Shown: in pieces, positions 1-64,000 of the stretch | Layout of the letters: each line of letters opens with the position of its first letter | Numbering within the stretch: the stretch's first letter is position 1 | Assembly (NCBI GenBank): GCA_949152475.1 | Contig: OX424564.1 | Location: 31,618,165-31,682,164 of the forward strand | DNA from: Terebella lapidaria | Taxonomy: Eukaryota > Annelida > Polychaeta > Terebellida > Terebellidae | DNA: 64,000 nucleotides | Direction: 5' to 3' | Notes under the pieces: model-generated | The model's input: the letters and a program-made list of their open reading frames with translations, nothing else | What the model was told of the DNA's origin: nothing | Databases searched by the model: none | Position numbers and translations under genes: made by a program

Positions 1-589
1 GAATGCTGACTACCAAACTGGGCGAACCCTGAATGGGCCCTGGCACATACTGCCTCCTCTTCAGAAATCTTGTCCTCGAGTTTTGGACAACTCCCGACAT
101 TGCGTAGAACACACTACTTGTATCCTCACTTCGTCAAGTTCATCTCTGGAATACCGAACACAATATTTGTACGCAACCTTATTTTGGATACAGGAAAGGC
201 CTCTAGGGCCAGAAAAAACAAACATCGCACAAACTGTATTATTCCGAAAACATGACGATGGTGATACAACTGGAATTTTCTTTTCTCTCCACTCGATAGT
301 ACTTGTCTGTAATAAAATTAGTTCTAGGATCTTGAAGGTGGATGGAGCTGACAGAGCCTTCCGTCAAACATTCATGCAGACAAGCTCATCTATATTGTAA
401 TGTACAGAGCCATAGGTTGCTTTTAAGACCAGTGACAATTAGAGAGGTCTTCATATTGATGGATGTATAATTGGTACAATTTTAAATTTGCTGGAGGTGT
501 TCTACATTCTGTTCAGAAATGTCATAATGAAATGATAATAGACATATTCAATTCCGAATGCTCATTACAGTAATCATTCATCTGGGGTA
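1..589. other. unassigned non-coding stretch
   Basis: I see no domain-like open frame, RNA gene or repeat that recurs elsewhere in the window. Two short overlapping open frames (70-255 and 83-400) have no recognisable features and are probably chance. Confidence 0.5.
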
Positions 590-1005
590 ACAACATACCT
601 TCCTTTATTGAGAAGAATTAGTTCAACCAGTCAGTATTGTTCAACAGAGCATTGATTCATACATTCCACCAATGCTTCATTACATCTATAGTCTGGTCAT
701 TGACACTATGGCTCGTAAAATGTCAATACCCCATAACAACTGATAGTATTTTTCACATTGCTATTAACACACTGTTGGTCGAATTATAATAGTTGCGGTT
801 GTGGAACAAATAATCACCCGCGATATACACATTCATAAATACAACTTCATAAATAGTATTAATTGCTTAGAGGGAAATGTGTCCAGGTTCTTCAAGTTCT
901 ATGAAACAAAATATGGAAACAAGGCAGAGGTATTTAACCTGTAATGCCGATTGCATCGTTGATAATATTCATAATCGTACCATAGGTAACACTTTTAACA
1001 ATAGG
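590..1005 (-). repeat. inverted copy of part of dispersed repeat R1
   Basis: Read on the minus strand, this stretch follows about 3,958-4,310 (and 12,219-12,510): the start-site-like GTTTCATAG segment, the segment ending CCAGACTATGG, and the GTTGAACAATACTGAC end recur in the same order with scattered differences. It is a diverged, inverted partial copy of R1. No protein is implied. Confidence 0.7.
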
Positions 1006-1020
1006 CCAGACTGTGGTCTA

Positions 1021-1180
1021 CAGGGCTGGTAAGTCACGTGCCGTCACGATGGGATTTCTGGTGACAAACATACTAGTACACCTTTTGTTTAATACGAGTA
1101 ACCCGTTAGAACTGTAATAAAAATGTTTGTTTGTTTGTCACAAGAATCACACTGTGACGGCAAGTGATTACCAACCCTAT
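1021..1180. mobile_element. foldback MITE, hAT-like termini
   Basis: The two ends are imperfect inverted repeats of about 45 bp. The left end begins CAGGGCTGGTAAGTCACGTG and the reverse complement of the right end begins TAGGGTTGGTAATCACTTGC. Both continue through GCCGTCAC and TGTGACAAACA-like sequence. The CAGGG-type terminus resembles many hAT-derived non-autonomous elements. I could not find a convincing target-site duplication, so the superfamily is tentative. Confidence 0.55.
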
Positions 1181-1383
1181 CAAACATAAATTCCTAGGGG
1201 TGTGTCGTGTGAAATAGTGTGATTGTAATACCAACTGTGATAATAATCAATTGATATGCACAAAATTCAGAAGCGATAAAGGTGCATACATTGAGAAAAA
1301 GAAAATAAATCGTCGTGTCATAAGCTAACCCCTCCACCTCCTGGTAACGGTAACGAATAACATGCTTATTACAGTACATTTCC

Positions 1384-1416
1384 CTGGTAACCATATTTAC
1401 TCATCTCGGGCTAAAT
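1384..1416 (+). mobile_element. degenerate 3' terminus of a hairpin-ended element
   Basis: The string GGTAACCATATTTAC followed by TCTCGGGCTAA matches the right terminus of the hairpin-ended elements (GGTAACC, spacer, then a hairpin ending GGGCTAA). The left half of the hairpin has decayed. The DNA just outside it (1,417-1,545) matches the DNA outside the outer element at 53,537, so this is probably an old copy in a duplicated site. No 5' part is recognisable. Confidence 0.5.
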
Positions 1417-1545
1417 TTCCTGTTATTTGTTTATGTTTTTGTTACGTGGTGTACTAATTTTTGCTTACATAAGTGCCAGTGATGATTGGTAGAAATACAC
1501 ACCGAAAATACTGGATAAAGACTTGACAGACGGTTGAAATATATC
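1417..1545 (+). repeat. sequence shared (inverted) with 53,401-53,536
   Basis: The minus strand of 53,401-53,536 follows this stretch: a GTTACGTGGT segment, then GCTTACATAAGTGCCAGTGA, then GACAGACGG. In both places it abuts the 3' end of a hairpin-ended element at the GGGCTAA terminus. It is either duplicated flanking DNA or an extension of the element family. Confidence 0.65.
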
Positions 1546-1736
1546 GATGTAAATATATATTTGTGGCATTTGTTCTATATAAACACTTACATGTGATACT
1601 TTGAATATGTATAATAACAATTTGTTGTATATCAATAAAGCTTATATATATGCAAAAAAGGGTATTTAGGGATTTAAAACCATGGACGTTTCATTATGTG
1701 GGTCCTACATATGAAAAAAAGGTCAATAAATAGATA

Positions 1737-2805
1737 GTCAACAAGAATCATATCTGGTGCAAAGCACCAGATCTCCCCGGATGAAAGAAGTCAATAGCGC
1801 GTCCATTTCTAGCACTGTTTCCAATTTAATTCCGTGCGCATATTATATAGGCCTACAATGTCCATGCACGACGAATACCGATGTCAAGGCAATTGGTACC
1901 GTATAGTTCGTATGAACACTGGTGAATAGTATCCCTGATCAAGAACGCCCATCAAAAAATAGCCAAGGTGTTCATAAAATTCAGCACCGTTTTCTATTTG
2001 ACCCAAAATTCAATATATTCGTAAAAGTGTTTTTGGTGAATAGTGTACAAATAGGCGACAATATATGACATAAATTATGAGAAGTATCTACTAACTTGGA
2101 GTACCGTCGGAATAGTTACAAGCACCGAAATATCGATGTTGAAGGCGGTGGTGTTGAACTCGGAACCCCTTCCGACTTTTACACATTGCCAACGATCAAT
2201 TCCACGGTTCTCAATCTTTCGCACTCTGCCAGGGAAATATTAGCTCGTTGTTGGACAGCGAGAAATAAATGCGTATGATCGTACGGTGGCTCATATTCGC
2301 CAGATGGAGGAATGCACTTTTTTCTTTACATCTTTATTACACTGTAATTAACGCTCTAAAATAAAGTTGCGTTCCTCTATGTGGCGAATATGAGCTTCTG
2401 TATGATCGTTATTAGTAAAGATGCAGTCAGAAAATGTAACGTAACAAATGTGCTAGTTTTACTGCTCCAAAACAAAGAAAAATAGGCACTGACATGAAGT
2501 ATGAGCGTGAGAAGAGAGCGATGGTTCGGCGATAGGGACAAAAATGATACCCGGTTGACTGAATGCTCACCATAGTTATGTATTTATTCTTAAATCCAGC
2601 CGACACGCTGATGTTCACGTAAATCGGCGATAGTGACGAAAAAATTGCTCCCTTCGACGAAAATATTCATGAGATTATATTAAGTAATTGAATTATTTAC
2701 GTCGAGCTCTGTAGAACACACGTTCAAAGTATTTTCTCTTCGAAACCAGGTTTCCCCCCCCCGTCGAAGACTATTTCCCGCATGGGAATCTCAGAGAGCG
2801 TTTAA
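1737..2805 (+). mobile_element. 1.07-kb insertion with hairpin near its left end
   Basis: This interval interrupts R1. The two other R1 copies (near 8,785 and, inverted, near 30,590) are uninterrupted, so it is a derived insertion. Fifteen bases inside its left edge is a perfect 9-bp stem with a 3-base loop (ATCTGGTGC, AAA, GCACCAGAT at 1,752-1,772). That is the layout seen at the ends of the larger hairpin-ended elements in this window. It carries a nested MITE at 2,283-2,399. It has no transposase and no clear target-site duplication, and its exact edges are uncertain by a few bases. Confidence 0.55.
2283..2399. mobile_element. 117-bp MITE with 10-bp target-site duplication
   Basis: Both arms contain GCTCATATTCGCCA followed by GAGGAA and GCA, as inverted repeats covering about 38 bp of each end and leaving a short AT-rich loop. 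GTATGATCGT occurs directly before (2,273-2,282) and directly after (2,400-2,409), a perfect 10-bp direct repeat that fits a target-site duplication. Duplications of 8-11 bp are known for Mutator-like elements, so a MULE-derived MITE is the best guess. Confidence 0.65.
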
Positions 2806-4745
2806 GAATAATGGTTTACATTTGCACAAAGAACTGTGACTGTATTTACCTGAACTGAACAACTTCCTTTACTTACACGTTGATTAAATTGAATTAATAT
2901 ATTTTTCACCACTAAACTATTCATATTCCAAGTATACCTACGACTTCGAACATTAACAAAAATAATACCCAACGACTTTCATTGTACTAATGACAGGGGC
3001 TCATCAGGTAAACTTGGTTGATCAGCCTTACAGTTCACTCTGAAAATGCATGGCTAAAAAGTAACATGAAAAACTCGGCTCTTGAATACAGACGGGAATG
3101 AATGAGTGGTTGGCTTTTGGTTTTTTTTCACATTTGCTCTACATGTATCTTTGTAGTCCCCGAACAGAAATTATCGAGGGTTTCCTGAACCACTTCTCTT
3201 GTAATACTAATGATGAATCCCATTGTCAAAACTCGGTCACCGGATACTGTGACAAGTCATTTCAGTCACACGTGAATATCCCCCAATGTTTAGTTATGAG
3301 CGAAATGAATGGTAATGGATCAATTTGAACAACTTCACTCGTACAAACTAACAACGCAGGTCTGCTTGATGCACATTACACTATCACACCCACGATTCAT
3401 AAATATGTCATCTGTCATTCCAGCAAATTGCATTCTGCAAAAGGTTGTAACTGTGACACACGTTAATCAAAGCAGATATATCGATCCTAAAGCAAAAGTA
3501 GCATCATTTATGTGTCCCATTTGACCCTCTCCAGCCGAGCTGCCGAATCCGATTTACTTTTCCCATTGATAGTTTATGCTTGGTATTATGTTGTGTGTAT
3601 TGCAGGTTTTTTGTTTTTTAATAAGCCTCGATGACCCCATGAGCATATGATTTGTAATCATGGGGAAAACAGTCATATTTTTTTGACGCTCAATTGGTAA
3701 TAAAAAATGTGTCCAAATATTTTGAAATAATATATGTTATAATAATATTCACAACTTACAATATGGTTCATACCACAGTTTGAACTACTAACTAAAAAAA
3801 ATGTTTCTCGGATAGATTTCTCAGTTGCAAAGAAACATAATTACCTTTCACCATATTATATTCCTTACCAGTTTGAACAAGCTTGTGATTGCAAGGCATA
3901 AATACCTACTTCATCATCTGCACCATAGATAAGATTATTAATACGAATATTATCAATCATGCAATTGCCATTACGGGTCAAGTACCTCGACATTGTTTCC
4001 ATTTTTTGTTTCATAGGAAATGTGGAACCTAGAAACATTTCCCTCCAAGCAACAGACGCTATTCATGAAGTTGTATGAATTGTTTAGCATAGTGGTTTAT
4101 TATTTATTCAACAACCTTCTATTGATAGGTAACTATCATAATTCGACCATCAATGTGTTAATAGCAGTGTGAAAATACGGTCAATCATAATGAGGTATTG
4201 GCATTTTATGAGCCATAGTGTCAAAGACCAGACTATGGATGAGATGAAGCAATATTGCAATGTATTATTAAATGTTTCGTTGAACAATACTGACTAGTTG
4301 TACTAAATTTTCCCAAAAAAAGAATCCGACAAGTAATACTGGTAGATATATTATTATATGTCTCATCAGTGCGTTCCTATCTTAATGAATGTAGTTTGGG
4401 TAGTGCAATAAATATCCACGACCTCATTGATTGCCAGTTGATACAAAACTCTCGTCAATGCACTCAATGGCTCTGTACCCCACTATGTAAACGAACTCGT
4501 TTGCGAAGATGTTTCACAAAGGACTGCCAGTTCTATTCACCTTCAAGATTATAGAGCGGATCTTATGACATACGATTAATGACAGTGGAAAGAGGAAAAT
4601 TCATGTGTATTACCAGCCAAGATTGGGAATAAGATATTTGTGTGATTTTTGTTTATTTGTCTATTTCCCGTATCCAAAACAAAACTGCACGCAAATCTTG
4701 TAAGCACAATTTCAGAAATGGGTGTTACGTCAGGTCGTAATTTTC

Positions 4746-5010
4746 CTGGGCTTTAACAATTATTTCCCACTTTTTATATTAATTCCAGGTTTTCATATTT
4801 GATTCCAGGTTTGAATATTTATTTCCAGGTTTAATATTTCATTTCCGGTTTGATAAAACAATTCCGGGTTTGAACATTTATTTCCTGGTTTTAATATTTA
4901 TTTCCCAGTTTTAACATCTAATTCCAGGTTTAATACTTAGTTCCAACTTTTAATATATTTATTTAATGCCTGGTTTTAAATAATTATTTCCCAGTTTCCC
5001 AGGTTTTTTC
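4746..5010 (+). repeat. degenerate ~27-bp tandem array (ATTTCCAGGTTTTAAT type)
   Basis: About nine imperfect units of the type ATTCCAGGTTTTAATATTT follow one another. The same array occurs at 23,795-24,030 and, inverted, around 22,556-23,045 and 23,386-23,440. It always lies at the edge of an R2 block. Confidence 0.7.
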
Positions 5011-5920
5011 CAGTTAGTAAATAAGTCTTCAGAAAAGAAGTTGAATAATAATTAGTAAGAAATCGAATGTCCCTAATAACATAAGCTCTCCTACTCCGAT
5101 GGTAATTTCTTTGGGTTTTGTTTCCTAGATTGACTTCTAGATTAACTTCGACACTAGTCCACTCGTACTTTAGGAAATATTTAATTGACAATAGGACTTC
5201 AGTCAGATATACATGTAACACAGTACTGGGGTCTGAACACCGTTCATGTAGTCTCTGTATGTGTTAATAATAACGTGACTGAAAATTATTATGTTATAAT
5301 TGATGCAATACACCAATCATCAATTATGAGGTTATCACAAATATGGAGACACGAGCATAATCACAACATCGATATTTATGAAAATTCAACAATGGAAAAA
5401 TTTTAAGCGTTATCATGGTTCCAAAGTCGCAAATATTTGCCAGACAAACAAGGAATATATTATTGACAAAGTTTGCATTACCATCTGCAATATTTCTTCA
5501 ACAATCAATATCAAATGCTTCAGGCTGATAGCGCTATCCTTATCTGATTCAGTATAACTCGACAGAATGAGGTTCTACCTAGTATTTTTGTTTGACAGAT
5601 GACTCGATGACATATAGTATAATGTGGATTATCAAACAGAGCTGTTCATTTCCACAACGGAAATTGTTCAGATTGCTCCATTAGCATGCTTTAAGCTAAA
5701 CATCTAAACTAAACATCCAGCTTTATTCGGGTGTGACTGAAATTGTGGTAATATCCGTTGATCCAGTTTTGACAATGGGATCATCATTAGCATTACTCGA
5801 GGAGTGGTTAAGAAATTTCCAGGATAATTATTGTTCAAGGATTGCAGATAAAATCAACAAAGGAACAAAAAGCATTCATTCATTCATTCATTCATTCATT
5901 CATTCATTCAGAAGAGGCTC
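5011..5920 (+). repeat. dispersed repeat R2, copy a, ending in a CATT microsatellite
   Basis: This block carries landmarks seen in all R2 copies: a CACTCGTA...TTCAGGAAAT segment, GACAATAGGACTTCAG, GGGGTCTGAACACCG, TATTTGCCAGACAAACA, the TGCTTCAGGCTGATAGC segment and GTTGATCCAGTTTTGA. It ends in GGAACAAAAAGCATTCATTC with a tetranucleotide (CATT)n run at 5,874-5,911. Other copies lie at 7,980-8,705, 14,150-14,832, 16,480-16,626 plus 21,204-21,900, and 24,031-24,840. No conserved open frame is evident across copies. Confidence 0.7.
5874..5911 (+). repeat. (CATT)n microsatellite
   Basis: A perfect tetranucleotide repeat of about nine units sits at the same place inside R2 as the longer run at 24,797-24,836. 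Other R2 copies (14,557, 21,840) have only one to three units there. Confidence 0.9.
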
Positions 5921-7330
5921 CACTTTGAATATGTTGCGTATCAAAAAAGATACAAATGAAGGAAAACGCCTTTCCCCATGCATGATCTTTGGCGTATATA
6001 CTCTATGTAGAATTTGTTTAATAACAAACTTGTTTACTCCATAAATACGATGTATGCATGATCTTTGGTGTATATACTCTGTAAAAAGGGTTTAATAACA
6101 AATTTAGTTGATATTACTTCACATTACTTCATCTTTATAGTTACAAATAATTACTAGACATATTCATACACGTAGAGTTAATACCCAGTGTCAAGTATTC
6201 CGAGCGAACAAAACAGGGTCCGTTATCCAATCTAATAGTCCGGGGACAGAAAGTCATATCAGGCATACGAAGGGAGAGAAAACAAAAATGACAGGGAAAC
6301 TCATGAACCCCAAAAATGGCCATTAGGAGATGAATGTAAGTATCGATCTATTACCACCAATACAGCCAAATTTTGATGATTCCAATAACAAACATACAAC
6401 ATTTTGCAATAGAAACAAAGCCCGACCAATTACTTTATCAAAACACACACTGGCGTCATCAGGGGCAGACAGCGTGGTAAATGTAGTTGTTTCTACTGTA
6501 CACCTGATGGAATTAGTATACAACTGCCCAACACCCTATGAAAACAATTTAGAAATCCGAAACAAACCCCATGGAATAGATATATGACAAGTACATAAGT
6601 ACCTAATCACAAGCCAAAAGGCTACTGAGTTGATGGTATCCTCGGGGACAGACCTAACGTCCACCAGCAGTGACACTGGCTCAGGTGTTCCGGAAAGAGT
6701 GAGCATTTCCTGCCTCACTAGTGGCACCTGTCATGAAATCCCCAAAATTAACATGAAAATAGATCTAGTTGCATGGCAGTCATGGATCTGTTGTATTTAT
6801 CAACCAGATCATGATGACGGCCATAAAATTTCTTAAAGGCAGCTATAAGTCTTGGTAAAACATATCCTTGTCGCAGCAGTTTAGAAACTAACTGGACACT
6901 TCGATAAACAAAGTCCTCATATTTGCAACTAGCTCTGGAATCCCACAAGTGGTGATTGGTGATACCTTCCTCCCATTATCCATAGGAGAGAAAACAATCA
7001 TGTTGAAAAGGAAACGTCAGTATTTCATCCTGCCAATGGCTCATCAAGCATCAAACACGCAAATGGAGAGAGGATGTATTGCGAATTCAGGAAAACGAGC
7101 CTTAGAATTACAGTACTTACTTCAGGGTAATTATCAATAATCATTGGTGATGTTGAATGTATGAAAGTGATCGTGAGAACGATCATGCTGGCAGGAGACA
7201 CTGTCAGTATGTTGGTTTATAAAATATCTCAACTGATGCACTCATTGCTCTCAAGCTATCCAAGTGCTTGCCTAATTGTAATAGAGGACCTATCAATATA
7301 GTTTTGTGTGTGATTAAAGGCTTTGTGGCT
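5921..7330 (+). repeat. mosaic of R2-associated duplicated segments
   Basis: Three pieces match other places in different orders. About 6,187-6,330 matches 15,556-15,690. About 6,330-6,640 matches 23,041-23,370. About 6,660-7,290 matches 15,694-16,340 and, in its later part, 13,400-13,670. The last part contains CAAACACGCAAATG, GAATTCAGG and a TTTATAAAAT string at 7,217 that also recur at 13,618. Short open frames here are not preserved between copies. Confidence 0.6.
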
Positions 7331-7423
7331 GCAGTGATTGTTTCATATAATGGAAATTTTACACACGACTAAATGCACTGGCACACATTTGAATTTTCTA
7401 TCATTAAACATGTACATTTATTG
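7331..7423. other. unassigned stretch
   Basis: Short AT-rich linker between the R2-associated mosaic and the hairpin at 7,424. No feature seen. Confidence 0.4.
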
Positions 7424-7590
7424 CCCTCGCCCCGATAGGGGGAGAGGGTATTGCATTTGTTTCTGTCTGTCTGTTTGTCACTGGACGAAATCAAAGTTTT
7501 TTTCAAGTATGTTGATCAGTTCCGTTCGTTTGTTTTTTTTGTGTCCCGGTTAGCGCTCTACAGGTCACAGTTTTTTTTTGGAAAATAAAG
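7424..7590 (+). mobile_element. 5' fragment of a second hairpin-headed element family
   Basis: A G/C-rich hairpin (CCCTCGCCCC, loop GATA, GGGGGAGAGGG, 7,424-7,447) is followed by TATTGCATTTG, a GTCTGTCTGT run and a T-rich segment. This is the layout of the 5' ends at 9,964 and 33,711: terminal hairpin, TATTGGCATGG, then a GTCC run. The primary sequence differs, so it is a related design rather than the same family. It stops after about 165 bp with no matching 3' end, so it looks truncated. Confidence 0.5.
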
Positions 7591-7859
7591 AAATTTGGTG
7601 GAAAGATTCATACCATAGTAGTGTAGTAGTGTACACGAGTCACACATGTGGTGAATAACCCCAAATGTCCATAGGAAAAACACATACATCAAACACTTAC
7701 ATATATAATTATACACAAATGTATCTTTAGAACGAAATAATATTACATATGTATATGTAGTCATCAACCTATGGTCACTAATAGCACAAGATTTTGATAA
7801 TGACAATGAAATAGTGAATTATATGAATTTGGCATACCAAGAAAGCCCAATCAACTATT
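7591..7859. other. unassigned stretch
   Basis: AT-rich DNA with a minus-strand open frame (7,558-7,806) that shows no recognisable domain. No repeat match was seen. Confidence 0.4.
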
Positions 7860-8705
7860 CTCACAGTGTGTAAAGTCTAGTTGTTTCTACTGTACACCTG
7901 ATGAGATTAGTATATTTCAACTGTTGAACAACAGAGTAAACCATTTCAGAAATCCTAAACGAACCCGACGTAAAATAAAGAATTCAGGAATTCCTTTATA
8001 CTTCTCTAAATGTTAACCACTCTGAGAGGAAATTCTTTGGGTTTTGCTTTCTAGATTAACTTCGACTTCTAGATTAACTTCGTTACTAGCTCACTCGTAT
8101 TCCAGGAAATCTCCATTTGACAATAGGACTCATATACATATAAGTCCTATCATACATATAACACAGTGGGGTCTGAACACTGTTCGTGTAGACTCTGAAT
8201 GCATTAAGAATAACTTGGGCTATAATTGATGGTGCAATACATCAATCATCAATTGCGAGGTTATCACAATTATGGAAGCACGACAATAATCACAAAATCG
8301 ATACGAAACAACAGAGAAACATTAAGCGTTATCATAGTTGCAAAATCGCAAATATTTGCCAGACAAACAGAGAATACATTAATGACAAAATTTCTCGAAC
8401 AATCGATATCAAATGCATCAGGCTGATAGCACTATCATGACTCGATTCAGTATAACCTGACTGAATCAGGTTGTACCCAGTATTATTATGCTTGACAGAT
8501 GACTTGATGACATATAATATAATGTGGCGTATCAAGCAGAACTGTTTCCTTGTACCACGGACATTGATAAGATTGATGCATCGTCATGCATTAAGCTAAA
8601 CATCTACACTAAACATCTAGGGTTATTCACGTGTGACTGAATTTCCATGTCGTAATATCCATTGATCCAGTTTTGATAATAGTTTTGATAAGAGTGGTTC
8701 AGGAA
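7860..8705 (+). repeat. dispersed repeat R2, copy b
   Basis: The R2 landmarks appear in order: GGAATTCCTTTATACTTCTC, ACTCGTATTCCAGGAAATCT, GGGGTCTGAACACTG, ATATTTGCCAGACAAACAG, CATCAGGCTGATAGC, CATTGATCCAGTTTTGAT. It ends abruptly before the CATT microsatellite, where R1 copy b begins. Confidence 0.7.
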
Positions 8706-9963
8706 AGGGTATTTAGGGATTTAAAACCATGGACATTCCATTGGCCCTACATATGGAAAAACGGCCAATGAATAAATAGTTGATAATGGTTCAAATTTCC
8801 ACTGAGAACTGTAACTTTATTTACATAAACTGAACAACTTACCTTACTTACACTTTGATTAAATTGAATCAACATAGTTTTCGCCACTAAACTAATTAAT
8901 TTCCAGGTGTACCTATGACTTTGGAGAACAAAATTTATACCCAACGACTCCGGAACCATTCCCAATGTTTTGCCTTCATGACAGAGCTCATCGGCTAAAC
9001 TTGGTTGATCAGCCTGACAGTTCACTCTAAAAGTGCATGGCTAAAAAGTAACATGGAAAACCCGCCTCTTGAATACAGACGGGAATGAATGAGTGGTTGG
9101 CTTTTGGTTTTTTCACATTTGCTCTACATGTATCTTTGTAGTCCCCGAACAGAAATTATCGAGGGTTTCCTGAACCACTTCTCTTGTAATACTAATGATG
9201 AATCCCATTCATATTCACACGTGAATATCCCCCGATGTTTTGTTATGAGCGAAATGAATGGTAATGGATCAATTTGAACAACTTCACTCGTACAAACTAA
9301 CAACGCAGGTCTGCTTGATGCACATTACACTATCGCACCCACGATTCATAAATATGTCATCTGTCATTCCAGCAAATTGCATTCAGCAAGAGGGAGTAAC
9401 TGTGACACACGTAAATCAAAGCAAATATATCGATTCTAAAGCAAAAGTAGCACCACTTTTTAATCTGTGCCCCATTTGACTCTCTCCAGCCAAGTTGGCG
9501 AATCCGATTCACTTTTCCCATTGATATTATATGCTTAGTATTATTCTGTGAGTATTGCAGGTTTTATTTTGTTTTCTAATAAGCCTTGATGACCCTATGA
9601 GCATATGATTTGTAATCATGGGGAAAACAGTCATATTTTTTAACGCTCAATTGGTAATAAAAAATGTGTCCAAATATTTAAAAATAATATATGTTATAAT
9701 AATATTCACAACTTACAATATGGTTCATAGGACAGTTTGAACTAATAACTAAAATAATAGTTTCTCGGATAGATTTCTCAGTTGCAAAGAAACATAATTA
9801 CCTTTCACCATATTATATTCCATACCAGTCGGAACAAGCTTGTGATTGCAAGGCATAAATACCTACTTTATCATCTGCACCATAGATAAGATTATTAATA
9901 CGAATATTATCAAAGATGCAATTGCCATTACGGATCAAGTACCTCGTCATTGTTTCCATTTTT

Positions 9964-12218
9964 AGGCTACCGGACCTTTGGTCCGTAACCTATTGGCATG
10001 GCGATGCGTCCGGCGTCGTCGTCCGTCGTCCGTCGTCGTCGTCCGTCAACAATTTTATCTTTAAAGTTTACGATCGAATTTTTCTGAAATTTTGCACAAA
10101 AATGCCTAAAAATATTTCGAGAGGGAGGTATTTTTTAGTTTTTGATTTTCGCATTTTTTTTTCAAAATGGCGGCCGTTTTCGACGAAAAATGCCTGATTT
10201 TGGACTTTGGCGGCCATTTTCTCAAAATCTGTTCAGTAACTTTTTTTTTATTGATGCATAACACTCCTCATATGTACTCTTGTGACACGTATAAATTTCG
10301 TTGCGCTTGAATCGCTCGAAGTGGACCATTTTGGGCCCAAACTCGGCCCAAATGGGACTTTCCCATGTTAAATTCTCCTATGCTTTATAATGGGACACAT
10401 TAAAGCCTAATATCTCACTTAATATTGAGATTAGAGACTAGGAATCAATTGTGGACATATAGGAAATGATATATGCTGAATATTGTCGTGACCTTGAATT
10501 TGACCTCTGACCTTGGTTTCAAGGTCAGAGCGGCCGTTTTCGTCGAAAAATGGCCAATTTTGGACTTCGACGGTCGTTTTCTCAAAATCTGTTCAGTAAC
10601 TTTTTTTTCTTATTGATGAAAAACACTCCTCATATGTACCCCTGTGACATGTATAAATTTCGTTGCGCTTGAATCGCTTGAAGTGGGCCATTTTGGGCCC
10701 AAACTCGGCCCAAATGTGACTTTCCCATGTTAAATTTTCCTATGCTTTATAATGGCACACATTAAGCCTAATATCTCACTTAATATTGAAATTAGAGACT
10801 AGGAATGAATTGTGGACATATAGGAAATGATATATGCTGAATATTCTCGTGACCTTGAATTTGACTTTTGACCTCATTTTCAAGGTCACAGGACAAAATG
10901 GCTAATATCTCGCTTACTATCGACTTTACAGCTTAGGAATCAGTTGTGAACATATAGGAAATGATATATGCTGAATATTCTCGTGACCTTGAATTTGACC
11001 TTTGACCTCATTTTCAAGGTCACATGACAAAATGGCTAATATCTCGCTTATTATCGACTTTACAGTTTAGGAATCAATTGTGAACATATAGGAAAGGATA
11101 TATGCTGAATATTTTCGTGACCTTGAATTTGACCTTTGACCTCATTTCCAAGGTCGCAGGACAAAATTGCTAATATCTCGCTTATTATCGACTTTACAGC
11201 TTAGGAATCAATTGTGAACATATAGGAAATGATATATATGCTGAATATTCTCGTGGCCTTGAATTTGAGCTTTGACCTCATTTTCAAGGTCACAGGACAA
11301 AATGGCCAATATCTTGCTTATTAGCGACTTTACAGCTTAGGAATCGATTGTGAACATATAGGAAATGATATATACTGAAAATTCTCGTGACCTTGAATTT
11401 GACCTTTGACCTCATTTTCAAGGTCACAGGACAAAACGGCCAATATCTTGCTTATTAGCGACTTTACAGCTTAGGAATCAATTGTGAACATATAGGAAAT
11501 GATATATGCTGAAAATTCTCATGACCTTGAATTTGACCTTTGACCTCATTTTCAAGGTCACATGACAAAATGGCTAATATCTCACTTATTATCGACTTTA
11601 CAGCTTAGGAATTAATTGTGAACATATAGGAAATGATATATGCTGAATATTCTCATGACCTTGAATTTGACCTTTGACCTCATTTTCAAGGTCACAGGAC
11701 AAAATGGCCAATATCTTGCTTATTAGTGCCTTTACAGCTTAGAAATCAATTGTGAACATATAGGAAATGATATATAATGAATATTCTAGTGACCTTGAAC
11801 TTGACTTTTGACCTCATTTTCAAGGTCAACAGGACAAAATGGCTAATATCTCGCTTATTATCGACTTTACAGCTTAGGAATCAATTGTGAACATATAGGA
11901 AATGATATATTCTGAATATTTTAATGATATTGAATTTGACCTTTGACCTAAATTTCAAGGTCAGTCATTTTATTTTCAAAGTCAGATTACAAAATGGCTT
12001 ATATCTCGCTTATTATCAAATTTACAGCTTAGGGGTCCATAGTGAACATATAGGAAATGATGTATGCTGAATAGTTTGGTGATCTAGAATTTAACCTTTG
12101 ATCCCATTTTCAAGGTTAGAGATATGGCGATTTCAGTGGTCACCTTGAATTTGACCTTCAACTTTCTCGGCTTAACTCTGTATATTTCGCCGGTAACCTT
12201 TCTAGCCCATTGGGCTAA
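9964..12218 (+). mobile_element. hairpin-ended, tandem-core non-autonomous element, copy 1 (Helentron/'pearl'-like)
   Basis: The left end reads AGGCTACCGGACC, TTT, GGTCCGTAACC, which is a hairpin. The right end is GGTAACC followed by the hairpin TAGCCCATTGGGCTAA. Read outwards, both ends finish in CTAA beside a T or A tract. Inside are a short run of CGTCGTC units, a conserved 5' part with ATGGCGGCC segments, two copies of a unit of about 350 bp, a tandem core of about 134-bp units, and the 3' end. There is no open frame longer than 93 codons, so it is non-autonomous. Known Helentron-associated elements (DINE-1, mollusc pearl elements) share the terminal hairpins, tandem core and T-tract insertion. 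That classification is inference. The empty site in R1 copy a proves insertion. Confidence 0.8.
10851..12150 (+). repeat. ~134-bp tandem core with nuclear-receptor-type motifs
   Basis: Units begin GACCTTGAATTTGACC at 10,851, 10,984, 11,119, 11,255, 11,389, 11,523, 11,657, 11,791, 11,926 and a degenerate one at 12,081. Six of them contain the perfect TGACCTTTGACCT, a DR1 repeat of AGGTCA on the minus strand. Most contain TGACCTTGA, the extended half-site TCAAGGTCA on the minus strand. Units share CTTTACAGCTTAGGAATCAA and ACATATAGGAAATGATATAT. These motifs are visible directly. Any receptor binding is inference. Confidence 0.85.
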
Positions 12219-12945
12219 TTTTTGTTTCATAGGAAATGTGGAACCTAGAAACATTTCCCTCCAAGCAACAGACGCTATTCATGAAGTTGTATAAATTGTT
12301 TAGCATAGTGGTTCATTATTTATTCAACAACTTTCTATTGATAGGTAACCACTCGACCATCAATGTGTTAATAGCAGTGTGAAAATACGGTCAATCGTAA
12401 TGAGGTATTGGCATTTTATGAGCCATAGTGTCAAAGACCAGACTATGGACGAGATGAAGCAATATTGCAATGTATTATTAAATGTTCCGTTGAACAATAC
12501 TGACTAGTTGTACTAAATTTTTCCAATAAAAAGAATCAGACAAGTAATACTGGTAGATATATTGTTATATGTCTCATCAGTGCGTTCCTATCTTAATGAA
12601 TGTAGTTTGGCTAGTGCAATAAATATCCACGACCTCACTTATTGCCAGTTGATACAAAACTCTCGTCAATGCAACCAATGGTTCTGTACCCCACTATGTA
12701 AACGAACTCGTTTGCGAAGATGTTTCACAAAGGATTGCCAGTTCTATTCACCTTCAAGATCATAGAACGGATCTTATGACATACGATTTCTGACAGTGGA
12801 AAGAGGAAAACTCATTTGTATCAGCCAAGTTTGCGAATAAGATATTTGTGTGATTTTTGTTTATTTGTCTATTTCTCGTATCCAAAACAAAACTGCGGGA
12901 AATCTTGTGAGCACAATTTCAGAAATGGGTGTTACGTCAGGTCGT

Positions 12946-13300
12946 TTTTTTTTCAATGCATCGTTGTCACAACGCGACAGGTGTAGTGAATGAGTTGTAC
13001 CAACTTCGGACTTCCGCCATCACGTGACCCTCCAGTAGCCCCTTTTCACCCGATTATGTTCAGTATCCACGGACTCCAATTGTGGAACATTTTTCTAGTC
13101 ATTCCTGGGTCTCTAGGTATGTTGGTGTATGTGAGATAGCATGAATACAACATAGAACTTTTTTATTGTATGAATACGATGTATGCGATGATTTTTGGTG
13201 CAAATACTCCGTGTAAAAAAACTGTTTAATAAAAATTTTGTTGACATTACTTGACATACCTTGTTTTCTATAGTTACGAATAATTAATATATATTTTCGT
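12946..13300. other. unassigned stretch
   Basis: Contains a short, relatively GC-rich interval (12,960-13,100) with several CpGs and a CACGTGAC string, but no open frame or repeat that I can name. Confidence 0.4.
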
Positions 13301-13668
13301 CATTAATTTGCGAGTCAAACAAGTGATGGAGAATACCCCCAGTTGGCCATCGGAAAAAAACACAGTCGTCTTCAAAAGGAAACGTCAGTATTTCATCCTA
13401 GCAATGGATCAATTTATTCATAATGTATTGCAAACATCAAACACGCAAATGAAGATGGATCATGTGTTGCGAATTCAGGGACACGGGCCTCAGAATTGCA
13501 GCATTTACTTCAGAGACGTGTGTAATTATCATTCATCATTGATGACGTTGAATGTAAACGAAAGTGGACGTGAGAACGATAATGCTGGCAGTACTCACTG
13601 TCAGCATGTGCTGGTTTATAAAACACTTCAACTGACGCACTCATGGCTCTCTTGCCATCTAAGTTATT
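13300..13668 (+). repeat. recurrent CAAACACGCAAATG block
   Basis: The series CATCAAACACGCAAATG, GAAGATGGAT, GTGTTGCGAATTCAGG, TTGAATGTAAACGAAAGTGG and GTTTATAAAA recurs in part at 7,045-7,290, 16,225-16,340, 26,928-27,070, 29,630-29,815 and 62,130-62,230. An open frame at 13,308-13,688 crosses it but is not preserved elsewhere. Its role is unknown. It behaves as a dispersed repeat. Confidence 0.6.
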
Positions 13669-13767
13669 GCTACAGAATGTACTTTTAATGTATAGTATAT
13701 TAATAGTACTATTAAGTACAATTAATGTATATTAATATACTATTAAAAATATTCATTCTGTGGTAGC
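13669..13767. mobile_element. 99-bp AT-rich foldback element
   Basis: The left arm GCTACAGAATGTACTTTTAA and the reverse complement of the right arm (GCTACCACAGAATGAATATT) pair, then continue through TATAGTATATTAATA-like sequence, so almost the whole interval folds on itself. It lies just past the end of the recurrent block. No clear target-site duplication was seen. Confidence 0.5.
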
Positions 13768-14149
13768 TTTATTTTGTATATAGAATGAGGAATCGTACAT
13801 ATTCGGATCTGAAAATATGTATTACGCACCTAAATTGAGTTACCAAATCAAGATTCAAATTCGTCCAGTCAATCTCGTATCAATTTTTCCTCAAAGCGGC
13901 CCGCCTTGAGGGCGAGTTCTACACACAGTCTCATGACGTCATTGATAGATACTGTGGCAACTGGCAACGTAGACATGCCAATCATTCTCAATCCACTGTT
14001 TTCATGCACGATTAACAGCAATTATTTAAGTATCTGCTGTCGAACTGTGCATATTCCCTATATATTCCCGACTATCTCGAGATGTACTTTCAAGTTTGCG
14101 TGACAAACAAGAATGCTAAATTTGGCTGATTTTAAAATTGATTCCAACT
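13768..14149. other. unassigned stretch
   Basis: No repeat match or domain was recognised. A 65-codon open frame at 13,906-14,103 has no identifiable features. Confidence 0.4.
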
Positions 14150-14832
14150 TCAAAGTTTTCATTACCATTTGCAATATTTCTTCAACACTCAACATCAAAT
14201 GCTTCAGGCTGATAGCGCTATCCTTATCTGATTCAGTATAACTTGACTGAATGAGGTTCTACCCAGTATTTTTGTTTGACAGATGACTCGATGACATATA
14301 GTATAATGTTGATCATCAAACAGGGCTGTTCATTTGTACAACGGAAATTGTTCAGATTGCTCTATTATCATGCTTTAAGCTAAACATCTAAACTAAACAT
14401 CCAGCTTTATTCGGGTGTGACTGAAATTGTGGTAATATCCGTTGATCCAGTTTTGACAATGGGATCATCATTAGCATTACTCGAGGAGTGGTTCAGAAAT
14501 TTCCAGGATAATTATTGTTCAAGGATTGCAGATAAAATCAACAAAGGAACAAAAGGCATTCATTGATTCAGAAGAGGTTCCATTTTGAATATGCGTATTC
14601 AAAAAGATACAAATGAAGTAAAACGCCTTTCCCCCATGCATGATCTTTGGTGAATATACTCTTTGTAAATTTGTTCAATAACAAACTTGTGTACTCCATA
14701 AATACGATGTATGCATGATCTTTGGTGTATATACTCTGTAAAAATTGTTCAATAACAAACTTAATCTTTATAGTTACAAATAGTTGCTAGACATATTCAT
14801 AGACCATGTAGACGTAGAGTCAATACCCAGTA
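14150..14832 (+). repeat. dispersed repeat R2, copy c
   Basis: Closely follows 5,490-6,190: TTTCATTACCATTTGCAATA, CTTCAGGCTGATAGCGCTAT, GTTGATCCAGTTTTGACAAT and the two GCATGATCTTTGGTG segments. The CATT run is reduced to a single unit. It is interrupted at its end by the TTAA-flanked element; the uninterrupted counterpart is at 6,181-6,205. Confidence 0.75.
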
Positions 14833-14836
14833 TTAA

Positions 14837-15553
14837 GGTGTGATTGCACGTAACTTACCGGTGACTGCACTGAGGCACTTTTTCATTGACTTATAATGTG
14901 GTAGTAAAGGTAACAAAATCACCAAAACAATACAATCCCCTGACCTAAAACTTGGCTAGCACACACACATATACTCATGGATGATGAACCGAGACATGGT
15001 TTCATAAATGATATCACGGAAGCTGTGCAATTTGATGATTGGATAAATCATTTTATACGTTTCACCAAAACGAAGATTCGAGTGTTCTGCTTGACAAGCA
15101 TTGGCTGTTGCATATATTTATTCCTTGTTGTCGTCAAAATAATGATAATATCTAGGGCTATACTTTCTGTGAGATGAATACAATGAGCTGAACATTCATA
15201 ATCCCAAACACCTCGGTGCACCCGAGTGCATATCACCTGTGAGTTTTACTGGCATCACTAGGTATTTGCTGCACAGCATAATCCTTTCGCTCGCCCTGTT
15301 GTGAGTGTATTTTGTAGATTGAGAAATAGGTCGGAAAATGACATATGAAAACAATGAGTTTAACAAATTTAACATTTCTTATTAAGAAACAGAGTCTCGG
15401 TTAGTAATCCTTGATGGCTAACAATCAGAAAGGCAAAGTTTCACGTTGATTGGAAGTGTGTAAATTCATGAATTTGTTACCTTTATATTTACATTATAAG
15501 TGAATGGACAGCTGGTCAATGCCAGGTTCATGAAGATCACATGCAATCAATCC
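14837..15553 (+). mobile_element. 717-bp TTAA-flanked element, copy 1
   Basis: Flanked by TTAA on both sides (14,833-14,836 and 15,554-15,557). The homologous uninterrupted site near 6,190 has a single TCAA there. The ends are inverted: GGTGTGATTGCACGTAACTT on the left and GGATTGATTGCATGTGATCT as the reverse complement of the right, followed in both by a CTTATAATG stretch. An almost identical 718-bp copy lies inverted at 36,096-36,813. It has no transposase. TTAA duplication is typical of piggyBac and Kolobok elements, so it is probably a non-autonomous member of one of them. Confidence 0.85.
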
Positions 15554-15557
15554 TTAA

Positions 15558-16626
15558 GTATTCCGAGCGAGCAAAACAGGGTCCGTTATCCAATCTAATA
15601 GTCCGGGGACAGAAACTCATGCATACGAAGTGAGAGAAAACAAAAATGACAGGGAAACTCATGAACCCCAAAAATGGCCATTAGGAGATGAAATCAGGTG
15701 TTTTCCGGGAAGAGTGAGCATTTCCTGCACCACTAGTGGCACCCGTCATGAATTCCCCAAAACTCACATGAAAATAGATCCAGTTGCATGGCAGTCATGG
15801 ACTTGGTGTATTTGTGTAAATACACAAATGATCTGGTGTATTTATCAACCATCTTGATGACGGGCATATAATTTCTTAAAGGCAGCTATAAACCTTGGTA
15901 AAACATATTCTTGTCGCAGCAGGTTAGAGACTAGCTGGGCACTTCGATAAACAAAGTCCTCATATTTGCAACTAGCTCTGGAATACCGTATAAGCTGAGA
16001 AACAAACACACCATGTGCTGGTGACCCTGGAATGTTGCTGCTTAGAAAAGGGAAATTGACTATGGACAAATTAAAATCATTACGTCATCTATTTGCGTGT
16101 CACACAAGTGGTGATTGGTGATACCCCCAACCCCTCCCAGTATCCATAGGAGAGAGAACAATCATCTTCGAAAGGAAATGTCAGTATTTCATCCTGCCAA
16201 TGGCTCAATTTATTTATGTTTTGCAAACATCAAACACGCAAATGGAGATGGATGTGTTGCGAATTCAGGGACACGGGCCTTAGAATTACAGTTGGGAAAC
16301 GTGGGTATTTATCATTAATCATTGATGATGTTGAATGTAAATGAAATATTCTCACAATGTGTAAAGTCTAGTTGTTTCTACTGTACAGTTGATGAGATTA
16401 GTATATTTCAACTGTTGAACAACAGAGTAAACCATTTCAGAAATCCTAAACGAACCCGACGTAAAATAAAATCCAGGAATTCCTTTATACTTCTCTAAAT
16501 GTTAACCAATCTGAGAGGAATTTCTTTGGGTTTTGCTTTCTAGATTAACTTCGTTACTAGTTCACTCGTATTTCAGGAAATCTCCATTTGACAATAGGAC
16601 TTCAGGCAGATATACATGTAACACAG
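15558..16626 (+). repeat. R2-associated mosaic and R2 copy d, left half
   Basis: 15,558-16,340 follows 6,190-7,140 with deletions. 16,340-16,626 is the start of an R2 block (CTCACAATGTGTAAAGTCTA to GACTTCAGGCAGATATACAT). The R2 text stops at GTAACACAG where the hAT element begins and resumes after it at 21,204. Confidence 0.7.
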
Positions 16627-16720
16627 CAGGCCTCTACAGTAACTTTTTGAACCACTTGCCATGTCGGGCAAGTAATTTGCAAAACTCACTTGCCCGAACT
16701 GACTTCTAGCTTGCCCTAAT
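16627..16720. promoter_or_regulatory. left TIR and subterminal repeats of the hAT element
   Basis: After the 17-bp TIR come CACTTGCCATGTCGGGCAAG, CTCACTTGCCCGAAC and AGCTTGCCC. The right end (21,110-21,203) carries CACTTGCCATGTCGGGCAAG again plus three more TTGCC copies. Such subterminal repeats are the usual transposase-binding sites in hAT elements. The binding role here is inference. Confidence 0.7.
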
Positions 16721-17257
16721 TTTTTTCTTGCTCGTGTTCAAAATTTACCCTACTGTCAATTTGACCAGTAAATAAGTACCAGGGTATTCCATCATTCCAA
16801 ATATTGACTGACTTCATGCTTTACTGAATATGAATGTTTGATTTATTTATGTTCGTCTTGAATAAATTATATTTCACAATCCATTATGAATCCAGCTTTG
16901 CTGTGTGGTGCGAGCATGTATATGATGTCTATTTGTAACTATGCAATATATATTATTTCATTATTTCATGGCAGTTACCAACTTAGCAATTTCAATAATT
17001 GTAAATAGCAACAGATAACATGCAAACGTATTTTATTCAGCAAGACTTAACGTCCAAGTTTACATTTCAATGATAATCACACATATTATACATTTTTTAG
17101 GAAATCCAAAAGAAAATCGAACATACAGTATTTAGCAAGTCCTCAACTTAAGTCAAAATCCTTAACCTAAAAACATATTTACCAGATCATGCATGAGCTA
17201 GATCATGTCGTACACAATTAACAGTTAACTCATGACATTACAAGCATTATTCAGCAT

Positions 17258-20200
17258 CATTCACGGATTATCTTCATTATCTCCCAAAATGAATGCCAGC
17301 AAGTCATCAACATCAGCCACAGCATCCCGAAACTGAGGTTTACGTGCCCGCTGTCCTGTGGTCCACCACCTGTTCATCGCCTTGGTGCCATTGAAGTCTT
17401 CGAACTGGGGACCCTGGATGGAGGACAGCATCAGGCGATCGGTTTGTTCAGTAGAAAGGGATGCTCTCCAGTCAGATTTGATTCTTTTCAAACAGGAAAA
17501 CCCTCTTTCGCAGACAGCTGATGACATGAGCTGAATTGTGAGGAGCTCATACACTTTAAGAATGCTTGAGTACTTCTCAACATTCCCTGTTGCATAGAGT
17601 GCTGATATCTGAGGTGTGCGGCCTGTGGCAACAACTTGGTTGGCAAGCTGTGCCTTCAAGACAGTCCACTGTTGTAGAACAACTGCACGGTCCACCTGGA
17701 GTCTATCTAGGACAGGTTGGAAATGGTCCATAATGAGAGTTAATTCCTTGACCCCATACACAGCTAACTCTGCCCGTTGCTTCGGCCATTCACACACGTC
17801 GAAGACACGACCAGCCATGAGTATAGGCTTAGCTGGATCTCCTGGACAATCAAGCCTGCGGTTGATGTGATCTTGCACATCTGTTATCACATCAGCATAT
17901 CTGCTCTGGCTCTCATCACCATCGGTTGTGTCAGGTACATTCTGTAGACTGATTCCTTTGAAAGATGTGTTCCCATCCGTTACCACCAGTGACTTGAGGA
18001 ATTCTCCCTGGTGGACTCCTGGTTGTTGACTCAATGCTACAAGCTCAAGATTGGCCGTTTCAATAGCATCCAGTGTGGAGTTTGGGGTCACTGAAGCCTT
18101 TTGGAACTCCAAGCTCAGTCTGGCTACAACAGCGAGCAGATCCCTCATGAAGTGGATGAATTCCAGGATTCTGTAGTCCTTTAGCTTTTTGGTTAGGTAC
18201 ACGGCCCTCCCTCGAACCTCAGCTGACGATTCTCCAGGTCTTGCCTGGCTAACATGCTCAAAATGAGTGTACAGAACCTCGTAGCATGTTGTTGCCGTCC
18301 TCAGGGCCTTCTCCATGTGTGGGGTCCATCTTGTGCCGTCAACCCTACTTGGTTTCAATAGCTTCTCTTCCATCGCGTTGGCTATCTCCTTCACCTCGCG
18401 GCATGCCTTTGGTGAGTATTTGTGGTGTTTATAAATTTTGTGCAGAATGTCTTTCACGTCTTCAAGAAGTTTGTGCTGCTTTATCGCAGAGACCACCGCC
18501 AATTCCAGTCTGTGGGCCACACAGTGGATTACCAAGACATAGTCATGTCCCTCCTTGATCCGGTTGCGACACTGTTCCTGACACCTATGTTCACTTTGGC
18601 GCCGTCACACCCAATGCCGACTACTTTAGTTCTCCAGTCCTCAATGTTGTTGTCCACAAAAGCCCTGTCAATGGCACCAAACACGCCATCAGCGTGTGCG
18701 TGCTCAGCAGCCTTGAGAGCCAAGTAGTAGTTTTCGGCATGGCCATCCACTAATAGACGGACAAAGACGATTTCTTGCTCGACCACACTAGTGTCAGTAG
18801 CCCCGTCAAATACAACAGTGATCATATCTGCGTTGTGAAGCTTCTCGAGGATCGGCGACCTAATCTCATCGGATATATGCTCAGAAAGGCGGCGACATGC
18901 ATTATCCGAGCTATACGAGGTGAGTTTTTCTAACGGTGAATCACACCGTTATCACATCAGCATATCTGCTCTGGCTCTCATCACCATCGGTTGTGTCAGG
19001 TACATTCTGTAGACTGATTCCTTTGAAAGATGTGTTCCCATCCGTTACCACCAGTGACTTGAGGAATTCTCCCTGGTGGACTCCTGGTTGTTGACTCAAT
19101 GCTACAAGCTCAAGATTGGCCGTTTCAATAGCATCCAGTGTGGAGTTTGGGGTCACTGAAGCCTTTTGGAACTCCAAGCTCAGTCTGGCTACAACAGCGA
19201 GCAGATCCCTCATGAAGTGGATGAATTCCAGGATTCTGTAGTCCTTTAGCTTTTTGGTTAGGTACACGGCCCTCCCTCGAACCTCAGCTGACGATTCTCC
19301 AGGTCTTGCCTGGCTAACATGCTCAAAATGAGTGTACAGAACCTCGTAGCATGTTGTTGCCGTCCTCAGGGCCTTCTCCATGTATGGGGTCCATCTTGTG
19401 CCGTCAACCCTACTTGGTTTCAATAGCTTCTCTTCCATCGCGTTGGCTATCTCCTTCACATCGCGGCATGCCTTTGGTGAGTATTTGTGGTGTTTATAAA
19501 TTTTGTGCAGAATGTCTTTCACGTCTTCAAGAAGTTTGTGCTGCTTTATCGCAGAGACCACCGCCAATTCCAGTCTGTGGGCCACACAGTGGATTACCAA
19601 GACATAGTCATGTCCCTCCTTGATCCGGTTGCGACACTGTTCCTGACACCTATGTTCACTTTGCCGCCGTCGCACCCAATGCCGACTACTTTAGTTCTCC
19701 AGTCCTCAATGTTGTTGTCCACAAAAGCCCTGTCAATGGCACCAAACACGCCATCAGCGTGTGCGTGCTCAGCAGCCTTGAGAGCCAAGTAGTAGTTTTC
19801 GGCATGGCCATCCACTAATAGACGGACAAAGACGATTTCTTGCTCGACCACACTAGTGTCAGTAGCCCCGTCAAATACAACAGTGATCATATCTGCGTTG
19901 TGAAGCTTCTCGAGGATCGGCGACCTAATCTCATCGGATATATGCTCAGAAAGGCGGCGACATGCATTATCCGAGCTATACGAGGTGAGTTTTTCTAACG
20001 GTGAACCATTCTTTTTCTGCAGACTCAATAATCTTGGAAGTTCTGTGAAAGGGTGTTCATATTTCATTACATAGTACACGGTATTAAACAGCATCAACAG
20101 GATTGCCGTATTTGCCTCGTTCAGCTTGCGAATGATAACGTCCAGTGGGCCTTGCCTTTGATCTTTCGTGCCCCGTGCTCTCTGCTCTGCCGCAACATAG

Positions 20201-20519
20201 ATGTTATAACACCTCTCATGGCAGGCTGATTCCCAGTGCGATCGGAGAGAATCCAACCGGAACGAAGCACATCCAGAAGCAAAAATGGAATTGTCTTTCA
20301 GCGCAGTCGGTATGTTTTCCGAAGAACAGTACTTGCATTTCATGAAATTCGTGTCATCGTCGTACAATAAACCGTCAAATTTTTGCACCCACTCAGGTTT
20401 GAATGCTCTTTTCACTCGTTTCACTTAAGTTTTGCCTCTTTCCTCTTCACGGACGATTTTTCGCTAGATTCTGTGTTTTCTTTTTGGAAACCGAATCTAA
20501 ATAATGTTGACATAGCCAT
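17258..20519 (-). pseudogene. hAT transposase pseudogene, ZNF862-like
   Basis: Reading from 20,519 down: a possible N-terminal start (MAMSTLFRFGFQK) runs into a stop at 20,421. The main frame then opens at 20,424 with FKPEWVQKF and a CKYC...CASF...RSHWESACH zinc-finger-like module of the BED/TTF kind. Next come the catalytic-core segment ITVVFDGATD and GIGCDG. The frame breaks near 19,630, and continues one frame over with VIHCVAHRLELAVV. The C-terminal hAT dimerisation segment (LLTIQLMSSAVCERGFSCLK, then SDWRASL and LMLSSI) ends at 17,261. This order matches ZNF862-type hAT transposases, normally about 600-800 residues. Two frameshifts and an internal duplication destroy it. The frameshift at VAT/RIKEG is present in both duplicated arms. 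Confidence 0.9.
17883..20005. repeat. 1,065-bp tandem duplication inside the hAT element
   Basis: 17,883-18,940 is repeated at 18,948-20,005 with an exact 1,065-bp offset. I noticed only about four differences, for example at 18,319/19,384 and around 18,600/19,665. A 7-bp filler (TCACACC) lies at the junction. The duplicated piece covers the middle of the transposase. The near identity indicates the duplication is recent relative to the rest of the element's neighbourhood. Confidence 0.95.
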
Positions 20520-21203
20520 TTTTTCCGTGAAAAACTTTCGCCTGATTATCGCACTGCAAATACGGCATAGACAACTGTCAGTTAGATGTTCGACTATCAT
20601 GCGAGCAGGTTCGATTCCTATGCAATAGGCACACAAAAGCAACACATAGAATGTCATTTATTATCAAGTATTGAAGCCTAAATAAATATTTGTGTGAATA
20701 TTGCTGATTCACATTGGATTTATGCACCACGATTGTACAGATTTTCTGTCATGCAAGTTATGTCAGTCAGTCTCGACCCAGTGTTAAAAGACCTGGCCGG
20801 TTGTCATAGAAGCGTCAAACCTCTCGTGAAAAGAAAACTGAATGCGCATGTTCCCACGCAGATCGTAAATTATGTGAATGAAAACTTTTACTACTACGCT
20901 CTGATTGGCTGTAGTATTTTTTGGTGCGGCTATGATTGGCTGTGGTAAATGACGTGTTATTTATTTTTAGGCAAAACAAACGCATATACGATGATGCCCG
21001 CTTGGACTGCTTCGCGGCAGGAACTGCGATCGAAAGAGGAATACGGCCTGATATAGTCATGAGCCTGGGGCATATCGGATTTATTATCGCATCACCAAAA
21101 ATTCTCACTTGCCATGTCGGGCAAGTAATCAACGATCTCAACTTGCCCGACAGGCTAACTCACTTGCCAATGGCAATCGGGCAAGCGTTACTGTCGAGGC
21201 CTG

Positions 21204-22020
21204 CACAGTACTGGGGTCTGAACATTGTTCGTCTAGACTCTGAATGCATTAAGAATAACTTAGGCTATAATTGATGGTGCAATACATCAATCATCAATTG
21301 TGATGTTATCACAATTATGGAAGCACGACATTAATAAAAAAAAAATCGATATGGAACAATTACCAATGGAAAAACTTAAAGCGTTATCATAGTTGCAGAA
21401 TCGCAAATATTTGCCTGACAAACAGGGAATACATCAATGGCAAAATTTGCATTACCATCTGCGATTATTTCTCAAACAATCGATATCAAATGCATCAGGC
21501 TGATAGCACTATCATTATTCGATTCAGTATAACCTGACTGACCCAGGTTCTACCCAGTATTATTATACTTGACAGATGACTTGATGACATATAATATATT
21601 GTGGCGTATCAAGCAGAGCTGTTCATTTGTACCATGGAAATTGATAAGATTGATGCATCATCATGCATTAACTAAACATTTACACTGAACATCCAGGGTA
21701 ATTCACGTTTGACTGAAATTCCATGTCGTAATATCCGTTGATCCAGTTGTGATACTAGTTCTGATAAGAGTTGTTCAGGAAATCCAGGATGATAATTTTT
21801 TCAGGGATTGCAGAAAAAAGTCAACAGAGGAACAAAAGGCATTCATTCAATCATTTATTCAGAAGAGGCTCTGCTTTGAATATATTGCGCATCAAAAAAG
21901 ATACAAATGAAGGAAAACGCCTTATCCTACTCATTCAACAAACGTACTTGTATAAAGATATAATTGATCCAGTGCTTTTCCGCAACTTATCCACGCAGCT
22001 AGTTTTTGAAATGCGCCCAC
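21204..22020 (+). repeat. dispersed repeat R2, copy d, right half
   Basis: Continues R2 from CACAGTACTGGGGTCTGAAC through CAGGCTGATAGCACTATCAT and GTTGATCCAGTTGTGATA to GGAACAAAAGGCATTCATTC and the AAAGATACAAATGAAGGAAA segment. It is separated from its left half only by the hAT transposon. Confidence 0.75.
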
Positions 22021-22300
22021 AAAATAGCACGGTGGAAACAGTGACACTTTGAGTGGAGTCTTGTGTATGGTAACATTCCACCGTCCTCATACTCGCTTTC
22101 GTTGAATGTTATGGTTAGAAGAGGTGGAGGGGAGAGGTAGTTCGTGGTGGGACCATTTATGTTCTTTTTTTAATGGATGTACCTTTGTAGCTTCTGAATT
22201 TTCATCATATTCGTGATTTACTATATCTATTATCCCTTCATGTAGAACGCCTCCAGCCTCTATTAGCATACAAACAAAACCCAACCAAATATTCTGACAG
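22021..22300. repeat. segment matching the upstream region of the PAN-like genes
   Basis: GGAAACAGTGACACTTTGAG followed by TGGAGTCTTGTGT and CATTCCACCGTCCTC matches 25,480-25,540 and 60,248-60,305, which lie just upstream of the signal-peptide exons. No such exon follows here, so it is an isolated fragment. Confidence 0.55.
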
Positions 22301-22555
22301 TGTGTAAATTCTAGTTATTTTTACTGTACACCTAATTACTGTGTTAGTGTATTCCAACTGTGCAACAACAGACCAAACCATTTAGAAATCGTAAATGAAC
22401 CACACGTAAAATAAAATCCATGAATTCCTGTGTATTCTTCTAATGTTTACTACTCGATAGAGACGTTTATAAGGAAATTCAAATTTTTATATTTAGGATA
22501 AAACTTTTTCCTGCAGCATTATTGCAGCATTATTATGTTCGCTGTTCAGAAATAT
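22301..22555. other. R2-edge sequence, otherwise unassigned
   Basis: The text near 22,290-22,450 resembles the start of R2 blocks (a GTGTAAA..CTAGTT segment and AACAACAGA.AAACCATTT). The rest is unassigned and AT-rich. Confidence 0.45.
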
Positions 22556-23045
22556 TTCAAACCTGTAATTATTAATTATTGAAACTGGGAACTTAAATGT
22601 TAGAAGCGGGAGATAAATACCATAGACATAGATGAGAGATGGACTGCCAACTCGACCTCAGTGACATTGAGCTTGTGACCAGAAGAAGATGGGAACTTTA
22701 TTTCCGGTTTGAAGTTTCATGGGAAAATTGAATTGTCAAAATACGTCGAATACCGTAAGTGAAGTCAACACTGAGGATCGTCATGAATGAACAATGGCAA
22801 TACGACGTTATACTTTGACATCGAAAGTGTAACTACCATCTTCCTCTGACCTTTTGTGACCGCAAGCTCAATGACTAGAAACAGAGACAGTGATATCGGA
22901 GTTGGCAGTCCATTTCTCTTCTATGTCTATGATAAATACTAAATCCCGGAACTAAATGTTCAGACCAGGAATTAAATATTCACACCCAGAATTGATTATT
23001 CAAAATGGGAATTGAATATTCGAACCTGGAATTAGATATTGAATG
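22556..23045 (-). repeat. inverted ~27-bp tandem array split by a MITE
   Basis: Units of the type GGAATTAAATATTCAGACC are the reverse complement of the arrays at 4,746 and 23,795. The array is interrupted by the 311-bp foldback element at 22,621-22,931. Confidence 0.65.
22621..22931. mobile_element. 311-bp MITE with 8-bp target-site duplication
   Basis: The left end is CATAGACATAGATGAGAGAT and the reverse complement of the right end is CATAGACATAGAAGAGAAAT. Both continue GGACTGCCAACTC and, after a gap, ATTGAGCTTG and GAAGATGG, so each arm is about 90-100 bp. ATAAATAC lies directly on both sides (22,613-22,620 and 22,932-22,939). An 8-bp duplication fits hAT- or P-type elements. Confidence 0.75.
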
Positions 23046-23370
23046 TGGGTATCAATCTATTACCACAAATACAGTAGAGTTTGATGATGCCAATAACAAA
23101 CGTAAAATACAACATTTTGCAATAGAAACAAAGCCCGACCAAAAAGTTAATCCAAAGACACACTGGCGTCATCAGGGGCAGACAGTGTGTTAAATGTAGT
23201 TGTTTCTACTGTACACCTGATGGAATTAGTATACAACTGCCCAACAACCTATGAAAATATTTTAGAAATCCGAAACAAACCCCATGGAACAGATATATGA
23301 CAAGTACTTAAGTACCTAATCAATAGCCAGAAGGCTACTGAGTTGATGGTATCCTCGGGGACAGATCAAA
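23041..23370 (+). repeat. duplicate of 6,330-6,640
   Basis: Follows 6,330-6,640 through ATCTATTACCAC, AACATTTTGCAATAGAAACA and GGCTACTGAGTTGATGGTAT. It is flanked on both sides by fragments of the inverted 27-bp array. Confidence 0.7.
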
Positions 23371-23794
23371 TTTTCAAACAGGAAAATAAAAATTAAAACC
23401 GGGAATTGAATATTAGTCCCTGGAAATTGATATTCCTGGGCTTTGTTTGTTCTTTATTTCGGACACCCTGGTTCATAGACACATACAATAAATATGAGTT
23501 GTATAAAAACATACATATTACATTAATACAAATATCATGTAAAAAAAATAGTCACTTTCACACACGAACAGTAAACAAAGATATATTACAAAGACGGATT
23601 CACGAAAGACATCACTGGATACAAGAGTAGACAAAATACTGTTGGCGGATTGGAGAACTCGGCATTTAAGGACATACACTGTGTTTCAGAGACATGAGTG
23701 AAAATGATCAACATGAGAATGTACAAACATCTGACTTGCACTATAGCCCCAGGGCAGGTTCAGCAAAATTCTATAGGCATTATGGTAAGCAACC
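23371..23794. other. unassigned stretch
   Basis: Apart from a short array remnant at 23,386-23,440, I see no repeat, domain or RNA feature. Confidence 0.4.
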
Positions 23795-24030
23795 CTGACA
23801 ATTATTTCCGATTTTTCATACTTAGTTCCGGGTTTTCATATTTAATTCCAGGTTTTATTATTTAATTTCCCGGCTTGGATAATCAATTCCGGGTTTTAAC
23901 ATCTATGTCCTGGTTTTAATATTTATTTCCCAGTTTTAACATCTAATTCCAGGTTTTATACTCAATTCCAGTTTTTATTATTTGATTCCTGGTTTTGAAC
24001 GCTTAATCCCCAGTTCCCAGGTTTTTCCAG
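23795..24030 (+). repeat. ~27-bp tandem array, second forward copy
   Basis: Same unit and same following text (CCAGTTAGTAAATAAGTCTT) as at 4,746-5,020. Array and R2 therefore travelled together. Confidence 0.7.
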
Positions 24031-24840
24031 TTAGTAAATAAGTCTTCAGAAAAGAAGTTGAATAATAAATTTTAAAAAATCGAATGTCCCTAATAAGCTC
24101 TCCCACTCCGATGGTAATTTCTTTGGGATTTGTTTCCTAGATTGACTTTGACTTTTAGATCAACTTCTACACTAGTCCACTCGTATTTCAGGAAATATTT
24201 AATTGACAATAGGACTTCAGGCATATATACATGTAACACAGTACTGGGGTCTGAACACCGTTCATGTAGTCTCTGAATGCATTAAGAAAAACGTGACTGA
24301 AAATCGTTATGTTATAATTGATGCAATACATAAATCATCGATTATAAGGTTATCGCAAAAATGGAAACACGGGTTGCAGAATTGCAAATATTTGCAAGAC
24401 AAACAGGGAATATGTTTATGAGAGAGTTTGCATTACCATCTGCAATATGTCTTCAACACTCAACATCAAATGCTTCAGGCTGATAGCACTATCCTTATCT
24501 GATTCAGTATAACTTGACTGAATGAGGTTCTACCCAGTATTATTATGTTTGACAAGCAGAGCTGTTCATTTGTGCTCCGGAAATTGTTCAGATTGTTCCA
24601 TTATCATGCATTTGGCTAAACATCTAATCTAAACATGGAGGGATATTCACGTGTGACTGAAATTCCGTGTCGTAATATCCGTTGATCCAGTTTTGACAAT
24701 GGGACAATCATTATTAGCATTACTTGAGGAGTGGCTCAGGAAATCCAGGATAATTATTGTTCATGGGTTACAGAAAAGAAGAATAAAAGGCATTCATTCA
24801 TTCATTCATTCATTCATTCATTCATTCATTCATTCACACT
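24031..24840 (+). repeat. dispersed repeat R2, copy e, ending in (CATT)n
   Basis: Follows 5,020-5,915 with a deletion near 24,370. It ends in a perfect (CATT)n run at 24,797-24,836. Confidence 0.75.
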
Positions 24841-25020
24841 TTTATTTCACAGGCCAGGTTGACGATCGGCCATGTAGTTCACGCGAGAAGTCTCTGTCAC
24901 TGTGGGGACTGAAGGTGGGGTTCTGAAGTTATTGCTATGGTTATTATTATTGGTTATGGTTATATATTATTATTAGAAGTTATTATTGTTCTGAAGTTAT
25001 TTTTCAATGTCATAGGAAAA

Positions 25021-25200
25021 CTAGCATTTGAATCTCATCCCGCATGTGGTAGGCGTCTCAGCCGTCATCGTCTTGAATAGGTCTCCAATGGTTGTTACTC
25101 CTTTCGTCAAATCATATACTGTGCTGGAAAATGTTCCAGCAGCATGATGCCAGTGCAAAATTGTTAGAAGCAAAAGTGTGGTCACTGAAGGCATCTTCAT
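25021..25200 (-). pseudogene. signal-peptide exon of a secreted PAN-like protein, truncated
   Basis: A 59-codon open frame starts at ATG 25,198-25,200. It begins MKMPSVTTLLLLTILHWHHA, a typical cleavable signal peptide with a basic start, a leucine-rich core and AAG after it. It continues with VYDLTKGVTTIGDLFKTMTA and TTCG before running into unrelated sequence and a stop at 25,021. The same start and mature N-terminus occur at 59,979, and the mature part at 28,8xx, where it leads into a cysteine-rich PAN-like module. This copy loses similarity right after TCG and so is probably cut at a duplication edge. It could still be the first exon of something I cannot see. Confidence 0.6.
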
Positions 25201-25600
25201 TTCGATTCAAATTTCCAGTTTTATTGTGTACAATCCCAGACAATTATTTATTCAAAATGTGATTTTTTCCAAGAATCGGTCATAATCCAGTACAAATAAT
25301 CCAGTCCACAGGGTGATAATATATCCATATTTTTCATTCGTTTATTGTATCTAATGGCAGCTCAGGTGGACAACCAATCTACTGTGCCAATCGATTGGCA
25401 AGTGTCCCAAATGGCTTGTGACACGATCTGACTACTGTCTCGCTGTTGTTTCCATCGTCAGTGACGCAATCGCGCGAGAGAAACAATCACACCTTGAGTG
25501 GAGTCCTGTGTCTGACCGCATTCCACCGTCCTCCATGGGCAGGACTCACCTTGGTTAAATATTATTTGTTCCCGCGACGAGGGGGTGGTAGGGGAATAGC
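25201..25600 (-). repeat. upstream region shared by the PAN-like gene copies
   Basis: About 25,250-25,560 matches 60,055-60,345, including CCAATCGATTGGCA-type text and GGAGTCCTGTGTCTG. It lies upstream, on the minus strand, of the signal-peptide exon in both places, so it probably holds the ancestral promoter or 5' untranslated region. An AAG/GTGAGT donor-like string lies at its far edge in both copies. Confidence 0.5.
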
Positions 25601-27540
25601 TTGTGGCAAGTCCATTTGTGGGGTCTTGTAAATAAAGCATATATTTTTCTAGCTTCAATTACATTTTGCACACCATCGCTCCTATAGTTTGTTTTCTACA
25701 GTATTTGTGACAAATGATTTGATTCCATTTTTCATCATATATTAAAGAGAGTAATGGAGTTGGCAGAATATAAAAATACCGAGGAATGCCATAAGAGACT
25801 CGCATATATGGCATCAGAGCCAGGTGAACATCATAGACATCCAGCCAGCTGAATATCAAAATACCCATGATATTCGTAATTGAAGTTATCTGCTGTAAGC
25901 TATCTAATTACGCTGATGGCTCAATTCAATGTCCTTATTTTCTCAGGAGAAATGCTAAAATAGTCAGCAAAATATTGATTGAGAAGCACGCATAATCAAG
26001 ACAAGATATTGATCCCAATAGGAAAACTGCAAGTTTTCGAAGTCCATGTCCCCCTTGAACCCTCTTGTCCACACCATATCTCCAGCCAACTGACGAGTCA
26101 CATTGACTTTTCCCATTCACAACACATGCTTGGTGTGTTTGTAAGCTTCGTTCACCTAGAAAACATTTGATTTGTAAGTATAAAAACCTATAGTATTATT
26201 TGGTAATGTTTTGTCAATGTAAGCCATTAGTAATGTGTGTTGTGATAGGAGAATCATGAAAACTCAAGACATATTTCAACTCCCACCATTATAATACCAT
26301 GGGATAATGGCAAACTTAGATGAAATAATTGAGGTACAATTTTCATGGATATTTTTTTCCACCTTGTCAAAAGGTATGAATATAATTGCTTATACCACCG
26401 CCCGAAACATGAAGGCTTCAATGCAAATAATAGCTGTCAAATTATCCAGAACCGTCCATGACTATGCTCTGGAAGTTCTGTCCAAAATCAGAAAATTGTT
26501 ATTGTAAGAATTGTATTATAGGAATTCATGACCACGTTTTTATTGGTCTTAGAAGACTCAGCTATCAAAGATTAAACTCATTGTAACTGTTGTTCATTAC
26601 CATTTTTTGTTTTGGTTATGTAAAGTGGTACATTTATTTTTATAAAGACATTCGATATAATTTACATATGCACACTTTTATAATTGCATAAATATAATTA
26701 CCGATCCCCAGTGTAGTTTATTGAGAGAACCTGTATTGACCTGTCCTGGCAAAGGCATGACTAATCTATACACGAAAATATGACACATTTACACTATTAA
26801 ATTGTGGAGTGATATATGCCTTATATTATCAATCAATATGAACATGAAAATTACGAACCTACAAAAGGAAATGGTGGTGTTGTGCCAAGTACCTAATATG
26901 TTGTTCATAATGTAATTGTTCTTTGAACATCAAACATGCAAATGAAGATGGATGTGTTGCGATGTCAGTGACAAACGCCATAATTATACCATTTATTCTT
27001 GTAAACGTGTGCGTTGAACACAAGTTTCTCCTCCAATATTGATGATGTTGATGGTAAACGGGAGTGATCATCATAACTAAGGCATATGTATACACGTTGT
27101 TGGTTTGTTGATACCTGTTCAATTTTGTGAGATTTTTGGTTGATTCCGCTTCAATTGATACACTTACTTATTTCAGACAATCGATCACTCTTGTTTTTTT
27201 AATAGTGATAGAGCAGCAGTGTATTCCTACAAAGTGTGCATGTCATAACATGGTCATTGAACACTAGAACATGCATGCTAGTTACAAAATCGATGTCTGC
27301 AATGAAAATTACATTTTCGACAGACAAAAATATGAGTGAATAAAAAACTATATGGAGTATGGATAACAAATGGTAGTGATCAAATTTTTTCCGTCATTGT
27401 GTAAAGACTGCAGTATGATGCATCCACACAATGTAATTGATATTCTCCAACACGCTGGCGTCACTTCATCATGCTCTGTGGCAGTCCCACGTCTGACACT
27501 GGACATGCTCCTAAATATCTGTTGGAAAAAACAGCAATGA
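25601..27540. repeat. paralogous intergenic block (matches 60,760-62,640)
   Basis: Blocks matching in the same order include 25,755-26,300 with 60,760-61,180 (CTTGAACCCTCTTGTCCACA, TCTCCAGCCAACTGACGA), 26,390-26,480 with 61,670-61,750 (GCTTCAATGCAAATAATAGC) and 26,860-27,290 with 62,050-62,740. The open frames inside are short and not preserved. Confidence 0.65.
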
Positions 27541-27930
27541 ATTTCATTGAATAAAACAATGTTTTCGCTTGACAGCTGACCAAGTTCATTGGAATGAAAC
27601 TCTTGAAGTACGAAATGAAGTAAAATATCGCTTTACCAGAATTCTGAACACAAAAGTTTCCTCACTATAATGTATCATACATATAAGAGTTTCAAGTGAT
27701 AAGACTGTATTTTTCTATATTTGGGAAACTGTTGTCAACCGCTTAGTGCGAAACTTCTTTAAAAATCAGATTGTTGATGTCAAATTTAGACGAATTCGTA
27801 TGCGCATTGAAGTTTGACACTGTACACGTTGCCTTAGAGACAGCTATTGATCACTTTCACGTGGAAAACTAAAAACCGAATATGAGATTTTAACACCAGT
27901 CCTATAGACGGGACCCTAATAAAAATTTAC
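27541..27930. other. intron or flank of the PAN-like gene, unassigned
   Basis: Lies downstream (minus strand) of the donor at 27,930. The beginning (27,440-27,620) resembles 56,900-57,020 and 57,600-57,700. No further exon was recognised. Confidence 0.4.
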
Positions 27931-28144
27931 CTGGATCGCAAGCAGCTGGACGTGAGTAGTGACTGAACGGACCTCTTGGGCAGTTGTGTGGGGAGAAATC
28001 TTCAGCACACGTTGGTATTGGATGCAAAATCCAGAGATTTGCAGTAGTCGCTTGTGGCGTCCTGGCAGTGGCGCTTACATTCGTCCAGGGTCGCCAGGAA
28101 GGAATCGAAGTAATGTGACGTGGCAATGCATCCGTTCTGGTACT
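27931..28144 (-). pseudogene. PAN/apple-like exon B with a frameshift
   Basis: An acceptor (GTTCACAG) precedes base 28,144 and a GTAAAT donor follows 27,931. Read in the phase left by exon A, it begins YQNGCIATSHYFDSFLATLD and continues ECKRHCQ...YCKSLDF...NVC. The spacing C-x3-C-x7-C-x4-F is the PAN/apple signature. A TGA at 28,002-28,004 stops this frame. The next frame over carries EDFSPHNCPRGPFSHYSRPA and ACDPG up to the donor, so a one-base insertion or two-base deletion has probably broken the exon. A shortened counterpart at 57,971-58,050 keeps the HYYRP.ACDP end but has its own stop. Confidence 0.65.
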
Positions 28145-28658
28145 CTGTGAACTTGGTGCAATCTCAAAAAAAGAAGTTTGAAACCAAATTATCCAAGTTA
28201 CCATAGTACGATATATACTTCAGCTATAGTAAAAGGTATCAAAACTCAAAATGATTCAACTACTAGTCTTTGATGCAGATGTATATATATAAGAAATTAT
28301 AGGGCTTTTCGATACAAATGCAGTTTCAGTAAATTTCCTAGATGTATTGCTCAAGGTTTTTTAGTCTATATAACTGATAACAATCCGTCTGCTTGTCACA
28401 GTTGGTGTGAGATATATTTTTCTTGTATGCCTTTTACTGGAGACCTATTGTTATGGAAATATTTGTTGATTTGCATTCAGGTTCTGATTTCGGCCAAAAC
28501 TTTTCACGCCAGTAACAATATTTTAATACATGTTGGCTCAGACGCCGACGAGGCACTTTTCAGTTACCACATCTTTGGTTGAACTGAAAATACATCACAT
28601 AGATTATATTGTGTTGATAGAATGTTTGCGTATCTTAACGAGGGTGTAATATACTTAC
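28145..28658 (-). other. predicted intron between PAN-like exons A and B
   Basis: A GTAAGTAT donor at 28,651-28,658 and a CAG acceptor at 28,145-28,147 bound a 514-bp interval. Exon A leaves one base and exon B supplies two, so the phases agree. Confidence 0.6.
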
Positions 28659-28935
28659 TAATGCTATAAATGGACGACGATGCCATTGGCACCGTGTCCT
28701 GCGCATTACTCACATTATGGAACTTGCACGTCAATGCACCCACGCTCCCTGCCGTCGGAACTACAGCCACTGCCAAACAATAACGCATCTTTGCACACTC
28801 TATCCCACACGTTAAATGCGTCTTAGCCGTCATCGTCTTGAACGGGTCACCAGTGGTTGTTAAACCCTCCGTCAAATCATATACAGTGACGTCCCAGCGG
28901 CGCGATGCCAGTGCAAAATTGCCAGTAGTAGAAAT
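28659..28935 (-). CDS. PAN/apple-like exon A, open frame
   Basis: The frame is open from just after a TGA at 28,936 to a strong GTAAGTAT donor. It encodes NFALASRRWDVTVYDLTEGL, then KTMTAKTHLTCGIECAKMRY, CLAVAVV and later CKFHNVSNAQDTVP. The C-x3-C-x5-C core suggests a PAN/apple-type disulphide module of a secreted protein. The phase matches exon B. Compared with the copies at 25,200 and 59,979, the signal peptide should sit immediately upstream. Here a 7-bp length difference puts the LLLAILHW-like remnant in another frame and no clean ATG leads in. The copy is therefore probably inactive, although this exon itself is intact. Confidence 0.6.
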
Positions 28936-29629
28936 TCAGTACAGCATGGAATGTGCTTATTCATTTACATATTCTTATGTTGATGGGCATGTCATATACT
29001 ATTACTGCGTCTATCAATTTGTTAATAAAAGTGTGGAACTACATTTGTAAGTGTGAGCCATAATGTCGATGACCACATTATGTATGAAATGAACGAATGA
29101 CGCAACAACAAATCAATGCTCAGTTGAACAATATTGATGGATTGAACTCTCGTTTTGATAGAAACAACACTAAACGGTATCACGATATACTTTTTATACT
29201 ATACATCTGATTCATTGAATTATGCAGGGACTTATTAGGAACTTTCCGTTTTTTAGGCCGATGGTTTGTGAGCTCCGAAGCTTTGGTTTGTAAGAATTGA
29301 GTTGCAGAAACTCAAATCTTAAACCTTATTTATAAATACTTAGTGCTTACAAAGGGACATATATGAAACTATACATGTATTTTTGTATACTTTAAAGATA
29401 TATCCACTTTTTATCCATGCTTCTTTGCATTCGTATGACGACAAATTTAACAAAATTGTTTCTCGAAGAAGTTTATTGACGTTTTTAACAGGAAATTACT
29501 ACTCATTTCAATAAGAAATTTACGAGCGTACGAGGGTAATAAATACAATTGTCGCCAGAAGATAATCCTTTTCAAAGAAAATGCTGTCAATTCATCTTTC
29601 CAATGGTAAATCGTTTCGCGAACTTCATA
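28936..29629. other. unassigned stretch upstream of the PAN-like copy
   Basis: 29,035-29,150 weakly resembles part of R1 (the AATGTCGATGACC and TGAACAATATTGA segments). The remainder has no recognisable feature. Confidence 0.4.
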
Positions 29630-29815
29630 CAAACACACTAATGAAGATGGATGCGTTGAATTCGGGGACACGGGCATTGGAATTACAGCATTCAGTTTAG
29701 AGACATGGATAATTATCATTCATCATTGATGATGTTGAATGTAAACGAAAGTGGTAGTGGGAACTATGACATTGGTAGGACATACACTACTGTCAGTGTG
29801 TGATGGTTTTTATTA
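29630..29815 (+). repeat. recurrent CAAACACGCAAATG block, copy at 29.6 kb
   Basis: Follows 13,430-13,620: AATGAAGATGGATG, GAATTC.GGGACACGGGC, ATTATCATTCATCATTGATG, TTGAATGTAAACGAAAGTGG. Confidence 0.65.
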
Positions 29816-29899
29816 TTGGATTGCTGGAAATATGCAATCCTGATTGGTCAATTCTCCGACAATACCACGCTGTATTTTAAGATATTTGGACACATACTT

Positions 29900-30790
29900 T
29901 TCTGTCAAATTAGCGTCATCATTATGATTGTTTCCCATAATTAGATTCTCATGAGGTAATCAAGGCTCATGGGAAAACAAAACACCTGCTACTCACAACA
30001 TGAACATAATCGTGCAATAATATCATTGGGAAAGTCAATCGAATCTGTCAGCTCGGTTGGAGATATGGCTGGGACAAGAGGGTTCAACTTGTTCACAAAT
30101 TATAAACAGCTGCAACTATTCCTTTAAAATCAATATCCTGATTAGATCTACGTGTGTCACAGTCATTACCTTGCATAGTGTTTGATATATTTGCTGGGAA
30201 ACATATATAGCGTCAAAGGTAGATATCAGACAGATATATCATATATGATAGTCGATAACTTCAATTATAATCTGACATCAGGCTTTAAACAGCATTGTAA
30301 AAAAAACCCCAAAACAAAAGCCAATCCACTCATCATTCATGTCTGTGTTTAAGAGACGAGTTTTTTTAACGTTACTTTATTGCCATGCAGGAAAAAAAAT
30401 TGCAAATGGTTCTGAAGTCGTTGGGTATTGATTCTTTTTATATTCCCCAAAGTCATAGATCTATATGGAATTTTATTATTTTAAACATGAAAACTGTGTT
30501 ATATCAATCTGATTGATGTGTATGTAGAGTGTGTTATTCAATTTAGGTAAAGATAGCTAGTTCTCAAATCGAAATTGAACCCATTATTGACTAGCACTTT
30601 ATTGACTATTTTTAACATACTGGGCCAATAAGATGAAACGTTCCTGGTTTCAAATGACTTATACACCTTTTTGGGCATATCTCAAGCTTTAATGATATGA
30701 CAAACATTGTTATTATACATATATTCAAAGTATCACATGTAGGTGAATATATAGAACAAATGCCACAATAGCATATATATAGATCTATAT
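29900..30790 (-). repeat. dispersed repeat R1, copy c (inverted)
   Basis: On the minus strand this follows 1,550-1,736 and then 2,806-3,660 with no sign of the 1.07-kb insertion of copy a. Shared text includes ATGCATGGC-like starts, the AATGAGTGGATTGGCTTTTG equivalent and AATCGAATCTGTCAGCTCGG-like text (as its complement). Confidence 0.65.
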
Positions 30791-30796
30791 AAGCGT

Positions 30797-30895
30797 CATT
30801 AAGTCAGAAATGTTTCGACTTAAGTTCGGTTTTTAGCATGCTAAACCATTAGGTCAAAACGATTCGTTTCGACCTAATGTTTGACCCCACAGGGT
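30797..30895. repeat. CATTAAGTC/GACCTAATG motif cluster
   Basis: CATTAAGTCAGAAATGTTTC, GACTTAAG, CATTAGGTCAAAACGATTCG and GTTTCGACCTAATG follow one another, partly as inverted copies. The same motif family forms the larger duplicated region at 52,672-53,365. Confidence 0.55.
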
Positions 30896-31214
30896 TTTGC
30901 TTAAATGCGCTATTGGCATTGTTCACATGTTCGGATGTGTTAAATAACACAGGCTGAATGAACTGCTATCATATCAGAACGATTGGACGAATTTTCTCTA
31001 TTTGTCGGGGTGGTAAAGTTTTGGATCTTTCCATATCATATATTTTCGTGAGCAAAATATTCAAATGTGAATTTTAAGATTATTAAGCCATATGTTCTGT
31101 ACTTTTACTCAAATTATATGTTACTGCAATGCCTGGACATGATCCCATTGATTACATCTGTATATACGATAATTTTTACAAAATCATATATATTCTGGCT
31201 ACTTTATATCCATA
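30896..31214. other. unassigned stretch
   Basis: AT-rich, no repeat match or open frame of note. Confidence 0.4.
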
Positions 31215-31376
31215 AATCGCAATTCTAGACGCGGCAGTGCGGTCCCGTTCTTGTTCTCGTGCGGCGAGAAGTTGCGCAATCTCGTTATTTCGCACAGCCA
31301 ATCAGCGGTTCTGAAATCTGTAGGCTACGTGACCAGGTGACCTAGCGTCAGGAAAAATTGTTGTTGGGGTAAGTTG
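31215..31376 (+). promoter_or_regulatory. CpG-rich candidate promoter with CCAAT box and first-exon donor
   Basis: In an AT-rich neighbourhood this interval is rich in CpG (ACGCGGCAGTGCGG, GTGCGGCGAG, TTGCGCAA). It holds AGCCAATCAGCGG, a good CCAAT box, at about 31,297, and a GGGGTAAGT splice-donor string at 31,366-31,374. It could be the start of a plus-strand transcript. No downstream coding exon can be tied to it with certainty. Confidence 0.35.
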
Positions 31377-31615
31377 TCCAGCAAAGTAAAGAAATAGCTA
31401 GATATATCTAGATTCTAGTAGATCTATTTTTATTTCTAATCTAGATCAGTAATTTCACTTCATATATATTCAGCCGAGTGATGACGGGTGCACCGGGACG
31501 CAATCATCGAGTGATCGACCCTGAGACTGGCTGAGCCCGACGTCAGCAGGTCAGTCGGACACTCACTCAGTCTCTCACAGCATGGTCACAGTCAGTGACC
31601 GAGTGAGCGAGACAG

Positions 31616-31770
31616 ACTCGAGGGTAGCCCTGAATACAAGGCACAATGTCCCCCGCCCCCCCCCCCCGCCTCCCCCACCGGACCGTCAAGCGGGAGACGC
31701 GGGGGGGGGGGAGGGGGAGGGGTGAGCGACCGTTTTGCCTTGTATTCATGGCTAACTCGAGGGGGGGGGG
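31616..31770. mobile_element. foldback element with long G and C runs
   Basis: The left arm CTCGAGGGTAGCCCTGAATA and the reverse complement of the right arm (CTCGAGTTAGCCATGAATAC) match and continue through ACAAGGCA. Between them lie a C run (about 31,651-31,676) and G runs (about 31,700-31,722). A third G run follows at 31,761-31,774. Open frames here are artefacts of low complexity. Confidence 0.6.
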
Positions 31771-32659
31771 GGGGCGAGTAGGTCTCCCTGCGGCTGGGTC
31801 TCGGCGAGCACTGACCAGAGTGCCAGTGGAAGTATAGATCGGAGCATCTGTTGAATCTAGGCTAGCTAGGCCCCAGTCCCAGGACCAGGTGCCGCTGTTT
31901 CTTTTTTGTCGAGATCTAGATCTACAAATGGAAAACTTTTTTTGTTGTTGGACCTAAAGTGTCAAGTTCATCTAGAATCTAGATTTTTCAGTGAAACACG
32001 CTTTTCGGCCTTACACCTCAGTTTTGTTTTTAATATTCGGGCTGACTTGAAATTTTGTGTGTCATATGCTGTATTCCATTCAAGTCGTGCAAATGGTGAT
32101 CATGAGTGGGAAATCACGGTGGGGAGACGTACCGACTTCTTGCATGATTACCGCTTTCTATATGATGCAAAACTCCTTCTACATGATTGGTTTAAGCGGT
32201 AAGCACAGGGGGCTCTATGGAAAACACAATATTGTGGTGTCATTTTGCGCACAGAGAAATAATCTGTACTTGCACGGAACATTAGACATACTTTATTTCC
32301 AACACATTATTCATTTTGATGCACGAGCTTATGAATTTGTCACAATAGTCAATACAGATCGAGAATGACGCAACGAAAACGGACATATCATTTTGCGGTG
32401 GACGAAAATAATATCAATATAACACCTATTGTGCTATATAATTGAAGTTATACACGTATTTATGTGTACTTAGCCCAGTCGCGGTTAGTTGATGACAAAT
32501 TGTTCAAATTGGACATCAGTAACACAACAAAAACACCTAAAAGCAGGAACAAATTAAATATCGCTGTCTTGCATGATCCCCCAAACAAGTCTTGCATGAT
32601 TCATATTTCTAAAATACCTGAATATTGAATAACATTTGACATTTCGACAGTTCATCCAA
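31771..32659. other. unassigned stretch with one segment repeated at 37 kb
   Basis: The stretch 32,105-32,190 reappears inverted at about 37,070-37,137 (CATATAGAAAGCGGTAATCA, GAAGTCGGTA.GTCTCCCCAC). Two overlapping open frames (31,906-32,202, 32,057-32,368) cross it but show no domain. Confidence 0.45.
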
Positions 32660-33050
32660 TAAGTTGTTGAATATACGGTGGCTTCAATCTGCCATGCATT
32701 CTTTTTGTCAGAGGGCATTATTTGCGCGAAATGTATTGTTTGCGGGCAAACAATTGTTTTTTTTACGCGTAATTAACTATTGTTCACAGGCAAACAATGT
32801 TCTTGGCGTGGAAAAAAGTATTATTTGCACGTGAAGAACTATTCCTTACAGGAAAACAATGTTCTTTGCGAGACATTAAATATTCTTTACACAAAAACAA
32901 CGTTCTTTACGTGCAAACAATATTTGTTTGCCTGCAAACAATTATTCTTTGCGGGGAAACAACTCTTAGGTAAACAATAAACGTTTGCGCGAAAAGAACT
33001 ATTGTGTGCACGTAAAGAACATAACCATATTCTTTTCGTGTAATAAGTGT
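32660..33050. repeat. degenerate array of GCAAACAATGTTCTTTGCG-type units
   Basis: About ten short units built from ACAAT, GTTCTTT and GCGTGCAAA follow one another in mixed orientation, with CAATTGTTTG-like palindromic junctions. A related array is at 35,690-35,870, on the other side of the hairpin-ended element. Confidence 0.6.
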
Positions 33051-33710
33051 AATAAGTATACCAATAATATGATCTCATTGATCTCGTAAGGGCGTAATGA
33101 TCATTTAAGCATGGTCAGAGTTCATTTATGCCCGGTCGAAATTACTATTTTATCAATATTTAAAGACCTAGTAGCATGCCGATGAAAGTGCTTTTCATTT
33201 AGTCCATTATGAATAGTTATCTGTAAATTCGAACGAATTTTACAAATACAGTCAATGGGTTTCGAGATATTGAATCAAATAGGCACTCCTTCCGTAAATT
33301 GCCGAAGATTTTGGTCACGATTTTAGTATGGGTCACGTGGTTTGTGACGTCACTTGAGGCAGTACTGAAAGTACATGTAGCCAGCAAGGTAAACTGCATG
33401 TCGCATATTCATTCTCGTTGTGTATGTTTGACAATTCAAGTGAACGGGTGAGATGGTGGGAATACGGCATTTTTATTGTCTTGATTTTTAGAATCAGTAC
33501 TATTTATTCTCCCAGAAGGGAGGTTTGTTGAACTGCAAGATGTCCAGTATTTGTTGGTTTTCACGTGTTTTCTTTTGAATCTCATGCATTTTGGAGTGGT
33601 TTTCTATCTTTGAGCTGACCACCCAAATTACGTGTTTTACGTGGCCAGCCATCAAAGCACATTTTGCCTCAACTGACGTCACGATTACGGAAACTGCAGA
33701 AGCTATTTTT
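33051..33710. other. unassigned stretch
   Basis: No repeat match or domain. The short minus-strand frames here look like chance. Confidence 0.4.
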
Positions 33711-35259
33711 AGGTTACCGGACCTTTGGTCCGATAACCTATTGGCATGGCGTTGCGTCCGTCGTCCGTCCGTCCTTCCGTCCGTCCGTCCGTCCGTCCGT
33801 CCGTCCGTCCGTCCGTCCGGCGTTAACATTTTTATCTTTAAAGTTAACGATCGAATCTTTCTGAAATTTTGCACAAAAATGCCTAAAAATATTTTGAGGA
33901 GGAGGTATTTTTTTGTTTTTTGATTTTCGCATATTTTTCAAAATGGCGGCCGTTTTTGTCGAAAAACGCTCAATTTTGGACTTTGACGGCCATTTTCTCA
34001 AAAACTGTCTGATCAGTTTTGAGTTTTTGGTTTCAAAAGATTCCCCTCGTATACCTCTGTGATATGTATAAGTTTGGTTGCCCTAAATCTGCCGGTTTTC
34101 GTGTGGCGGCCATTTTGAATTTTTGGCGGGTCGGCGAAAAAAAATTTTTTCGCCCCAGATCGCATTACTATCCATTTTGGGCCATTTCTAGCGCAAAAAA
34201 AAATTTTCACCCTTTGAAAAAAATTTTGGACTTAGAAAATTTTCGGCACTTTTTCCCTTCATAATGGGAGCTGTCAGGACTGTACTCATAGAACGCTTGA
34301 AGATAGAGCTTAGAAATTGGCACTTTCAAATGGGAAGTCATATATGGCGACTTGTGTGGTGACCTTGAATTTGACCTTGGATGACCTTGAAAGGTCAAAA
34401 CAGCCATTTTTGGGTCGAAAAACGCTCAAATTTGCACCTGGTCTGTATTTTCTCAAAAACTCTCTGATCAGTTTTGAGATTTTTGCTTAAAAAGATTCCT
34501 CTTATATACCTCTGCGACGTGTATAAGTTTTGTTGCCCTTGAATCGCCGATCTCAGTATGGCGGCCATTTTGAATTTTTGACGAGTCGGCGAAAAAAAAA
34601 ATTTTCGCCCCAAATAACATTACTATCCATTTTGGGCCATTTCTAGGCAAAAAAAAATTTTCACCCTTTGAAAAAAATTTTGGACTTAGAAAATTTTCGA
34701 AACTTTTTTCCTTCATAATGGGAGCTGTCAGGACTGTACTCATAGAACGCTTGAAGATAGAGCTTAAAAATTGGCACTTTCAAATCGGAAGTCATATATG
34801 GCGACTTGTGTGGTGACCTTGAATTTGACCTTGGATGACCTTGAAAGGTCAAAACAGCCATTTTGGGGTCAAAAAATGCCCAGATTTGCCTTTGTAGATG
34901 AAATGCTTGCAGATAGAGCTCCTGTTTGCATTATGAACATATAGGAAGACATATATGGCACAACTAATGATGACCTTGAACTTGACGTCAGATGACCTTG
35001 AGTGCCAAATGTCTGACTTGGAATGTGTAAATTGACCTGAGCGGCCTAAACGATTCCACCCAACATATAGAATATCAAATGCCGCACACATACATGTAAT
35101 GGTTACATCGAAGTTCATACGGATGACCTTGATTGGTAAATCCCAAGGTCATATGTTTACACTGCGAACCTTGATTGGTAAATCTCAAGGTCTGTTACCT
35201 GCCAATATGCCATGGCCAAACCAAAATTGTCCGGTAACCTATCTTAGCCTTTGGGCTAA
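33711..35259 (+). mobile_element. hairpin-ended, tandem-core element, copy 2
   Basis: The left end is AGGTTACCGGACC, TTT, GGTCCGATAACC, followed by TATTGGCATGGCG and a perfect (GTCC)n run at 33,766-33,820. The right end is GGTAACCTATC plus the hairpin TTAGCCTTTGGGCTAA. T tracts flank both sides. The 5' 250 bp match copies 1 and 3, but the centre is different: two units of about 454 bp (34,000-34,455 and 34,455-34,910), each with a TTGACCTTGGATGACCTTGA segment. No coding capacity. Short frames at 33,500-34,860 are shadows of the repeats. Confidence 0.8.
33766..33820 (+). repeat. (GTCC)n microsatellite in the 5' part of the element
   Basis: About 13 perfect tetranucleotide units. Copy 1 has CGTCGTCCGTC at the same place and copy 3 has GACGACGGAC on the plus strand, so a short GTC-type run is a constant part of the 5' end. 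Confidence 0.9.
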
Positions 35260-35689
35260 TTTTTTTCATCGTCATGAGAAGGCGATTGCAATACTGGCTC
35301 AATATACTCGATTATATGTCGCTGTTATTAATTACCAATTAACGCGAACATCTTTTTTATCACCAAATGTCCACAATGCCTTTATCTGAACAGGAATAAA
35401 ACAATATAATGGTACCTTGCTACTATGACTTTAAGTCACCATGATCATTATAGGATACTGGTAACCAGCTATCAATATCACCTCGATCAGTCACATTCCT
35501 TGTGTCGTCTAAAAATTCTCGTATCGAACTGTCGACTTTCAATTTCCCATGTGCCAGAACGAGCGACGCGCATGCGCAAATCAGAGTAGTCATTTAATCC
35601 CGCAAAACGAAGTTTACGGGCTTGAATGAGATGTTTATACACGACACGTCATTGTTTATTTTTCACAGACCTGACGTTTATCCATTTTT
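35260..35689. other. unassigned stretch
   Basis: No domain or repeat. A CATGCGCAAATC-type CpG patch lies around 35,560. Confidence 0.4.
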
Positions 35690-35870
35690 GATACTCAACA
35701 AATCATTGCAATATTGATAAAATAAATTATTTGCAATAATTGTTTGATTCGCGTAATAAAATCCGCGTAGGTAACGAATAATTGTTTTTTTTTTCTCGTA
35801 ATAAATATTTGTTTGCAATAATTGTTTGCAATGATTGTTAAATAATTGTTTGTTTGCATGTATTGGCGAC
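35690..35870. repeat. ATAATTGTTTGCAATA-type array
   Basis: Five or six short units of AATAATTGTTTGCAATAATT type, some with CGCGTAATAAAA spacers, resemble the array at 32,660-33,050. Confidence 0.6.
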
Positions 35871-36091
35871 CCGACTTTGCTTTGTGCAACCAAAGAGCAT
35901 GGATGGATCTCCGTTTACGTCTTTTGATAGAGGAGAAAAAAAATCACGCAAGACTTGGGAAACAACAGCCTACAGATCATGCAAGAACGAGGAAAATATG
36001 AAAAAAAATGCACATGTGAGAGGATGAATATAGGCATTACCGATACTCTATTTAAACGGAAAATGCTGTATGATATCAATATTTATCTTTC
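35871..36091. other. unassigned stretch
   Basis: No feature recognised. Confidence 0.4.
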
Positions 36092-36095
36092 TTAA

Positions 36096-36813
36096 GGATT
36101 GATTGCATGTGATCGTCATGAACCTGGCAGTGACCAGCTGTCCATTCACTTATAATGTAAATATAAAGGTAACAAATTCATGAATTTACACACTTCCAAT
36201 CAACGTGAAACTTTGCGTTTCTGATTGTTAGCCATCAAGGATTACTAACCGAGACTCTGTTTCTTACTAAGCAATGTTAAATTTGTTAAATTCATCGTTT
36301 TCATATGTCATTTTCCCGACCTATTTCTCAGTCTACAAAATACACTCACAACAGGGCGAGCGAAAGGATTATGCTGTGCAGCAAATAGCTAGTGAGGCCA
36401 GTAAAACTCACAGGTGATATGCACTCGGGTGCACCGAGGTGTTTGGGATTATGAATGCTCAGCTCATTGTATTCATCTCCCAAAAAGTATAGCCCTAGAT
36501 ATTCTCATTATTTTGACGACAACAAGGAATAAATATATGCAACAGCCAGTGCTTGTCAAGCAGAACACTCGAATCTTCGTTTTGGTGAAACGTATAAAAT
36601 GATTTATCTAATCATCAAATTGCACAGCTTTCGTGATATCATTTATGAAACCATGTCTCGGTTCATCATCCATGAGTATATGTGTGTGTGCTAGCCAAGT
36701 TTTAGGTCAGGGGATTGTATTGTTTTGGCGATTTTGTTACCTTTACTTTCCCATTATAAGTCAATGGAAAAGTGCCTCAGTGCAGTCACCGGTAAGTTAT
36801 GTGCAATCACACC
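36096..36813 (-). mobile_element. 718-bp TTAA-flanked element, copy 2 (inverted)
   Basis: Flanked by TTAA at 36,092-36,095 and 36,814-36,817. On the minus strand it matches 14,837-15,553 almost base for base, including both inverted ends (GGATTGATTGCATGTGATC, GGTGTGATTGCAC). A 62-codon frame (36,414-36,602) is also open in copy 1 (15,048-15,236) with three visible changes, but nothing in it resembles a protein domain. Confidence 0.85.
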
Positions 36814-36817
36814 TTAA

Positions 36818-37075
36818 TTACCATCACAAGTGACTTGGTCTTATTTCTATTCCTTTATTCCAAGGATTTTCCCGTGAGTGAGTGAGTGAGTTTGTATAGA
36901 AAACGAAGTTATCAGAAAAATTCACGACACAATCACGTTAAGCTGTACACGGCTTTACAGATAAACTGATGGATCCATGGTGTGACTGTTTTTATGAAAT
37001 ACAATCTAAAATCGATGGCTTTTGGAGTTTCAGTGGCAGCCCCCTCGTCGTCACCCATTTTTTCAATCATCTAGA
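36818..37075. other. unassigned stretch before the pogo-like remnant
   Basis: No transposase-like residues can be read in any frame. The region is not recognisably part of the gene that follows. Confidence 0.4.
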
Positions 37076-37137
37076 AAGGGTTTTGCATCATATAGAAAGC
37101 GGTAATCATGTTAGAAGTCGGTATGTCTCCCCACCGT

Positions 37138-38239
37138 GGAAATGGTCCACAGTTGCTCATCCTTGACGGCCATAGCAGTCATGAGTCCCTGGAGCTGCTG
37201 GAGGCCGCCAAGGAGGCTAATATCCACTTGCTGGCACTCCCTCCCCACACCACCCACCGTCTACAGCCGTTCGACGTTAGTGTGTTCACGCCTTTCAAAA
37301 AGCAATACAATACCCTGTGTTCCAATCACATGAACATCAATCCTGGCAACGTAATAGACAAAACATCATGGCCGGCCATCTTCGCTGCAGCATACACCAG
37401 TGCGTTGTCATCGAGCAATTTAAAGAACGGTTTTCGCGCCTGTGGGATTTGTCCCTTTAATCCCAAAGCAATATGTGATGAACTCTATGCTCCATCAACA
37501 GCACTTAATGTTCCACTTTCTCCTGAAGAACAAAATCCGGAAAATGGTGGTAGAGGACAATGTCCCTAGTACTATTGCGAGTGGATCACAAGAATTAGTG
37601 GTTGGGGTTGAGGTAGCCAATGGTTTATGTGAAGGTGCGTGCGTGTTGGCAACAGGCAGTAGCGACGCATCAGCTGTACCTCTGTTGGTAGGTCAGGGAA
37701 ATGTTGTACAGAGCGCCGACACTGCAACTGATATTCTGATGTCTATGACTCAGCCCACTTTGCCAAGTACATCAAATGACGCCCGGTACCTTGACATCGA
37801 GCAGGTGCACTCGGAAGTGGCTGCGGTTTTCACAATTCCCGCAGCCCTCCCGAGGACATCAAAGAAATCGGGTAATGCCGGCTCCAGAGTATTAACCAGT
37901 GAGGAAGTAATAAACCTGAAAAAACAAAGAGAAGAGACAAGACTCAACAAAGAACGAGAAAAGCTGGAAAGAATTAATATCAGAGCAGAGAAACGAAAGA
38001 AGAAGGAGAAAGAAGCACTTACCAAGAAGATGAGGAAAGAATCTAAATCTAAATCCAGCACGATTTGTCCTGTTTGTCACGATAGATATGGCGATGACGC
38101 AGATAAAGTCTGGGTGCAGTGTAACAAGTGCTCGGTGTGGATGTGCGTGCCGTGCATTCCAAGCCATGTTGACCAAACTGGAGTTCACGATCCTTCCATA
38201 TCCTTCATTTGTCACATATGCGGACCTGGCGAACTGTAG
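37138..38239 (+). pseudogene. 5'-truncated pogo/Tigger-like DDE transposase with PHD-like finger
   Basis: The first frame (to 37,569) begins in mid-domain with LLILDGHSSHESLELLEAAK. It continues HLLALPPHTTHRLQPFDVSV and GFRACGICPFNPKAI, which is the second half of a DDE_1 core carrying the second (LDGH) and third (PFDV) acidic residues. The first catalytic Asp and the N-terminal CENP-B-type helix-turn-helix are absent. A frame change near 37,530-37,560 leads into 37,442-38,239. That frame has a Ser/Thr-rich linker, a Lys/Arg/Glu-rich helix (about residues 150-200) and a C-terminal finger CPVCHDRYGDDADKVWVQCN, KCSVWMCVPC, CHIC. In PHD fingers the residue after W-M is normally His; here it is Cys. 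PHD tails are known on pogo-like transposases of marine invertebrates. Confidence 0.8.
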
Positions 38240-38360
38240 ATGTTCATTGCATAAACTTCATTATTCAAAATTCTTTCCAACACATTCATACGAATGACAA
38301 ACCCCGCTAATTCTTGTAAACCACGCATTTCAATACAACTATATTTGATCCCAATAACAG

Positions 38361-38723
38361 GTGGATCCGGTACATGTTACTGCACAACTGGTATGCCGTG
38401 AACAAGGTCTTGGCTTAACCCCCCGCAGAGCAGCTGTTAAAACATGGTGGCTTGAAAAACTTGAAGGTTCGGGTTACCTTCCCGATCTTGAAGAAAGACT
38501 GGAACAGTCACTTGTGGCAATCTTCGGGGATTCTTGTACAGATGCCAGTGGTATCTTGTTGAATGAAATGTTTGATATCATGGTGAAAGATCCGATGTTA
38601 GTCAGTTTGGAAAGCGCTTGTAAACGGCTGGTATTCGGATGCCAGGACGCCATGATGATGTTGCAGGATGTACCTGAATATTGGTTTCATCTAGAAACGA
38701 TCATCGAAATCATTTTCATGTGA
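38361..38723 (+). CDS. unassigned candidate exon, 120 codons
   Basis: An open frame follows an acceptor-like CCCAATAACAG and runs to a TGA at 38,721-38,723. It encodes VDPVHVTAQLVCREQGLGLT, then AAVKTWWLEKLEGSGYLPDL and later KDPMLVSLESACKRLVFGCQ. Composition is balanced and helical-looking, with no low complexity and no repeat match in this window. It starts 120 bp after the transposase remnant and could belong to that element or to a host gene. I do not recognise the family. No polyadenylation signal is obvious just downstream. Confidence 0.4.
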   Translation: MDPVHVTAQLVCREQGLGLTPRRAAVKTWWLEKLEGSGYLPDLEERLEQSLVAIFGDSCTDASGILLNEMFDIMVKDPMLVSLESACKRLVFGCQDAMMMLQDVPEYWFHLETIIEIIFM

Positions 38724-39879
38724 ATTTGTTACACTCGAGATTTTTGCTGATGTCACTTACTTGATTTACTTGTACATACATGGTTCTCAAGTCATTCGTG
38801 AATGATGGAAAAAAATTCAACATGCATGTATCATTAAAAATTGTCGTACGAATCAAAGGCAATCATTCGTATCAACACAACCTCCAATTTATTGTACATG
38901 TATATATCAACGGTTGCCACTTACATTTATCCAGTCATCATGATGACTATTTGCATTCATTGAGATAACCACATCCATCCACTTATGTGACAGAGTTGGA
39001 GTGGCTTATTTTCAAACTTGGCCTGCACGTGTCGACAAATTGTAAAACCAGGGCAAGCCCCCAGCGCAAAATATGGATCATATTGAAATGTGAAATGAGA
39101 ATGTCGCTATCATTCAAATGAATTCCACACACGTAACAGTCAATTCCAGTGTACCGCAACTCCAATTTATGGTAGGCCATAATATTGTTAAATTAAATAT
39201 CGTCGTTTAGAATCATGCATGAGTCCATCACCAACTGACTATTCACGTTCAATTGTGTCCAAGCTCAATATATTGCTTAAATGTCAATATACAGTCGTAA
39301 ACGTTGTATTTGCATTGTATGTGCCGTGTCACGGCGTGTGGCACGTTTTGTTTTGAGTTTTTTAAAAAGACATCAAGTGCCCGACATTGCACGTCGTTGT
39401 GTCCGACATTGCACGCACCCGCCCGACATTGAACGTTTTATACATAATGATCTCTCCCCAGTTCTATTCGGTCACATGACACGTAACCTCGTTTTCGTTT
39501 TCTCTTTCAGGAAGAAGAGGTTTCCCTCGATCTAAAAATAGCACATAAGCCTTGATGAGCCACTATATCGCCCATTGACAGTTGAAAGCGTCCAAAACCG
39601 CCCGACATTCGACGTATTTACCCTAATATATCACAGTATTTATTGACAATATACAGGTTACCTAGCTTGCCAAGTTCATTTACAGTCATATTCACCAATT
39701 TTTAATACCGGTATAAATGAACCTACCAGGGCCAATAATACGTGAAAGTACTCTGGTTTTGCTCATATTTCAAGCAAAAGTACCTTAATTCCGAAGTTAT
39801 CAACAACGAGGTACTACTAGAACATCCGCTTTTGATTGTAAGGTGCTTTATTGTGTTTTTGTTCATTCATTCACCATGA
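38724..39879. other. no gene recognised; one possible terminal mini-exon
   Basis: Strong acceptor TTTTCTCTTTCAG at 39,498-39,510 precedes a 15-codon frame (EEEVSLDLKIAHKP, stop at 39,553-39,555), which could be a last exon but is too short to assert. Between 39,370 and 39,615 the motif CCGACATTG(C/A)ACG occurs three times, plus a fourth diverged copy. Otherwise nothing was seen. Confidence 0.35.
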
Positions 39880-42800
39880 TCAGGCCTGAGAAGTCATTCA
39901 TTGACCATGATCAGGCCTCAGAAGTCACTCACTGACAATGATCAGGCCTGAGGAGTCATTCATTGACCATGAACAATCCTGAGAAGTCATTCATTGACCA
40001 TGATCAGGCCTCAGATGTCACTTACTGACAATGATCAGGCCTGGGAAGTCATTCATTGACCATGAACAGGCCTGACAGTCATTCATTGACCATGAAAAAT
40101 CCTGAGAAGTCATTCATTGACCATGATCAGGCCTGAGAAGTCATTCATTGACCATGAAAAATCCTGAGAAGTCATTCATTGACCATGATCAGGCCTGAGA
40201 AGTCATCCATTGACCATGATGAGGCCTGAGAAGTCATTCATTGACCATAAACAGACCTGACAATCGTTCATTGACCATGATCAGGCCTGGGAAGTCATTC
40301 ATTGACCATGATCAGGCCTGAGATGTCACTCATTGACCATGATCAGGCCTGAGAAGTCATTCATTGACGATAAAGAACACCTAACAGACATTCAATGACC
40401 ATTAACAGGACTCAGATGTCATGCATTGACCACGATCAGGCCTGAGAAGTCACTCACCGACCATGATCAGGCCTGAGAAGTCATTCATTGACCATGAACA
40501 GGCCTGAGAAGTCACTCATTGACCATGATCAGGCCTGAGCAGTCACTCACTGACCATGATCAGGCCTGAGAAGTCACTCATTGACCATGATCAGGCCTGA
40601 GAAGTCACTCACTGACCATGATCAGGCCTGAGAAGTCATTCATTGTCCATGATCAGGCCTGAGAAGTCAATCATTGATCATGATCAGGCCTGAGAAGTCA
40701 CTCATTGACCATGAACAGGCCTCAGATGTTACTCACTGACAATGATCAGGCCTGAGAAGTCATTCATTGACCATGAACAGGCTTCAGATGTCACTCACTG
40801 ACAATGATCACGCCTGAGAAGTCACTCATTGACCATGAACACGCCTGACAAGTCATTCATTGATGACGAACAGACCTGAAAGTCAGTCATTGACTACGAT
40901 CATGCCTGAGAAGTTATTCATTGACCATAAACAGGCCTGAGAAGTCATTCATTAACCATGAACAGGCCTCACATGTCACGCATTGACCACGATCAGGCCT
41001 GAGAAGTCATCCATTGACCATGATCAGGCCTGAGAAGTCCTTTATTGACCATGATACAGCATGAGAAGTCATTCATTGACCATGATCAGGCCTGAGAAGT
41101 TATTCTTTGACCATGATCGGGCCTGAGAAGTCATCCATTGACCATGATGAGGCCTGAGAAGTCATTCATTGACCATAAACAGACCTGACAATCGTTCATT
41201 GACCATGATCAGGCCTGGGAAGTCATTCATTGACCATGATCAGGCCTGAGATGTCACTCATTGACCATGATCAGGCCTGAGAAGTCATTCATTGACGATA
41301 AAGAACACCTAACAGACATTCAATGACCATTAACAGGACTCAGATGTCATGCATTGACCACGATCAGGCCTGAGAAGTCACTCACCGACCATGATCAGGC
41401 CTGAGAAGTCATTCATTGACCATGAACAGGCCTGAGAAGTCACTCATTGACCATGATCAGGCCTGAGCAGTCACTCACTGACCATGATCAGGCCTGAGAA
41501 GTCACTCACCGACCATGATCAGGCCTGAGAAGTCACTCATTGACCATGATCAGGCCTGAGAAGTCACTCACTGACCATGATCAGGCCTGAGAAGTCACTC
41601 ACCGACCATGATCAGGCCTGAGAAGTCATTCATTGACCATGAACAGGCCTGAGAAGTCACTCATTGACCATGATCAGGCCTGAGAAGTCACTCACTGACC
41701 ATGATCAGGCCTGAGAAGTCATTCATTGTCCATGATCAGGCCTGAGAAGTCAATCATTGATCATGATCAGGCCTGAGAAGTCACTCATTGACCATGAACA
41801 GGCCTCAGATGTTACTCACTGACAATGATCAGGCCTGAGAAGTCATTCATTGACCATGAACAGGCTTCAGATGTCACTCACTGACAATGATCACGCCTGA
41901 GAAGTCACTCATTGACCATGAACACGCCTGACAAGTCATTCATTGATGACGAACAGACCTGAAAGTCAGTCATTGACCACGATCATGCCTGAGAAGTTAT
42001 TCATTGACCATAAACAGGCCTGAGAAGTCATTCATTAACCATGAACAGGCCTCACATGTCACGCATTGACCACGATCAGGCCTGAGAAGTCATCCATTGA
42101 CCATGATCATGCCTGAGAAGTCCTTTATTGACCATGATTCAGCATGAGAAGTCATTCATTGACCATGATCAGGCCTGAGAAGTCATTCGTTGACCATGAT
42201 CAGGCCTCAGATGTCAAGCATTGACCATGATCAGGCCTCAGAAGTCATTCATTGACCATGATCAGGCCTGACAAGTCATTCATTGACGATAAACAGCCCT
42301 GAAAGTCATTCATTGACCGTGATCTGGCCTGAGAGGTTATTCATTGACCATGATCAGGCCTGAAAAGTCATTCATTGACCATGAACCGGCCTCAGATGTC
42401 ATGCATTGACCAGATCAGGCCTGTGAAGTCATCCATTGACCATGATACGGCCTGAGAAGTGATTCATTGACCATGATCAGACCTGAGAAGTTATTTATTG
42501 ACCATGATCAGGCCTGAGAAGTCATTCATTGACCATGAACAGGCCAGAGAAGTCATTCCTTGACCAAGATCAGGCCTGAGAAGTCATTCACTGACCATGA
42601 TCAGGCCTCAGATGTCACTCACTGACAATGATCAGGCTTGAGAAGTCATTCATTGACCCTGATCAGGCCTGAGAAGTCATTCATTGACCATGAACAGACC
42701 TAACAGTCATTCATTGATGATAATCAGGCCTGAGAAGTCACTCAGTAACCCTGATCAGGTGTGAGAAGTCATTCATTGACCATGATGAGGCCTGAGAAAT

Positions 42801-45800
42801 CATTCATTGACCATGAACAGACCTGACAATCGTTCCTTGACCATGATCAGGCCTGAGATGTCACTCATTGACCACTGATCAGGCCTGAGAGGTCATTCAT
42901 TGATGATAAACTGACCTGACAGACATCCAATGACCATTAACAGGCGTCAGATGTCACGCATTGACCACGATCATTCCTAAGAAGTCACTCACTGACCTTG
43001 ATCAGGCCTGAGAAGTCATTCATTGACCATGAACAGGCCTGAGAAGTCACTCATTGACCATGATCAGGCCTGAGAAGTCACTCATTGACCATGAACATGC
43101 CTCAGATGTCACTCACTGACAATGATCAGGCCTGAGAAGTCATTCATTGACCATGAACAGGCTTCAGATGTCACTCACTGACAATGATCAGGCCTGAGAA
43201 GTCATTCATTGACCATGATCAGGCCTGAAAGTCATTCATTGACCACGATCATGCTTGAGAAGTTATTCTTTGACTATGAACAGGCCTGAGAAGTCATTCT
43301 TTGACCATGATCAGGCCTCAGATGTCACTCACTGACAATGATCAGGCCTGAGAAGTCATTCATTGACCATGATCAGGCCTGAGAAGTCATTCATTGACCA
43401 TGAACAGACCTAACAGTCATTCATTGACGATAATCAGGCCTGAGAAGTCACTCATTAACCCTGATCAGGCCTGAGAAGTCATTCATTGACCATGAAAAAT
43501 CCTGAGAAGTCATTCATTGACCATCATCAGGCCTGAGAAGTCATTCATTGACCATGATGAGGCCGGAGAAGTCATTCATTGACCATGAACAGACCTGACA
43601 ATCGTTCCTTGACCATGACCAGGCCTGGGAAGTCATTCATTGACCATGATCAGGCCTGAGATGTCACTCACTGACCAGTGATCAGGCCTGAGAGGTCATT
43701 CATTGACGATAAACTGACCTGACAGACATTCAATGACCATTAACAGGCCTCAGATGTCACCCATTGACCACGATCAGGCCTGAGAAGTCACTCGCTGACC
43801 TTGATCAGGCCTGAGAAGTCATTCATTGACCATGAACAGGCCTGAGAAGTCACTCATTGACCATGATCAGGCCTGAGAAGTCACTCATTGACCATGAACA
43901 TGCCTCAGATGTCAATGAACAGGCCTCAGATGTCATTTACTGACAATGATCAGGCCTGAGAAGTCATTCATTGACCATGAACAGGCCTCAGAAGTCACTC
44001 ACTGACCATGGTCTTATCTGAGAAGTCACTCATTGACCATGAACAGGCTTCAGATGTCACTCACTGACCATGATCACGCCTGAGAAGTCACTCATTGACC
44101 ATGAACAGGCCTGAGAAGTCATTCATTGACGATGAACAAACCTGACAGTCATTCATTGACCATACTCAGGCCTGAGAAGTCATTCATTGACCTTGATTAG
44201 GCCTCAGATGTCACTCATTGACCATGATCAGGCCTGAGAAGTCACACATTGACCATGACCAGGCCTCAGAAATCACTCATTGACCATGATCACGCCTGGG
44301 AAGTCATTCATTGACCATGATCAGACCTGAGAAGTCATTCATTGACCATGATCAACCCTGAGAAGTCATTCATTGACCATGATCAGGTCTGACAAGTCAT
44401 TCATTGACCATGATCAACCCTGAGAAGTCATTCATTGACCATGATCAGGCCTGAGAAGTTATTCATTGACCATGATCAGGCCTGAGAAGTTATTCATTGA
44501 CCATGATCAGGCCTGAGAAGTTATTCATTGACCATGATCAGGTCTGAGAAGTCATTCTTTGACCATGATCAGGCCTGAGAAGTTATTCATTGACCATGAT
44601 CAGGCCTGAGAAGTTATTCATTGACCATGATCAGGTCTGAGAAGTTATTCATTGACCATGATCAGGTCTGAGAAGTCATTCTTTGACCATGATCAGGCCT
44701 GAGAAGTTATTCTTTGACCATGATCAGGTCTGAGAAGTCATTCTTTGACCATGATCAGGCCTGAGAAGTTATTCATTGACCATGATCAGGCCTGAGAAGT
44801 TATTCATTGACCATGATCAGGCCTGAGAAGTTATTCATCGACCATGATCCGGTCTGAGAAGTCATTCTTTGACCATGATCAGGCCTGAGAAATCATTCAT
44901 TGACCGTGACAAGGCTTGTGAAGTCATTCATTGACCATGGTCAGGCCTGAGATGTCATCCATTGACCACGATCAGGCCTGAGAAGTCATTCATTGACCAT
45001 GATCAGGCCTGAGAAGTCATTCTTTGACCATGATCAGGCCTGAGAAGTCATTCATTGGCCATGATCAGGCCTGAGAATTCATTCGTTGACCATGAACAAG
45101 CCTGAGAAGTCATTCATTGACAATGAACAGGCCTAACAATCATTCATTGACCATGAACAGGCCTGAGAAATCATTCATTGACCATGATCAGGCCTGGGAA
45201 GTCATTCATTGACCAAGAACAGGCGTGAGAATTCATTCATTGAGCATGATTAGGCCTGGGAAGTCATTCTTTGACCATGAACAGGCCTGAGAAGTCATTC
45301 ATTGACCATGATCAGGCCTGAGAAATCATTCATTGACCGTGACCAGGCTTGTGAAGTCATTCATTGACCATGATCAGACCTGAGAATTCATTAATTGACC
45401 ACGATCAGGTCTGAGAAGTCATTCATTGACCATGATCAGGTCTTGGAAGTCATTCATTGACCAAGAACAGGCCTGAGAAGTCATTCATTGACCATGAACA
45501 GGCCTGAGAAGTCATTCATTGACCATGAACAAGCCTGAGAAGTCATCCATTGACCATGACCAGGCCTGACAGTCATTCATTGACCGTGATCAGGCCTGAG
45601 AAGTCATTCCGTGACCATGGACAGGCCTGACAAGTAATTACTTGACCATGAACAGGCCTGCCAATCATTCATTGACCATGAACAGGCCTGAGAAGTCATT
45701 CATTGACCATGATCAGGCCTGGGAAATCATTCATTGACCATCATCAGACCTAAGAAACCATTCATTGACCATGATCAGGCCTGAGAAGGCATTCATTGAC

Positions 45801-48112
45801 CATGAACAAGCCTGAGAAGGCATTCATTGACCATGACCAGGCCTGACAGTCATTCATTGACCATGATCAGGCCTGAGAAATCATTCATTGACCATGATCA
45901 GGCCTGAGAAGTCATTCGTTGACCATGAACAGGCCTCACATGTCACTCATTGACCATGATCAGGCCAGAAAAGTCATTCGCTGACCTTGATCAGGTCTGA
46001 TAAGTCAGTGATTGACCATGAACATGCCTCAGATGTTACTCACTGACCATGACCACACTTAAAAAGTCATTCATTGACCATGATAAGGCCTGAGAAGTCA
46101 CTCATTGACCATGATACGGCCTGAGACGTCATTCATTGACCATGAACAGACCTGAGAAGTCATTCATTGGCCATGATCAGGCCTGACATGTCATTCGTTG
46201 ACCGTGATCAGGTCTGAGAAGTCATTCTTTGACCATGATCAGGCCTGAGAAGTCATTCGTTGACAAAGATCAGGCCTGAGAAGTCATTCGTTGACCATGA
46301 TCAGGCCTGAGAGGTTAATTATTGACCATAATCAGGCCTGAGAGGTCAATTATTGACCATAATCAGGCCTGAGAAGTCATTCCTTGACCATGGACAGGCC
46401 TGAGAAGTCATTCATTGACCAAGAACATTCCTGAGGTCATTCATTGACCATGATTAGGCCTGAGAAGTCATCCATTGACCATGAACAGGCCTGACGAGTC
46501 ATTCATTGACCATGATCAGGCCTGAGAAATCATTCATTGACCGTGACCAGGCTTGTGAAGTCATTCATTGACCATGATCAGTCCTGAGAAGTTATCCATT
46601 GACCACAATCAGGCCTGAGAAGTCATTCTTTGACCATCATCAGGCCTGAGAAGTCATTCATTGGCCATGATCAGGCCTGAGAAGTCATTCGTTGACTATG
46701 AATAAGCCTGAGAAGTCATTCATTGACCATGAACAGGCCTGACAATCATTCATTGACCATGATCAGGCCTGATAAATCATTCATTGACCGTGACCAGGCT
46801 TGTGAAGTAATTCATTGACCATGAACAGGCCTGACAATCATTCATTGACCATGAACAGGCCTGAGAAGTCATTCATTGACCATGATCTGGCCTGGGAAAT
46901 CATTCATTGCCCATCATCAGACCTAAGAAACCATTCATTGACCATGATCAGGCCTGAGAAGTCATTCATTGACCATGAACAAGCCTGAGAAGTCATTCAT
47001 TGAGCAAGACCAGGCCTGACAGTCATACATTGACCATGATCAGGCCTGAGAAATCATTCATTGACCATGATCAGGCATGAGAGGTCATTCACTGACCATG
47101 ATCAGGTCTGAGAAGTCATTCATTGACCATGAACATGCCTCAGATGTTACTCACTGACCATGACCAGGCCTGGAAAGTCATTCATTGACCATGAAACGAC
47201 CTGAGAAGTCATTCCTTGACCAAGATCAGGCCTGAGAAGTCATCCATTGACCATGAATAGACCTGAGAAGTCATTCATTGACCATGATCAGGCCTGAGAA
47301 GTCATTCATTGACTGTGAATAGGCTTGTGAAATCATTAATTGACCATGATCAGGCCTGACAGTCATACATTGACCATGATCAGGCCTGAGAAATCATTCA
47401 TTGACCATGATCAGGCATGAGAAGTCCTTTATTGACCATGAACAGGCCTCACATTTCACTTATTGACCATGATCAGGCTTGAGAAGTCATTCACTGACCA
47501 TGATCAGGTCTGAGAAGTCATTCATTGACCATGAACATGCCTCAGATGTTACTCACTGACCATGACCAGGCCTGGAAAGTCATTCATTGACCATGAAACG
47601 ACCTAAGAAGTCATTCATTGACCATGAACAGACCTGAGAAGTCATTCATTGACCATGATCAGGCCTGAGAAGTCATTCATTGACTGTGAATAGGCTTGTG
47701 AAATCATTAATTGACCATGATCAGGCCTGACAAGTCATACATTGACCATGATCAGGTCTGACAAGTCATACATTGACCATGATCAGACCTGAGAAGTCAT
47801 TTATTGAACACGAACAGACCAGAGAAGTCATTCATTGACCATGATATAGCCTGAGAAGTCATTCATTGACCGTGACCAAACTTGTGAAGTCATTCATTGA
47901 CCATGATCAGGCCTGAGAAGTCATTCATTGACCATGAACAGACCTGAGAAGTCACTCATTGACCATGATCAGGTCTGAGAAGTCATTCATTGACCATGAT
48001 AAGGCCTGAGAAGTCATTCGCTGACCAGGAACAGGCCTCAGAAGTCACTCACTGACCATGACCAGGCCTCAGAAGTCATTCACTCACCAGGAACAGGCCT
48101 CAGAAGTCCTGG
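39880..48112 (+). repeat. 8.2-kb minisatellite, 31-bp unit
   Basis: The consensus unit is 31 bp and contains TTGACCATGATCAGGCCTGA followed by GAAGTCATTCA. About 265 units fill the interval without interruption. The unit centre holds two overlapping palindromes, TGATCA and TCAGGCCTGA. Variant units (GAACAGG, CTCAGATGTCACTCAC, AAATCATTC, ACAATCGTTC) recur in the same order, which reveals higher-order duplications. Because 31 is not a multiple of three and the unit is stop-rich, no open frame crosses the array. Confidence 0.97.
40203..42140 (+). repeat. higher-order duplication inside the 31-bp minisatellite
   Basis: The series of variant units starting at 40,203 (TCATCCATTGACCATGATGA, then ACAGACCTGACAATCG, then CTAACAGACATTCAATGACC) is repeated from 41,131, an offset of 928 bp or about 30 units. 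Later in the block the offset grows to about 1,084 bp, meaning about five further units were added in the second copy. Confidence 0.85.
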
Positions 48113-48271
48113 CAGGTGGTCTGTTCATTTACATAGTAAGAGGTAAATTTTTTGGGATCAAGGAGAGCTGTCTCTCAAACCAGGGTGGTCTCTCACGACA
48201 GATTGTCTTTAACACAGGATCCACTGTATGTGCATAAACATGTACACGTATGCATTTTTTTCATGTTAGAT

Positions 48272-48690
48272 GGAGAACCAGATGCTGATGAGGGCTTTGA
48301 GAACATGACTCTCCCAGGCATCTCAGATGTTAGTGTGGACTCAACTGAACAAGTAGCTCCTCCTCAAAGACCGGCCAGGATCACCCAGAAGTCTCTGCTC
48401 AGCCAGAAAGTCGGTGTAAGTCCAGATGTTTTTTACACATTCATGATTATACCCAGCAATATTTGTAATGAAGGCAATAACTATCTGGTTTCATCATTGT
48501 ACATTTCAGGATACATGTACATGTACTGTGGATTCTCATGTCATTGCGAGATGGAACCATGTCTCTAGGCTAGCTGATTCTCTTGCAGCCAGAAGGCCCG
48601 TCTATTCTGAATTCAGCAAGTTGAGGAGATCACGCGGCCTCATGACCAGCTGCTGGATTTCACAAATGTCACACACAGAACTCGAATGAG
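48272..48690 (+). pseudogene. exon-like remnant of an unidentified gene, part 1
   Basis: After an acceptor (TTTTTTTTCATGTTAG) the frame reads DGEPDADEGFENMTLPGISD and ITQKSLLSQKVG up to a GTAAGT donor at about 48,416-48,421. A second acceptor (GTACATTTCAG, ending 48,510) opens a frame in matching phase: DTCTCTVDSHVIARWNHVSR, LADSLAARRPVYSEF, to a stop at 48,687-48,689. The matching phases and good signals argue for true exons. The early stop and lack of a recognised domain argue for a decayed gene. It lies directly downstream of the minisatellite, which could sit in its intron. Confidence 0.4.
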
Positions 48691-48879
48691 TGAATGGTTT
48701 TCAGCAAGTAGCCACATGACCGCTTCAAGGCAAAACTGGCTCACAACAGTGTTCCCTCCAGTGCTGAAATCACCCAGAGGTACATCGCATTGTTCAGGGT
48801 TCTTCCATGCTTGCTTACTATCCAAAGTATTCATGATATACATGCGACATTATTTATTTGCATAACAAAAATGACCTAT

Positions 48880-49230
48880 GGTTCTCCACCACAGCCACCC
48901 AGCATGTCTGCACCCCAAGGAGTCCAGCCTTCCTGTGTGTTCATGTTCCAGAAGGACCGCTCATCGCCAGTGTCAGTTGTTGTGTATGAGGGCCAATCAG
49001 CACAAGACCTATGTGTGCTGACAGCAGCAGCCACCTCTGACTAGCCGCTTAGCAGGTCGATGGCGGAAAGCAGCACATGCCGCAAGTGTGGGCAGGCCAG
49101 GACCAAAGAGACCGGACTCACCTAGCCAGTTCCGGACTCACCTAGCCAGTTATCACTAGTATCATCCCAGTGCTGGTGTCGCCTTCGAGGAGGACAGCAT
49201 CAAGAACAAAAAGAAATGAACTTGTCATGT
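48880..49230 (+). pseudogene. exon-like remnant of an unidentified gene, part 2
   Basis: A frame at 48,883-49,044 (PPQPPSMSAPQGVQPSCVFM, VVVYEGQSAQDLCVL) ends in TGA. Further on in the same frame is STCRKCGQARTKETG, a C-x2-C zinc-ribbon-like start that I associate with C-terminal modules of uncharacterised mollusc proteins, followed by a stop. GGACTCACCTAGCCAGTT is present twice in tandem at 49,115-49,150. Similarity is from memory and the family is not named. Confidence 0.35.
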
Positions 49231-50999
49231 ATATGTAAATTTCATAGTTTACTTAATGACTTAATTTGTATATTGAATGCACTTTTCTGTGTCCAATGTG
49301 TACGTGTATTTTGCAGGATTGCTGTGATCATTGAATGATTGTTAGGGACTATCCGGATGCTCAGTAACTGTATATTGTATGTATGAATTTAATATTCGTT
49401 CCCCAGCTACATGTATACCCGCTCATCAGGGTTGATTTTCATCATTTGCATGCCAAGTATTTTCGAGACTATTGAGTCTTTATGTTGACATAAACTTTTG
49501 TAATGAAAGTATTAATCCAAAGTGATTGTATAATTTTATCTTTGGTTTACATGAACTTAAAATGCAATCATTGTGCTATAAGGTACAGACTAATTGTACT
49601 ATCATTAACTTCATCAGTAGCTTCTTTCAACAAAAACAAGTGATACTGGCATTGGCAGTGTTACGTTTATGCCTGGAAAACATACCTACAAAGGGACAGT
49701 AAATTTCATAAGTATGTTGAGCAAGGTTTCATTTTCGGCATAGTGAAATTTCTGAGAATTGAAATATGGTATGTCTTACATGGCCTATTTGTGTGTGAAA
49801 TGTTTTTGATTATTCCTGTGTAAAACTGGTATAATTTCAGCACAATTAACATTCTCGCTAAAATGGGTACCAGACAACTTATAATAATTTGCACATGTAC
49901 ATGTAAAATACATGATTTATGTTTTGAAACTGTACCTCTGATATAGGATTCACATGCTCTGTGAGTGATTTGGCTGATAGATTTCAATTAACATGGAAAA
50001 CGATATTCATATTCGTACAATACATTACCAAGTGATATTCAATTTTGGGTACCTGGTATAAATATAGTTGTCTTGTACTTGTAATGTAATAGATTTGTTA
50101 TCCACATTGAGTTTTGTGTGACAAATTTTGCGCCGATGAATGAACAAAACAACAAAAGTTTTGTGACTATGGTAGTTATGGGACTACCATAGTTATGGGA
50201 CATTTGTGTATTTTGTTCCTAATGTAATAGATGTAGTATCACCACCATAGCTCACAAACAAAATTGTTTAGTATATCAGTAACTGAATTAATGGTCAACA
50301 CATTAGGTCACAGGGTGAACTGTATATGTACATCTAACCATGTTCAATATCAAAGTGAATCATGAAGAACAGATAATAGAATAGTGTAATGGATTCAATA
50401 CCTGTATTTTTGTGCTGACAGGTGTCAAGGGTGACGTTTACAACAATGTTGATTGTTAATTTGAGATGCACGCATGAATCCAATTTTGGAAAGAGTGAGC
50501 CACTTATTCAACCAGGGTATGAAATGTGTTACATGTATAAAAAAGAATATGATTCATTCTCAGTGACACAATACAATTGTTGCTATCTAGCAACATTTGT
50601 TATTTGGGAAAATTTTATCGCAGGCAGTACATGTATGGATATATCAAAATTGATTGTTATGAGAATAAATATCATCATTTACTCATTTACTCACAGTCAT
50701 TTTACTATTATCCCTTATTACTGAACTTGTTTTAACATTACAGTTGAATTCTTAAGGTCTGATCATGACTATCGATTAAAATTATCTCTAATGTAAATGC
50801 AGCGGTGCTGTATAGAAGATTCACAACATCGGGTGCAACGTAATTAGAAACAAATAATAGTAATAAATCTCAGGAGTTTTCTACCATAGCTCTTATAATT
50901 TTACTGTGAGTATATGCAGTCAAATGACTGCAGTCAAGTAATAGGCGTTACATACAGGAAACTCACTTCACGATTTCACACACAGGGATCTCACTACAC
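49231..50999. other. no gene recognised (possible 3' untranslated or intergenic DNA)
   Basis: AT-rich, with many short frames and no domain. GGGACTACCATAGTTATGGG at 50,187 contains a small direct repeat. Nothing else of note. Confidence 0.45.
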
Positions 51000-51910
51000 A
51001 ATGAAGAAGGGGGCATTAACATGAGAGATCGATTGGGATACGTATAGAAGAGGGAAATACACAAAGGTATGCACGTAGAAGGCGTGAACACCCAGAAACG
51101 AGTCCGGTACACGTTAGATAGGGCCGTAACAAAGAGACAGATTGGATACATGTAAAGAGTTGAAATGAACACGAAGAGATGTGTTGGGATCATTTAGGGG
51201 TGGGCATGGACACGAAAAACAGGTTGGATGCACGCAAGAGCAGACATGGACACAAAGAGACAGGTCAGGTACATGTAGGAGCGGGCATGGACACCAAGAA
51301 ACAGGTCAGAGGCACGTAGTAGCGGGCATCTTCCGGGCATGGACACGAAGTGACAGGTTGGATACACGCAAGAGCAGACATGGACACAAAGAGACAGGTC
51401 AGGTACATGTAGGAGCGGGCATGGACACCAAGAAACAGGTCAGAGGCACGTAGTAGCGGGCATCTTCCGGGCATGGACATGAAGTGACAGGTTGGATACA
51501 CGCAAGAGCAGACATGGACACAAAGAGACAGGTCAGGTACATGTAGGAGCGGGCATGGATACGAAAAGACAGGTCGAGTGCATGTTGTAGCGGGGAGGAA
51601 CATGAAGGGACAGGTCGGATACATGTTGTAGAGGGAAGGAACACGGAAGGACAGGTCAGATGCATGTTGTAGAGGGCAGGAACATGGAGGGACAGGTCGG
51701 AAACATGTTGTAGAGGGCAGGAACACGGAGAGACAGGACGGGTAGATGTTAGAGAGGGCAGGAGCACGGAGAGACAGGTCTGGCACATGTGAGAGAAGGC
51801 AGGGTTGGATACATGTAGGGGAGGGCAGGATCATATGGGGGCAGGTCGGGTTCTTGTTAGAGAGGGCAGGGATACAGCGTAACATATTGGGTACATGTAG
51901 TAGAGGGCAT
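51000..51910 (+). repeat. 42-bp minisatellite with 134-bp higher-order unit
   Basis: Units of the type GACAGGTCGGATACATGTTG with GGAACACGG, 42 bp long, run with decay at the left. Between 51,287 and 51,540 a compound unit repeats with a 134-bp period (ATGGACACCAAGAAACAGGT at 51,287 and 51,421). A 206-codon minus-strand frame (51,265-51,885), rich in Cys, Pro and Leu, arises because 42 is divisible by three. Two frames are open at once, so I regard it as non-coding. Confidence 0.85.
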
Positions 51911-51992
51911 ATATGTCTGTGACAATTGTCAGGAAATTGTCATAGCAAGATGCAATTATTGCGGCCATCAGAAGAGCATAAAAGCTTGCTGA

Positions 51993-52344
51993 ATGAAAAT
52001 CCATCACACCCGCTTTACGTCCGCCCCGAAACATGAGGTATGTAAGCCTATGTTAAATATTCTATTTTATGTGTTGAACTTATATTGCACTCATGTACTG
52101 CATATTACTGTATTTTCTCGAGATTGAGATAATATGTCATTCTATCTTGTAATGTAATTTTGTCATGTATCTTCAGGCTGCGCAGGCGACCGCGGTCAAC
52201 CATGCAGACATCCGGCCTAACGCTGTACCCGTGAAACGTCCTCGCGAGTCTGATGCAGGCACCGAACCAGCCGCAAAAGTTGTCATCGTTCTTCATGATA
52301 ACATGTGCATGTATCAGAGTTTGCCTACTTCTATCAGTCGTTAG
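51993..52344 (+). CDS. possible two-exon small gene, 70 codons
   Basis: Exon 1 (51,993-52,037) starts ATG immediately after an in-frame stop: MKIHHTRFTSAPKHE, ending at GAG/GTATGTAAG, a strong donor. The 139-bp intron ends CTTCAG at 52,176. Exon 2 (52,177-52,344) continues in phase: AAQATAVNHADIRPNAVPVK, RPRESDAGTEPAAKVV and a TAG stop at 52,342-52,344. KRPRESD looks like a nuclear-localisation cluster. AATAAA follows 30 bases after the stop. The exon 2 GC content (CGCAGGCGACCGCGG) stands out from the AT-rich surroundings. The start codon context is weak. It could instead be the last exon of a longer gene. No family recognised. Confidence 0.4.
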
Positions 52345-52373
52345 CCATTGCTAATCATGAATGCTATTTCGCC

Positions 52374-52379
52374 AATAAA
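52374..52379 (+). terminator. polyadenylation signal AATAAA
   Basis: A perfect AATAAA lies 30 bp after the TAG of the possible small gene, the usual position for a short 3' untranslated region. Confidence 0.5.
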
Positions 52380-52417
52380 GAAATTTATATGCAGAGTATG
52401 GAGTTTGTTTAAGCTCC

Positions 52418-52535
52418 GAAATTTCTTCCAGTTCTTCCGGAAGAAAGTCTTGCATTGCCCTGGAAGAAATAGGTTTCTTCCAGAAGAAAGTCTTCCATTG
52501 TCCTGGAAGAAATAGGTTGCTTCTGGAAGAAACCC
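52418..52535. repeat. palindromic TTCTTCC-GGAAGAA repeats
   Basis: TTCTTCCGGAAGAA (52,432-52,445) and TTTCTTCCAGAAGAAA (52,474-52,489) are perfect or near-perfect palindromes, and a third, TTCTGGAAGAA, follows. CTGGAAGAAATAGGTT recurs with a period of about 43 bp. Confidence 0.7.
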
Positions 52536-52671
52536 AACCATGTCAGGAATAAGCCATGGATAGTCAATGAATGTTTAAGGTTATAAGACATAACATCATG
52601 TAGTAGTTTCTAAGAATAAGACAATAGTGGCCTTGTCATGTATCGTCAAATGCTGCACTGAATCCATGTTT
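52536..52671. other. unassigned stretch
   Basis: No feature recognised. Confidence 0.4.
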
Positions 52672-53365
52672 GGTCACATTAAGTCAAAACCATTAAATCA
52701 AAAGTATTAAGTCAAAACTTCACCATATGTTTTCGTATATTTTATTTTTTTGATGCGTGCACTTGCATATGCACAGTGACGTCTAAATATGCGACTAAAA
52801 GTAATTATCTATCAACAGCAGTTGCAAAAGATGTTTATGGATTATATATATGACAGATTTTTACTTAATGTCATAGTTTTGACTTAATACCCCGATTTTG
52901 ACCTAATGTCGTTTATATAGTTATATATATCTAAATATATTGCTGTTAAATAGATTTATAGACTTGTTGCTTTTTATATACAATAGCAATGAGTTTTGGA
53001 TAATTTTAAATGTTGTGAACTCGATAGCAGTTAAATTCACAGCAGTAGGAAAAATATATGGTCTACCGGGCATTAGGTCGAAATTTTGACTTAATCCTTT
53101 TTATATAGTAGAGTAATTGGACATTAGGTCGAAAGTATTAAGTCAAAAGTATTAAGTCAAAACCTCACCGTATATTTTCGTATATTCTATTGTTTTAATG
53201 CGTTCACTTGCAAATGCACAGTGACGTCTAAATATGCTACTAAAAGTAATTATCTATCAACAGCAGTTGCAAAAGATGTGTATGGATATTATATATGACA
53301 AGTTTTGACTTAATGTCATAGTTTTGACTTAATACCCGGGTTTTGACCTAATGTCGTTTATATAG
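52672..53365 (+). repeat. 445-bp-spaced duplication rich in ATTAAGTCAAAA/GACCTAATG motifs
   Basis: 52,700-52,930 and 53,145-53,365 match (TTTTCGTATATT, GCACAGTGACGTCTAAATAT, TATCTATCAACAGCAGTTGC), offset 445 bp. Each begins with forward ATTAAGTCAAAA and ends with the inverted TTTTGACTTAAT and TTTGACCTAATGTCG, so each unit is itself a loose inverted repeat. Confidence 0.75.

Positions 53366-53400
<35 letters not shown>
53366..53400 (+). repeat. (TA)n microsatellite
   Basis: A run of about 15 TA units directly follows the duplicated unit. The first unit has only a few TAs at the same place (52,920). Confidence 0.9.
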
Positions 53401-53402
<2 letters not shown>

Positions 53403-53536
53403 TAATCCGTCTGTCAACTCGCAATATTCTTGGTGTGCATATCCATCACACTCATCACTGGCACTTATGTAAGCAAAAGTTGATCAACCACGTAACAAAT
53501 ATAAGATTACAATGACATGAACAAATAACTTGGAAT
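53401..53536 (-). repeat. flank shared with 1,417-1,545
   Basis: See the entry at 1,417. GCACTTATGTAAGCAAAA and GTCTGTCAACTC-type text are the complement of that segment, and it abuts the 3' end of the outer hairpin-ended element. Confidence 0.65.
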
Positions 53537-53852
53537 TTAGCCCCGAGGGCTAAAAATGGTTACCGGGGAAATGTATTTGATTATTAAATTCTTTGCTGGT
53601 CAATTTCAGGGGCACTAAAGATTCAATTTATGCGACTACGTATATACTCATGATTCAAACCTACATTCCGTACAAGCTAAGCATATGCCTACATGCCCCC
53701 CAACAGTTGCCACTCAATGTCACTTCGAGTAATGCTTCAGCACAAGGTCTGAGATATGTATTCTATATACCAATAACACAAAAGCTCTGTCTACAGCTTG
53801 TACTAATTCTTCCAGAAAGAGTCCAAAAAGTGTTTGAATGTAACAAAAAAAA

Positions 53853-56367
53853 TTAGCCCAATGGGCTAGTAAGGTTACCGGAGAATTATACAGAGTTAAG
53901 CCGAGAAAGTTGAAAGTCAAATTCAAGGTGACCACTGAAATCGCCATATCTCTAACCGTGAAAATGGGATCAAAGGTTAAATTCTAGATCACCAAACTAT
54001 TCAGCATACATCATTTCCTATATGTTCACTATGGACCCCTAAGCTGTAAATTTGATGATAAGCGAGATATAAGCCATTTTGTAATCTGACTTTGAAAATA
54101 AAATGACTGACCTTGAAATTTAGGTCAAAGGTCAAATTCAATATCATTAAAATATTCAGAATATATCATTTCCTATATGTTCACAATTGATTCTTAAGCT
54201 GTAAAGTCGATAATAAGCAAGATATTAGCCATTTTGTCCTGTTGACCTTGAAAATGAGGTCAAAGGTCAAATTCAAGGTCATGAGAATTTTCAGCGTATA
54301 TCATTTCCTATATGTTCACAATTAATTCCTAAGCTGTAAAGTCGCTAATAAGCAAGATATTGGCCACTTTGTCCTGTGACCTTGAGAATAGGTCAAAGGT
54401 CAAATTCAAGGTCACGAGCATTTTCAGCATATATCATTTCCTATATGTTCACAATTGATTCCTAAGCTGTAAAGTCGCTAATAAGCAAGATATTGGCCAT
54501 TTTGTCCTGTGACCTTGAAAATAGGTCAAAGGTCAAATTCAAGGTCACGAGCATTTTCAGCATATATCATTTCCTATATGTTCACAATTGATTCCTGAGC
54601 TGTAAAGACGCTAATAAGCAAGATATTTGCCATTTTGTCCTGTGACCTTGAAAATGAGGTCAAAGGTCAAATTCAAGGTCACGAGAATATTCAGCATATA
54701 TCATTTCCCATATGTTCACAATTGATTCCTAAGCTGTAAAGTCGATAATAAGCGAGATATCAGCAATTTTGTCCTGTGACCTTGGAAATGAGGTCAAAGG
54801 TCAAATTCAAGGTCATGAGAATATTCTGCGTATATCATTTCCTATATGTTCACAATTGATTCCTAAGCTGTAAAGTCGATAATAAGCGAGATCTTAGCCA
54901 TTTTGTCATGTGACCTTCAAAATGAGGTCAAAGGTCAAATTCAAGGTCATGAGAATTTTCAGCATATATCATTTCCTATATGTTCACAATTGATTTCTAA
55001 GCTGTTAAGTCGCTGATAAGCAAGATATTGGCCGTTTTGTCCTGTGACCTTGAAAATGAGGTCAAAGGTCAAATTCAAGGTCACGAGAATTTTCAGCATA
55101 TATCATTTCCTATATGTTCACAATTGATTCCTAAGCTGTAAAGTCGCTAATAAGCAAGATATTGGCCATTTTGTCCTGTGACCTTGAAAATGAGGTCAAA
55201 GCTCAAATTCAAGGCCACGAGAATATTCAGCATATATTATTTCCTATATGTTCACAATTGATTCCTAAGCTGTAAAGTCGATAATAAGCGAGATATTAGC
55301 AATTTTGTCCTGCGACCTTGGAAATGAGGTCAAAGGTCAAATTCAAGGTCACGAAAATATTCAGCATATATCATTTCCTATATGTTCACAATTGATTCCT
55401 AAACTGTAAAGTCGATAATAAGCGAGATATTAGCCATTTTGTCCTGTGACCTTGAAAATGAGGTCAAAAGTCAAATTCAAGGTCACGAGAATATTCAGCA
55501 TATATCATTTCCTATATGTCCACAATTCATTCCTAGTCTCTAATTTCAATATTAAGTGAGATATTAGGCTTAATGTGTCCCATTATAAAGCATAGGAGAA
55601 TTTAACATGGGAAAGTCCCATTTGGGCTGAGTTTGGGCCCAAAATGGCCCACTTCGAGCGATTCAAGGGCAACGAAATTTATACATGTCACAGGGGTACA
55701 TAGGAGGAGTGTCATGCATCAATAAGAAAAAAAGTTACTGAACAGATTTTGAGAAAACGACCGTCGAAGTCCAAAATTGGCCATTTTTCGACGAAAACGG
55801 CCGCTCTGACCTTGAAACCAAGGTCAGAGGTCAAATTCAAGGTCACGACAATATTCAGCATATATCATTTCCTATATATCCACAATTGATTCCTAGTCTC
55901 TAATCTCAATATTAAGTGAGATATTAGGCTTTAATGTGTCCCATTATAAAGCATAGGAGAATTTAACATGGGAAAGTCCCATTTGGGCCGAGTTCGGGCC
56001 AAAATGGCCCGCTTCGAGCGATTCAAGCGCAACGAAATTTATAGACATCATAGAAGTACATATGAGGAGTCTTATGTATCATAGAGAAAAAAAGTTATTG
56101 AACAGATTTTGAGAAAATGGCCGCCAAAGTCCAAAATCAGGCATTTTTCGTCGAAAACGGCCGCCATTTTGAAGAAAAAGCGAAAATCAAAAAACTAAAA
56201 AATACCTCCTTCTTGAATTATTTTTAAGTATTTTTCTGCAAAATTTCAGAAAAATTCGCCCGTAAACAAAAAAGATAAAAATGTGGACGACGACGGACGA
56301 CGACGGACGACAGACGACGGACGCAACGCCATGCCAATAGGTTATCGGACCATAGGGTCGGTAACCT
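53853..56367 (-). mobile_element. inner hairpin-ended element, copy 3, inserted in copy 4
   Basis: Plus-strand start TTAGCCCAATGGGCTA then GGTTACCGG; end GGTTATCGGACC, ATA, GGGTCGGTAACCT. An eight-A run precedes it and AAAAATAG follows. The layout mirrors copy 1: 5' part, two units of about 350 bp (55,540-56,200), and a core of about 12 units of 134 bp (53,940-55,540). It is insertion into an A/T tract inside another member of the same family. Confidence 0.85.
53940..55540 (-). repeat. ~134-bp tandem core of copy 3
   Basis: About 12 units, each with CCTATATGTTCACAATTGAT and GCTGTAAAGTCG. The perfect DR1 AGGTCAAAGGTCA occurs in nine of them (54,122, 54,258 and so on to 55,328), usually followed by AATTCAAGGTCA. 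Unit order and variants differ from copy 1. Confidence 0.85.
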
Positions 56368-56808
56368 AAAAATAGCTGGATGTGGCTCAAAAAGTTAGTG
56401 ACTTGCGTTCACACCATTTTTGTTGTTGTTTCGCTGACCGATCTGAAAATTAAAATGGCCGCCATGTGCAGACCAGTTGTTCAGGGGCAACGAAACTTAT
56501 ACTCATCACAAAGGTAGATATGTTGAGTGCCCGGCATAATTTGCCATATATTTGAAAAAAAAGTTACTGAACAGAATTTGAGAAAACGACCGTCAAAGTT
56601 AAAAAATGATCGGTTTTTCATGGAAAAATAGCTGTCCTTTTACAAAAATGCGGAAAGAAAATATCTCCCTCATGGAATATTTTCAGGTAAATTTGTGCAA
56701 AATTCCAGAGAAATTCGACCGACTTCAAATATCAACAATGTAGGCGATTGATGGATGACGGACACATCACCATGCCAATATGTTATCGGACCAAAGGTGT
56801 GGTTACCT

Positions 56809-57566
56809 AAAAAGGACGTGTTCAATTTCACTCTATTGATGTGCAGTCTGCAGTTTTAATGACACATCCCTAATGTACTTGAGAAGTTGTCCATCATGTT
56901 TGGTGACACATGGTTACGTTTTCTGTCTCCTCATCTGACACTGCACACGGTTCTAAATATCTGTTGAAAATAACAATCCTTTTAATAAATAAAACAACGT
57001 ATTTGCATGACAGATGACCAAGTCTGTTGTAAGTACATCTGATGTAAAAAATAACACATTCACATAATTACACAAGGAAATCAAATGTAGTACAAGTACT
57101 TTTACACCATATTTATATACCCAAAATATTTCTATACATATATTCATATAATCACAAAATACTTATAATCAGATGTATGTGTATTAAACAAGAGATGCAC
57201 AATAATTGTTTACGTACATACAATTGATCAGCCTGTCAACTCTTGTTACACATCATTTTTGGTACCATAGGTAGGTGTATCTACATATTGCCACTGACAT
57301 TCATATGATAAAACATATAAATCGGGTAAATAATATAAGCAAATAACGACAATACCAATGAAATTGTTCGATATGATATTGCTGAATGAAATTAGACTAG
57401 TTTTCACAATATCATTTCAATTCGACAAATACTATGACATGACATAACGAATAGAATACAAAAACGTATGTGTATGAAAATGAATGAAATTTTCGAAAAC
57501 AAAAGTTGGAAATGGATAGTGATCAATATCGCTCAATTTTTGTGTGTTCAGTTCGCAGTTTAAATA
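56809..57566. repeat. paralogue of 27,400-27,620, otherwise unassigned
   Basis: 56,860-57,020 resembles 27,420-27,600 and 57,567-57,720 (CTAAATATCTGTTG, AAATAACAATCC, GACAGATGACCAAG). 57,030-57,560 is AT-rich with no feature. Confidence 0.5.
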
Positions 57567-57970
57567 GTACATCCATAATGTAGTTGATAGGCTTCACTTC
57601 TGACGTTTGTCGCCACTCGGTTACATTTCATCTGTCATCTGTCTATATATCTGTTGAAAATAACAATCCATTTCAGTAAACAAAGCAATGTACTTGCATG
57701 ACAGAGTTGGTTCGAAGTAAAGCAAAACCAATGAAGTGAAACCATTTGAAGGCAAAACAATGACAGATTAACGGAAGTACAAAACAAAGCAGAATATAGA
57801 TGGAAAGCAAAAAGGCATGCAATAAATCTGTGATGGTACAATGCAAAACAAACAAAACCAAATGAATCATTGAAAGACTCATGTAAAATTCAAAGATTCG
57901 TATACAAAAAAAAATTCAAATATGATACTGTTAACATCGATATACCTGAAGAAGTATGGACTAGGCTTAC

Positions 57971-58050
57971 CTGGATCACAAGCGATTGGGCGATAGTAGT
58001 GGCTGAAATGTCATGTGCAGTTGTGCGGGGATGAATATACTTATTGCAAT
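57971..58050 (-). pseudogene. shortened PAN-like exon B, first tandem copy
   Basis: Acceptor TTTCCTCCAG and donor GTAAGC bound an 80-bp segment. In the frame of exon B its end reads HFSHYYRPIACDP, matching HYSRPAACDP at 27,931. A TGA in that frame lies just upstream, and the cysteine-rich first half is missing. A duplicate lies at 59,235-59,314. Confidence 0.55.
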
Positions 58051-58410
58051 CTGGAGGAAACAACAATAAGCATGGAATTTGAAACTTATTATGATCTGAT
58101 TCACCTTATTGAAGCGCATATTTGCATTTCGTTCACAGCACTAAATGGCGTGATATAACAAATACTACTCACTAAATCATTTGGTACCGCAGTAAAATAG
58201 AAAACATTGAAAGTTGGGTTAAGGAGCAATCTAGGTTCAGGACTTCTTCCCATTAGATGGTTGAGAGTTGATGATGCGTTCCATACCATTACGAATCAAT
58301 ATTTACAACTGCATTGCAGAGTTATTCAATCAGGTATTGATAAGAAAGCTCTTGTAATGTGTATTAGATACATATCTAGTATAGTATACGTAGGGTCGTA
58401 TGTTACCTAC

Positions 58411-58563
58411 CCATGCTATAAATGGCAGAAGACGCCAATGGTACCGTGTCCTGTGCATTACTCGCATTATGGAAATTGCAGATCACTGCACGGATATTTT
58501 CTGCTTTGGAACTACAACCGCTGCCAAACAATAACGTATCTTGGCACACTCTATCGCACACGT
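58411..58563 (-). pseudogene. PAN-like exon A, first tandem copy, frameshifted
   Basis: One frame gives TCAIECAKIRYCLAAVVVP (as in the intact exon at 28.7 kb). The next frame gives ICNFHNASNAQDTVPLASSA, so a frameshift lies between them. The donor is GTAGGT. The signal-peptide part is cut off by the duplication boundary at 58,563. Confidence 0.65.
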
Positions 58564-58744
58564 GTACATCCATAATGTAGTTGATAGGCTTCACTTCTGA
58601 CGTTTGTCGCCACTCGGTTACATTTCATCTGTCATCTGTCTATATATCTGTTGAAAATAACAATCCATTTCAGTAAACAAAGCAATGTACTTGCATGACA
58701 GAGTTTGTTGGAAGTAAAGCAAAACCAATGAAGTGAAACCATTT

Positions 58745-59008
58745 GATAATAATAATAATAATAATAATAATCAGATTTATTTAACGACGGTCCATGATGA
58801 TAGGCAATTCTGCCTGTCTTCCCCATCACCCGTCGAGTGACAATTTTGAATTTGGAAAGCACATTCGAATGGAGAAACCTTTGCAGTGCCAGGATGAAAA
58901 CTCCACCTACTCTGTGCCGGTGACGGGGATCGAACCCGCGTCACCTACCGCCTCTGAGCTTCGTTGCTTCAAGAGCCACCAGTCCAATCCACTCGGCCAC
59001 AGAGGCGG
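58745..59008 (-). repeat. tRNA-derived SINE
   Basis: On the minus strand it begins CCGCCTCTGTGGCCGAGTGG with an A box (TGGCCGAGTGG, 58,989-58,999) and a B box (GGTTCGATCCC, 58,926-58,936), as in Leu/Ser-type tRNAs. An unrelated body of about 170 bp and an (ATT)n tail at 58,745-58,772 follow. The first tandem copy (57,746) shows the empty site CCATTTGAAGGC. The head keeps both promoter boxes. The body has mutated tRNA arms, so it is not a tRNA gene. Confidence 0.9.
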
Positions 59009-59674
59009 TTAAAAGGCAAAACAATGACAGATTAACGGAAGTACAAAACAAAGCAGAATATAGATGGAAAGCAAAAAGGCATGCAATAAATCTGTGATGG
59101 TACAATGCAAAACAAACAAAACCAAATGAATCATCGAAAGACTCATGTAAAATTCAAAGATTCGTATACAAAAAAAAATTCAAATATGATACTGTTAACA
59201 TCGATATACCTGAAGAAGTATGGACTAGGCTTACCTGGATCACAAGCGATTGGGCGATAGTAGTGGCTGAAATGTCATGTGCAGTTGTGCGGGGATGAAT
59301 ATACTTATTGCAATCTGGAGGAAACAACAATAAGCATGGAATTTGAAACTTGTTATGATCTGATTCACCTTATTGAAGCGCATATTTGCATTTCGTTCAC
59401 AGCACTAAATGGCGTGATATAACAAATACTACTCACTAAATCATTTGGTACCGCAGTAAAATAGAAAACATTGAAAGTTGGGTTAAGGAGCAATCTAGGT
59501 TCAGGACTTCTTCCCATTAGATGGTTGAGAGTTGATGATGCGTTCCATACCATTACGAATCAATATTTACAACTGCATTGCAGAGTTATTCAATCAGGTA
59601 TTGATAAGAAAGCTCTTGTAATGTGTATTAGATACATATCTAGTATAGTATACGTAGGGTCGTATGTTACCTAC

Positions 59675-59979
59675 CCATGCTATAAATGGCAGAAGACGCC
59701 AATGGTACCGTGTCCTGTGCATTACTCGCATTATGGAAATTGCAGATCACTGCACGGATATTTTCTGCTTTGGAACTACAACCGCTGCCAAACAATAACG
59801 TATCTTGGCACACTCTATCGCACACGTGCTAAGATAACAGTCATTGTCTTGAATAGGTATTCAATGGTTGTTACTCCCTCTGTCAAATCATATACTGCAC
59901 TGGAGAATATTCCAGCAGCTTGTTGGCAGTGCAGAGTTCTTAGAAGTAGTAAAAGTGTGGTCACTGAAGGAATCTTCAT
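59675..59979 (-). pseudogene. signal peptide plus PAN-like exon A, second tandem copy, frameshifted
   Basis: ATG at 59,977-59,979 opens a 54-codon frame: MKIPSVTTLLLLLRTLHCQQ, AAGIFSSAVYDLTEGVTTIE, LFKTMT. It stops at 59,815 because a 4-base length difference before the TCAIECAK segment shifts the frame; a second shift precedes CNFHNASNAQ. Signal peptide and PAN-like module are contiguous in one exon, which supports the same structure for the 25- and 28-kb copies. The upstream text to 60,345 matches 25,250-25,560. Confidence 0.65.
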
Positions 59980-60345
59980 TCCGATGGAGTTACCAGTTTA
60001 TTGTGTACGATTCCAGACGATTATTTATCCAAATTGTGATTTTCTTTCAAGAATCGGTCAAAATCTAGTACAAATAATCCGGTGATAATATATCCATATT
60101 TCATTAACGTTTTATTCAATCTAATGGCAGCTCTGGTGGACAACCAATCCACTGTGCCAATCGATTGGCAATGACCCAAATCGCTTGTGATACGATCTGA
60201 TTGCTGTCTCCCTGCTGTATCCCACCCCAGTGCCGCAATCACACGACGGAAACAATGACACTTTGAGTGGAGTTCTGTGTCTGGCTTCATTCCACCGTCC
60301 ACCATGGGCAGGACTCACCTTGGTTAAATGTTGTTTGTTCAGTTT
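59980..60345 (-). repeat. upstream region shared by PAN-like copies (60 kb)
   Basis: Counterpart of 25,201-25,600 (see there), with CCAATCGATTGGCA, GATACGATCTGA and the GGAGTTCTGTGTCTGG stretch. Confidence 0.55.
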
Positions 60346-60759
60346 TATTTCTCAATATATATTGGAGGGAGTAAGGTTAGAGAAAATAGTATTAGTGTTC
60401 TGGTTTTTAGGGTCCCCGGAAAAGTGATGCGACGACGCGATTTTTTTTCTTTTTTATTCCCTAAATTTGACTGTTGGCGAATGAGTAAACCGGCCAAATA
60501 TTGCCCACTCGGCCAACCATTTTTCCCTAAAATTGCCTGCTGATAACTAACCCGGTCGAATTTGGCCAATTTGATCAACCATATACCAAATTGTGGAATG
60601 TCAAAGACAATCAGGACCATTTTATTCGATCATTATCTCACCAAACTCGGCATACGGAAAGAAATCCGCTCTCAGAAAGTAATGTACGAGAGTGATACGC
60701 ATGGTTTAAAGTGACGCGCGCGCCTAACTAGAACCATTACATAGTACTTTTTTTGGCCT
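60346..60759. other. segment not shared with the 25-kb paralogue
   Basis: Replaces 25,570-25,750 of the paralogous block. It contains three loose repeats of the type ATTTGGCCAA with ACCGGCCAAATAT and CCCTAAATTTG, and an isolated CGCGCGC patch at 60,715. No gene seen. Confidence 0.4.
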
Positions 60760-62331
60760 AATGGAGTTGGCAGAATATCAAAATACCTGTGATGCTGGTA
60801 ATTGAAGTTATCAAATATCAGCTCTCTAATGACGGTGATGGCTCAATTATTGTCATTATTTGTTCAGGAGGAAACTAAAGTCTCCAGCAAATCATTGACT
60901 GAGAAGCAAGACAACACATTGATCCAAATAGGAGAAACTGCACGTTTCTCAAATCAATATTATGTGCCTCTTGAACCCTCTTGTCCACATCATATCTCCA
61001 GCCAAACTGACGAATCACATTGACTTTTCCCATTCATATCACATGCTTGGTAAACTTCGATCACCCAGCAACCATTTGATTTGTAAATATGAAAGCAATA
61101 GTATTGCTTGATGATATTTTGACCATGTGGGCTATTCAAGACATTCCTCAACGTCTACAATTATATAAAACCACGGAATTATGGTAAATGTAGATGATAC
61201 AAATTTCATGACTTTTTGCAGTTCTCTCGCTTACTGGCCAAATACATTTCATGGTTTCATTATGACTATCTTTCGTGTGGAATCTTAATAGATTACACTC
61301 GAACTCCATCAAGTTATTCACCAAATTTGTTTGGTATATAACACAGTAGTGATTATTTGTTAATATAACCTGCACATTGACGAGCATATATGATTATTCT
61401 CTATAATTATTCTACGGTTTATACTACATCAATGAATTAAATCTCACGAATTGACGAAAATATCCCCGATAAGTTTTTTTTTAACACTGTGGTTTGACAG
61501 AAACTCTATCAGAAACATCATGTGATATTGTGAGAATTTTGTGAAATATTGGACCCCGAAACACATTGGCTGTGATCGGTTGATATAATGATAAAGTTCC
61601 CAAACGTCCAAAGTCCTGATGACCATTAATGAACACTACCATTCCGCATTATCCAATTCCTTATATCACCACGCAAAACACAAATGCTTCAATGCAAATA
61701 ATAGCTGTCCAATATCCAGTACCGTCCATGACTATGCTCTAATGGTTTTGTCCAAAATCCGAGACCATTATTGGTTTTGAAACTGTTGTTCATTCCCATT
61801 GTAGTTTTGGTTATCCAAAATGTACATTTATTTTTCTATGGAAAGTTCATATATTCTACACGTACACTCTTTTGCTATTCGATCTTCAGTGTATTTTTTA
61901 TAACGCCAAAATTCAATGAGAGAAGCATATTGGCATATCCTTGCCAAGGCATGACTGCTCTATTCACGAAAATACGATGCATTTCCATCACTAAATTGGA
62001 GAGTACACAAATGATTATACAATCAAATAACACGGTATTATCCACCTACAAAAGGAAACGCTGATGGTTATTGGTTATTCTTGTGCCAAGGACTTAATAT
62101 GATATTCATAATATTGATTCTTCTGTGAACATCAAATATGCAAATGAAGATGGATAAAGTTGCGAATTCAGGGAAATGGCCTTAGAATTATAACATTAAC
62201 TCTCACAGGCGGGAACACTTCCTTTTCATTTATGGATGATGTTCAGCGTACGCGATAATGCCCATGGGAGCGAAGGCAAATACATTCACGTTGGTGGTAT
62301 ACTGATGCATGTTATTTGTTGTCAGATGTCT
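60760..62331. repeat. paralogous intergenic block (matches 25,755-27,120)
   Basis: Collinear matches listed under 25,601. An extra piece at 61,200-61,640 has no counterpart. No conserved frame. Confidence 0.65.
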
Positions 62332-62640
62332 TGGTTGAATTCGCTTCAATTGATAAAATTATTTTTGGACAGTTGATTTCGCTTCAATTGATACACTTTT
62401 TTCAGACAGTTGATTTCGCTTCAATTGATACACTTTTTTCAGACAGTTGATTTCGCTTCAATTGATACACTTTTTTCAGACAGTTGATTTCGCTTCAATT
62501 GATACACTTTTTTCAGACAGTTGATTTCGCTCCAATTGATACACTTTTTTCAGACAGTTGATTTCGCTTCAATTGATACACTTTTTTCAGACAGTTGATT
62601 TCGCTCCAATTGATACACTTGTTTCTTTCAGACAATTGAT
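62332..62640 (+). repeat. 37-bp minisatellite, about 8 units
   Basis: Unit GTTGATTTCGCTTCAATTGA plus TACACTTTTTTCAGACA, 37 bp, repeated about eight times with few changes. The paralogous position at 27,140-27,185 has a single unit. Confidence 0.95.
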
Positions 62641-64000
62641 CACTCTTTGTTTTTGAATGGTGATAGATCAGCAATGTATATCTGCAAAGTGTGCATGTCA
62701 CTGTGCAGAAAACTATGCTATCTGCAAAATCGATGGCTGCATTGAACATTACATTTTCTTCAGACAAAAATCGGAGTAGTATCTTACGACTTCTATCGGA
62801 GTAGAATTCGTACTTAAAATTTTACTGCTTTTCGGTATGAATAGATTTAGCAACAAACTGTGTCAAATTCATGCAAGATATTTTAAACTTGTTTTGTACT
62901 CTTGAAAACTATAACATCAAAAGATAGCATGTAATAGCATAAATACCTTGATTGTCACTACTTTTATTTATTTACATAATTCATAAGCTGAAAACAAATA
63001 ATACATCACTGAAGAAATCTAAGGAAGCTTTTACAATGTATTTTTTGACACCCCACGTCATTGACACCCCAAATCATTCGATGACAGGTGTCATAATATC
63101 ACTATAGAGTAACATAGTACATAACTATACTACCATATATCGTTTTATGCAACTTTGCGTCATTATTATTTTATGAAGGTATATGTTATATTGTAATTAT
63201 GATACTTGTATGATTCATGTGACATGGATGACAATTACCTTGTTACCATTAATATGATAAATGGTTGAAATGAGAGTGTTAACCGATGTGTTACGAGTGT
63301 TCCTGAATTACCCACATAAATCAAAATTATATTTGATATCAGGATGTCAGCTAACATTTATACTCCATGATCAATTTAAACTATTTGGTTTACCAGTAAA
63401 TTCGCAAGCAAGATCCAAATTCCTACTGTCAGTTGAAAGTTATTATTATTATTCCAGAATGATAAACTACTATAACAGGTTTTCTGGATCCTCCCCAAGA
63501 TATATTCATGGTTGGTCTCATTTATCGGTTTCAATCAGTTGCTGTGATAAAAAATATTCAATATTGAACACACATTCATTTACATAATAATAGGAACTTG
63601 TATTTAGCAAGACTTGAATGCTCAAAAACATTTACCGTAGAAAGAAAAAAAAAATCTTGCAGAGGGGAAGTACGGTTGACGGAAGAGCAATCATGTGGTG
63701 CTTGATAGAAGATACCAAAACGGCTAATAAATAGAAGACACCAAAACGGGAAATATAAAGGGTGAATATTATGAATATCATGTAATATTTATGAGCATTT
63801 ATTGTTTGAATATCTCTGCAAAATATCAACCCCTTGGCTCAGTTGCAAAATATTATAGATCCCCACATTTGGAATAATAGTCCAGCCACCAAAGCAAGAA
63901 TCTTTTTCGTATTTCGACTGGTACTTTCTCACTGCCATCCAAACTTACTTGGTCTCTCATATCAGATTACACACCTCATATCTGCCTACTTTGCCATTCT
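62641..64000. other. no gene recognised
   Basis: 62,640-62,770 continues the match to 27,185-27,310. The rest is AT-rich with short frames (the largest 63,261-63,587, 108 codons) that show no domain, signal peptide or codon pattern I trust. TTGACACCCCA occurs twice near 63,050. Confidence 0.45.

Follow-up and report, generated by a model that had tools for sequence, protein, structure and literature searches.

Organization of the locus

The window, that is, the whole 64,000-nt stretch of Terebella lapidaria DNA analyzed here, contains an element of 2255 bases, E1, which houses a whole array of candidate receptor sites (Table 1). A second copy of its subfamily (E2), a diverged subfamily (E3) and a 5' piece of another related element (E4) are found in the same window. 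The longest alignments of E1 and E2 are 91 and 93% identical, with gap-free stretches reaching 95-96%, and E3 is 79% identical to E1 across the first 385 aligned columns. The original prediction had assigned a mobile element to 10851-12150. The array is indeed located there, but this span corresponds to the array only, and the element itself extends from 9964 to 12218.

Table 1. Positions of E1, its component parts and its relatives in the window
Feature	Position	Strand	Remarks
Paralogue of the E1 flanks, uninterrupted (empty site, T6)	3843-4190	+	
E1, non-autonomous HINE-like element, flanked on either side by T5	9964-12218	+	Ends aligned with E2/E3; absent from the empty-site paralogue at 3843-4190
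E1 5' subTIR AGGCTACCGG and its inverted repeat (foldback)	9964-9991	+	
E1 CGTC/GTCC-type microsatellite	10007-10047	+	
E1 first motif unit, outside the 134-bp array	10488-10527	+	TGACCTTGA, DR1 with another spacer base, TCAAGGTCA
E1 tandem array of 134-bp units, 8.9 copies	10768-11963	+	TRF
E1 nine core motif clusters, TGACCTTGA - DR1 - TCAAGGTCA	10849-11963	+	Exact DR1 in 6/9
E1 two decayed motif-like units	12079-12164	+	
E1 3' subTIR CCGGTAACCT	12190-12199	+	
E1 3' palindrome TAGCCCATTGGGCTA	12203-12217	+	
E3, diverged HINE subfamily, 2 x 454-bp core	33711-35259	+	13 AGGTCA half-sites, no DR1
E2, second copy of the E1 subfamily	53853-56367	-	9 exact DR1
E4, 5' piece of another related element	56480-56808	-	

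The window is eukaryotic, with relics of hAT-like (17261-20424, minus strand) and DDE_1 (37096-37569) transposases. The hAT-like ORFs are ZNF862-like and include a zinc-finger piece at 19594-20424; the segments 17261-18604 and 18941-19690 share one protein stretch, so that part of the hAT-like gene is present twice. Among the 93 hits to the hAT-like protein, obtained by scoring the 7995 candidates that share most words with it, the best-scoring match has 53% identity, and the named matches come from fish, amphibians, a priapulid, a hemichordate, a brachiopod, lancelet, coral, and molluscs. The DDE_1 transposase piece lies in 37096-38239 (plus strand), where an ORF in another frame, without a Pfam match, overlaps and then follows it. 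Another repeat forms an inverted pair about 20.5 kb apart (14832-15558 and 36091-36818, 97% complementary). Related-looking 20-bp tandem repeats, TTTAATTCCAGG-like, are situated at 4771-4956, 22945-23040, and 23802-23996, and 62334-62625 is taken up by a 37-bp tandem repeat of very high homogeneity (7.9 copies, 96% matches).

Mobility and classification

The flanks of E1 are 95 and 94% identical to an uninterrupted paralogue. The empty site reads CCA-TTTTTT-G and the filled site CCA-TTTTT-E1-TTTTT-G. The step from T6 to T5 plus T5, seen at E1 only, fits a 4-T duplication and Ts belonging to the element alike. No empty site for E2 or E3 was found in the window. The empty-site paralogue, the presence of two copies in different flanks, and the anatomy described below together bear out the earlier claim that the array is carried by a mobile element.

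E1, E2, and E3 share the 5' end AGG(T/C)TACCG, directly followed by the inverted repeat GGTCCG(A)TAACC. Folding of this 5' inverted repeat, calculated for E1 and E3, gave -6.9 and -10.6 kcal/mol, respectively. The subterminal inverted repeats are perfect in E3 (AGGTTACCGG / CCGGTAACCT) and have one mismatch in E1 (AGGCTACCGG) and in E2 (AGGTTACCGA). In all three elements CCGGTAACCT, the reverse complement of the 5' end, precedes a palindrome and then a T-run; the palindrome is TAGCCCATTGGGCTA in both E1 and E2. The palindromes fold only modestly better than shuffles, at -4.6 kcal/mol in E1 and -4.7 kcal/mol in E3, values equaled by 11 and 8 of 200 shuffles, respectively. Between the ends lie a CGTC/GTCC microsatellite (10007-10047 in E1, 33755-33819 in E3, and 56285-56316 in E2) and then central tandem repeats, which form arrays at 33958-34889 in E3 and 54108-55567 in E2, and at the position given in Table 1 in E1.

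These features match the published description of HINEs, which are non-autonomous Helentrons, from mites and Drosophila (PMC4067079) and from the Pacific oyster (PMC7492417). HINEs typically have a short, often GTCY-like microsatellite ahead of their tandem repeats, and they insert in T-rich sites without duplicating the target. An autonomous Helentron was not found in the window: none of its seven closed stop-to-stop ORFs of at least 150 aa, all scanned against Pfam, matched Rep or helicase, a scan that a decayed copy broken by stops would escape. Exact-word scans of IMG/VR gave no match, and those of bacterial and archaeal genomes, from which records near the source genome were possibly excluded, gave none either. 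Five IMG/VR matches to a 19-base word (L001-L005) were rejected, having no similarity to E1 or E3 of more than 20 bases by blastn (E up to 1); because the five share identical 100-base flanks and no longer similarity, they were taken as chance.

Receptor-like words in the window

DR1, the direct repeat of AGGTCA with one spacer base, is the preferred site of RXR/HNF4/PPAR-type dimers, and TCAAGGTCA is that of ERR/NR5-type monomers. Receptor heterodimers are also reported to bind DR sites in a half-site mode (PMC6555819).

The exact DR1 TGACCTTTGACCT occurs six times in E1 (10996, 11130, 11400, 11534, 11668, and 11937), and its reverse complement nine times in E2 (starts 54122-55327); outside these two elements it is absent from both strands of the 64-kb window. 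The nine core units of E1, each of 134 bp (starts 10849-11924), contain the exact DR1 in 6/9, TCAAGGTCA on the minus strand in 7/9 and on the plus strand in 8/9. Since TCAAGGTCA is present on both strands in most core units, the typical unit can be written TGACCTTGA - DR1 - TCAAGGTCA. The original prediction had stated that six core units carry DR1 and that nearly all carry the minus-strand word. Both statements agree with these counts, to which the words on the plus strand are a new addition. When all motif-like units are counted, exact DR1, TGACCTTGA, and TCAAGGTCA are found in 6, 8, and 9 of the 12 units of E1 and in 9, 10, and 9 of the 14 units of E2. The first unit of E1 (10488) has a different base in the DR1 spacer (TGACCTCTGACCT). 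The last two units of both arrays are without exact motifs; those of E1 (12079 and 12139) are decayed and retain none of the three.

On both strands together, TCAAGGTCA occurs 17 times in E1, 19 times in E2, seven times in E3, and four times in a stretch of 31-bp satellite, and not at all in the remaining 49,178 bases, that is, outside E1-E3 and the satellite stretch at 39.7-48.2 kb. The satellite array itself covers 8.2 kb (39863-48108) with about 267 copies and 83% matches, and its four TGACCTTGA words are probably due to chance. Against the 17 words in E1, 300 dinucleotide shuffles gave a mean of 0.01, and the maximum was 1 in 300 shuffles of each element; DR1 with any spacer base occurs seven times in E1 and was absent from the dinucleotide shuffles. 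Half-site and TCAAGGTCA counts in E1, E2, and E3, made with element bounds at most 5 bases off the final ones, are all far above those of the shuffles. As a description of sequence, an array of consensus nuclear-receptor words is thus upheld by exact matches, shuffles, and unit counts. Because tandem copies are not independent, the counts represent one amplified motif cluster and not many separate origins.

E3 contains two DR4, one in each tandem copy, and no DR1; a 3-nt length difference turns the DR1 spacing into that of DR4. A perfect DR1 array was therefore rejected as a description of the whole lineage, and DR1 as a dimer site is, within the window and as judged from its sequence, a trait of the E1/E2 subfamily. 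Near the end of E3 (35124-35192) are two short-loop inverted pairs, TGACCTTGA...CCAAGGTCA (35124-35151) and AACCTTGA...TCAAGGTC, in a region that has no above-shuffle alignment to the unit of E1.

Conservation of the motif bases

Within the arrays of E1 and E2, 24 of the 26 units entered the unit tests; the final unit of each element (E1_u11 and E2_u13) was excluded because its aligned slice overlaps the preceding unit. Core tests used 20 of these 24 units, the first and the decayed unit of each element being left out. All p values that follow for conservation are optimistic, since the motif was chosen for being conspicuous. By parsimony on a tree of the 20 core units, 31 motif columns required nine changes and the 103 other columns 74, a value as low in 2 of 134 circular shifts and with p = 0.007 by random column sets. 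The p value rises to 0.037 without CpG-prone columns and to 0.16 when the 3' tail of the unit is removed as well. For the same three column sets, p is 0.011, 0.058, and 0.27 after removal of unit u1 (18 units), and 0.039, 0.15, and 0.20 when the last core unit is removed as well (16 units). Parsimony on all 24 units gave 16 changes in the motif columns and 110 in the others (p = 0.005; 6 of 134 shifts). Counted as variable columns, motif and other columns differ in the core set (8/31 versus 51/103, p = 0.024) and show no difference in the 24 units (15/31 versus 61/103, p = 0.31; 14 or 15 of 134 shifts). The DR1 columns alone are unremarkable, as 18 of 134 shifts are as low by divergence and 10 of 134 by states. 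Among all 20-column blocks of the unit, GTGAACATATAGGAAATGAT (10946-10965 and its counterpart in each unit) has the fewest changes; it is no receptor site known to us. This block recurs as GAACATATAGGAAGACATATATG in E3 (34935-34957), and further blocks of the unit are well preserved too.

These numbers bear on a neutral account, in which the founding unit held AGGTCA words by chance, amplification and transposition copied them, and nothing uses them. This account overlaps the explanation preferred below, and we give it a little less than even odds. As the copies in an array share ancestry, motif counts are no proof of use, and the within-array conservation is not robust, as seen from the p values of 0.037 and 0.16 in the stricter tests. 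Nine colinear E1-E2 unit pairs point the same way, with 3 differences in 279 motif sites and 22 in 925 sites elsewhere (p = 0.23); these pairs were hand-picked from the distance table, and E1_u8/E2_u10, which are 9.0% apart, may be no true pair. The decay of the terminal units would also be in keeping with neutrality. Against it, the half-sites outlast their surroundings across the split between E1 and E3, and further AGGTCA words, for example the 35124-35151 pair, are present in the part of E3 that does not align to the unit of E1 above shuffles.

In the comparison of E1 with E3, the first unit of E1 and its surroundings keep 24/24 half-site bases and 186/265 other bases, gaps being counted as lost (Fisher p = 0.0005; none of 288 slid masks did as well). 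When one core unit of E1 is set against the corresponding part of E3, the figures are 23/24 and 46/72, respectively (p = 0.002; 1 of 95 slid masks), and the comparison of E1 with the third unit of E3 gives 17/18 and 34/48 (p = 0.051; 4 of 65 slid masks). Because the aligner was free to bring repeated TGACCT words into line, the 24/24 is flattered, and the half-sites were therefore also counted without alignment. The E1 and E3 regions hold four half-sites each. In neutral simulations with 5% indels, at least four half-sites were kept in 68, 23, 13, and 6 of 5000 runs at 15, 20, 25, and 30% substitution, respectively. On this sequence comparison, the half-sites are better kept across subfamilies than the DR1 dimer. 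Because the half-sites are kept and the DR1 spacing is not, binding to half-sites or by monomers is favored over binding of a DR1 dimer, provided that selection acts at all. On whether the DR1 bases are better kept than the rest of the unit, the check proposed with the original prediction, the outcome is mixed: the motif columns have fewer changes within the arrays and the half-sites persist across subfamilies, but the signal fades in the stricter column sets and the DR1 spacing is lost in E3.

Selection on behalf of the element would explain why the half-sites are kept. A receptor of the germ line or early embryo could open the chromatin of the element and expose it to the Helentron machinery, and we consider this unlikely. 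The corresponding history, equally improbable in our estimation, would be that the Helentron lineage kept half-site clusters through subfamily divergence since receptor binding in germ line or embryo aids copying, while the spacing (DR1, DR4, or inverted pairs) drifts. The survival of half-sites beyond the DR1 spacing between E1 and E3 fits this possibility, as do the occupancy by NR5A2 of B1 elements that bear its motif, reported for early mouse embryos (PMC10709309), and the expression of the oyster HNF4 homologue, which suggests a maternal origin (PMC5041327). On the other hand, the argument draws on three elements from a single window, the block of the unit that is kept best, GTGAACATATAGGAAATGAT, is not a receptor site, and the authors of the mouse work favor other factors as openers of B1 at the 2-cell stage (PMC10709309).

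Other explanations for the repeated words

The unit also contains an 11-bp inverted repeat, GTGACCTTGAA...TTCAAGGTCAC, and a foldback in DNA or RNA, in place of receptor binding, might be what matters. For one unit (10983-11026), folding as single-stranded DNA gives -11.4 kcal/mol (z = -5.8), which none of 200 shuffles equaled. However, a comparison of 24 units revealed no pair that was changed on both sides and restored, the two final full units of each array have 6-8 Watson-Crick pairs instead of 11, and E3 does not retain the 11-bp arms in full. With no compensatory pair among the 24 units, the hairpin was rejected as a kept feature, and a role for it appears quite unlikely.

Internal repeated words bind the element's own transposition protein in some other DNA transposons, and sites for the replication protein of the element, in place of host receptors, would be a very improbable reading of the words described here. 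Some oyster HINEs, those of group 2, are reported to have like ends and unrelated central repeats (PMC7492417), so a shared internal signal is no rule of the group.

Proposed origin and binding of the array

The preferred explanation, to which we assign a probability of about 0.7, is that E1 and E2 belong to one HINE subfamily in which an inherited cluster of half-sites was multiplied, that the array is predicted to be bound in vitro, and that in vivo it is mostly passive, with an occasional effect on a neighboring gene. Seen directly are the anatomy, the insertion of E1 in a T-run, the gain and loss of units between the cores of E1 and E2, and the motif content. E1 and E2 would have been moved by rolling-circle replication through a presumed autonomous Helentron elsewhere. 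Presumably the ancestor shared by E1/E2 and E3 already had the receptor half-sites, which may then have been multiplied along with the tandem unit. The resulting array would be a ready cluster of AGGTCA half-sites, to which NR5/ERR-like monomers and HNF4/RXR-like dimers with a preference for TCAAGGTCA or DR1 would bind in vitro. Judging from its words, such in vitro binding by receptors is probable. In vivo, most copies would be passive passengers, and neighboring genes might be affected now and then. The rewiring of nearby expression and the role as a receptor sponge put forward in the original prediction would be hypothetical effects of the array.

If the arrays are bound, each insertion would bring about ten receptor-site clusters at once. 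They also allow a test of whether HINE tandem cores are simply carried along or persist on account of the factors that they bind.

Comparison with known systems

Both the element type and the spread of transcription-factor sites by transposons are already well known. In the literature searched, mostly openly accessible main texts, no report of receptor-site arrays in HINEs was found, and a full-text search for sequence words of the element gave no match. The main text of the oyster HINE paper has no mention of "nuclear receptor", "transcription factor", or "binding site" (PMC7492417). E1 and E2 have in common with Cg_HINE of Crassostrea gigas and with DINE-1-like elements the subTIRs, 5' inverted repeat, GTCC-type microsatellite, central tandem repeats, 3' palindrome, and non-coding nature, and E1 shares the insertion into Ts as well (PMC7492417; PMC4067079). 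They seem set apart from Cg_HINE, as described in the main text of that work, by the 134-bp core unit with AGGTCA words. DINE-1-like elements have been reported to carry sites for the dosage-compensation complex (PMC4067079).

Nuclear-receptor sites are spread by other transposable elements as well. Alu elements carry HNF4 sites (PMC3252374) and likewise DR2 retinoic acid elements (PMC1785376), but these sites reside in a SINE and not in the tandem array of a Helentron relative. Mouse B1 also has a receptor motif, that of NR5A2, within a mobile element; it differs in being a SINE and in that binding in vivo was demonstrated (PMC10709309), whereas E1 and E2 are known from sequence. The Helitrons of Caenorhabditis with heat-shock elements are a further parallel, because they too are a rolling-circle family that spreads the sites of one factor, with tandem sites hinted at (PMC6927752). 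Their sites are those of HSF-1 and their binding was shown (PMC6927752), whereas the sites of E1 and E2 are receptor-like by their letters. If the arrays described here are bound, HINEs would supply an animal lineage with hormone-type control, in the way that Helitrons spread heat-shock sites in worms.
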